Shown here: positions 1 to 40,563 of the stretch, piece by piece | How positions within the stretch are numbered: the stretch's first letter is position 1 | Layout: the number at the start of each line of letters is the position of its first letter | IMG/VR virus record: IMGVR_UViG_3300036944_000617 | Location: 1 to 40,563 of that record | Length of the DNA: 40,563 nt | DNA from: a virus | Reading direction: 5' to 3' (one strand) | Notes under the pieces: generated by a model | Seen by the model: only the letters and a program-made list of their open reading frames with translations | Databases searched by the model: none | Told to the model about the DNA's origin: nothing | Position numbers and translations under genes: made by a program

Positions 1-189
1 CGCCAACACAGCATCAACGTCGAAGAACGTAAACTTGCTCAAACAGGTCCTTGGACAAAACAAACTTTACTAGAACACTTGCCGGGTGTGCGTAGCGTGC
101 CACAAATTGTAATTGGCGACAAGCACGTTGGTGGTTTAGCTGAACTGCAAAAGGTTCTGCAAAACGGTTTGTTAGAAATGGATTGGTAA
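1..189 (+). CDS. glutaredoxin, C-terminal part (5' end outside window)
   Basis: An open frame enters from the window edge and stops at TAA 187-189, giving 62 residues. The segment SVPQIVIGDKHVGG matches the glutaredoxin core: the cis-proline loop (VPQ), the following strand and the GG that binds glutathione, with a C-terminal helix after it. The N-terminal CxxC active site lies upstream, outside the window. Glutaredoxins are small dithiol electron carriers. In phages they commonly reduce ribonucleotide reductase, and an NrdJ gene lies about 4.3 kb downstream on the same strand. The next gene starts 1 nt after this stop, so the two are probably co-transcribed. Family assignment is from the visible motif; the electron-donor role is inference. 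Confidence 0.85.
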   Translation, partial: RQHSINVEERKLAQTGPWTKQTLLEHLPGVRSVPQIVIGDKHVGGLAELQKVLQNGLLEMDW

Positions 190-190
190 G

Positions 191-1984
191 ATGATCGTAC
201 TAGGAAAGATGCGTTGGGGCAACTTGTTTAGTTATGGAGATGCCAACGAAATCGACTTCTCTGCTAGCCCACTAACACAGATTGTTGGTGCTAATGGACA
301 CGGTAAATCTAGTATTGCCTTAATCCTAGAAGAGTGCTTGTACAACAAAAACTCCAAAGGTATTAAAAAAGCAGACATTTTAAATCGCAATGCCAAAGCC
401 AAGAACTATTGGATTGAACTAGAATTCTCCAAAGACCAAGATCAGTACCTAATCAAGACTAGTCGCGGAAGTACTCAAACAGTAAAGCTGTTGAAGAACG
501 GTGATGATTGCAGCTCTCACACAGCCACTGCCACCTACAAAACCATTGAAGAAATAGTTGGCTACGATCACAAGACTTTTGCTCAGATTGTTTATCAAAG
601 CAGTGCTGCTAGCTTAGAGTTTTTAACGGCTACAGACTCAAATCGCAAGAAGTTTTTAATTGACTTGTTAAACTTGAGCAAATACGTAGAAGCCTTAGAG
701 TTATTTAAAGCAGCTGCTAAAAACATCACAGAGCAAGTAACCATAGTATCCACTAAAGTTTCCAGCAACGAAGCTTGGCTTAAAAAGTACGGTGCTGTTG
801 ACTTAAACTTAGTGGAAATTCAACCCGTTCCAGAGTCTCCTCGTGGCTTAGTAGAAGAAGTTTCTGGGATTACTAACAAGATCAAAGACATTGATCAAGT
901 TAATAAAAAGATCATACAAAACAACAAGTACAAAGAGTTGTTGGATGGTGTAAAGTTAAACTTACAAGTTAAGAAACCAGTTGCTGATTTAACAGAGCTA
1001 AAAACTTCTAAGATTGAGCTAGCACAAACTGCTAAAAATGCTGAAGCTTTTGTCGTTAAAATGAAAAAGCTAGGTCATCGTTGCGGTACCTGTGAACAAA
1101 GCATAGACAAAGAAAAAGTTAGTGAAATTGTTGAAACACACGCTGCAATTTACAAAACTGCCACAGCTCAAGTAGCTGAGTTAACTAAAACAATCTCAGT
1201 TGCGCAGGCAGAACAAAAAGCCTGGGACGAACAACTTCAGGCAAAAGAGCAATATGAAGAATATCACAACTTATACGACACAAAGCTAGACAGCACGATT
1301 TTAGATAAGCAAGAACTGGAGTTGCTAGTAAAGCAGAATAATTTAGCTATTGAACAAGTCAACCAGCAAATTAAACTGATAACAGAAGCAAATACTAAGG
1401 CTGCTGCACACAATGCTAAGATAGAAGTAGTAAAAAGTCAACTAGAAGAAATGAGTGCTGAACTCGAGGGTTTTAAGCAAGAGCTTGAAACACACACTCA
1501 TAAATTAGGCATCATGCAAGTTTTAGTAAAGACTTTTAGCAGTACAGGTTTAGTAGCTTACAAAATTGAGTGTTTGATCAAAGACCTAGAAGAACAAACT
1601 AACAAGTATTTAACCGAGCTGTCGTCAGGCAGGTTTCAGTTAAGCTTTCGCATTGCAGCAAGCGACAAGTTAAATGTTGTAATCACAGACGGTGACCGTG
1701 ACATTGATATTCTGGCGTTGAGCAGCGGCGAGCGAGCCCGAGTAAATGTATCTGCGCTACTAGGCATTCGCAGACTAATGCAAAGTTTGAGCAATAGCAG
1801 AATCAACCTATTGATCTTAGACGAAACCGTCGAAAGCTTAGACCTAGAAGGCAAGGAAAAGCTAGTAGAAGTCTTGCTGCAAGAAGATCACTTAAACACT
1901 TTTGTTATCTCTCACGGTTTCCAGCATCCCCTACTTGAAAAAGTTCATGTAGTAAAAACAAAGAATATTTCAAGGATTGAATAA
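191..1984 (+). CDS. SbcC/Rad50-like (T4 gp46-like) recombination endonuclease ATPase subunit
   Basis: This 597-aa protein has the full SMC/Rad50 layout. Walker A GANGHGKSS is at residues 33-41, a long coiled coil (about 170-290 and 305-440) is split by a zinc hook CGTC at 298-301, the ABC signature LSSGER starts at 510, Walker B LLILDE is at 540-545, and the histidine switch VISHG lies near the C-terminus. In this family the ATPase partners an Mre11/SbcD/gp47 nuclease to resect DNA ends for recombination-dependent replication. No partner is visible here, so it may lie upstream. The ATG at 191 is one base after the glutaredoxin stop. The stop overlaps the next start as TAATG, indicating translational coupling. 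The length is close to T4 gp46 and much shorter than cellular SbcC. The identification is firm at family level. Confidence 0.95.
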   Translation: MIVLGKMRWGNLFSYGDANEIDFSASPLTQIVGANGHGKSSIALILEECLYNKNSKGIKKADILNRNAKAKNYWIELEFSKDQDQYLIKTSRGSTQTVKLLKNGDDCSSHTATATYKTIEEIVGYDHKTFAQIVYQSSAASLEFLTATDSNRKKFLIDLLNLSKYVEALELFKAAAKNITEQVTIVSTKVSSNEAWLKKYGAVDLNLVEIQPVPESPRGLVEEVSGITNKIKDIDQVNKKIIQNNKYKELLDGVKLNLQVKKPVADLTELKTSKIELAQTAKNAEAFVVKMKKLGHRCGTCEQSIDKEKVSEIVETHAAIYKTATAQVAELTKTISVAQAEQKAWDEQLQAKEQYEEYHNLYDTKLDSTILDKQELELLVKQNNLAIEQVNQQIKLITEANTKAAAHNAKIEVVKSQLEEMSAELEGFKQELETHTHKLGIMQVLVKTFSSTGLVAYKIECLIKDLEEQTNKYLTELSSGRFQLSFRIAASDKLNVVITDGDRDIDILALSSGERARVNVSALLGIRRLMQSLSNSRINLLILDETVESLDLEGKEKLVEVLLQEDHLNTFVISHGFQHPLLEKVHVVKTKNISRIE

Positions 1985-2685
1985 TGGTAGATATATGTTA
2001 CTTATATATAATTAAACATAAAACCAAACCTATAGTTTATATAGGTTTAAGTAATAATACTAAGGTAAGATTTAGAGAGCATAAAAATGATAGTAGTAAT
2101 AGTAAATTAAAATCATATATTGCTCAATACGGCGTGAATGCTTTTACTTATAATGTAGTAGCGCAGGATACGCGAAGTAATATAGAGGAACTAGAAGAAT
2201 TAGTAATTCTAGAAGCTAAATTACTAGATAGACTTATTGTATGTAATAAGTTAACTGGTAGTGTGTTTACAGGGGATAGTTGTCAAAAAGGTTCCAAACA
2301 CTGGAATGCTAGTATATCCGAACAAGATGTGCAGGATATTAGAACTATATATGCTGAAGGGGGAATAACTCAAAAACAGATAGGTGAAATTTATGGATTA
2401 TCTAATAAAGTTATTTCTAAAATTACATCTGGCAATCGCTGGGCGCATGTAGAAACTCCTATAAGTACTAATTTACAAACTAATAAAGTAGCTAATAGAC
2501 GTAAACTATCTGATACACAAGTAGAAGAATTACGTGATATAGCCCAAGAACAAACCAAATTAGGTATTTTAAACATGGAGACTTTAGCTAAGAAATATAA
2601 AGTAGCTAGAGGCAGCATTCGTTTAATATTGAATGGTACTAGCTATCCTAATTTAAAAGGCCCGATTAAAGGAGTAGACTATTAA
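1984..2685 (+). CDS. GIY-YIG homing endonuclease, free-standing
   Basis: The 233-aa product has an N-terminal GIY-YIG nuclease module: LYIIK near residue 8 and VYIGLS near 19 form the two signature strands, followed by a conserved-type Arg in the VRFREHK segment and a Glu-rich helix (about 68-78) holding the metal ligand. Two helix-turn-helix-like segments follow, around 115-155 (ITQKQIGEIYGLSNKVI) and around 177-222, typical of DNA-binding tails of mobile phage endonucleases. An AAGGA Shine-Dalgarno lies at about 1973-1977. The gene overlaps both neighbours by single bases (TAATG at 1984 and 2685), so it is neatly wedged into the operon. It is strikingly AT-rich: the line 2041-2100 has 14 G/C in 60, against about half in nrdJ. 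This suggests recent mobile acquisition. It acts on DNA in the host cytoplasm; the target site is not identifiable. Confidence 0.88.
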   Translation: MVDICYLYIIKHKTKPIVYIGLSNNTKVRFREHKNDSSNSKLKSYIAQYGVNAFTYNVVAQDTRSNIEELEELVILEAKLLDRLIVCNKLTGSVFTGDSCQKGSKHWNASISEQDVQDIRTIYAEGGITQKQIGEIYGLSNKVISKITSGNRWAHVETPISTNLQTNKVANRRKLSDTQVEELRDIAQEQTKLGILNMETLAKKYKVARGSIRLILNGTSYPNLKGPIKGVDY

Positions 2686-3149
2686 TGGGCACTAATCCTA
2701 GCAAAGATAAAGGTAGTCGTGCTGAAACTTTGGTAAAAGAAGTTTTACGTAAAGCTACGGGATTACCTTTTGAGAGAACCCCACTATCTGGAGCTTTAGA
2801 TGCTAAACATGGTTTAAAATCTGATGTTTATGTACCCAAAGAAAAAAATCTATTTTCTATAGAAGTTAAACATTATAGTTCTACCTACTTAGACTATTCA
2901 GTACTTACTAGTAGTAATTCTACTTTACTAGCTTGGTGGGAACAGAGTAAAAGGGAAGCTTTTCAAAATGGTAATAAACCTTTGCTCATATATAAGCATG
3001 ATAGATCAAAAATATTTGTTGCGTTTGAGGAAGAACCTAAAAACTTAGATGCATATAGGTGGATTTTGATCAATCATGAAAAAGGTATTTTTTATACTTC
3101 TTTATTGGATGATTGGTTAGAACACGAACAACCAAAATTTATTGCTTGA
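2685..3149 (+). CDS. PD-(D/E)XK nuclease, Holliday-junction-resolvase-like
   Basis: This 154-aa protein has the pattern of small archaeal-Hjc-like restriction-fold nucleases found in phages: Glu14 in the first helix (GSRAE), a basic, glycine-containing loop (ERTPLSG), Asp47 (KSDVYV), and the Glu60-x-Lys62 pair (IEVKHY). These are the usual metal-binding residues of the fold. Such enzymes cut branched DNA during recombination or packaging, which fits its place next to a gp46-like ATPase and a FEN exonuclease. An AAAGGAG Shine-Dalgarno lies at 2668-2674, inside the end of the homing endonuclease gene, so expression is linked to it. Its base composition is intermediate (22 G/C in 60 at 2881-2940). 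The fold is a motif-level call; resolvase rather than another nuclease role is inference. Confidence 0.65.
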   Translation: MGTNPSKDKGSRAETLVKEVLRKATGLPFERTPLSGALDAKHGLKSDVYVPKEKNLFSIEVKHYSSTYLDYSVLTSSNSTLLAWWEQSKREAFQNGNKPLLIYKHDRSKIFVAFEEEPKNLDAYRWILINHEKGIFYTSLLDDWLEHEQPKFIA

Positions 3150-3174
3150 AACACAGGGCCTAACCTGCTATAAT
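3146..3174 (+). promoter_or_regulatory. sigma70-type promoter with extended -10
   Basis: TTGAAA (3146-3151) and TATAAT (3169-3174) are separated by exactly 17 bp. TGC directly before the -10 gives an extended -10. The -35 overlaps the stop codon of the preceding nuclease gene. The start point should be near 3181, giving a leader of only about 17 nt before the ATG at 3198. It would drive the exonuclease, dut and nrdJ genes as a new unit inside the plus-strand operon. Confidence 0.8.
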
Positions 3175-3197
3175 AATTTATTAAACAACATATAAAC

Positions 3198-4052
3198 ATG
3201 GCTAAAACATTTCAAACAATGAGCGTGCTTGATCCTGAGGTCTTAATGATCGTGGACAGCCTCAACCTAGCGTTTCGCTACAAACACTCAGGTGCCCTAG
3301 ACTTTGTAGACGACTATCGCCGAACTGTTGACAGCCTGCGCAAGTCGTATAGTGCAGGCAAAGTAGTAATGGCTTGTGATTCTGGTGCCAGCAAGTACCG
3401 CAAAGATCTGTACCCACTGTACAAACAGAATCGCAAAGACAAGCAAGAACTGCAAACACCCGAAGAGGCCGCTGAATTTCAGCTTTTCTTCGAAGAATTT
3501 AACCGAACCATGGAGAGTTATAACACAGGGTCATATCCCTTGTTTAGGTTTCCAGGCGTTGAGGCAGATGACGTAGCCGCTTATATCGTAAAAACTCGCC
3601 GGCACTATCCCATCAAGAAGATTGTGCTGATCTCCAGCGATCGTGACTGGGATCTTTTGGTGAGTGAGCAAGTAATGCGGTTTAGTTACGTAACTCGCAA
3701 AGAAGTAACACTCGACAATTGGACTACACACTATGACTGTGACCCTGAGGAGTATATTTCAATTAAGTGTTTACAGGGTGATTCAGGCGACAATGTACCC
3801 GGAGTAGATAAGATTGGACCAAAACGAGCCGCAGAACTTGTCAAAAAGTATGGTAGTACTTATGACATTATTGCCAATATGCCTATCTCTGGTAAGTATA
3901 AGTATATTGATAATCTAAATCAGTTTGGTGCTGACGCACTAATGCTGAACTATCAACTAATGGATTTACTAGAATTCTGTGACGAGGCTGTTAATCCACA
4001 GAATTGCACAAAGATTGATGATGTTTTGAAAGAGTATTTAAATGGTAAATGA
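3198..4052 (+). CDS. 5'-3' exonuclease / flap endonuclease (FEN/PIN family)
   Basis: The 284-aa protein shows the acidic metal centre of the T5 D15/T4 RNase H/Pol I exonuclease family: Asp20 (MIVDSLNLAFR), Asp61 (ACDSGASKYRK, followed by the basic helical arch around 67-81), Glu122/Asp124/Asp125 (VEADD), Asp148/Asp150 (SSDRDWD) and Asp195/Asp198 (GDSGDNVPG). An H3TH DNA-binding motif follows at 202-219 (GVDKIGPKRAAELV). It removes RNA primers or flaps and degrades DNA 5'-3' during replication. The ATG at 3198 has no clear ribosome site. The in-frame ATG at 3246 (residue 17) has TGAGG 5 nt upstream and starts exactly at the conserved MIVD, so it is a serious alternative start. The gene overlaps dut by 11 nt. 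Confidence 0.93.
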   Translation: MAKTFQTMSVLDPEVLMIVDSLNLAFRYKHSGALDFVDDYRRTVDSLRKSYSAGKVVMACDSGASKYRKDLYPLYKQNRKDKQELQTPEEAAEFQLFFEEFNRTMESYNTGSYPLFRFPGVEADDVAAYIVKTRRHYPIKKIVLISSDRDWDLLVSEQVMRFSYVTRKEVTLDNWTTHYDCDPEEYISIKCLQGDSGDNVPGVDKIGPKRAAELVKKYGSTYDIIANMPISGKYKYIDNLNQFGADALMLNYQLMDLLEFCDEAVNPQNCTKIDDVLKEYLNGK

Positions 4053-4488
4053 ATTACAAGTGCGGTTGGAACGCTCAGAGCTAGAACCAACTCGCGCAAA
4101 CCCGACCGATGCCGGTCTAGACTTGCGCAGTAAAAATACAGTACACCTAGAAGTAGGAAAACGTACACTGGTGGGCACAGGAGTACAAGTAAAAATCCCA
4201 GCAGGTTACGTGGGATTTTTAATTCCCCGTAGCTCGTTGAGCAAACGAGACATTGCCATGACCAATGGCGTAGGCGTGATTGATGCAGCTTATCGCGGTG
4301 AAATCATGGCCAGCCTGGTATATTGGGGCACCGGGGCAACTGGTACAATTGAAATGAATGAACGTTTTGTTCAACTAGTCATTGTTCCAGTTGCGTTACC
4401 AGATGTACTGGTACGGTATCAAGACGACGAAACATGGAACGACACTGACCGCGGTGTTGGCGGATTTGGAAGCACAGGAAAACATTAA
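4042..4488 (+). CDS. dut: deoxyuridine 5'-triphosphate nucleotidohydrolase (dUTPase)
   Basis: All five trimeric dUTPase motifs are present in order in 148 residues: I TDAGLDLR (22-29), II PRSSLSK (62-68), III GVGVIDAAYRGEI (76-88), IV RFVQLVIVP (108-116) and the glycine-rich motif V RGVGGFGSTG (137-146), which closes over the nucleotide. The enzyme hydrolyses dUTP to dUMP and pyrophosphate, limiting uracil in phage DNA and supplying dTMP precursor. Its start lies inside the exonuclease gene (11-nt overlap) and nrdJ begins one base after its stop, so the three genes form a tightly coupled unit for nucleotide supply and DNA maturation. The length is normal for the family. I see nothing unusual in it. 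Confidence 0.97.
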   Translation: MVNELQVRLERSELEPTRANPTDAGLDLRSKNTVHLEVGKRTLVGTGVQVKIPAGYVGFLIPRSSLSKRDIAMTNGVGVIDAAYRGEIMASLVYWGTGATGTIEMNERFVQLVIVPVALPDVLVRYQDDETWNDTDRGVGGFGSTGKH

Positions 4489-4489
4489 T

Positions 4490-6391
4490 ATGAACGATAC
4501 AATTTACGAAACATTTATTGCTAAATCACGCTACGCGCGGTATCTAGAAGACGAGGGCCGTCGTGAAAACTGGAACGAAACGGTTGATCGCTACTTTGAA
4601 TTTATGCAGCAGCACTTACTAGATAAGCACGACTACCTTATTCCAGAAGCTATTCTAGAAAAATTACGTACAGCTGTAGCAGCTAAAGAAGTATTACCAA
4701 GCATGCGTGCTATCATGACAGCAGGGGATGCGCTTGAGCGAGATAACACCGCAGGCTACAACTGTGCGTACCTTGCAGTCGATGATCCTAAAGCTTTTGA
4801 CGAAGCAATGTTTATTCTACTCTGCGGAACTGGGGTAGGTTTCTCAGTAGAGCGTCAATATGTTAATAAACTGCCTGAGGTACCAGACCGAATCTACCCT
4901 TCAGAGAGCTACATTGTGGTACATGACTCTAAGGAAGGGTGGGCTAAAGCACTTCGACAGCTTATTGCTCTACTTTATTCTGGTGAAGCAGCTAAGTGGG
5001 ATGTATCTGGAGTTCGTCCTGCTGGTGCACGTCTTAAGACCTTTGGTGGCCGAGCATCCGGACCCGGTCCGCTAGAAGACTTATTTCGATTTGTCACTAA
5101 AGTATTCAAGGGGGCTCAAGGTCGTAAGCTAACTTCACTAGAATGTCACGACATTTTATGCAAGATCGGTGAAGTTGTTGTAGTAGGTGGCGTACGTCGC
5201 TCAGCCATGATCTCACTGTCAAATCTGAGTGATGACCGTATGCGGCACGCTAAATCAGGTGCTTGGTGGGAACATAATGGTCAGCGCGCGTTAGCTAATA
5301 ACTCAGCTTGCTACACAGAGAAGCCGGATGTTGGAGTATTCATGCAAGAATGGCTTGCACTATATGAGTCAAAATCAGGCGAACGCGGGATTTTTAATCG
5401 TGAAGCTGCACAAAAGATTGCAGCAAAAAATGGTCGTCGTGATAAAAACTTTGAATTTGGAACCAATCCTTGTTCGGAAATTATCCTACGTCCAAACCAG
5501 TTCTGCAACCTTTCCACAGTAATTGTACGTGCTGAAGATACCGTGGAAACCCTAACTGAAAAAGTTCGACTAGCAAGTATACTAGGAACTTTTCAATCTA
5601 CTTTGACGGACTTTCCGTATCTGCGCAAAGTTTGGAAGGATAACACTGAACAAGAGCGCTTGTTAGGTGTTTCAATGACTGGCGCTCTAGACAATTCTCT
5701 GTTAAATGACCCGGACGATCCCGAACTTGGAAACCGTTTAGAAACATTAAAAGCAGCTGTAGTTGCTCAAAACGCAGAACTTGCTGCACAAATCGGTATT
5801 CCACAAAGTGTAGCTACTACAGCAATCAAGCCCGAAGGTACCACATCACAGCTTACCGATTCAGCTAGCGGTCTACACACACGTCACAGCCCTTATTACA
5901 TTCGTCGTATTCGTGGTGATGTAAAAGACCCGTTAACTCAATTTATGATTAGTGCTGGTGTTCCTGCCGAAGCGTGTGTGATGAAGCCAGATACTACTGT
6001 GGTATTTAGTTTTGCTAAAAAGGCTCCGGCTGGTGCGCTAGTACGTGATGACTTAACCGCTGTACAGCACCTAAAGTTGTGGTTAGCGTATCAGCGTTTC
6101 TACTGTGAGCATAAGCCCTCGGTAACTATTTCAGTATCTGAGAAAGAGTGGCCTTCAGTGGGTGCATTTGTGTGGGAGCACTTTGATGAAATGTCAGGGG
6201 TATCGTTCTTGCCATATGACGGAGGCTCTTATCGCCAAGCCCCTTACGAGGAATGCACAGAAGCTGAATACCTAGCACTGGCTGCGAAGATTCCAGCTGA
6301 TGTAGATTGGGATTCGATGCTGGAAGACACTGATAACGTAGTCGGAACCCAAACTTTGGCTTGCTCAGCGGACGGCTGCGAAATTACTTAA
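4490..6391 (+). CDS. nrdJ: adenosylcobalamin-dependent ribonucleoside-triphosphate reductase (class II, monomeric type)
   Basis: The ATG at 4490 is chosen because dut ends at 4488 and AGGAA lies at 4476-4480; a longer frame from 4382 would run through dut. The 633 residues match the Lactobacillus RTPR type: Cys92 (YNCAYL), the thiyl-radical loop NPCSE with Cys328 and Glu330, Cys339 (QFCNL) 11 residues later, and a C-terminal reducing pair Cys625/Cys630 (ACSADGC). These correspond in spacing to RTPR Cys119, Cys408/Glu410/Cys419 and Cys731/Cys736. The enzyme makes dNTPs from NTPs using B12 and no oxygen-dependent cofactor. It is about 100 residues shorter than the 739-aa RTPR, so some N-terminal or loop material is reduced. 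The upstream glutaredoxin may be its reductant. A homing endonuclease follows; nrdJ itself looks intact. Confidence 0.95.
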   Translation: MNDTIYETFIAKSRYARYLEDEGRRENWNETVDRYFEFMQQHLLDKHDYLIPEAILEKLRTAVAAKEVLPSMRAIMTAGDALERDNTAGYNCAYLAVDDPKAFDEAMFILLCGTGVGFSVERQYVNKLPEVPDRIYPSESYIVVHDSKEGWAKALRQLIALLYSGEAAKWDVSGVRPAGARLKTFGGRASGPGPLEDLFRFVTKVFKGAQGRKLTSLECHDILCKIGEVVVVGGVRRSAMISLSNLSDDRMRHAKSGAWWEHNGQRALANNSACYTEKPDVGVFMQEWLALYESKSGERGIFNREAAQKIAAKNGRRDKNFEFGTNPCSEIILRPNQFCNLSTVIVRAEDTVETLTEKVRLASILGTFQSTLTDFPYLRKVWKDNTEQERLLGVSMTGALDNSLLNDPDDPELGNRLETLKAAVVAQNAELAAQIGIPQSVATTAIKPEGTTSQLTDSASGLHTRHSPYYIRRIRGDVKDPLTQFMISAGVPAEACVMKPDTTVVFSFAKKAPAGALVRDDLTAVQHLKLWLAYQRFYCEHKPSVTISVSEKEWPSVGAFVWEHFDEMSGVSFLPYDGGSYRQAPYEECTEAEYLALAAKIPADVDWDSMLEDTDNVVGTQTLACSADGCEIT

Positions 6392-6413
6392 TATCAGCAT
6401 TAAAAATTAATAC

Positions 6414-6442
6414 TTGAAAATATGTGTAACCTATATTATAAT
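6414..6442 (+). promoter_or_regulatory. sigma70-type promoter for the second GIY-YIG gene
   Basis: TTGAAA (6414-6419) and TATAAT (6437-6442) are 17 bp apart, the same -35, -10 and spacing as the promoter at 3146-3174. The predicted start is near 6449. The -10 box lies in the 10-bp loop of a perfect 12-bp inverted repeat (6422-6455), so promoter access could be controlled by a protein binding that palindrome. Confidence 0.78.
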
Positions 6443-6455
6443 GTAGGTTACACAT
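6422..6455. repeat. perfect 12-bp inverted repeat surrounding a -10 box
   Basis: ATGTGTAACCTA (6422-6433) and TAGGTTACACAT (6444-6455) are exact reverse complements around a 10-bp spacer that contains TATAAT. As DNA it looks like an operator overlapping the promoter. In transcripts reading through from nrdJ it would fold into a stable hairpin, whereas transcripts started at the local promoter (about 6449) would lack the left arm. No U-run follows, so it is not a standard terminator. The ribosome site AAGGA (6466-6470) lies 10 nt beyond the right arm. Confidence 0.85.
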
Positions 6456-6475
6456 TAATTTATTCAAGGATTTTT

Positions 6476-7189
6476 ATGAGTATAGGTATATATGCACTAC
6501 ATTTTAATGAATTATTTTACATAGGTAAATCCAATAATTTAGATAGGCGCAAAAAGGATCATTTAACTAGTTTATATAAAGGCGCTGCAAACTATAAATT
6601 ACTGAAAGCTTTTTCAGAGTATGGAGAACCGAACTTTATAGTAATAGAGTACTGTAGTATTGAAGAACTTAATTCCAAAGAAATATTTTGGATCAAAGAA
6701 TTTGATAGTGTAAATAACGGATTAAACATTTCTCAAGGTGGCGATGGGGGTGGTTCGGGGATACAACATAATAGAGCTATACACTCTGAAGATACTATAT
6801 GTGAAGTATTCAAACTTCTAATATCACCTGAACTGTATACTTATAAAGATATATTTGAACTAACGAATGTATCCATATCCACTATAACTAATATAGTGGA
6901 GCATAGTGCACATATTTGGTTAAAAAATAAATTTTTTGATTCATACTATCTATTGGATGATTTTAAAAATGCTAGAAGATCAAAAGCACTATTAAAAAGA
7001 GCAGATACTATTAAAGGCATATCAAAAGATTCTTTTAATTATCCAAGTATAAAAGATCCACAAGGAAATGTATATAGCAGCATTACTAATGCTAAACAAT
7101 TTTCAGAACAACATAATTTGTCTAAAGAAGGTTTGTGTAGACTGTTTTCAGGGAAAATAAAAAGCCATAGAAAATGGACTCTAGCATAA
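6476..7189 (+). CDS. GIY-YIG homing endonuclease, free-standing
   Basis: ATG 6476 is preferred because AAGGA lies at 6466-6470. An in-frame ATG at 6422 would start inside the inverted repeat and upstream of the predicted transcript start. The 237-aa product has GIYAL at residues 4-8 and FYIGKS at about 14-19, a catalytic-type Arg in the LDRRKKDH segment, and a Glu in the SKEIFWIKEF helix (about 68-77). A glycine-rich linker near 90-97 leads to a DNA-binding tail ending in a NUMOD-like segment (DPQGNVYSSITNAKQF near 198-213, then HRKWTL at the end). It is very AT-rich (15 G/C in 60 at 6841-6900), unlike nrdJ just upstream. No intron boundary is seen, so it is free-standing. A strong terminator follows. 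Confidence 0.88.
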   Translation: MSIGIYALHFNELFYIGKSNNLDRRKKDHLTSLYKGAANYKLLKAFSEYGEPNFIVIEYCSIEELNSKEIFWIKEFDSVNNGLNISQGGDGGGSGIQHNRAIHSEDTICEVFKLLISPELYTYKDIFELTNVSISTITNIVEHSAHIWLKNKFFDSYYLLDDFKNARRSKALLKRADTIKGISKDSFNYPSIKDPQGNVYSSITNAKQFSEQHNLSKEGLCRLFSGKIKSHRKWTLA

Positions 7190-7193
7190 AAGG

Positions 7194-7229
7194 AAAGCCC
7201 CTTAACCGTAATGGTTAAGGGGCTTTTTT
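7194..7229. terminator. bidirectional rho-independent terminator between convergent operons
   Basis: A 14-bp perfect stem (AAAGCCCCTTAACC 7194-7207 with 7213-7226) has a 5-nt loop and a T-run to 7229 on the plus strand. On the minus strand the same hairpin is followed by CCTTTTATG, so it can serve both directions. It sits between the plus-strand endonuclease stop (7189) and the minus-strand stop at 7228, which overlaps the T-run. Confidence 0.93.
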
Positions 7230-7494
7230 ATGCTTGCTTGGTATGTTCTTTTACATAAGTTACAAACTCCTCGGCCAGCATAGACAGCGAAGTCTTTCCT
7301 TGCTCACTTTTGATGAAGTCGTTTACTTTTGTTAAGTTCATAGACAAGCAAACTTGCTGATCTACAGTTAAGGCTTGCCCAAAAGAAACATACGTATCAA
7401 ACTTCTGAAGAGCACTTAGCACGGCAACTGGATTGCTGCGAACAGCTTGAACCAGCATTTCGGGAGTGATAACTTTTAGTAGATCAGCGAGCAT
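7228..7494 (-). CDS. hypothetical protein, 88 aa
   Basis: This small, mostly helical, soluble-looking protein has no signal peptide or membrane segment and matches no family I recognise. It is the last gene of the minus-strand transcription unit and ends in the bidirectional terminator. It starts 3 nt after the stop of the upstream gene without a clear ribosome site, so its translation is probably coupled. The sequence shows short amphipathic helices (for example PEMLVQAVRSNPVAVLSALQ) and a C-terminal basic end. A virion or tail-accessory role is only suggested by its position behind probable structural genes. Confidence 0.7.
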   Translation of the reverse strand: MLADLLKVITPEMLVQAVRSNPVAVLSALQKFDTYVSFGQALTVDQQVCLSMNLTKVNDFIKSEQGKTSLSMLAEEFVTYVKEHTKQA

Positions 7495-7497
7495 AGA

Positions 7498-8694
7498 TTA
7501 GCTTACGCGAGTGTTGGCAGCAGTTTGTGAGTTACCTGACACAGTGCCTGAACCAATGTTCAATACACCTTGTTGGATGTGTTGATTTTGTTGGTACAGA
7601 GCCTGTAGGTGAGCACCTAGCACAGCAAGTTGCTGAGCTTGTTGCTGTGATTGTTGTTGCTGAGCTACGGCTTGAGCAGTGTTAGTGTTGCTGATGGTAA
7701 TGTTACCTTCAACACCACGTAGACGGCCTTCATTGCGTAGTTCGGTTACTTCGTTGGCTAGTTGAGTGATTAGACGTGAGTCATTGGTCTTGTCGATTGA
7801 CTGGATTAAGGCACGAGTCTTGTCACCGTCAGCTGTGACTGCTTGATTTAGCAGCCATGAGCTTTGTAGAGCTTGTGTAGCCGCGTCTTTGGTAGCCAGC
7901 AGATTGGCGGTACCTTGTGCCACAACAGCAGCTGCAGTATCAGAGAATCCTTTTTGGTTCATCTGAGTTTGCATATTTTGATTGGCCATAATAGCAGAAT
8001 TACCTGCTCCCACAGCACCAATTACTGAAGCAGTAGTTTGAGAAATGCTGTTGTTTAGGTCCATCTGAGCACCGGCTAGTGCTAGTTGAATTTGACCTTC
8101 GGCTAAGGGTACAGCTGCTTTAATATCTCCAAGACTTTGCATAATTGCAGCGTTGTTGACAACTGATTCAACACCTTGTAGTGTTGCTGCAGGTCCAACT
8201 ACACCGTCAACGCCGCCACCAAGACCGTTAAGACCGTTGCGACCTAGTAAGGCACCGCCTAGGATACCGCCTAGTAAGCCAGCTCCTAGACCACCGCCTA
8301 GAGCTCCGCCCATACCTTGATTGGGGTTAGCAAATAAATTTACTGTTTCCATTGGATTCATGATTTTTCCTTGATTGATTTCTGTGCCCGTATAGGCACT
8401 TGGTTCACTTGTTGCAACGTCCATACTTGCAGAACGTTGCGTTACTTGTAAGGTATCCACGTTATCACCGTACTGTATAATAACAGTAGAAGCTGATTCA
8501 CTCGATCCCTTAACGTCAAAATAAACAACATCGCCTGACCTTCCATATAGTCGATCTAAAGGTTTAGCTTCTTGATCGTTTATGTAAGCATGGACTTTTG
8601 TTGAAGGAGGTTGTACTGTTACCAATATCATACCATCCGTTGGTATAACAACTTTGTTAGTAGCGCCACCTGTGGGAGTTTCTAATGACCACAT
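7498..8694 (-). CDS. probable structural protein with Gly-rich hydrophobic core and Gln-rich tail
   Basis: The start at 8694 is preferred, with AAGGA 6 nt upstream, over an ATG at 8724 that would overlap the preceding gene; this gives 398 aa. Roughly residues 1-85 look like a beta-sandwich domain. A strongly glycine-rich hydrophobic stretch follows (GMGGALGGGLGAGLLGG near 125-141), then a long alpha-helical, Ala/Asn/Gln-rich part, a short beta segment with ISNTNTA near residue 335, and a Gln-rich run (AQQQQSQQQAQQ) before a low-complexity end. The glycine stretch could be membrane-active or a packing element. I do not recognise the family. The context (after collagen and fibre-like genes, under the 10456-10484 promoter) suggests a virion protein; that is inference. 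Confidence 0.7.
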   Translation of the reverse strand: MWSLETPTGGATNKVVIPTDGMILVTVQPPSTKVHAYINDQEAKPLDRLYGRSGDVVYFDVKGSSESASTVIIQYGDNVDTLQVTQRSASMDVATSEPSAYTGTEINQGKIMNPMETVNLFANPNQGMGGALGGGLGAGLLGGILGGALLGRNGLNGLGGGVDGVVGPAATLQGVESVVNNAAIMQSLGDIKAAVPLAEGQIQLALAGAQMDLNNSISQTTASVIGAVGAGNSAIMANQNMQTQMNQKGFSDTAAAVVAQGTANLLATKDAATQALQSSWLLNQAVTADGDKTRALIQSIDKTNDSRLITQLANEVTELRNEGRLRGVEGNITISNTNTAQAVAQQQQSQQQAQQLAVLGAHLQALYQQNQHIQQGVLNIGSGTVSGNSQTAANTRVS

Positions 8695-8713
8695 TGCTGT
8701 TCCTTGTTGAAAG

Positions 8714-9316
8714 TTATACAGCACTCAAGTACTGTACTGTTCCTACTAAACGAGTATTGGTCTTTACATCTGCTTGAGTTAGCTGAGTTAATGATTTTTT
8801 TGGTTCTTTTTGGAACCATAAATCGCCTTGTGTACTGGTTGCAATTACTGAACCAGAAATATAATTAGTGTTTGTATTCATGTCTTCAAAGTAACCTATT
8901 AACACAACACCAACGTATCCTGTACTGTTTTCGGAACTAAAAGGTAGTCCAGAAAGTTTAAGAGTTGAAGCGTTACTACCGCCTACTATAGTAGTTACAG
9001 TAATGTCAAAAGTGCAAGTAACTAAATTGCCGGATTTTACATAACGTGCAGTTTTGGTATTTAAAGAAATAACACCTGGAACGCTGGGCGTTAACACAGG
9101 AACCCAGTTGCCTACTATGCTAGATCCACCGCTTGCAGAAATTGTTCCGTCTACTGCAACTGTAATTCCACTACCAATTTTAACTACGCCTAGTTGTACA
9201 GCAGTAGCAATTTCTGCATCTAGTACAACAGGCACTATGGCATTTACAATTGGAGCAGGAGTTTGTTTTAAGGCTAAACCTGCTAGCGTAGTAGCCGTGG
9301 GTTTTGTGTAAGCCAT
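8714..9316 (-). CDS. fibre-like structural protein
   Basis: The 200-aa product begins MAYTKPTATTL. It contains the segment LGVVKIGSGITV (about 42-53), a turn-rich repeat common in phage tail-fibre shafts, and a C-terminal beta-rich domain with ARYVKSGNLVTCTFDI, a pattern frequent in terminal domains of phage fibres. Its start overlaps the preceding stop as TAATG. It shares the MAY start and the GVV/GSGI pattern with the upstream gene. No signal peptide or catalytic motif is visible. It is probably a tail or head-decoration fibre; the receptor and position in the virion are unknown. Confidence 0.65.
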   Translation of the reverse strand: MAYTKPTATTLAGLALKQTPAPIVNAIVPVVLDAEIATAVQLGVVKIGSGITVAVDGTISASGGSSIVGNWVPVLTPSVPGVISLNTKTARYVKSGNLVTCTFDITVTTIVGGSNASTLKLSGLPFSSENSTGYVGVVLIGYFEDMNTNTNYISGSVIATSTQGDLWFQKEPKKSLTQLTQADVKTNTRLVGTVQYLSAV

Positions 9317-9858
9317 TACACCACGTTCCAGTTAGTTCCGCGGAAGATGAAAGTTGCTGATGCATTTGAAGCAAATGCAAGCACAAAACCTGCAGGACTA
9401 GCAATACCTTCTACTGTGTCTAGTAAATTTCCTACAACGGTTACGTCAGCCAAGTTGCCAAATTCTGATTTTACAACGTATTCATCACCATCTGTGCCAG
9501 CTGGCAGAGTAAGAGTAACCGGAGCAACTGCAATTACGCCAACGTAGTAGTCTGTGGTTAAAATAGGGCCAGTAACTGCTACTAAACGTGTGGCTACTGG
9601 AGGAGTAGCCGTCGCATTAATTGTCAGGGTTGGAGCAACACCAGTAATTGTAATACCTGTGCCAGCTGTTAGGGTGGTAATTACGCGATTGCCACTATCA
9701 GTAACGGCACCTGTGCTGGTTACTGTTGCAAATGTTGGGTTAGCTGTAGTTGCCACACTTTGTGGTAGGTCGATTACGCCAGCAACAACGTTGATGTTTG
9801 TGCCTACTTCTACAACACCAAAATTAGTGGTGGAAGCTAAGGGAGTATTATAAGCCAT
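9316..9858 (-). CDS. fibre-like structural protein with C-terminal TDYxxxV domain
   Basis: This 180-aa protein starts MAYNTP after an AAAGGAAA ribosome site. Residues 1-35 carry the GVVEVGTNINV shaft-type repeat. NPTFATVTSTGAV (about 40-52) is a familiar fibre repeat. The last 85 residues form a domain shared with the neighbouring 9869-10393 product: TDYYVGVIAVAP, LPAGTDGDEYVVK and a final GTNWNVV. Such domains are common at the ends of phage fibres and in multi-copy decoration proteins. It overlaps the next gene by one base. A virion role is strongly suggested; the exact location is not. Confidence 0.65.
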   Translation of the reverse strand: MAYNTPLASTTNFGVVEVGTNINVVAGVIDLPQSVATTANPTFATVTSTGAVTDSGNRVITTLTAGTGITITGVAPTLTINATATPPVATRLVAVTGPILTTDYYVGVIAVAPVTLTLPAGTDGDEYVVKSEFGNLADVTVVGNLLDTVEGIASPAGFVLAFASNASATFIFRGTNWNVV

Positions 9859-9868
9859 GATTTTTCCT

Positions 9869-10393
9869 TTAAATTACATTCCACTCTGTGCCCGTAAACA
9901 CAAGAGTGATGCTAGCATAATTGACATTAATAACATAGCTTGCCAACCCATCAATGGTTGTTGAAGCTGTTACAGTGATTGGATTTGTTTGTGCGTCACC
10001 GTCTGAGTCTTTTACAACAAACACAGTTCCTAGCGGACTAGCCGGTAATATAATGCTTGCTGGAGCAGCTACATCAACTGCCAGTAAATAGTCTGTTGAC
10101 AGTACTAAGTACGGTGTAGCATTTACCAAAGTAACGGACACAGGACTTGGGTCACCAGGTGGACCAGGCGGGCCGGGTGGGCCGGGTGGGCCCACTGGTC
10201 CGGGCGCAGAGTTTATAACATTTATGGTGTCATTGCCTGGGCCAAAAAAACCAAAGCCGCCAAATCCATCAAGCATTTGAGATTGTTGCAGAGGACCTAG
10301 TGTTTGTGATTGTTGTAGTGGGCCAAACATTTGTGATTGCATAGGTCCAATAAACGGCATGGGCGCTGGCAAGGGCAGTGGAGATTGAAACAT
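9869..10393 (-). CDS. collagen-like structural protein with C-terminal TDYxxxV domain
   Basis: The 174-aa product has three parts. A Pro/Gln/Met-rich N-terminus with imperfect GPLQQSQ repeats (about 18-45) leads into a Gly/Phe-rich stretch. A short collagen-like triplet run follows (GPVGPPGPPGPPGPPGD, about 65-81). A C-terminal beta domain (about 85-174) is paralogous to that of the next gene (STDYLLAVDV, VFVVKDSDGDA, final GTEWNVI). An AAAGGTG ribosome site precedes the ATG. It is the first gene of a unit under the promoter at 10456-10484. It is likely a trimeric spike or fibre, since collagen triplets in phages form trimeric rods. Function beyond that is unknown. Confidence 0.7.
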   Translation of the reverse strand: MFQSPLPLPAPMPFIGPMQSQMFGPLQQSQTLGPLQQSQMLDGFGGFGFFGPGNDTINVINSAPGPVGPPGPPGPPGPPGDPSPVSVTLVNATPYLVLSTDYLLAVDVAAPASIILPASPLGTVFVVKDSDGDAQTNPITVTASTTIDGLASYVINVNYASITLVFTGTEWNVI

Positions 10394-10455
10394 AAGGCAC
10401 CTTTGTGTAAGATAGTTTGGTGTAAAAACTTTTACTCCAATTTCAATATAAGTAT

Positions 10456-10484
10456 ATTATATACTTTGTGCAAAATAAAATCAA
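10456..10484 (-). promoter_or_regulatory. sigma70-type promoter, minus strand
   Basis: Read on the minus strand, TTGATT (10479-10484) and TATAAT (10456-10461) are separated by 17 bp. It lies between a terminator (10518-10544) and the collagen-like gene starting at 10393, so it should start a separate transcript for the last five genes (10393 down to 7228). The leader would be about 55 nt. Confidence 0.75.
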
Positions 10485-10517
10485 CACCAAAATTTTATGC
10501 CTTAAAATTTGGACGAG

Positions 10518-10544
10518 AAAAAGCCCGCGTAAAAGCGGGCTTTT
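10518..10544 (-). terminator. rho-independent terminator
   Basis: A 10-bp perfect stem (AAAAGCCCGC 10519-10528 with GCGGGCTTTT 10535-10544) has a 6-nt loop. On the minus strand it ends in TTTTT and lies 4 nt past the stop codon at 10548, closing the lysis/PhoH unit. The reverse strand also has a T-run, so it could act both ways, but no plus-strand gene points at it. Confidence 0.9.
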
Positions 10545-10547
10545 GTG

Positions 10548-10928
10548 TTAGTTGTCTATAAAAGCAAGCAGTTGAGCTGCCTGATCCATTTCTTTTGCAT
10601 TGTCGCGTTCTCGCATAATCTGATCACGTTTTTCACGACTCCAGGAAAATCCACCGTCTCCGCCCCACAAGTCCCAAGCTACTCGGCCCTTGCTGGGAAA
10701 CCCTTCTTCGCCTGAGCTAAAACCAGTGGCCCTTTTATCTACTTCATGGCGCGAAAAGAAGCTGTACATGCGCAGTACTGTTGAGGCTGACAGGGGTTCA
10801 CGATCTTTTAGCTGATTTGCTCTAGCCAGCCCAACTAGGGTACCGCCGGGCTTGCCTTCCGATTTCCATTTTAAGGCTCTTTTTGCGGCAGATGCCATGC
10901 CTTCTGTTGGTGTGTATGTCTCTGCCAT
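10548..10928 (-). CDS. conserved phage protein, 126 aa, WDLWGGD motif
   Basis: The start at 10928 is chosen for the AAAGGAAC ribosome site just upstream; a longer frame from 10988 would run deep into phoH. The protein has an N-terminal helical part (AAKRALKWKSEGKPGGTLVGLARA), then FFSRHEVD, a glycine/serine stretch and WDLWGGDGGFSW. This order of motifs (GGT-VG-ARA, F-RHEVD, WDLWGGD) recurs in proteins of many tailed phages, where it is usually left unnamed. I cannot assign a function. Its close pairing behind phoH and position before the terminator suggest a late or accessory role. Confidence 0.75.
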   Translation of the reverse strand: MAETYTPTEGMASAAKRALKWKSEGKPGGTLVGLARANQLKDREPLSASTVLRMYSFFSRHEVDKRATGFSSGEEGFPSKGRVAWDLWGGDGGFSWSREKRDQIMRERDNAKEMDQAAQLLAFIDN

Positions 10929-10938
10929 ACGAGTTCCT

Positions 10939-11682
10939 TTATTTACGGTAAGCAATAATAATCTGCTTACACATTTTTGATCGTACAATGTCTTCGTCTA
11001 TGAATCTTACAACTTCAATGCCTGGTAAACCTTCTAGGCGTTTTACTGCATCCATTAAACCTGAGTCTGAAATATCGCTCTGGTCTTGATCTCCTGAAAG
11101 AATAATTTTAGTATTCTTGCCGATTCGGCTAAGCAGCATCTGAAACTCTTGCTTTGTCATCTGTTGGCACTCGTCAACTAAAACAATAGCGTTGTCAAAT
11201 GTAGCTCCACGCATAAATCCCAGTGGCCGTGGTTCAATGGTTTTTGACTTTAAGGCATACTCATAAAACCCACTACCTAAACTTTTATGAAACACAGAGT
11301 CAAAAGGTTCTAGGTAAGGTGCATATTTTTCTTCTAGGCTACCGGGTAAGAATCCTAAACCTCTACCTGTTTCTACGTTGGGTCTGGTTAAGATAATTCT
11401 GTCTACTCGTTTGTAGTACAGCTCCTGCGCAGCGTAACTTGCTGCAACGTATGTTTTACCTGTACCGGCTGAACCGATGCCAAAAACAATATCATTGTTT
11501 TGTATGGCTTCTAAATAAGTTTCCTGAATGTAGTTTAAGGGCTTTACTTCGCGAAATGTTGGAGCTTGAGAAACTTTGGTTTCTGGGACTTCAACACGTT
11601 GCTTGTTAGCACGTTGCTTGCTTGCACTAGGAGAAAATAAGTCTTCACCACGACGTGCTCTTTTACCGCTGGATCTTGCCAT
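10939..11682 (-). CDS. phoH: PhoH-like ATPase
   Basis: The 247-aa protein has a variable basic N-terminus (1-45) and then the PhoH P-loop core: Walker A GSAGTGKT at 70-77, TRPNVETGRGLGFLPG at 99-114 (the family's hallmark), Walker B IVLVDE at 166-171 followed by CQQM, and a sensor-like SGDQDQSD segment near 197-204. An AAGGA ribosome site precedes the ATG. PhoH proteins are cytoplasmic ATPases related to superfamily 1 helicases. They are common in marine and freshwater phages and are linked to phosphate starvation in bacteria, but their phage function is unsettled; an RNA-related role has been proposed. It lies just downstream of the lysozyme, an unusual neighbourhood. Confidence 0.95.
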   Translation of the reverse strand: MARSSGKRARRGEDLFSPSASKQRANKQRVEVPETKVSQAPTFREVKPLNYIQETYLEAIQNNDIVFGIGSAGTGKTYVAASYAAQELYYKRVDRIILTRPNVETGRGLGFLPGSLEEKYAPYLEPFDSVFHKSLGSGFYEYALKSKTIEPRPLGFMRGATFDNAIVLVDECQQMTKQEFQMLLSRIGKNTKIILSGDQDQSDISDSGLMDAVKRLEGLPGIEVVRFIDEDIVRSKMCKQIIIAYRK

Positions 11683-11704
11683 AAGTATCCTTTTTTAATT
11701 GAAC

Positions 11705-12172
11705 TCAGCCCTGTAAAAGTAGGGCTTCTGCTTGTCGGCGGCGGGTCAAACCTGGTAATACGCGTCCTGCCGCTTTATTCCACTTTAAAATTTCTTGACT
11801 TGCGCCAGTCCAGTCTTTGGCATCAATACGTTTTTTAAAAGTTGAAATTCTATAGTTACCCAATCCGCAATTATAAGCAAAACTAATTACGGCGGCCACT
11901 TTTACGTCAGGTGCTGAAGCTAAACTTGGGCTCAACTTCAGTAATTCCTGATAAAAGTAAAGTAAATGTTTGTTTAGCTCTTGTTGTGCTTTTTCCTGAG
12001 TCCATATAGTAGTTTTAGTAACGTCTGGACCAGTACAACCCCAACCTATGGTCCAAGGCTCGCGGCCTGTGCCAGGGTCAGGGTATGCTGCACAACCGCC
12101 GTCTGGTAGTCTGCGAGCATAACCTTCAAAAGGTTTTACCAGCAAATCACCGGCTAAGTTAACGGCTTTCAT
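11705..12172 (-). CDS. endolysin, GH24 (T4-type) lysozyme
   Basis: This 155-aa muramidase-type endolysin has the GH24 catalytic layout: Glu16 (KPFEGY), Asp32 (AYPDPG) and Thr41 (WTIGWG), then a helical lobe with AAVISFAYNCGLGNYRIST and the typical C-terminal GLTRRRQAEALLL. It hydrolyses the MurNAc-GlcNAc bond of peptidoglycan. There is no signal peptide or SAR segment, so it should need a holin to reach the wall; the holin gene lies directly upstream and overlaps by 4 nt (ATGA), which couples their translation. The spacing between Glu16 and Asp32 is longer than in T4 lysozyme (E11/D20). The family call is firm; the exact Asp is by position. Confidence 0.94.
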   Translation of the reverse strand: MKAVNLAGDLLVKPFEGYARRLPDGGCAAYPDPGTGREPWTIGWGCTGPDVTKTTIWTQEKAQQELNKHLLYFYQELLKLSPSLASAPDVKVAAVISFAYNCGLGNYRISTFKKRIDAKDWTGASQEILKWNKAAGRVLPGLTRRRQAEALLLQG

Positions 12173-12651
12173 TTTTGAGGTTTTTCTATGGTACGTCCCA
12201 CAAACCAGAATGTAAGAATCATGTTCAACATAGCAAAGTCTTCTGAGTGCCAGTTGGCTCGCAACACTAAATTCCAGTCTGCGTTATGTTGCAGCGCATA
12301 GATAATTATCAGTGTTTTTGTAAGCACATACATGCCAAACAGCACATAGGTAACTACTGGTCGTACTAGGGCACTTAAAGCTGCTACCCACCGATAACTA
12401 TTTGAAGCACTTTGGGATTGCTCTTTGAACGCTTCTTGAATTGCTCCCAGTTGTGCAGTGCTGTGGTCCACGTACTTTTGTTCCAAGACAATGGCACCGC
12501 GCTGCTTTTCTAGGTCAGTTTGTAGGCTGAACATTTTCAGTTCGTGTGAGCGTTCATTTACTCGGTCAAACTGCTTGATTAATTCAGGTGCTAAGCGAAA
12601 CAATCCGCCCAGCACGCTGCCTAAAATACCGTGTGTTAAAAATTCTAACAT
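12169..12651 (-). CDS. holin, 3-TM GTA-type
   Basis: The 160-aa product fits the 3-TM holin family first described in gene transfer agents: an N-terminal Gly/Leu-rich helix (3-20), a charged helical linker (28-80), a long hydrophobic block (about 88-120, LVRPVVTYVLFGMYVLTKTLIIIYAL segment) and a last membrane segment MLNMILTFWFVGRTIEK (141-157) ending in the family's FWF-G-R pattern. It would form lesions in the inner membrane that release the lysozyme encoded next, with which it overlaps by 4 nt. It overlaps the preceding glycosyltransferase by 7 nt. I see no spanin genes nearby. Confidence 0.8.
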   Translation of the reverse strand: MLEFLTHGILGSVLGGLFRLAPELIKQFDRVNERSHELKMFSLQTDLEKQRGAIVLEQKYVDHSTAQLGAIQEAFKEQSQSASNSYRWVAALSALVRPVVTYVLFGMYVLTKTLIIIYALQHNADWNLVLRANWHSEDFAMLNMILTFWFVGRTIEKPQK

Positions 12652-13715
12652 AGTTTGCTTTCTTTGATAAGCCGCAAGTTTGCCTGTAAGCGAGGATCAT
12701 GAGGTTCTAAGTCTACCGCCTGTTTAGCATAGCGTAGTGCTTCTGGAAATAACTGCAAGTTCCAAGCTGCTATGGCTGCTAAGTCATGTGCTTGGTAACC
12801 CCATACCAGTGGATCACATGTGTATACCAGCTCTCTGTCTACAATACGTAAGGCACGGGTAGCTGCCTGATAGCAGGCTGGCCAGTCTGATTTCTTATAC
12901 GCCAGCATTGCCAGTCCACACCAAGGTTCTCGGGTATTAGGAGCTGTTTTTGAGGCTTCTTCCAGCCAGTGTTCTGCTGCAGCCAAGTCGCCTAGGTTCT
13001 CAAAACATTGGGCCAGTAAACGCTGTGCGTAGCACCGCTCGTTTGGCCAAGTTGCGCTGGGCATGTTCAAGTATAGTTGCAGTGCTTGAATAGCTTCACT
13101 CCAACGTGAATAAAAAGTCAACTCACGTGCGTAGTAGAATGCGTTTCTGGAGCAGTAAGGATCTTCTGTGACTGCTAAGTGTAGCAGGTCTAGGTACTGA
13201 CCACGAGACTTTGTGGGATCTGGGTGGTGGGATACTAGGAGTTCTGTGGTTTCTGCCCAGGTTTCTGTGATCCTGGCATCTGCGCGGGGATACTCGTGGC
13301 AGGGGTGATGCCAGTGGTAGCCGTGGCGAGCATGAATCTTTTCGTACTGAAAACGAATGCCTTGACCCCAGTCAAATCCATAACGTAGGCGTGTGGTGCC
13401 GGGCGTCCAGGCTTGTTCCAGCTTTTCTCGCCAACCCGGTTCCAGCACCTCGTCTAAGTCTAGTGAAACACAAACATCTACGTCACGAGGCACTAGGCTC
13501 AGCGCAGCGTCGCGCGCTTTGTCAAACCGCCAAGGCGTAACACAGATGCTATATACCTGAGCCCCCAGGCTTTCGGCTAAAGATTGCGTGTTGTCTGTGC
13601 TGCCTGTGTCTGCAATTATCACACAATCTGCTGCTTGAGCAGACTGCATAAAACGCTCCACAAACTGTTCTTCGTTTTTTGAAATAGCATACACTGCAAT
13701 CTTTAGTTTACTCAC
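12645..13715 (-). CDS. family 2 glycosyltransferase with C-terminal TPR-like repeats
   Basis: The start codon is GTG at 13715 with TAAGGAA 6 nt upstream. The 356-aa protein opens with a GT-A fold: AVYAISKNEE (8-16), the nucleotide-binding ADTGSTDNT (35-43), and the metal-binding DxD in SLDLDE (Asp86/Asp88). Then come about 180 residues of helical pairs (about 175-350) with TPR features such as WSEAIQALQLYL, LGDLAAAEHWLEEA and FPEALRYAKQAVDLEP. GT2 enzymes move sugars from nucleotide donors; a TPR tail usually binds a protein partner, as in O-glycosylating systems. It sits between fibre genes and the lysis cassette. Its target (virion protein, DNA or host surface) is not shown by the sequence. 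Confidence 0.88.
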   Translation of the reverse strand: MSKLKIAVYAISKNEEQFVERFMQSAQAADCVIIADTGSTDNTQSLAESLGAQVYSICVTPWRFDKARDAALSLVPRDVDVCVSLDLDEVLEPGWREKLEQAWTPGTTRLRYGFDWGQGIRFQYEKIHARHGYHWHHPCHEYPRADARITETWAETTELLVSHHPDPTKSRGQYLDLLHLAVTEDPYCSRNAFYYARELTFYSRWSEAIQALQLYLNMPSATWPNERCYAQRLLAQCFENLGDLAAAEHWLEEASKTAPNTREPWCGLAMLAYKKSDWPACYQAATRALRIVDRELVYTCDPLVWGYQAHDLAAIAAWNLQLFPEALRYAKQAVDLEPHDPRLQANLRLIKESKLC

Positions 13716-13724
13716 TGTGATTCC

Positions 13725-14138
13725 TTAAGGGGTTGTTGGGTACTGGGCTCTGATTTCGGCTACTTTGAGGAGCCACTGTTCCATAGTGACTTCTCCGCGT
13801 TGTGCTTTGAAGAATAAGGGGTCTGCCTGTTCTCTGTAAGCTACTGCTCTGCTAGACTTCATTGCCACATCTTGAGCAGCTAACTCTTCTGCTAATTCTT
13901 CCGCAGTTTTATTTACAACTTGAACTGTAAATACTTCTCCGTTTTCAATCACAGGTTGAGCAGGTACTAGCTTTTGAGTTTTATAATCGTACGGCTTGTG
14001 CATATTTACCGGCAACAAAGAGTTTTCCAGCATAAAATCTGCAGGTACACCTTGTAGCGGAAAGGATGTATTGGGAAATAGAGCTTGATGATCGGCAATC
14101 TCTAAGATTGTGGAGTCTTGTACTCGTGCAATTAACAT
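13725..14138 (-). CDS. small tail-fibre-associated protein (assembly-chaperone-like)
   Basis: The 137-aa protein starts with LIARVQDSTILEIADHQALFP and ends with AYREQADPLFFKAQRGEVTMEQW, a C-terminal motif I have seen in many small phage proteins that follow tail-fibre genes. The middle has a coiled, acidic helix (KTAEELAEELAAQDVA). There is no signal peptide or membrane segment. It lies directly downstream of the LamG-type adhesin, with an AGGAA ribosome site, where fibre assembly chaperones usually sit. The chaperone role is inferred from place and motif, not shown. Confidence 0.6.
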   Translation of the reverse strand: MLIARVQDSTILEIADHQALFPNTSFPLQGVPADFMLENSLLPVNMHKPYDYKTQKLVPAQPVIENGEVFTVQVVNKTAEELAEELAAQDVAMKSSRAVAYREQADPLFFKAQRGEVTMEQWLLKVAEIRAQYPTTP

Positions 14139-14150
14139 AAAAATTCCTGA

Positions 14151-16142
14151 TTAAAAAGCTGCAAATGGCGCTGTGGGTGGAGTAAAGTTAGCCGTATAAC
14201 GTGCTACACCTCGAGTTACTCGTAGATCGTCTAGGTAACCTATAAAATAAAAATTATTAAAATCTGCATATGACCTACCAACTACTCCAGTAATAGCAGG
14301 AACACTATGAGTAGTATTTGTAATAGTCAATCCGGCCTCTGATACTCCGTTTATATATAAACGAATATTATTAGTAGCATCTGCAGTACGAACAAATGCA
14401 ACATGATACCATTGATTTGTAACAATAGTGGTAGCAGTGCCGGTATTTACGGGAGTACTATTACTAAACCAATATGACATTTTTCCATTACTAATTTGTA
14501 TTGCTAAATTGCTTGTACTACCTATTATGTGTAATCCAAATATTCCTCTGTCACCAGTAACATTAGTAGGATACATCCAAAATTCTACAGTAAAAGGACT
14601 AGTACCAAATTGCAAAGTATTAGAAACAGGTAAGATTAAGTAATCTCCAGTGCCATCAAACAGCATACTGCCTGTGTGATACTTTACAACAGCAGTACTA
14701 ATTTTTGCATCGCCATAAGTCACAGGATTAAACTTAGCTGAAGCATCAACTATACCTGCATTAGTTCCACGTAATAATAAACTAGTACCACTAATAGCGG
14801 TTAAAGGTGTTGTTGGCGGAGTAAAGTTAGCGGCGTATACTGCTGTGCCTTTTACCAGTCGCAAGTTACTTATGTAACCATTCATGTAATTAGTATTAGT
14901 ATTACTTTTTCCTACAATAAGCGTACCAGTAGTTGCTGAAAAATCGGTAGCTATAGTTGTGCTTCCAACTAATGTTCCGTTTACATAAAGCTTAGTTTGA
15001 TTGGTTTCTGTGCCCGCACGAACAAGAGCAATGTGATTCCAAGAATTGTTAACGATGGAGTAAGTAATGGGAAAGGTAACGTTAGTAGTATTAGAAGCAA
15101 TTAACTGAGTAGCTGTAATAGAAAAACCTAAGTAACCTATAGTTGAACTATCAAAAAGTACCGTTGTTGATGCCGTAGTATTTCTATAAATCCAAAATTC
15201 TAAAGTAAAATTACCTGTGCCTAGAGTCAGTGCTGCGTTTGCTGGAACAGTTAAAAAGTCACTACTAGAAGGATTAAAATACAAACTACCACCCTCTGTA
15301 GCAGAGTTATAAGCACTACTAGGAATAAATGGAGAAGACTTGATGATACTAGGATTAGTAGCGTTTGCTAAGGTGAATGTAATACTATTAGGTCCATTAT
15401 CGCGCATTCTATTATCTTGACAAGTCAATAAATAGATGCCGTATACAGAAGTTAATGGTGATGTGGGCACTGTAATGGTGGAGCCAGAACCAGAGTACGC
15501 ACTATCGGTAAAAACTACCCTTAAGTTACTCATGGCCACAACGCCTGAACTACCTGTAATTGCTCCTATGTATCTGGTACCATTTTGATAATCGTAATAA
15601 AAAGTGTTAGCAGCATAATATTGTCGAACACCATTAATGTATATACTTAAAAACCCTCCGCTTCGTGAAACAGCATAGTGATTCCACTGATTGGTTGGCA
15701 GTGTGCCGCTAGCAGTTAAATTTACACCATCTTGTACCCAGTTAAACTGGTTTGATCTAATGGTTACTTGCCAATTATAGCTTATAGTACCTGCCATTAA
15801 CACGTCAACTGATGCGTTGAGATGGTACAGCCAAAATTCAACGCTAAAATCTGATCCGTTCTCCTCCCAGCCTCCAGAGCTGTCCGGGTAAGTGTACATC
15901 AACCCCCAAGTAGGAGAGTACAAACTCCAACCTGCTGTGGAAAATGGGCTAACACTACCCTGACTTAGCGCACCGCCTCGGGTAAGGGACAAGTTATTGC
16001 TGCTAGAATCTAGTATGGTGTTATTTTGAGCTCCGTTTGTTCCGTCTCCGGACAGCAGCAACACATTGCTTTTAAAAAGAGGGTCTGCAGGTACCGCAGC
16101 AGAGCCTGCGGTACCTGCAGCCGCAAATAAATCACGATTCAT
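14151..16142 (-). CDS. adhesin with three LamG/concanavalin-like domains
   Basis: The start at 16142 overlaps the preceding stop as ATGA and has AAAGG about 7 nt upstream; it gives 663 aa. Three consecutive LamG-like beta-sandwich domains are visible, each with the pattern F-[VL]-EFW-[LIM]-Y, a W-[NY]-H-[YIV]-A strand, then INGV or VNGT and a closing G-Y-ISNLRL or YLDDLRV strand. Domains 2 and 3 end with the near-identical ANFTPPT-PL/PF linker. This fold binds sugars or proteins, so the gene is likely a tail adhesin for a host polysaccharide. The N-terminal about 50 residues ([17 protein letters not shown]) probably link it to the tail. It follows the collagen-like fibre gene and precedes a chaperone-like gene. 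Confidence 0.82.
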
Positions 16143-17221
16143 GCCAGTGCCTTTCCAAGCACAAATCCGCTCCAAGTAGTGCCAGCATCATGTGAAAAGA
16201 AACCAATACAGTCTCTGCCGGCAGCTGTAAGCGTAGGAGCAGTAGCTGCGGCCCACTTAACACCAGAATACCAAGTAATGGCAAAAGCACCTGCATTAGT
16301 TAAATCTAAGATAAAACTAACAGCAGTTCCACTAGCAGGGACATTACTTACGGTAAAAGTAGTAGCCGCTGTAATAGTTTTAGTAAAGTAGTTGCCAGTG
16401 CTTAAATCAATGTTATTTGCTGCCAACGCAACTCGAGTTTCTCTGGTACCCGTCAGCACAGGAGTAGTCAAAGTTTTGTTAGTTAAAGTTTCTACACCAG
16501 CAAGTGTAACTTCACCCGCTACACCTTGTGGGCCTGTAGGACCTGCTGTACCTTGAGGACCTGTGGGGCCTGCTACTGTGCTAGCAGCTCCTTGTGGACC
16601 TGTGGGACCTGCTACTGTGCTGGCAGCTCCTTGCGGGCCTGTAGGACCTGCTACAGTGCTGGCCGGTCCAGTAGGTCCAGTGCTGCCAGTAGCACCTTGT
16701 GGTCCTGTAGGACCTGTTGGACCTGTGGCTCCGGTAGCACCCTGCGCACCTGACACCATCCAGTATGCGGTAGCTGTACTAGGAGTTTGGTTTGTGCTTG
16801 AGGCAATAGCTAAATACGACACGCCGCTATAGGCAACTACATCATTAGCCACGTAACTAGCCACACTACTCCAAGTTCCACGTCCAGTAAATCCTACACT
16901 CACAGGAGTAGCCGAACCTTCGTATGCGGAGTATAAGGCTACCAAACCAGCACCACTAGCTTGCGCTACCAAGTAGTCGCCTGCATTTAAGTTTATGGGC
17001 TTTGACCAGGTGTAGGTATCTGAAGCAGCTATAACCTTGGTAGGCGATACTATGAGTGTGGTGCCCAAAGCCTGCTTGTACAGTTTGAGTGTAACTGAGA
17101 GCGCACCGGCTGTGGTGTTTGAAACCACCAACCCGTGCACAGAAGACTCCACAGTAGCAGGGCAAGTATATAGTGTTGTATCTGTTGTGCCAATTTGAAC
17201 GGCTTGACCTTTTAATGCCAT
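16139..17221 (-). CDS. collagen-like tail fibre protein
   Basis: The 360-aa product has an N-terminal beta domain (1-110), a short carbohydrate-binding-like segment ([17 protein letters not shown], about 117-133, ending AYWMVSG), a collagen-like region (about 158-236) of G-P-T/G-P-Q triplets interrupted three times by STVA, and a C-terminal beta domain (about 237-360) with [12 protein letters not shown] and a WYSGVKW...[13 protein letters not shown] ending. That last domain resembles the C-terminus of the 18981-19433 product. The arrangement (attachment, trimeric collagen rod, receptor-binding tip) is typical of phage fibres. It is followed by the LamG adhesin with an ATGA overlap. Confidence 0.82.
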
Positions 17222-17224
17222 GCT

Positions 17225-18388
17225 TTAACTCCCGAAAACTAACGCCATCGCCACTGGATTTGGGATTGCGTTTACTGTTGTGATTGTGGCGTATAAAGCA
17301 TCAGACTCTGCTTTGGTGTAGGCTGCGGTAGTGCCTGAAGCACCCGCTGGACCTGTGGGACCTGTAGCACCTGTGGTGCCTGTGGTGCCCTGCGGACCTG
17401 TAGGACCTGCCACAGTGCTGGCTGAGCCTTGAGCACCTGTGGGGCCTTGAGCACCTTGTGGGCCTGTGGGTCCTGCCACAGTGCTGTCCAATCCAGCTGA
17501 ACCCTGTGGACCTGTGGGGCCTTGAGCACCTTGTGGGCCTGTGGGTCCTTGAGCTCCTGCGGCACCTACAGAACCCTGCGCACCTGTGGGGCCTTGCGCA
17601 CCTGTGGAACCTTGAGTACCTTGAGCACCTGTGGGACCTTGAACAGTACTAGCAGCTCCCGCAGCACCTGTTGGGCCTTGAATACCTTGGGGACCTTGAA
17701 CAGTACTATCCAACCCAGCTACACCTTGTGGGCCTGTGGGGCCTTGTGCACCCTGAGGTCCAGTAGGACCTGCTACAGTACTGTCCAATCCAGCTGAACC
17801 CTGTGGACCTGTGGGGCCTGTGACACCTTGAGCACCTTGCGGTCCTGCTACTGTGCTGGCTGCACCTGTGGGACCTGTAACACCTTGAGTGCCTGTGGGA
17901 CCTGTTGGGCCTTGAACAGTACTATCGGCTCCTGTTAAGCCTGTGGGGCCTGTGGGGCCTGTGGGGCCTGTGGGACCTGTTACACCTTGTATGCCTTGTA
18001 TGCCCTGCGTACCTGTGGGACCTTGAACGCCTTGTGCACCTGTTGGCCCGGTAGGTCCCACCACAGTGCTCGCTGCTCCGGTAGGTCCAGTAGGCCCTTG
18101 AACACCTTGTGCACCTGTGGGTCCTACAGGGCCTACCACAGTGCTAGCTGCTCCTGTGGGTCCAGACAATCCTAGGGGTCCTGTGGGTCCAGTAGGTCCC
18201 ACAACTGTGCTGGCTGCTCCTATAGGCCCTGTGGGTCCGGTAGGACCTAGGGCTCCTTGTACACCTTGAGCACCCAATGAGGTTACTACTACGCCAGTAA
18301 CAGCTTCTTCAACTACAAGTGTATTTGAAACTTCTTGCAGTACCAGCTGAGACAGGTCTGTTTGAACTACAAGCGTTTCAATGCTCAT
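17225..18388 (-). CDS. collagen-like fibre protein, almost entirely Gly-X-Y repeats
   Basis: In this 387-aa protein, residues 1-38 form a short Val/Leu-rich anchor, residues about 39-352 are collagen-like Gly-X-Y triplets dominated by GPTG, GPQG and GAQG, and the last 35 residues form a cap with [15 protein letters not shown], a motif common at phage-fibre ends. The triplets are broken ten times by a four-residue STV[VAQ] insertion after GAA, GAD, GLD or GSA. Thr is very common at the Y position, where vertebrate collagen has hydroxyproline. It probably forms a long flexible trimeric rod. It starts inside the previous gene's stop (ATGA). The DNA is highly repetitive, so copy number may vary between isolates. 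Confidence 0.85.
17333..18274 (-). repeat. collagen-triplet coding repeat
   Basis: About 940 bp encode Gly-X-Y triplets with many near-identical 9-54-bp units. STV-coding interruptions occur ten times. Such DNA is prone to slippage and recombination with the similar, shorter region in the next gene (about 16513-16750). Confidence 0.85.
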
Positions 18389-18972
18389 CTAGTTACCTCT
18401 TTTACGAGTGAAACGGCTCCGTACAGTAAAGAAGTAACTTCACCACTGTTGCTTACCACTTCTAAATTATACACAGCTGAGTTAAAGTTTAACGCAGCTG
18501 TTTGTGCAGCTGTGATAATAACTGTAATAGTTTTTGCAGTGTTATCTAACACAATGCCTGAGTTAGCAGTGGTCAACTCCAACAGGGTAGTAGCACTAGT
18601 AATTTTTTCACGCAGTTGCAGCCTGGCAGTGTAACCAGTTAAGTCAACAGGCTTATTGTACTCCAACACGCCACCAGCGGTATAAGCTGTATAACCGATT
18701 GAGTTTATGGCATTGAATGTTAGTGAGTTTGCATCAACAGCACTGGCAGCTATGTAGTCAGTGGTATTAGCCTGTGTCATGCCTAGAGCACTGGTAATTT
18801 TTACACGCCAACCTGCTGGGGCTCCATGTGCTGTGGCTGTGACAACCATGGGAGCAGCACGCGTAATGTTTACAATGGGAACATACACCTTTTCAGAAGT
18901 TTCCCAACGCAGTGTTTCGCGATAGGTACTGCCTTGGTATACTTTTAAATTTAATTTAACAGGTGCTGTCAT
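18385..18972 (-). CDS. baseplate/tail protein with BppU-type N-terminal pattern
   Basis: This 195-aa protein has an AAGGAAT ribosome site before the ATG. The opening [16 protein letters not shown] is followed later by [18 protein letters not shown] and ends with [26 protein letters not shown]. That order (a Q-G-x-T/S segment, D-L-T-G-x-x-A-R-x-Q-x-R, terminal strand with G-x-V) matches the BppU N-terminal family of baseplate upper proteins. A central insertion (about 30-90, with [21 protein letters not shown]) resembles a separate beta subdomain found in other phage tail proteins. The likely role is attaching fibres to the tail tip, here just before the collagen-like fibre with which it overlaps by ATGA. 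A second BppU-like gene lies at 26581-26907. Confidence 0.65.
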
Positions 18973-18980
18973 AGCATTCC

Positions 18981-19433
18981 TTAATATGTGAATCCTTGCG
19001 CTACGGTACCGTACCAGTTGACGCCATCAGAAATAAATGTCAGTATATCCAATCTACCCAAGGTAGCAGTGATTGTAGGCGCTCCGGCTGTGGGCCATTT
19101 AACTGGAGTAAACGTAGCTGTGGTAGCAGTACCTGTTGCGGGTTGTTTTAACAACAAAGTAAATCTTTTACCAGCTGTTGCTGTAGGCATTGCAAACGTA
19201 CAAGCAGTAGCGGAAGTAAGTGTAGCTGTAATTATTGTACCTGTTGTAATAGCTAGGGTAGCTGTACTAGTTACAGTTCCTAAAGCTACTACAGTTTCTG
19301 CATAAGCAGTTAAAGCTACGTCTGCTAAAATACCTCCTGTGACATTAACGCCTGCTGAGTCTTGAAAAGCCATGTCTCCAAGAAACTGGTTTAGTGGAAC
19401 TTGGTTTGGTGCTGTACCAATTAACTGTGGCAT
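18981..19433 (-). CDS. small fibre-type protein
   Basis: The start at ATG 19433 (150 aa) is chosen because it lies 2 nt after the previous stop; an in-frame TTG at 19445 is possible. The N-terminus has APNQVPLNQFLGDMAFQDS, a motif found at the start of many phage tail fibres or their C-terminal pieces. The rest is Thr/Ala-rich beta structure ending VKWPTAGAPTITATLGRLDI then DGVNWYG, matching the C-terminal domain of the collagen-like 16139-17221 product. It could be a separately encoded fibre tip. No enzymatic motif is seen. Confidence 0.6.
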   Translation of the reverse strand: MPQLIGTAPNQVPLNQFLGDMAFQDSAGVNVTGGILADVALTAYAETVVALGTVTSTATLAITTGTIITATLTSATACTFAMPTATAGKRFTLLLKQPATGTATTATFTPVKWPTAGAPTITATLGRLDILTFISDGVNWYGTVAQGFTY

Positions 19434-19435
19434 AA

Positions 19436-19711
19436 TTAAGCCCAAACTCTAATAGGGGTAACGGGAAATACTTGATAAACTTCAAGCTCAGGCGCTTCTA
19501 CACTGTGACGTACATTTACATGATAACCTGGGGTAGGCTCCATTTCAGGAAATTCTCCAAATTCACCTTGAAGCATGGTACCTGAGGGTTTGTAAATTAA
19601 TCCAATTTCATCAATAGCTAGATATAATGGTTCTGGAAATTCAGTAGTACCTGCATACAGGATTTCATGTGCCTGTTCTTTTGTGGAAAACTTCAAACAA
19701 TAATCAATCAT
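19436..19711 (-). CDS. hypothetical protein, 91 aa
   Basis: This short soluble protein (MIDYCLKFSTKEQAHEIL...) with acidic middle and PGYHVNVRHS segment has no recognised domain. Its start overlaps the stop of the 703-aa fibre gene (ATGA) and its stop lies 2 nt before the next start, so it is translated as part of the fibre cassette. Small proteins like this (one per fibre cluster, with KFS...EA...L at the start) are common in tail-fibre modules. Function unknown. Confidence 0.65.
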   Translation of the reverse strand: MIDYCLKFSTKEQAHEILYAGTTEFPEPLYLAIDEIGLIYKPSGTMLQGEFGEFPEMEPTPGYHVNVRHSVEAPELEVYQVFPVTPIRVWA

Positions 19712-21819
19712 TTTGTTAAGCCCTGTAAAGTATAATCAGAAAGTCGAGCAGGATAGTAAATGAAATTTTGTACATAGCCATTTAAGAAGTTGCTAGTGCC
19801 GCCAATAGAACCTATTGCTAATGTTGAAACATTAGGCACACTTCCATTAGTGTCTGTTGTGACTGTACTAGAGTTATTTGAACTTGCAAAATTATTAGAT
19901 TCGTATGCCAAAGCATTTTTATTAACTGCAGAAGTAAACCACGTAACACCAAAACCATTAACAAAAGAGTCTGTGGATGCAGTTCGTACACGTACAACAG
20001 GCTGACTATCCAGCTGTCTGTACAGCATTATACCATCGTTAAAATTTCCTAGAATATATTGATAACCTGTATATTCCTCTGGAAAAGGTACTGCAGCTTC
20101 TGAAAGTATAGTGCCTTCAACTGAGTTATACCAAGAACTAATGTTAGTAATAGTCGCAGAATCTGCTGCACGGGTGGTTTGCGAGCTAGTTGATGTATCT
20201 GCAAGCCGTTGCACAGGAGCAACGGTAGTAGGAATATAACTAGTAATAAATGATCCTGCTTCTAGTTGCGCACCCCAAAAATAGTGTCCAACTACTGTGC
20301 CTGTGTATAAACCATTAAGATATGGGTAAATACGCAGAGCATGAAAGGTAACTGTACCATTTAAAGTATACCCAACAGAGCAACGATACCAACCATTTCC
20401 AACATAAGTTGCAACAGCAGAAGTTATTAATCCGGCTGTTTGAGCTGCAGGTGTGTATACACCTGAAGTTTGGGTAAAAGTGATACTTGAAGTTGCGGAA
20501 CTAGATCCAACTGCAACAACTGTGAATGTAAATGACGCAGCTGCTGTTACACCTGTTGCTGCTTTTACATATATAGACTGAGTATACGCTTGATTTGTGT
20601 ATACTGATATGGCGTCCTCAAAATAGTGCTCTACTCCTGGGGTGAGATTATCAGTAACAAATTCCGCATTAGTAAGTCCACTAGGCGATATTAACGCATT
20701 AGTTGTTACAGTGGTGTTTACTTTGTTCCAAGCCGCGTTATCAAACTCCTCAGAGTAATTTAACTCGTTAGTTCGTGCAGGTTCTAAAAGCAATAAAGGT
20801 GCGGCAATTAAATTTTGTGGGTTGTACTGAAGTCTGGCTGCTCCACTAGCTGCTGTTTGTAGTATGCCGGCTGAGTCTATGTAAGTACCAATACTCGCTC
20901 TGCCTGTGTGGATTACTGCGCTGGGTATGTAACTGGTAGGAAAAGCTCCCAACTCTAGTTGAGCACCCCAAGGAAATAAAGTGCCAGTAGAGGTTGTATT
21001 GCCACTAACGTCCCACTGTACTAAACACTGCAGCTGTGTAAGCGCAGAAACAAAAGTTGTGGTAAGTGCTATGCGGTAAAAATTATTCTTGTACGCTTGT
21101 ACTGTAGCAGTGGCATTTGTTGCTGTGCCATATACAGTTGCAGCACTTGTAATAGCTCCTGTTGTTAGGTTAACAATTACCCGAGCACCATTACTAGAAG
21201 TACTATCTTGAAGATTAATTGCGCAACTATCTTCTGTGCCTGCCCGCATGAAAATTGACCAAGTATACGTTCCAGTTGTGGTAGTGGTATGATTATAACG
21301 TAATCGCTTTAACGCACTAGTTGCGCTAGTACTACCATAAGCTGAACAAACAGAGCCGTTGGGGGCCGCAGTTGTAAAGTCTCTTTTAAGAATGTTAGTT
21401 GCTACCCAGTTGGTCTGGTCAAAATGCTCTGAATAATTTATTAAATTAATGCGAAATTCTTCAACTAATAAGCCCCTACATGCTTGAGTAACTGGATCAA
21501 AATCAAAACGTGGAATATTGAGACCTACAACTTCTACCAGCCCTGATTGGTTAATTCTAGTAGCACGACTTCCTCTAGAAAACGCAACTCTGGGATCTAA
21601 TCTGTGACTATTTACAAAGTCTAACCGCAAGCTAGGCTCTACCGAAAAAATTACATCATCAGTAATTGCCAGTGCGCTTGGACTGGGTGTGGTAAATACA
21701 CCTGTAAACACAGTACTGGGTTTTGTGGCAATTTCTGCGTTTATGTTGGTGAAGTTGGCATCTAGTTCAGCATATGTTAGTGCCGACCCTTTTCCGGTAC
21801 GTGTTACAATTGTTGCCAT
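19708..21819 (-). CDS. modular tail fibre A (703 aa)
   Basis: An AAAGG site precedes the ATG. Residues 1-35 are the fibre anchor shared with the next two upstream genes (VTRTGKGSALTYAELDANF). A linker with SRGSRATRIN and the FDFDPVT motif follows, then two beta-sandwich (jelly-roll) modules. The first runs from INYSEHFDQTNW to GAQLELGAFPTSYIP; the second starts EPARTNELNYSEEFDNAAW and ends GAQLEAGSFITSYIP. The C-terminal LamG-like domain begins SWYNSVEGTI and ends GYVQNFIYYPARLSDYTLQGL. The module types suggest sugar binding. It is one of three paralogous fibres in tandem (with 21830-23470 and 23480-26359) that differ in the number of middle modules. It is followed by a 91-aa accessory gene. 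Confidence 0.82.
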   Translation of the reverse strand: MATIVTRTGKGSALTYAELDANFTNINAEIATKPSTVFTGVFTTPSPSALAITDDVIFSVEPSLRLDFVNSHRLDPRVAFSRGSRATRINQSGLVEVVGLNIPRFDFDPVTQACRGLLVEEFRINLINYSEHFDQTNWVATNILKRDFTTAAPNGSVCSAYGSTSATSALKRLRYNHTTTTTGTYTWSIFMRAGTEDSCAINLQDSTSSNGARVIVNLTTGAITSAATVYGTATNATATVQAYKNNFYRIALTTTFVSALTQLQCLVQWDVSGNTTSTGTLFPWGAQLELGAFPTSYIPSAVIHTGRASIGTYIDSAGILQTAASGAARLQYNPQNLIAAPLLLLEPARTNELNYSEEFDNAAWNKVNTTVTTNALISPSGLTNAEFVTDNLTPGVEHYFEDAISVYTNQAYTQSIYVKAATGVTAAASFTFTVVAVGSSSATSSITFTQTSGVYTPAAQTAGLITSAVATYVGNGWYRCSVGYTLNGTVTFHALRIYPYLNGLYTGTVVGHYFWGAQLEAGSFITSYIPTTVAPVQRLADTSTSSQTTRAADSATITNISSWYNSVEGTILSEAAVPFPEEYTGYQYILGNFNDGIMLYRQLDSQPVVRVRTASTDSFVNGFGVTWFTSAVNKNALAYESNNFASSNNSSTVTTDTNGSVPNVSTLAIGSIGGTSNFLNGYVQNFIYYPARLSDYTLQGLTK

Positions 21820-21829
21820 GTAAAAACCT

Positions 21830-23470
21830 TTAAGTGGTTAGGGCCTGAAGTTCTGAGTTGCTTAAACGTTTTGGATAGTACAGAACGCTCTGTAAGTGAC
21901 CGCATAACCGTCCTGAGGCAAAAATATACCAACCCAGTGTTAGAGACTCCACATTAGGAACTACTACGCTGGTATCAGCTGTGCTTAAAACACCTTTGTG
22001 AGCCGCTATATAATTGTTTGTAGCTATGGCTCCGGCTATTCGGGCCACTGAATAAGGTGGAATAGCTATACCGCTACCAACAGCCGTGTCTACATCTGAT
22101 CCCAAAGGCGTTCTAGAAACAAGTCTGGCTCTTGCAATAGTAGCTCCTCCACTACGTGCTAAATAAATATTATTTATACTTGAAGCAGTACTGCCTAATT
22201 GCAATACGGGCTGTGTTAGGCTTGGAAAATTTACACTGCCTGCTCTAAATTGTGCAAATATAGTACCTTCGGTTTGGTTATACCAAGGTATAACGCTATT
22301 CATGGTGGCTGTATCTGCAATGCGTGACCAAGTAGTTGTTGTAGTAGGAATATAACTAGTAGAGCCTTCTCCGCTTTCCAGTTGAAGCCCCCAAATTAAT
22401 AGTCCTGAACCGGTTTCGCCAGTATAGCTATTGCCCCCCGACTCATTTAATAATTGCAAATCTACACTAGAACTGGCTGTGGTAGATGCTCTTACTACAA
22501 CAGTGCAGCGATACCATCCGTTGCCTGCAGCTATAATAGACACTGCAGGACTACCAATAAACGTACTAGCAACACCAGTGGTTAAATTGAACTTACCGTA
22601 TTGATAGGTATCAAATGCGGAAGTTATGCCAGCACCTATGATTAGCTGTGAACGCTCTCCTGCTTTTGCATACACACTTATGCTGTGGTATGCAAGTGCT
22701 GTGAAGCTAGTTGAAACAATTAATTGGCTGCTGTGCACTGCATTAGCTGTAGTTTCCGTTAATCTAGTAGCAGTTTGCGTTTCGTCTGGAGCAGTATCTG
22801 CAAAAGCTGTAGTTACTAAATTATTAAAACTACGAATATTTGCAGCAATGCTGATTGTGCGAGTTGCTCCACTGCTTAAACCTGTTAAAGTACCTGTAAA
22901 AGTACCTGTTCCATTCATTACGCAAAATACAGTTGCAGAGCTATTTGTGCTGTCGTACTGTCCTGTACCACCGCCCCCCGCAGTTACTGTTTCACCATTT
23001 TGAAAAGTACCTGATCCGCCTGTAACTGTTACTTGATGAGTAACTGCTGGATTTCCACTGTTTAAGATAACGTTGGTACGCGCAGATTCTACAAGAAATC
23101 CCAAAGGTGCTCTTGTAACAGGATCATAGTCAAATCTAGGTACTCCTGAACCTACTGTTTCTATAAATCCTTTAGGACTCACTCTGGTAGCAACGTTAGT
23201 AGCGGCACTATGGGTTCTAGAAAATGTGATTCTGGAGTCTAGCTTTGTGGAATTTAAAAAATCTAGTTGCAAAGTTGGTTTTATTGCAGAAATATTATTA
23301 GCAGTTATTTGAAAAGAACTACTCAAAGGAATTGTAGCTGCAGTGGTAAACACAGGACTAGCCAAACTTACTTTGGTGCCCAGCTCTGTGTTTAAGTTAA
23401 TAAAGTTTGCGTCTACTTCTTCATTTGAGAGATTAGAACCTTTACTGGTGCGTGTTACTAGTGTTGCCAT
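21830..23470 (-). CDS. modular tail fibre B (546 aa)
   Basis: This is the middle and shortest member of the fibre family. The anchor VTRTSKGSNLSNEEVDANF occupies about 5-23, followed by FDYDPVTRAPLGFLVESARTN and a single sandwich module ending GLQLESGEGSTSYIP. That module carries an extra Gly/Thr-rich subdomain (GGSGTFQNGETVTAGGGGTG, about 152-171) not seen in the sister fibres; it looks like an insertion. The C-terminal LamG-like domain starts PWYNQTEGTIFAQF and ends GHLQSVLYYPKRLSNSELQAL. The gene lies 10 nt downstream of fibre C and 10 nt upstream of fibre A with AAAGG sites. Probable host-receptor binding; target unknown. Confidence 0.82.
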   Translation of the reverse strand: MATLVTRTSKGSNLSNEEVDANFINLNTELGTKVSLASPVFTTAATIPLSSSFQITANNISAIKPTLQLDFLNSTKLDSRITFSRTHSAATNVATRVSPKGFIETVGSGVPRFDYDPVTRAPLGFLVESARTNVILNSGNPAVTHQVTVTGGSGTFQNGETVTAGGGGTGQYDSTNSSATVFCVMNGTGTFTGTLTGLSSGATRTISIAANIRSFNNLVTTAFADTAPDETQTATRLTETTANAVHSSQLIVSTSFTALAYHSISVYAKAGERSQLIIGAGITSAFDTYQYGKFNLTTGVASTFIGSPAVSIIAAGNGWYRCTVVVRASTTASSSVDLQLLNESGGNSYTGETGSGLLIWGLQLESGEGSTSYIPTTTTTWSRIADTATMNSVIPWYNQTEGTIFAQFRAGSVNFPSLTQPVLQLGSTASSINNIYLARSGGATIARARLVSRTPLGSDVDTAVGSGIAIPPYSVARIAGAIATNNYIAAHKGVLSTADTSVVVPNVESLTLGWYIFASGRLCGHLQSVLYYPKRLSNSELQALTT

Positions 23471-23479
23471 GTGAAACCT

Positions 23480-26359
23480 TTAAAGCGTTAGTAGCTGCAT
23501 TTCAGCATCAGTTAAACGTACAGGATAGTAAGCAATTCGTTGCACATGACCATTCAAGTAGTATGGTGAACTACCACCAGTATCACCAAAACCAATTTGT
23601 AGTCGATTTTGTGTATCTTGTGCATAACCAGTGTTTGTGGCAGTAACTATAGTTTTGTTGTCCACAGTTACGGCCAGTTGTGAGCTATTCATAGCAGTAA
23701 CGGACTTGTAAACTTGACCTGCTGTTAGATACGCAGAATAGTTAGCCAAAACAGTATAAGGATACCCAGTTAGTGTACGTAATTGAAATGAAGGGCGTGT
23801 TGTGGTATCCCAACGCTCTACTAATCCATAACCATCGAATACACTAACTGTTGTATTGTTTAAAGCCCACACATGTGGTCGCTGAGCATTTGTGGTAACG
23901 CTGCCTGTGTAGAGGCTATCGTACTGAGCAAAAATACTCCACTCGGTTTGGTTATACCAAGAGGCTATATTTAACATATTTGCTATGTCGGCTCCGCGTT
24001 GACTTGATGTGCTGCTAGTAGTATCTGCAGCTCGAGTAACTGCAACAGTAGTATAAACGTCTGCAGCTCGTGCAACAGCACCAATTGAAGTACCTATTAC
24101 AGATGTTGATCCACTACCCTGTTCTAATTGAGGCATTCCAATGCGTAGTGTAATGTCAACTGCAACACCAGAACTATGAGTTGCTCTAAAATAAGTTTGT
24201 GCTGCAGCTGTGGTTGCATCTGCTGCTGTAACTGTTGCAAAAAATCTATTAGTTACAAGAGAATTAGCACTTAATAGATTTAATCCACTTGATCCAATGG
24301 CTGCGGTGAGTCCCGTACCACTTGAGTTAACTACTCTTGTTATTACATTAACACTAGTTAAATTTGTGGTACTACCTGCAACTATTTTTGCATAAAAAGA
24401 ACCTGTCCAAATTTGGCCGTTTGTGGCAGTTACGTTGGTACCTGGCTCCGGCGTAATAAAAAATTCTGTTGCAACTGTAGTTGTACCAAAAAATCTTACA
24501 TCTATATAAGTAACACCCGCTTCGGTACCTGTGCCTATAACAGAGGTTGATAAACCAGAACTGTTAGTACCAATTCCCCAGTTGGTAGGGGCAATACCCG
24601 GCGTGCCAGCAGTCGCTCCAGTCATAGTATTATTTCTAATACTATTTGTACGCGCTTCTTCCATTAATAGCACAGGAACTGCGGTTAGATTTAGTGGGTC
24701 ATACTGGTATCTTGCTACGTTACTACTGGTTTCAAGCACTAAAGATCCATTACTGCTTATATACCGACCTCCGCTAGCTCTACTAGCAAAAGTTGGAGTT
24801 GCGATAACAGAAGTTGCTGAGGCTCCCAACTCTAGCTGAGGCATGCCGATGCGCAAGGTAATGTCAACGGCTGCGCTGTTAGTAACAGAAATAAATATAG
24901 CCCCATACACGTCAGTTGCACCAGTAGTAAGAGTACCTGAACTTGTAAATCTAGTGAACGCTGCAGTAGGTGTAAATACGCGATCAAAAGTGTTTCCTGC
25001 TCCACCTGTTTGACGTAAATTTACATTCACCGAAACAACGTTTGTAATTGAGCCGGCGACTAACGAACACCAAAATGATTCTGTCCAAGTTTGCCCAGCT
25101 GATGCAGTTGCTGCCGTAGTATCAAATGCCAATACATAAACTGTACCTGTCGAAGTACCACTAATCTTGAGATCAATATATGTTATACCCTTTTGAATAC
25201 CTGTACCAACCACTGAGGTTGTTAACCCTGAGTTTGCAAAAGTACCCCAATTAGTGGGTAAAGTTCCAGGAGTACCAGCAACTGCTCCTTGAACCAAGTT
25301 ATTACGAATACTGTTTGTACGAGCTGACTCTAGCAATAGGTAAGGCGCTAAACCTAAATCATTAGAAGTATGCTGGTATCTAGCTGTACTAGGAGGCGCA
25401 ATTCGCAAAGTACCTGTTGAGTCTGTATAAGTAGCTGGGAAGGTTCTACTTGAAAAAGTAGGTATTGCAGGTATATAACTAGTAGAAAATAAACCAACTT
25501 CTGCTTGAGCACCCCACAAATATATACTGCTGTCTACTGAAGAAGAACTGCCGTCAGTATCTGTAGCATAAATTAATACTGCTAAAGTAGTAATAGTACT
25601 AGTAGTTACAGTTACTGAACAACGATACCAACCCCCTGGGTATGCTTGAATGTTCTTGGATGCAAACACAACGTTTCCAGAGCCTGCGCTGTTTGAAGCA
25701 ACTACTCCAGTATTTAAATTAAACCAAACACTTACTAAATTCTGAATTTCAAAGCGTAAAAAATTAGAAGTGCCGCGCTTTGCAAATACAGATATTGTGA
25801 TTGTACTGCCAGCTGTAAAAGTTTGCGTGGTTTGACTAATGGCACTGCCTGCTACACTTGTAGTTAATAAAGTACCGGTTTGCGTTCCGCTAGGTGAAAC
25901 TGCGGCATCCGAAACAAGTGTAGCGTTAGCCGAACCCCAAGTTCGTGAAAAGTCTTCAGTACTCAACAGCAAATTAGTACGTGCTTCTTCTATCAACAAT
26001 CCACGAGGTGCACCAGTCACAGAATCGTAATCAAATCTAGGGGCGTTTACAGCAACTGTTTCTACCAAACCATCTGGGCTAATTCTGGTAGCAGTACCAG
26101 TTCTGGTAAAAATTATTCTAGAGTCTAATTTTTGGGAATTTAAAAAATCCAACATTAAACTAGGCTGTGTTACTGGATAGTTGCTGACAACAAGGCTAAC
26201 GCCTGAGGAATCTGTAAAAGTAACGGTACCTGTAAAGGTAGGGTTAGCAGTGTTAGTAACTTTAGCAGCTAATTCTGTGTTTAAGTTAGTAAAATTGGCG
26301 TCTAGTTGGGCCGTGGTGAGTGCAGAGCCTTTTGACTCTCTGGTTACAATTACAGCCAT
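23480..26359 (-). CDS. modular tail fibre C (959 aa)
   Basis: The longest of the three paralogues. Anchor VTRESKGSALTTAQLDANF is at about 5-23, then FDYDSVTGAPRGLLIEEARTN and three sandwich modules. Module 1 ends GAQAEVGLFSTSYIP. Modules 2 and 3 both open ARTNSIRNN, continue with AGTPG and PTNWG, and close with DITLRIGMPQLE and TSVI, so they are a clear internal duplication. The C-terminal LamG-like domain begins SWYNQTEWSIFAQY and ends GHVQRIAYYPVRLTDAEMQLL, like fibres A and B. AAAGG precedes the ATG. It is the first large fibre transcribed from the 26953-26981 promoter. Confidence 0.82.
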   Translation of the reverse strand: MAVIVTRESKGSALTTAQLDANFTNLNTELAAKVTNTANPTFTGTVTFTDSSGVSLVVSNYPVTQPSLMLDFLNSQKLDSRIIFTRTGTATRISPDGLVETVAVNAPRFDYDSVTGAPRGLLIEEARTNLLLSTEDFSRTWGSANATLVSDAAVSPSGTQTGTLLTTSVAGSAISQTTQTFTAGSTITISVFAKRGTSNFLRFEIQNLVSVWFNLNTGVVASNSAGSGNVVFASKNIQAYPGGWYRCSVTVTTSTITTLAVLIYATDTDGSSSSVDSSIYLWGAQAEVGLFSTSYIPAIPTFSSRTFPATYTDSTGTLRIAPPSTARYQHTSNDLGLAPYLLLESARTNSIRNNLVQGAVAGTPGTLPTNWGTFANSGLTTSVVGTGIQKGITYIDLKISGTSTGTVYVLAFDTTAATASAGQTWTESFWCSLVAGSITNVVSVNVNLRQTGGAGNTFDRVFTPTAAFTRFTSSGTLTTGATDVYGAIFISVTNSAAVDITLRIGMPQLELGASATSVIATPTFASRASGGRYISSNGSLVLETSSNVARYQYDPLNLTAVPVLLMEEARTNSIRNNTMTGATAGTPGIAPTNWGIGTNSSGLSTSVIGTGTEAGVTYIDVRFFGTTTVATEFFITPEPGTNVTATNGQIWTGSFYAKIVAGSTTNLTSVNVITRVVNSSGTGLTAAIGSSGLNLLSANSLVTNRFFATVTAADATTAAAQTYFRATHSSGVAVDITLRIGMPQLEQGSGSTSVIGTSIGAVARAADVYTTVAVTRAADTTSSTSSQRGADIANMLNIASWYNQTEWSIFAQYDSLYTGSVTTNAQRPHVWALNNTTVSVFDGYGLVERWDTTTRPSFQLRTLTGYPYTVLANYSAYLTAGQVYKSVTAMNSSQLAVTVDNKTIVTATNTGYAQDTQNRLQIGFGDTGGSSPYYLNGHVQRIAYYPVRLTDAEMQLLTL

Positions 26360-26371
26360 AAATATAAGCCT

Positions 26372-26584
26372 TTAAAAAAGTTCTGTACCCATAAAATAAT
26401 CATCTACTACATATCCGCTTGTAACATAGCTTTGAGGGCCTAAAAATATACCACGAGTTACTTCTAGTTTAAAAGAAGTTTTAGCAGCAACTGTAGCCGC
26501 ATATTTAGTTTTAGCCACAGTTGTTGCGGCATATTTAGTTTTAGGTTCTAGCAATAAAGTTAGAGCTCCTTGAGATAAACTCAT
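26372..26584 (-). CDS. small repeat-containing protein, 70 aa
   Basis: This short protein contains a tandem AKTKYAAT-type repeat (about 19-35: VAKTKYAATVAAKTSF) within a Leu/Lys-rich N-terminal half and a Tyr/Asp-rich C-terminus (SGYVVDDYFMG). Its start overlaps the BppU-like gene stop by ATGA, and it ends 12 nt before the next fibre gene start, so it belongs to the fibre cassette. I recognise no family. It may be a small connector or accessory fibre component. Confidence 0.55.
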   Translation of the reverse strand: MSLSQGALTLLLEPKTKYAATTVAKTKYAATVAAKTSFKLEVTRGIFLGPQSYVTSGYVVDDYFMGTELF

Positions 26585-26907
26585 GCTATGTCATCCCGAA
26601 GTGTAAAACTAACTAATTCATATACAGTTTCGCGTATATTTGTTGCGGAATAGTAAACTTCTACTTCGCCTTCATAAGTGCCGGCTGCTCCTTGCCAGTC
26701 TGTATCTGCCCAAGTAATGGTAGCAATTCCTGCTGTAGCATCTGTTAACTGAGCGGTTTTTGTTAAAACCGTTTGGGAGTTCACAGCACGAATATGTAAC
26801 TTTACCACAGCCCCAGTTAAGTCTAAAGCTTGATCCGGCAACAGTGAATCTTTTAGAGTCAATCTTAGCTGTGGGGCTGTATCGCCTTGAACAAAATTAA
26901 TAGCCAT
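26581..26907 (-). CDS. BppU-like baseplate/tail-fibre attachment protein
   Basis: The start at 26907 is preferred: AAAGGAG lies just upstream, and the longer frame beginning at 26964 would start upstream of the promoter's expected start point. The 108 residues (MAINFVQGDTAPQLRLTLKD...) carry the BppU N-terminal pattern: QGDTAP near the start, LDLTGAVVKLHIR in the middle, a D-x-x-x-G-x-A-x-I-x-W strand (DATAGIATITWADTDW), and an E-GEVEV strand with F-T-L-R at the end. In lactococcal phages this domain attaches receptor-binding proteins to the baseplate. Here it heads a fibre operon. Confidence 0.75.
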   Translation of the reverse strand: MAINFVQGDTAPQLRLTLKDSLLPDQALDLTGAVVKLHIRAVNSQTVLTKTAQLTDATAGIATITWADTDWQGAAGTYEGEVEVYYSATNIRETVYELVSFTLRDDIA

Positions 26908-26952
26908 TTTGGCTCCTTTGAAAAATTTCTGGTATCTGGGTTGTGTGCATGA

Positions 26953-26981
26953 ATTATACCACAAAGGTATAGCTCATGCAA
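26953..26981 (-). promoter_or_regulatory. sigma70-type promoter, extended -10, minus strand
   Basis: On the minus strand, TTGCAT (26976-26981) lies 17 bp from TATAAT (26953-26958), which is preceded by TGG (extended -10). The -35 is weaker than in the other promoters. Transcription should start near 26946, giving a leader of about 40 nt before ATG 26907. It gives the long fibre operon its own start. Confidence 0.7.
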
Positions 26982-26998
26982 GTGTAAAATTTTTTAAT

Positions 26999-27017
26999 AG
27001 CTGGCTAATGACCAGCT
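26999..27017 (-). terminator. weak hairpin after the 27025-27354 gene
   Basis: AGCTGG (26999-27004) pairs with CCAGCT (27012-27017) around a 7-nt loop. On the minus strand the hairpin is followed by ATTAAAAAATTTT, which has only four T, so termination would be poor. It may attenuate read-through from the tape-measure operon into the fibre operon, or be chance. Confidence 0.3.
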
Positions 27018-27024
27018 GCAGAAC

Positions 27025-27354
27025 TTAAACCCAAGGCATAGCAGGGTTTACCACTGGAGGATTAATTTGGTTGGCAATCTGTGTGTTGATATTAGCTTCA
27101 TATGCTGCAACTTGCTCTGTGCCTAATGCACTCTGCACCCAGCCAATAACTTGCGCTTGAGTCAGACTAGCATAAGTGGTGTACGGCGTACCTGCAACAT
27201 AAGTGACCCCAACAGAGCCATAGCAAGTCGCGTTGTAAGTGCCATCAGTGCCGTTGAGGCGCCATGCAACCGAGAAAACCACATTGGTTTCACCCTCTGC
27301 TTGAGGGTACGCGCTCATCTGTTCAATAACCCAAGTTTGTGTAATGGTTGACAT
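27025..27354 (-). CDS. conserved phage hypothetical protein, 109 aa
   Basis: The ATG at 27354 is preferred to a TTG at 27369. The product starts STITQTWVIEQMSAYPQAEG, then has VVFSVAWRLNGTDGTYNATCYGS, ends with SLTQAQVIGWVQSALG and a Pro-rich tail (INPPVVNPAMPWV). This compact pattern (W-x-I-E-x-M, W-x-x-x-G-x-D-G-T-Y, L-T-Q-x-Q-V-I-x-W) recurs in small proteins next to fibre genes in many phages of aquatic bacteria, usually unnamed. It directly follows the S74 fibre and is probably a small virion or fibre-assembly protein. No signal peptide or catalytic site is visible. Confidence 0.7.
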   Translation of the reverse strand: MSTITQTWVIEQMSAYPQAEGETNVVFSVAWRLNGTDGTYNATCYGSVGVTYVAGTPYTTYASLTQAQVIGWVQSALGTEQVAAYEANINTQIANQINPPVVNPAMPWV

Positions 27355-27365
27355 AGTATTTACTT

Positions 27366-29021
27366 TCAAAGTTCAAGTGTTGCAACACGGGCACGGAGGG
27401 ATTGGATTTCTTTGACTAAGAGTGGTACCAACTTGCTGTAGTCCACGGACATCATTTCTTCTGAATCAACTGGCTGGTAAACTGCCTCTGGTACCACATT
27501 GGCCAGCTCTTGAGCAACAAAACCATAACGCTGGTGACTGCCGTCCACCAACCAGTTGAATTGCCTAACTTGCACTGCATCTAATAGTGTGCCGGCGTCT
27601 GTTGCTGGTTGCACGTTGGTTTTTAAACGTGCATCGGAGGTGGTGTTGTACAGTACTGCAGTAGTTCCGGATTGGGCAATACTACCAATAGTTACTGCAT
27701 TCAAATTGAATCGGCTGTACATCGTGCCGGTGGCCGTGCCGTTGACGTGGTTAAAGTCCGCACCACCAGTCGTGGTAGGGCCGAGGGTGATGCTGTTTGA
27801 ATTCAGCGGTCCCGTTCCAGTTGTTCCAATCAGCACATTCCCGCTGCTGTCGATCCGCATGCGCTCCTGGCCGCCGGTGTTGAACTGCATCACCGAATTG
27901 GCGTTGATAACGCTCGATGCTCCGGGGCTGATCGACAGGAAGTTGGTGCGGGTGGCGTCGAGGAAAGAGACATAGCTGCCCGCCACCTCCAACTTTCCAC
28001 CGCCACTGGTGGTGCCGACACCCACATTTCCGTCTTGGTCAATTCGCATTTTTTCAGTTAAACCACCTACTGTACTCAATGTTGAAAAATGCAAATATCC
28101 TGTAGTTGCTGGATTGTTTAAAGTACCAACTACTTGCGCAGCAGTAGTTGGTGTTGTACCATTTAAAGCACCCATGTTAAGTAACACACTAGCAGCACCT
28201 GGCGTACCACCGCTGCCTGCTACATCATAACTGCGAGTAAGTGTTAAAGCTGTGACACTGGAACCAGAGTAAACGTGTAGTTTAGTCTGTGGGTCTGTGG
28301 TGCCCAACCCCACGTTTCCAGTGCTGTGAACGCGCATGGCTTCAGTGCCAGCAATACCAAATCTAATAGCTTGGGTTTCATAGTTCCACAAGTCTAGCTG
28401 ACCTGCTGTAGAAGATAATCCTACATACGATCCGCGAGCACCTGCTGCGGTTGTGCTGCCACTACCAGTGGTTGAAAAAGAAACTCTAACGTTGGCATTT
28501 GTAGCAGAGTTTAACTGCAACAAAGTATTAGGAGCATCAGTACCTAGTCCTAAAAAATATCCGTTAGTAATTCGGAATCCGTTAGTTCCTAGAGTTACCC
28601 CACTAGTGCCTAAAACTCCTGTAAGAGGTATGTAAGTGCTGGCAGCTGAGGACAGGGTAAGCGGCGATACGTTTACCCAATTTGTGCTGTCAGTGCTAGG
28701 ATCTAGTGTTGTATTGCCTGTGGCTGTTATTTTTCTATACGCTAGATAAGTAATAGGCGACCATACCACTGCAAATTGATTGTAAGATCCAGTAGCCCAT
28801 TTAGTAGCCCCGGCTGCTGTTGCAGCTATAGCAGCAGAGTCTGCAGAAGCTTTAGCGTCTAAAGTATTAGCATACGTATTACTGGTTACTAAATTTATTT
28901 CACTGCGTAAAACAGGGAATGCTCCTAGAAAAGCGTCTGCTTTAGAGTCGAAATCGGACGGGCTAGTGGTACTTGGGGGCTCAGGTAAAACAGTAATTTC
29001 AGTAATTGGAATAGCTGGCAT
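27366..29021 (-). CDS. tail fibre with C-terminal S74 self-cleaving chaperone domain
   Basis: An AGAGGAAA site precedes the start. In the 551-aa protein, residues 1-60 form an attachment region (FDSKADAFLGAFPVLRSEIN), followed by a helical stretch, a carbohydrate-binding-like segment (WATGSYNQFAVVWS near 75) and a beta-helical region with several HSTGNVGLGTT / DQDGNVGVGTT / DSSGNVLIGTT repeats. Residues 462-551 are a Peptidase_S74 domain: SDARLK with Ser462 and Lys467 as the auto-cleavage dyad, RYGFVAQEL, and a helical end VKEIQSLRARVATLEL. In this family the domain trimerises the fibre and then cuts itself off before the Ser. A patch of distinctly high GC content lies in the middle (27781-28020). 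Confidence 0.93.
   Translation of the reverse strand: MPAIPITEITVLPEPPSTTSPSDFDSKADAFLGAFPVLRSEINLVTSNTYANTLDAKASADSAAIAATAAGATKWATGSYNQFAVVWSPITYLAYRKITATGNTTLDPSTDSTNWVNVSPLTLSSAASTYIPLTGVLGTSGVTLGTNGFRITNGYFLGLGTDAPNTLLQLNSATNANVRVSFSTTGSGSTTAAGARGSYVGLSSTAGQLDLWNYETQAIRFGIAGTEAMRVHSTGNVGLGTTDPQTKLHVYSGSSVTALTLTRSYDVAGSGGTPGAASVLLNMGALNGTTPTTAAQVVGTLNNPATTGYLHFSTLSTVGGLTEKMRIDQDGNVGVGTTSGGGKLEVAGSYVSFLDATRTNFLSISPGASSVINANSVMQFNTGGQERMRIDSSGNVLIGTTGTGPLNSNSITLGPTTTGGADFNHVNGTATGTMYSRFNLNAVTIGSIAQSGTTAVLYNTTSDARLKTNVQPATDAGTLLDAVQVRQFNWLVDGSHQRYGFVAQELANVVPEAVYQPVDSEEMMSVDYSKLVPLLVKEIQSLRARVATLEL
27781..28020. other. GC-rich mosaic patch inside the S74 fibre gene
   Basis: Counting by eye, 27841-27900, 27901-27960 and 27961-28020 have 38, 38 and 37 G/C in 60, against 22 in 60 at 28081-28140 in the same gene. 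Codon third positions in the patch favour C and G, unlike its flanks. The frame stays open, so the segment appears to be an in-frame imported piece of a fibre from a GC-richer phage. Confidence 0.75.
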
Positions 29022-29022
29022 A

Positions 29023-29931
29023 TTATATTTCCTCTAAATCTAAGTTGATAGTGGCCATAAACGGATTGCTTATGTCTATCGTAAATGTTTTGTAAAATCC
29101 CATGATTAAAAGGGAATCATAATAATCCTCTGAAACTTTTTGGTCTAATCCACTCCATACGGCTGGTTTAGCATTTAAATACTCGCGAACTTGTGCAGCT
29201 CTGTTTACTCGTCCACGATCAATTAAAGTTTGCAATGTAATTTTAGGAACATTACGACGTTGTACTAAAGCAGCATTGCCGTATAAGTCTCTATCTACAG
29301 TGGAAAAATTAATTGCATCTACTGCTATGCCTCTTTGAGAGAAACCTAAAGGCTCGTAGATGCCAAATACTACGTTACCTGATTTTATAGTACCTGTACC
29401 AGTTAAAGTAATTGTTACTTCTATGTTGTAATAAGGAGCTATGTCTACTTTTATATAATTGCTGTAATATTTTGTAACACCGTTACTGGTATAAGAATTA
29501 GCTTTATTCTCGATTTGAACATTAGAAGCAGAACCAACCCCATAATTAGCTGTTATCAAAATATTAGAAACATTTTCCATGCCTATTATAGATATGGCAT
29601 CTATACGTTGATTAGGTGTAACAACTATTGAAATGGAGTTGGTGGCAGATGAGCCACCATTGCGAAGCATATCAAACATAGCAAATTTGTTTGTGCTGGA
29701 TATTTCAACCCATTTTGGCGAGTCAGCAAAAATACTTAGTTCTGGAGCAGTGTTGTCTTGAGTAAGTATTGTACTCAGCGATTGGTATATTTTGTGAGTT
29801 TGTTGACGGTATACTTTTGTAGGATACGCGTACTGGTTAGCCTGAACCCACAAGGTTTCTCCAGCACTGGGTTCTGCAATACTGGAAGTAAACATTGTTT
29901 CAGATATTTGAATAGGGGGTATAACTATCAT
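29023..29931 (-). CDS. post-tape-measure tail protein, shorter paralogue
   Basis: The 302-aa product begins MIVIPPIQIS and ends GFYKTFTIDISNPFMATINLDLEEI. The body has a WVEISSTNKFAMFDMLRNG segment, a beta-sandwich with IIGMENVSNILIT, and VDAINFSTVDRDLYGNAALVQRRN. The upstream neighbour has all of these elements in the same order, so the two are tandem duplicates; this copy lacks the neighbour's N-terminal jelly-roll insertion. Its position directly after the tape measure suggests a distal-tail or tail-tip component that carries fibres. Its start overlaps the upstream stop (ATGA). No enzyme motif is visible. Confidence 0.75.
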   Translation of the reverse strand: MIVIPPIQISETMFTSSIAEPSAGETLWVQANQYAYPTKVYRQQTHKIYQSLSTILTQDNTAPELSIFADSPKWVEISSTNKFAMFDMLRNGGSSATNSISIVVTPNQRIDAISIIGMENVSNILITANYGVGSASNVQIENKANSYTSNGVTKYYSNYIKVDIAPYYNIEVTITLTGTGTIKSGNVVFGIYEPLGFSQRGIAVDAINFSTVDRDLYGNAALVQRRNVPKITLQTLIDRGRVNRAAQVREYLNAKPAVWSGLDQKVSEDYYDSLLIMGFYKTFTIDISNPFMATINLDLEEI

Positions 29932-31475
29932 ATTTCTTCTAGTTCTAGAGTAATGCTTGCGTACAAAGGATTATCTAAGTTTATTGTAAATGTTTTATAA
30001 AACCCTACAATTAACAGTGACTCAAAGTAAAATTGATCTGGTAAATCATCTAGCCCTACCCAAGCTGCTGGAATAGCATTTAGATCATCGCGCACTGCTC
30101 GTACTGTATTTACCAATGATTTATCCAACAGTAAATTCTGGTTTGTTTTTGGAATATTTCTGCGCTGAACCATGGTGGCGTTGCCATAAATATCTCTGGT
30201 TACTGTGGAAAAATTAATAACTTCGTTTGAAGCTCCTCGTTGTACAGTGCCTATTTCTTGTGCTTTGCCTAAAATTACGCCGCCGCAACTTATATCACTG
30301 CCATTTAGCACTATGCTTATAATAGCATCAGAGTAAGGAACCAAGTCTGAAAATACAGCAGATTTAGTTTTTGTGCCTACTGTAAAAAAGTAGTCATACC
30401 AACTAGAAGATGCTTTGCTGGTTAAATTTTTACGACTACTATATAAAGTAGTTCCTGAACTAGGGGAGTACACAGTTACTGCTGCTTCTCGTACATTTTG
30501 TAATCCTACTAAAACCAAAGCATCTGCTCTGGTTGATGTAGACATAGATAGTATTATTTGATTACGGGCAACAGTTGCGCTGTTACGTAAATAATCAAAT
30601 ACACCCCAACGGTTACTTGGACCTACATCTAACCAATAAATAGGAGAAGTAGCGGTAGGCAATGTAGTATTTACTGTAGTAGTTGCTAGGAGTTCGTAGG
30701 TTCTATTTTGATAAGTTACTTGTTGAGATACTCCTGCTACAAGAGTATATGTAGTACCGCTTACCCAAGGTAGCGCATCTAGCCTACGCCAATACGGTGT
30801 ACTTAATAAAACAGAAGCTTCTGGTGTTATAGTTAAATTTATACCGCCAGTAAGAATAGTAATAGTTTTAATACACTGATATACACAATTAGTAGTATTA
30901 CGGTATCGTATATCTCCTACTGCATAAGCAGTATTTGGAGCCCAAGCAGTTGTGCTGCTTGCATTAGCTACACTAGAGTATACTAAGCAAGGAGCAGTTC
31001 CTGTAAAAGTATCTGCTGATCTGGTTACCTGAGTACTAGGAATATAACTTGTAGCAAAACTACCTAGTTCTAACTGTGCTTTTGTAACTGTTCCTGTAAT
31101 AGTTACAGTTAAAGTGCCAAAATTAACTGTGAGTACACGAGTAATTCTAGTAGTAGCACTGGTTCCTGTTAAGGTAGTAGTAGCAGCGCCTGATAGTACA
31201 ACAGTTCCTGTGCCGTAAAAACTAAAAGTGTAAGTTCCGCCAGTGGATATTGTTATATTTTGGGTGGCTGGGGTATCTGAACCCGCGACTAAATTAGTAC
31301 GTGCTGGTTCATATAGTACACCTAAGCATTCTTTTGTAATTGGATCGTAAGTTACACGAGGGGTATTTGCTGCGGCAGATACAACAGCACCCGTACTATC
31401 TATGTACGTTGCTGCTGTACTGCGAGCAAAAGACCCCTCCGTATTACTCATGGTAATAGGAGGGATTACTTTCAT
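29928..31475 (-). CDS. post-tape-measure tail protein, longer paralogue with jelly-roll insertion
   Basis: The 515-aa product has VIPPITMS at the start and GFYKTFTINLDNPLYASITLELEEI at the end, matching its downstream neighbour, with shared middle motifs NRWGVFDYLRNS, ADALVLVGLQNV, VINFSTVTRDIYGNATMVQRRN. Between the short start and this conserved C-terminal part (about 285-515) it carries a fibre-type module (VTYDPITKECLGVLYEPARTN to KAQLELGSFATSYIP), the same family as the modules of the three tandem fibres, and two carbohydrate-binding-like strands (WAPNTAYAVGDIRYRN, WVSGTTYTL). It is the first gene after the tape measure, 2 nt away, so it is likely a tail-tip protein with a receptor- or glycan-binding domain. 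Confidence 0.77.
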   Translation of the reverse strand: MKVIPPITMSNTEGSFARSTAATYIDSTGAVVSAAANTPRVTYDPITKECLGVLYEPARTNLVAGSDTPATQNITISTGGTYTFSFYGTGTVVLSGAATTTLTGTSATTRITRVLTVNFGTLTVTITGTVTKAQLELGSFATSYIPSTQVTRSADTFTGTAPCLVYSSVANASSTTAWAPNTAYAVGDIRYRNTTNCVYQCIKTITILTGGINLTITPEASVLLSTPYWRRLDALPWVSGTTYTLVAGVSQQVTYQNRTYELLATTTVNTTLPTATSPIYWLDVGPSNRWGVFDYLRNSATVARNQIILSMSTSTRADALVLVGLQNVREAAVTVYSPSSGTTLYSSRKNLTSKASSSWYDYFFTVGTKTKSAVFSDLVPYSDAIISIVLNGSDISCGGVILGKAQEIGTVQRGASNEVINFSTVTRDIYGNATMVQRRNIPKTNQNLLLDKSLVNTVRAVRDDLNAIPAAWVGLDDLPDQFYFESLLIVGFYKTFTINLDNPLYASITLELEEI

Positions 31476-31476
31476 A

Positions 31477-34400
31477 TTAAGTTACCGTTTTTGTTTGCAT
31501 GTATTCTCCACCTACAGTTACTTGCTGTAGAACTTCCTTGGTTTTACGAGTGTTGTACTCATTTTGTGAGCTCACGGCCCGTAGCTTAGCTACTTCATTG
31601 CGTAGTTCTTTGATTTCAGCAATCAATACTCTGTTGGTTTCGTCCCGGTTTCCAAAGTCAGGTAACTGAGCCGTTACACCCAAGGAACCGTCAGCACCAC
31701 GTGTTAGTGGCATGATTGCTTCTGGTCCGGCCTCACCCATTACACCCATGTTGAACATGGTAGGTGAATTTACCATGGAATTAGTAAATGCGCCGCCTTG
31801 AGCAAATTTAACCAAGTTTCCAGAGTCAAATACGTTGCCTAAGGCACTGTAAGTAATTTCTTCACTTAAAAGTTCGTTTTTACTGTTATAAGTTCTGTTA
31901 ATATAACCTGTGCCGCCTTCATTTGCCCAATATTCAGATGTTGTGTAATTACCAGCAGTTGAACCACCTGTTGAAGCACTTGATCCACCAGTTACTGGAG
32001 TTGCTGGAGTTGCTGGTAGCGTAGGTACTGTTAGCCCATTTATTAAGCTGGTTAAGTTAGTTACATAACTAGTAATTTTTTCATTTGCGGTATTAAAAGC
32101 GGTTTGAGTTGTGGTAAAGTTGCTGGCTAGAGTTGACAGGTCTGACTGCTCGGCTCCATACGGATTAAAAGCAATGCCTAACCCAGCTAAGGTACTGGCC
32201 CAGGTCTTAACATTTTCTACAGCTGTTGTGTACTTTGTGTTAGCTGTGGCAACTGCTGCGGTTACGTCTTGTATTGCTGTGGCAGTTAATACGTCATCAT
32301 CTCCGTACCCTGCAGCTCTTAGTACTGCATTAGTGCTTTCAATATACGCAGTAACAGCTTTATTTTCCTTGTCTAACCGAGTTTGTGTTTCTGTTATTTG
32401 ATCGTTAACATTTTTTAGTGTAACTACTGTAGTAGGCGCTATTTTTGTTTCGTCACCAAAACCTGCAGTTGCTAGTATATCTTTGGCGTCAACAACATAT
32501 TTATTAACTGCGGCGTTAGCGTCGGATATTTTACTAGCGGTAGCTTTTAATATATCTTCTACGTTACTTTGAGTAACAGTAACAGAAGGAGTCAGTGTTC
32601 CTACCTTTGCAGCTTCAAGAATAGTATTAGTAGCAGTTAAATAAGCCAGTACTGCGTCATCGGCTTTGCTTAACAAACCTATAGCTGCAGTTATTTTAGC
32701 ACTAACATTAGTACTAGTTACTGTGGTCTCTGAAACTTTTAATAAGTCTGCCTCTTCAAATTTTGCCGTAGTAAGTGTAGTATTAGTAGTTTCTAGGTAA
32801 GCTAACACTGCTTTGTCAGCAAGTCCTAATAAACGAATTGCTTCTGTTATTTTAGCACCAACATTAGTACTAGTTACTGTGGTTTCTGAGATTTTTAATA
32901 AGTCTGCTTCTTCAAATTTTGCAGCTCTAAGTGTAGTATTAGTAGTTTCTAAGTAAGTTAATACTGCTGTGTCAGCTGACTTTAATAGACCAATTGCATC
33001 GTCTATTTTAGTCTTTATGTTATCACTGGTTACTTCAGTGTCTGAAACTTTTAATAAGTCTGCTTCTTCAAATTTTGCATTTCTAAGTGTAGTATTAGTA
33101 GTAGCTAAGTAAGTTAATACTGCTGAGTCAGCTGACTCTAATAAACCAATTGCAACATCTATTTTATCACCAACATTAGTACTAGTTACTGTAGTCTCTG
33201 AGACTTTTAATAAGTCTGCCGTACCAAAGCCTGCATCTTCAAGAGTTTTATTAGTAGTAGCTAAGTAAGTTAACACTGCCGCGTCTGCAGATTCTAGTTT
33301 GTCTTGAGCTATTTTAATTTGTGCTTTAAGAGTGCCTTCAGTTAAAACAGTACTTGGTTTTAATAAGTCTTCTTTACCCACGCCAGCTTTATCAAGTATG
33401 TCATTAGTATTATTGATGTAATCAGTAATATCTGTGCCAACTGTGGCTATTTTTGCTTTTAGGCTGTTAAACTCAGCGGTTAACTCTGTTAGATTTTTAG
33501 GATCGGTTTTAGTTAGAATATCTGCAGCGTCTTTACCAATTAAACCAAGCCAAGTATTTAAACTGGCTGTAGCAGCATCTAGAGCACTTAGAGCACCTTC
33601 AGCGCTATTTAATTTTTCTGTGTTGAGATCATCTAAAGCTACTTCTGCTGCAAGACCCGATTTTTGTAGCGTGTTTGTCCAAGCCAATAGTTCTGCATTA
33701 GCTATTTTTAACGCATCAGCAGCAGACTGAGACTCTGCGGCTAGTGAAACTACACCGTTTGCTGCAGTTGTTGCTTCAGCATCAATTTTATTGCTAACAC
33801 CAGCTAAATCAGTAGTTACTTCTGCAAAAGTTTTTGCGTAGTCTACTTGGTTGGCGTATTGTGCTTTAGCTGCAGTTAAGAACCCTTCAGCTACTTGAGT
33901 TAGGTCGCTACGCGCTTCTTCATCTCCGGCTTGTGCAGCCGCTAGTGTTTGTTTGTATTTTTGTTGTAGCCGATCAGCCTTATCTATTTCAGGAGCTAAG
34001 TCCCCTAGAGCTACAGATTTAAGGAAATCCTTAATAACTTTACTTACGGTTCTCAAACTATCAACAAACGCTTTATTAGCGTTTTTCTGATTTTCTAAAG
34101 CTGTTTTATAAGATTGTTTGATACTGTCTTTTACACTATTTACATTGTCTCTGAGTTGGGTAAATCCAGTACTATTTAAACTTTCTAAACTGCTTTGCAG
34201 TCCAGATAGTTTTGTAGTAAGCAACCCTAAACCTTCTGTGGCTAGAGATACTAATTCTGATTTAGCATCTGTGGCTTTGGTTTCTAGTAGTGTTAAACCT
34301 TGTTGAGCTAGGTTTAACACATCTGTTTTTGCATCAGCAGCTTTAGTTTCTAGTAAATCTAACCCTTGTTGAGCTAAGTTTAACACGGTTGTTTTTGCAT

Positions 34401-37400
34401 CAGCAGCTTTGGTTTCTAGTAGTGTTAAGCCCTGTTGAGCTAGGTTTAGTACATTTGTGCTTGCATCAGCAGCCTTGGTTTCTAGTAGTGCTAAACCTTG
34501 TTGAGCTAGTTCTAATACTTTTGCTTTTGCTGAAGCTGCTTTGGCTTCCAGCAAACTTAAACCCTGTTTTGCAAAATTTAAAAGATCATTATTTAATGTA
34601 GTTACTTCTGCCTCTAGCAAAGCTAAGCCTTGTTTTACTAATTCAAGTACTTTTGCTTTTGTTGAATTTGCTTGAGCTTCCAAGGTACTTAAGCCTTGTT
34701 TAGCTACGGATAATAACGCAGACTTAGCGCTTTCTGCTGCAGAAACTGCCTTATTATATCCATCTACTAAAGCTTTACCTGCTGTATTTAATTCTGCAGA
34801 TTTTTGCTTTAGTTCAGTGATAAAGTCAAACAGCACCTGGTTAGTTTCAGTAATTTCTTTGCGTTCTTGTGCACGAGTATACGCTAGTTTTTCAGTTTCA
34901 CTCATAAACTGAGTGGCAGATTGAGCGTTAATGTCTATAGTTTGCTTTACTAAACCTTCGTATTGAGCTGTAGCTTTTAGGAATGAAGGGGCTATTAAAT
35001 CCATTTCATTTCGTAAGGCAATAGCAGCAGGAGTAGTACTTTGTGATAGTGTTAAGTATAGGGCTTTGAATTCAGCATTGGTATCAATTGCTCCAGTAGT
35101 GCCTGGTGCATACGCTCCAGCTTCTACAGCAGAATTAAAAATCTTTGCTGCACTAGTAGATACTTTTGCAGCAATAGGGGCTAGTCGCTCTGCTTCTGTT
35201 AGGAAGTTATCTACAAAGAATTTAGTATTTTCTAAGAACTTATCTAAACCGCCTGCTTGATCTGCCATGGCTTGCGTAATACGAGCAGTAGCAGCAGTAA
35301 TGTCTCCTTCGGCATTTAAGGCACTTAAACCCATGCTGATTAGAGATAAATTAATTTTTTCGTTAGTATCAATTACGCGAGTAACTGTTTGCAGCATACC
35401 TTCGCCGAATTTCTTAAATTCAGGCGTATCAAACTGTGTAAACAATTGTTTAGCAGTATCGTCTAAAATTGAGCTTACAATATTATTAAACTCTTTTTCT
35501 AGGTCTTCACCTTTTAACCCGCGTAAACTAGCGAATTTGTCAACATTAACTTCGCCTAATTTAGCTATAACAGTTTCAGCAGTCATACCAAGTTTAGCAC
35601 CGCTTGTTACAAATAATTTGCCTGCGTTGTTAAACACAGATGAAATTGCTGCTGTTAGATCATCATCTAACATTTTTAAATTGTCTTTTACAGAAGCGCT
35701 GCTGCTTTTAATCCACAGAAAGCTACTTTTACTTGTAGTTTTTACGGTTTCAAATCCTTGAATAGCCCCCTTGAAGTTATTCATTATTTCTGCAAAAGTA
35801 CCTGTGAATTTAATACCGCTGTCTAAGATTTCTTTTGTTTTTGAGCTGCCGAGTAGTCCGCCTAAAATGTTAAATCCTTTGGTGCCTTCTTCGGTATTAA
35901 ACAACGAGCCTTTGGTTAAACCCACAGTTCCATAAATACCTGTTGCTGCTTTACCGATACTTTGATTAATAGAAGTTAATAGTTTGACCATTTGATTATC
36001 GTAAGATAATCCTTCTACTTGAGTAGCGTTTAATATGTCCAGTGATTTTGTAATTGACTCACTTTTAGCCGTAGGGTCGCCAAATACTCCGCCGCCTGTT
36101 TCTACTTTCTTGCCGTCTTTCCAAGTTTCACCAGCTCCAGTGCCTTGACGATCTTCTGAAGTCATGCCTGATGATGAAGCAGAACTGTTAAGGGCACTAC
36201 CGCCAATAGAACTTAAAAGTCCTCCTACTACAGCAGCAGTCGCTGCACCTGCAACCAGGTTTAGTGGAAAAGGTAAACTAGAAATGGCTTTTACTACTGC
36301 TTTGACTCCATCTACACCTGCTTCTACTATGGAGGCTGCTGTTCGTACACCTGAGTTTGCTACTGAAGTAGCTGTAGCTGTAGTATCAAAAACCATTTGT
36401 TTTAACATCATTGCCATCTTGGTGATGTGCATAACTTTTTCTACTGCAGCCAGTGCTTTGTAGGCAAAAGTTTTCTCTTTGAACATGCCTTTTGCAGATG
36501 ATACTGCCTGTAAGTTTTTATCAAATTCTAATTTAGCTGAATTTTTTGCGTAGTCTTTGTCTAGTTTTAATTTTGCTTGATTGGCTTTCTGCAAAGAAGC
36601 TATATCGGCCTCAGGTCCTTCTCCTGCTGCTGTGTTAGCAGCAATTTCAGCCTGTGTTTCCTTATCTAAGGTTAATTTGTCTTGATTGTATTTTTTGTCT
36701 AAATCTAGTTTTTGTGTGTTGGCATTTTGCAAGGTTTGTAGAATACCAACCATGCCGTCTCCGAACTTTTTACCTACATCACCAAACACAACACTAAGAG
36801 CATCTGCTGTGGCTTTCATAGAGTCCATGGAAACAGCTTGTTCGGCAGACTGTGTTTTTAACGTGTTGTTATAACCAATTCTAGCTAACATTAAGTTAGA
36901 TAAGCTTGTTTCGCCTGCAATTAAGGAGTCATAATAGGCTTTAGTTTGATCTAAGTCAGTTTGTGCTATAGCAACATCGCCAGGTGTAGCGCCTGAATCT
37001 GGTGCTTTTAATGTTGCTACTAAAGCTGTTTTGGCAGCTATTTCTGCAGTTTTACGTTTTTCAATCTCACTTAATACTGTACTGGTGCGATTTGTTTCCT
37101 GCTTTACTGCTAGATCTCCTTCTAGTTTCGCTAATTCTACTGCCCCACTTATTCCTAGATTTTTTAACAGTTCAATAGTAGCTTGACGTTTTTCTTGCAG
37201 TACCTGATCAGATTTACTTTGAAGCTCTGATTTTCTAGTTTCTAGACCTAACTCATAATCTAAACGATTTGCGGCATTGGCTTTAAATTCTGCATCGCGA
37301 GCTGCTTGTGCGGTTTTTCGCTTTTCTTCTTGTTCTTTTTCTAAAACAGTTAATAGCTTAGTATTCTCAAGTATAGCGGCTTGTGCAGCGTTATAATCAG

Positions 37401-40400
37401 TTGTTTCGTCTAGAGCTAAGTTTCCCTTTTTCTTACTTAGTGTGTCAATAGTTCTTTGCGCATCTGCAATTTTATCAATAAACTGCTTTTGTTCTAGTTT
37501 CTCTTTTGTTTTTTCAGATTCAACAGCAAGGCTTTGCTGAGCCTTCATAGTTTCTTCTGAAAAATAAGGTAAACCTTTAGCTATAATTTTATACTTATCT
37601 TGTACAGTATTATTTATACTTACTTGCTGGGACTGTTCGGTTGAATTATTTTTAGATTTTAAAGCAGCTAGTTTATCTTCTTGTTGTATTAGAAGTTTAC
37701 CATTTTCTGAATCAATTTTCTTTCTGGCAGCTCCTAGTGCTTCTTGTGCTAATTCAGCTGGAGTCTTACCTTTGGAAATAGGCAGTGCACCGTACTGCTT
37801 ATCTGCTTCAGCTGGATTTGTTAAACGTAATTTTTGCTGTTGTAGGGTAGCTATATTTTTCTTGTTGGTTTCAATATCAGCAGGAAGTTGATACGGCTTA
37901 GCCATAGCCAACTGGGCAGTATTCAGTGCAGTTTCTATAGCTGCTAGCTCTAAAGCTTTTCGTAGCCCTTCTTGGGAATCAATTAAAATTGCTTTAGCGT
38001 CTAGGTCTTGCTTAGCACGGTTATTTGCTTCTATAGCTAATTCTGTGCGGCGCTTAATACCGGCTTCAGTATCTCCTAATCTATCGGCAAATGCTCCACT
38101 AATAGTAGCCTTAGCTTCTACAAAACCGCGTCTAATTGACTGCTCTATTAACTTAGTACCTTTTTCATAAGATTCGCTTTGAGCTTGTGTTAAAAGTTTA
38201 GCAGCTTTTTCTGTGGTATTTTGAAAAGATTTTTCAAATTGACGAGACCTTTCTAGTGCTCTATCAACTGAAGCTGCAGATTCTTGAGCTGCAGCTTGTT
38301 GGGTTTGTGCAATATTTGGAGCGTCTCCTAGACTACGTGCACCCAAGCCTTGTTGTTGACTACCTGCCCCTAATGCGCTTACTAATTTAGGGGTACGCTG
38401 TTTTCTAGCATTATCAATTTCAGCTTCTTGAGTATTTAATTTTTTATTTTCTAGACTTAATTTAGTTATTTCAGCAGCTACTTTAGTTAATTCTTCTCTA
38501 TAGTTTATTAAATTCTTTTGAAGCTCTGGGCTAAATAGTTTAAGTTTGGGTTCGCTACCAGATAGTTCTTGTAATTTTACAAGTGCTGTTGTAGGATCTT
38601 TTAATGCCGCGCCTATCTTATCCCCTAAAGTTAGGTACTCTTGCCCTAGTTTAGCTAAAGGGTCGGTAGGTAGGGCTGATACAACAATGGTATCAAATGT
38701 TTTACCAATTGTTTTAAACGCTTCGTCTAACTCTTGGCTTATACTCCCTAAATTGCCTAACTCTAGGCCTATATTTTTAATATTTTCTAGTAGTTTAGGC
38801 CCTAATGCGGCGTCTGCTTCTTCTAACTGCTCTGTTAGCTGTCTGGCATTTGTAGGTAATCCACCTAATAACTCAATAATCTGTTTTCCAGCTTTTGTTT
38901 CTGAACCGCCTGCATCAAGAGTTTTGATAACAGTTTTAGCTAAGGTTTCAGCACTACGAGTAGCTGTATCGCCACCCCAAATTTTACTGAACTTATCTTT
39001 TAAGCTATCCCACCAACTAGCATCAGCTATTTCTTTGGCTGCTTTAGAAAAAGCATCTGATAAATTTTTTGCTAATTCATTAACAGCGGTTCCTTTAGCT
39101 ACTAATGACTCTGTATTAAATTGTTCTAGTGGATCTTTTGCTTTGATGAAATCAACGGTTCTGTCTAAGTTTTCTAAGGAGCTAGTTACCATTTCAAAAG
39201 AAGTTTTTGCTTCTGAGGCCGACTTTGCGTTTTTAGAAAATACAAAATCTAACCCAGCGAGCACAGTAGTAGCTATTATACCTGCAGTAGAAAAAGTACC
39301 CATCAAGCTAGCAATACCGCCTACTACGCTTGAAAAAATTAACCCAAGACCTCTGACTCCGGTCATAACTTTACCAAAACCAGTAAGTTTATCAGAACTT
39401 TCTGATATGCCACGAGTTAAAGATTTAAAAGAATCTGCAATACTGCTACTATCTAAAGTTTTTGACACATCTTGCAACACGCCGATTGAAGCTGATTTTG
39501 AAGTTGCAGCAGCTAAATCACGAATTTGCTTAGCTTCTTGACTAAAGGGATTTGGACCGCCTTTACGTATTGACTCTCCGGTAACTCGATTATATTGCTC
39601 AGCTGCTTTTATTCTTTCATGCAGAGCGGCAGTGGCTGCATTTATAGCTGCAATTTCTTTAGCAGTATCAGCTGCCTTCTTTTGAGATGCAGCACTTTCA
39701 CCATAAGTTCTTTTTTCTAGTTCTGCCTTTTGTTTATCTAAATCACGAATAGCTTTTTCAAGAGCTCCAGTATCATTAATCTCTTTTTTAACATCAGGTA
39801 AACTGCTTAAAACTTTTTGAGTACCTTTTGATAATCCAGCTGACTGAGCTAGTTTATCTACAGCAATGCCTGCTTTTTTTGCACTATTTAACTCAAGTTG
39901 ACTTACACGGGCTGCTTCTGTATCATCAACATATTTTCTATGTTCATTTCTTAATTTTTGAGCATTTTCTAAAGCTTCAGTAGCTGCTTTAGCTTGATCT
40001 TCTAACCCTCTTTTATACTGACCTAATGCAGGAATAGCTTGAGAAAGTAGCGACTTTCCTAGTAGTGCTATTAAACCTGCTAAAGCTACAGGGTTTTCGG
40101 AAAGTAAGTTTACAACAGGGCCTAAAACTTTATTTACAAATTCTAGTCCGGTTTGAGCTAAGTTCTGAAAACTAGCCAGTAACTTGTCATAAGGATTAAC
40201 ATCTAGTTTGATATTTGAAAATTTCTTGGCACCTTCTTCTGCAACAGCATTAGCAAAGCCTTGGCGTTTTTCAAAGTCTGTTAGTGCGCTAACAGGCTTG
40301 CCTAAAGCCAATGCATACTTTCTACTGGCTTCATCTAGTTTTGTAAAAATACCTAATTCATCTAGTAGTTCAGGCTCTAGCTTAGTTACACCTCGGCTGA

Positions 40401-40563
40401 TTCTGCTTAAAGCATCTGGCATGCTTACACCCAGAGCTTGAGCTGCCTTTTTAGCAATATCGCCTAACTCTAAAATTTGTTTACCGCCTAGGCCTGCTGC
40501 ACTGGCTTGAGCTACTGCTTGCGCAGCATCGCGCAAATTAATTGCTCCGTCTGAGGCTGCAGC
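31477..40563 (-). CDS. tail tape-measure protein (5' end outside window)
   Basis: The frame is open to the window edge, so the N-terminus is missing; 3028 residues are visible. A TTG at 40536 is a possible start but nothing marks it as real. Features: an N-terminal region with hydrophobic segments (VALAGLIALLGKSLLSQAIP; GIIATTVLAGLDFVF), long Lys/Glu/Ala/Gln-rich helical stretches, a hydrophobic block with FPLNLVAGAATAAVVGGLLSSIGG, two separate tandem-repeat arrays (34186-34713 and 32656-33279) and the classic tape-measure ending GEAGPEAIMPLTRGADG near the C-terminus, followed by a coiled coil. Such proteins set siphovirus and myovirus tail length and take part in DNA entry. I found no lysozyme or peptidase motif. 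Downstream are two tail-tip genes. Confidence 0.93.
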   Translation of the reverse strand, partial: AAASDGAINLRDAAQAVAQASAAGLGGKQILELGDIAKKAAQALGVSMPDALSRISRGVTKLEPELLDELGIFTKLDEASRKYALALGKPVSALTDFEKRQGFANAVAEEGAKKFSNIKLDVNPYDKLLASFQNLAQTGLEFVNKVLGPVVNLLSENPVALAGLIALLGKSLLSQAIPALGQYKRGLEDQAKAATEALENAQKLRNEHRKYVDDTEAARVSQLELNSAKKAGIAVDKLAQSAGLSKGTQKVLSSLPDVKKEINDTGALEKAIRDLDKQKAELEKRTYGESAASQKKAADTAKEIAAINAATAALHERIKAAEQYNRVTGESIRKGGPNPFSQEAKQIRDLAAATSKSASIGVLQDVSKTLDSSSIADSFKSLTRGISESSDKLTGFGKVMTGVRGLGLIFSSVVGGIASLMGTFSTAGIIATTVLAGLDFVFSKNAKSASEAKTSFEMVTSSLENLDRTVDFIKAKDPLEQFNTESLVAKGTAVNELAKNLSDAFSKAAKEIADASWWDSLKDKFSKIWGGDTATRSAETLAKTVIKTLDAGGSETKAGKQIIELLGGLPTNARQLTEQLEEADAALGPKLLENIKNIGLELGNLGSISQELDEAFKTIGKTFDTIVVSALPTDPLAKLGQEYLTLGDKIGAALKDPTTALVKLQELSGSEPKLKLFSPELQKNLINYREELTKVAAEITKLSLENKKLNTQEAEIDNARKQRTPKLVSALGAGSQQQGLGARSLGDAPNIAQTQQAAAQESAASVDRALERSRQFEKSFQNTTEKAAKLLTQAQSESYEKGTKLIEQSIRRGFVEAKATISGAFADRLGDTEAGIKRRTELAIEANNRAKQDLDAKAILIDSQEGLRKALELAAIETALNTAQLAMAKPYQLPADIETNKKNIATLQQQKLRLTNPAEADKQYGALPISKGKTPAELAQEALGAARKKIDSENGKLLIQQEDKLAALKSKNNSTEQSQQVSINNTVQDKYKIIAKGLPYFSEETMKAQQSLAVESEKTKEKLEQKQFIDKIADAQRTIDTLSKKKGNLALDETTDYNAAQAAILENTKLLTVLEKEQEEKRKTAQAARDAEFKANAANRLDYELGLETRKSELQSKSDQVLQEKRQATIELLKNLGISGAVELAKLEGDLAVKQETNRTSTVLSEIEKRKTAEIAAKTALVATLKAPDSGATPGDVAIAQTDLDQTKAYYDSLIAGETSLSNLMLARIGYNNTLKTQSAEQAVSMDSMKATADALSVVFGDVGKKFGDGMVGILQTLQNANTQKLDLDKKYNQDKLTLDKETQAEIAANTAAGEGPEADIASLQKANQAKLKLDKDYAKNSAKLEFDKNLQAVSSAKGMFKEKTFAYKALAAVEKVMHITKMAMMLKQMVFDTTATATSVANSGVRTAASIVEAGVDGVKAVVKAISSLPFPLNLVAGAATAAVVGGLLSSIGGSALNSSASSSGMTSEDRQGTGAGETWKDGKKVETGGGVFGDPTAKSESITKSLDILNATQVEGLSYDNQMVKLLTSINQSIGKAATGIYGTVGLTKGSLFNTEEGTKGFNILGGLLGSSKTKEILDSGIKFTGTFAEIMNNFKGAIQGFETVKTTSKSSFLWIKSSSASVKDNLKMLDDDLTAAISSVFNNAGKLFVTSGAKLGMTAETVIAKLGEVNVDKFASLRGLKGEDLEKEFNNIVSSILDDTAKQLFTQFDTPEFKKFGEGMLQTVTRVIDTNEKINLSLISMGLSALNAEGDITAATARITQAMADQAGGLDKFLENTKFFVDNFLTEAERLAPIAAKVSTSAAKIFNSAVEAGAYAPGTTGAIDTNAEFKALYLTLSQSTTPAAIALRNEMDLIAPSFLKATAQYEGLVKQTIDINAQSATQFMSETEKLAYTRAQERKEITETNQVLFDFITELKQKSAELNTAGKALVDGYNKAVSAAESAKSALLSVAKQGLSTLEAQANSTKAKVLELVKQGLALLEAEVTTLNNDLLNFAKQGLSLLEAKAASAKAKVLELAQQGLALLETKAADASTNVLNLAQQGLTLLETKAADAKTTVLNLAQQGLDLLETKAADAKTDVLNLAQQGLTLLETKATDAKSELVSLATEGLGLLTTKLSGLQSSLESLNSTGFTQLRDNVNSVKDSIKQSYKTALENQKNANKAFVDSLRTVSKVIKDFLKSVALGDLAPEIDKADRLQQKYKQTLAAAQAGDEEARSDLTQVAEGFLTAAKAQYANQVDYAKTFAEVTTDLAGVSNKIDAEATTAANGVVSLAAESQSAADALKIANAELLAWTNTLQKSGLAAEVALDDLNTEKLNSAEGALSALDAATASLNTWLGLIGKDAADILTKTDPKNLTELTAEFNSLKAKIATVGTDITDYINNTNDILDKAGVGKEDLLKPSTVLTEGTLKAQIKIAQDKLESADAAVLTYLATTNKTLEDAGFGTADLLKVSETTVTSTNVGDKIDVAIGLLESADSAVLTYLATTNTTLRNAKFEEADLLKVSDTEVTSDNIKTKIDDAIGLLKSADTAVLTYLETTNTTLRAAKFEEADLLKISETTVTSTNVGAKITEAIRLLGLADKAVLAYLETTNTTLTTAKFEEADLLKVSETTVTSTNVSAKITAAIGLLSKADDAVLAYLTATNTILEAAKVGTLTPSVTVTQSNVEDILKATASKISDANAAVNKYVVDAKDILATAGFGDETKIAPTTVVTLKNVNDQITETQTRLDKENKAVTAYIESTNAVLRAAGYGDDDVLTATAIQDVTAAVATANTKYTTAVENVKTWASTLAGLGIAFNPYGAEQSDLSTLASNFTTTQTAFNTANEKITSYVTNLTSLINGLTVPTLPATPATPVTGGSSASTGGSTAGNYTTSEYWANEGGTGYINRTYNSKNELLSEEITYSALGNVFDSGNLVKFAQGGAFTNSMVNSPTMFNMGVMGEAGPEAIMPLTRGADGSLGVTAQLPDFGNRDETNRVLIAEIKELRNEVAKLRAVSSQNEYNTRKTKEVLQQVTVGGEYMQTKTVT
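32656..33279 (-). repeat. four 156-bp (52-aa) repeats in the tape measure
   Basis: Four consecutive 52-residue units, each with AVL[TA]YL then TTN[TK]TL and ADLLK[VI]S[ED]T then V-TS-N, and ending GLL or RLL plus AD. Weaker copies flank them, roughly 32200-32655 and 33280-33430, so the ancestral array was about eight units. The consensus looks like helical pairs joined by a Thr-rich turn. Confidence 0.85.
34186..34713 (-). repeat. eight 66-bp (22-aa) repeats in the tape measure
   Basis: Eight units of exactly 22 residues with the core LNLAQQGLTLLETKAADAKT; the four middle units are nearly identical and the outer ones (LSVAKQGLSTLEAQ at the start, SLATEGLGLLTTK at the end) have drifted. A 22-residue period is two turns of an 11-residue coiled-coil repeat, suiting a straight right-handed helical rod. 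Confidence 0.9.

Follow-up and report, generated by a model that had tools for sequence, protein, structure and literature searches.

The locus lies in a 40,563-nucleotide stretch of viral DNA (the window), where a predicted gene for a free-standing homing endonuclease follows the ribonucleotide reductase gene nrdJ, and where the space between the two genes holds a promoter-like sequence within a long inverted repeat. The features of the locus, with the basis for each, are as follows.

4382-6391, plus strand: nrdJ, adenosylcobalamin-dependent ribonucleotide reductase (RNR-II insertion and barrel domains in Pfam; tblastn matches to class II reductases of phages)
6401-6476, plus strand: full RNA hairpin (MFE -25.7 kcal/mol, z -4.86)
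6414-6419, plus strand: -35 box TTGAAA (sequence; sigma70 consensus scan)
6422-6433, plus strand: 5' arm of a perfect 12-bp inverted repeat (sequence, repeat finder)
6437-6442, plus strand: -10 box TATAAT, at the hairpin tip (sequence and consensus scan)
6444-6455, plus strand: 3' arm of the perfect 12-bp inverted repeat (sequence, repeat finder)
6466-6470, plus strand: Shine-Dalgarno sequence AAGGA, predicted to be paired in read-through RNA
6476-7189, plus strand: predicted free-standing GIY-YIG homing endonuclease gene, 237 aa (Pfam, PHROGs, AlphaFold/Foldseek)
7194-7226, no strand assigned: GC-rich intrinsic terminator flanked on either side by T runs (sequence, scan, comparison with relatives L010, L011 and L109)

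The endonuclease belongs to the GIY-YIG family, as shown by its catalytic domain and motif residues. It matches PF01541 above the cut-off (E 1.6e-6) and carries the PHROG annotation 'homing endonuclease', and residues I5, Y6, Y15, G17, E69 and N84 are invariant among its homologues, R25 being nearly so. For the AlphaFold model (mean pLDDT 82.6, pTM 0.41), the top Foldseek matches among solved structures are those of the I-TevI catalytic domain (1mk0 and 1ln0, TM 0.81-0.84 by target), and the model also matches I-HmuI weakly (E 0.055). The homologues have I-HmuI/NUMOD-like modules, several of them in tandem in L113, and the C-terminal part of the protein resembles these modules. The open frame extends 5' to an ATG at 6422; in the closest full-length homologues the protein begins at the place corresponding to 6476 (MTVGIY, MTIGIY and MTCGIY vs MSIGIY here).

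The nrdJ stop codon occupies 6389-6391, and the true start of the gene is probably later than the listed 4382. In two relatives whose nrdJ is 81% (L010) and 78% (L011) identical, the endonuclease gene is absent and a terminator starts within ~10 bases of the nrdJ stop, while the corresponding terminator in the window (7194-7226) sits 3' of the endonuclease gene. Given this displacement, nrdJ mRNA should enter the endonuclease gene, which is expected from the sequence comparison to sit inside the nrdJ transcription unit. L109, taken from the 93.8-kb contig of L097, offers a gene-free site as do L010 and L011. It aligns at 84% to window positions 14-4499 and at 85-87% from 7187 on; in place of window 4500-7186, its positions 6820-8866 contain a different nrdJ (39% amino acid identity) and a 68-aa frame, after which comes the same terminator. 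So clean a replacement indicates that nrdJ and the endonuclease gene were exchanged as a block, with its right edge at the endonuclease stop codon. Homing genes have been described close to ribonucleotide reductase genes and at the borders of exchanged blocks (PMC10448857). Unrelated GIY-YIG genes directly adjoin nrdJ in L023 (5910), L070 and L085 (minus strand), suggesting that the ends of nrdJ are a recurrent insertion site; in L023 the gene lies directly 3' of nrdJ, without spacer or hairpin.

Between the two genes, TTGAAA and TATAAT are separated by 17 nt, and a perfect 12-bp inverted repeat with a 10-nt loop (TATTATAATG) is placed so that its symmetry is centred on the promoter, with the endonuclease ATG (6476) 21 nt 3' of the repeat. 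The positions assigned in the preliminary description to both boxes, the 17-nt spacer, the repeat, its loop and the ATG all proved correct by sequence and repeat finder. With 11/12 consensus positions, this is the joint best sigma70-type match in a scan of window positions 1-15000, where promoter-like matches are common (34 vs 29.6 expected). From the placement of the boxes, a local transcription start would be expected at ~6447-6450, inside the 3' arm. The window has three perfect repeats with arms of at least 12 and loops of at most 20, where 60 whole-window dinucleotide shuffles average 0.03, and shuffling of the local 84 nt produced a repeat with 12-bp arms in 4 of 5000 trials. The same TTGAAA-17-TATAAT arrangement, with a TG before the -10 box (extended -10), stands 5' of the exonuclease gene at 3146-3174. 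This exonuclease promoter is kept in the relative L097 (~2664-2692), which suggests that the phage uses promoters of such a type. Elsewhere in the window, a perfect 15-bp inverted repeat with a 6-nt loop (CTGCAGGTACCGCAG, 16085-16120) lies near the 5' end of the minus-strand open reading frame 14151-16175.

At the RNA level the 12-bp repeat is the core of a longer stem that runs with short bulges from 6401 to 6476. The segment 6392-6490 was folded and its significance taken from 200 shuffles, none of which matches the stability of the native fold (-25.7 kcal/mol). The computed pairs are 6401-6408/6469-6476, 6413-6418/6463-6468, 6419-6421/6458-6460 and 6422-6436/6441-6455, closing a loop at 6437-6440. 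A self-search aligns the region to its own reverse complement over 6409-6472, and the repeat finder reports a 38-nt imperfect palindrome (6401-6438/6439-6476). Within the fold, A6466, A6467 and G6468 of the AAGGA pair with 6413-6415, G6469 with U6408 and A6470 with U6407, while the first base of the start codon, A6476, is paired with U6401. The preliminary description had stated that the hairpin does not directly cover AAGGA; this is wrong, because all five of its bases are paired in the full stem, which extends as far as the start codon. UUCAAG of the ribosome-binding site pairs with 6413-6418 (CUUGAA), a strand that overlaps most of the -35 box. No Rfam match was found within the window.

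It had also been proposed that read-through mRNA from nrdJ carries the whole hairpin and that RNA started at about 6449 does not. The computed folds agree with this: RNA begun there would lack the 5' arm, and its ribosome site is freer. The unpaired probability of the ribosome site is ~0.05-0.2 in read-through RNA vs ~0.4-0.6 in local RNA (starts 6440-6449), and the cost of opening 6463-6478, from the Shine-Dalgarno sequence to the AUG, is 5.9-6.0 kcal/mol in the former vs 2.6-2.9 kcal/mol in the latter. Among 32 gene starts examined in the window, the endonuclease ribosome site is the least accessible (0.06). When the core and the 3' flank were held fixed and the 5' flank was shuffled, hiding was equal or better in 29 of 2000 trials, and 9 of 119 random genomic 30-mers of similar GC used as the 5' flank hide the ribosome site equally well. 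By these controls, chance is a very unlikely source of the core and a moderately unlikely one of the part that extends over the ribosome site, so that the conditional support for the outer stem is moderate.

On this computed support, the locus is probably best explained by silencing of the I-TevI/segB type, in which the read-through message would be silenced and a local promoter would bypass the block. As the comparison with relatives suggests, the mobile GIY-YIG gene would lie between the nrdJ stop and the terminator that closes nrdJ in those relatives, so that nrdJ mRNA would run into it. In such read-through RNA, the 6401-6476 hairpin is predicted to pair the ribosome site and to reach the start codon, which would prevent translation of the endonuclease. 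The gene's own promoter appears to be built into the 5' half of the hairpin: its -35 box forms part of the 5' arm, its -10 box occupies the tip, and transcription is predicted to start within the 3' arm. RNA beginning at that point would lack the 5' arm, leave the ribosome site much freer and be translated. Expression would then depend on the local promoter and be shielded from transcription of nrdJ.

Comparable arrangements are known from phage T4 and its relatives. In early and middle transcripts, the ribosome site of I-TevI is sequestered in a stable structure; this structure also contains a late promoter, and RNA made from that promoter has no 5' arm (PMC2988022, PMC3014915); similar arrangements have been described for I-TevII, I-TevIII, T4 segB and mobE of the Aeromonas phage Aeh1 (PMC2988022, PMC3014915). 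When run through the same folding test, T4 I-TevI and segB fold as published (PMC2988022). The present locus shares with I-TevI, I-TevII and I-TevIII a ribosome site that is predicted to be hidden by a hairpin in long transcripts and exposed in the shorter RNA from an internal promoter (PMC2988022), and with I-TevI and I-TevII the GIY-YIG catalytic domain. The T4 genes are intron-encoded and I-TevI has a late promoter, whereas the gene studied here is free-standing, its promoter is sigma70-type and the -35 box pairs the ribosome site. T4 segB, likewise a free-standing GIY-YIG gene, has a promoter of its own within a hairpin that sequesters its ribosome site; it differs in lying among tRNA genes, in its predicted late promoter and in a short, tight stem, compared with the long, bulged one here. 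In Aeh1, mobE is a free-standing homing gene in a ribonucleotide reductase unit whose ribosome site is hidden by a hairpin (PMC2988022, PMC3014915), but it encodes an HNH enzyme and splits nrdA of a T4-like phage, whereas here a GIY-YIG gene follows an intact nrdJ.

One trait of T4-type gating, a hairpin that pairs the Shine-Dalgarno sequence in upstream-initiated RNA, is present in the computed fold. A promoter of the T4 late type was not found, the promoter-like match being of the sigma70 type. In I-TevI the use of a T4 late promoter means that the hairpin sets timing; a sigma70-type promoter does not imply late timing, and we infer that the role of the hairpin here would be insulation from nrdJ transcription. 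Hairpin gating as such has been described for T4-like phages; this case would add a phage that is not T4-like and a promoter of the sigma70 type. If correct, it would suggest that gating emerges whenever a selfish gene inserts into a heavily transcribed unit, here again that of a ribonucleotide reductase, and the locus would offer a simple example of promoter sequence that also serves as the strand pairing with the ribosome site.

Other readings of the palindrome have to be weighed against this one. It could be a DNA operator: binding over the -10 box, whether by the endonuclease or by a dimeric repressor of phage or host origin, would block transcription. This was the model that the preliminary description favoured over an RNA hairpin. 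The perfect symmetry centred on the promoter is consistent with an operator, as is the fact that I-TevI represses its own promoter (PMC2988022), and loosely similar repeats occur at 34290-34320, inside a giant open reading frame (GTGTTAAACCT-9-AGGTTTAACAC), and at 2026-2048 (AAACCTATA-5-TATAGGTTT). The repeat itself is nonetheless single in the window and absent from the records of four relatives at up to 3 mismatches, its half-site occurs in the window at chance level (22 found vs 20 expected), and its exact arms have 0 matches in a viral contig collection; on these scans a conserved operator was rejected. Homologues lack such a palindrome, the hairpin of L111 differing in sequence. DNA binding by I-HmuI/NUMOD-type modules is not twofold symmetric, and this enzyme would therefore not be expected to use a perfect palindrome as its operator. 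An operator of the I-TevI type, resembling the homing site, was not found either, since local alignments of the promoter region with the nrdJ 3' end, the gene-free sites and the neighbouring region, as presumed homing sites, are no better than those of shuffles. Symmetry alone also leaves unexplained why a bulged outer stem covers the ribosome site, and we regard an operator as unlikely. Of the two models of the preliminary description, the RNA hairpin is the better supported, as the full stem pairs the ribosome site, does so in read-through RNA only, and belongs to a gene that appears to lie in the nrdJ unit; the operator finds no support other than the symmetry.

RNase III could instead cut the duplex, separating nrdJ from endonuclease mRNA and setting message stability. 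The enzyme accepts a duplex of ~24 bp, and ~24 nearly continuous base pairs are available in this one; processing of this kind is moreover compatible with the gating explanation. As an account of the locus it seems quite improbable, leaving unexplained both the extension of the stem over AAGGA to the start codon and the promoter at its tip. That the hairpin acts as a terminator or attenuator, stopping most nrdJ transcripts before the endonuclease gene, is very unlikely because the T run is missing: although the consensus scan flags the hairpin as terminator-like, its tail (TAATTTATTC) has no real T run and its stem is AT-rich, in contrast to the GC-rich terminators with long T runs at 7194-7226 and 10519-10544, and the outer stem is not accounted for. 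An AT-rich spacer might also fold by chance without any regulatory role, and the base composition of the region and the commonness of promoter-like matches fit this; set against the 4/5000 local shuffles with 12-bp arms, the hairpin z of -4.9 and the 29/2000 for ribosome-site pairing, chance is hardly credible.

Conservation of the arrangement was sought among phages and genome contigs. Megablast against phages gave no match to the region, tblastn gave a single phage match at 36% identity, the genome-contig search found no relative and the relatives of the phage lack the endonuclease gene, so that none of these searches returned a relative with both gene and hairpin. One full-length homologue (35%) lies in L111, directly 3' of a phage-encoded tmRNA (1040-1359) that scores best as a permuted (two-piece) tmRNA, RF04321. 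It is preceded by TTGCTA-17-TATAAT, whose -10 box overlaps a different hairpin that hides GGAGG (unpaired 0.01), an arrangement resembling that of T4 I-TevI; the z of this hairpin is only -1.55, and the model predicts only a weak and uncertain freeing of the ribosome site in the locally started RNA. The homologues in L110, L112 and L113 begin directly at the end of the upstream gene and have no comparable hairpin. In this small sample, the combination of hairpin and promoter is seen at genes that stand apart from their neighbour and is absent from those tightly coupled to it.

Two sets of gene starts were surveyed, with 49 GIY-YIG vs 557 other starts in set 1 and 89 vs 329 in set 2. Arms of at least 12 within 85 nt upstream were found in set 1 for 4/49 GIY-YIG vs 1/557 other genes (L151 and L152 being identical), and long upstream perfect palindromes of this kind in set 2 for 1/89 vs 4/329. 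As set 2 showed no excess, a general enrichment of long upstream palindromes at GIY-YIG genes was rejected. A perfect 3' arm of at least 9 that overlaps the ribosome site was seen in 8/138 vs 4/884 overall and 5/89 vs 1/329 in set 2, a criterion picked post hoc after set 1 and a count inflated by the near-duplicates L151/L152 and L261/L262. The window gene falls outside this class, its ribosome site lying in the bulged outer stem. Ribosome-site accessibility from the partition function differed in set 1 only, and the promoter-plus-hairpin signature (1/49 vs 9/557) was not enriched. Among non-endonuclease genes, those at L015 (6539), L013 (3431), L043 (1104) and L066 (1627) have upstream promoter-like boxes within a hairpin covering the ribosome site or the start codon, and in L015 and L043 the -35 box belongs to the 5' arm; the overall count of such cases was not above expectation.

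Promoter-in-hairpin insulation might be a module that recurs among phages not belonging to the T4 group; this can be proposed only tentatively, and we hold it to be somewhat doubtful. In such a module, a gene's own boxes would hide the ribosome site of upstream messages, so that a mobile or inserted gene would be expressed only by itself. Besides the window gene, endonuclease-gene candidates for it are L111, L151/L152, L153, L261/L262 and L263, and the candidates among other genes are L015, L013, L043 and L066.

A second GIY-YIG gene, with an HTH part, occupies 1984-2685 of the window. In L010 (1356-2057) the same slot is filled by an unrelated 233-aa gene, methyltransferase-like by eye, and a conserved ribosome site is common to both. 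The palindrome AAACCTATA-GTTTA-TATAGGTTT (2026-2048) runs across the YIG codons of this second gene, and its core resembles the promoter palindrome, possibly by chance. The corresponding sequence in L097 (1543-1565; AAGCCTATA...TATAGGCTT) differs from it by two synonymous changes, and the pairing is kept.
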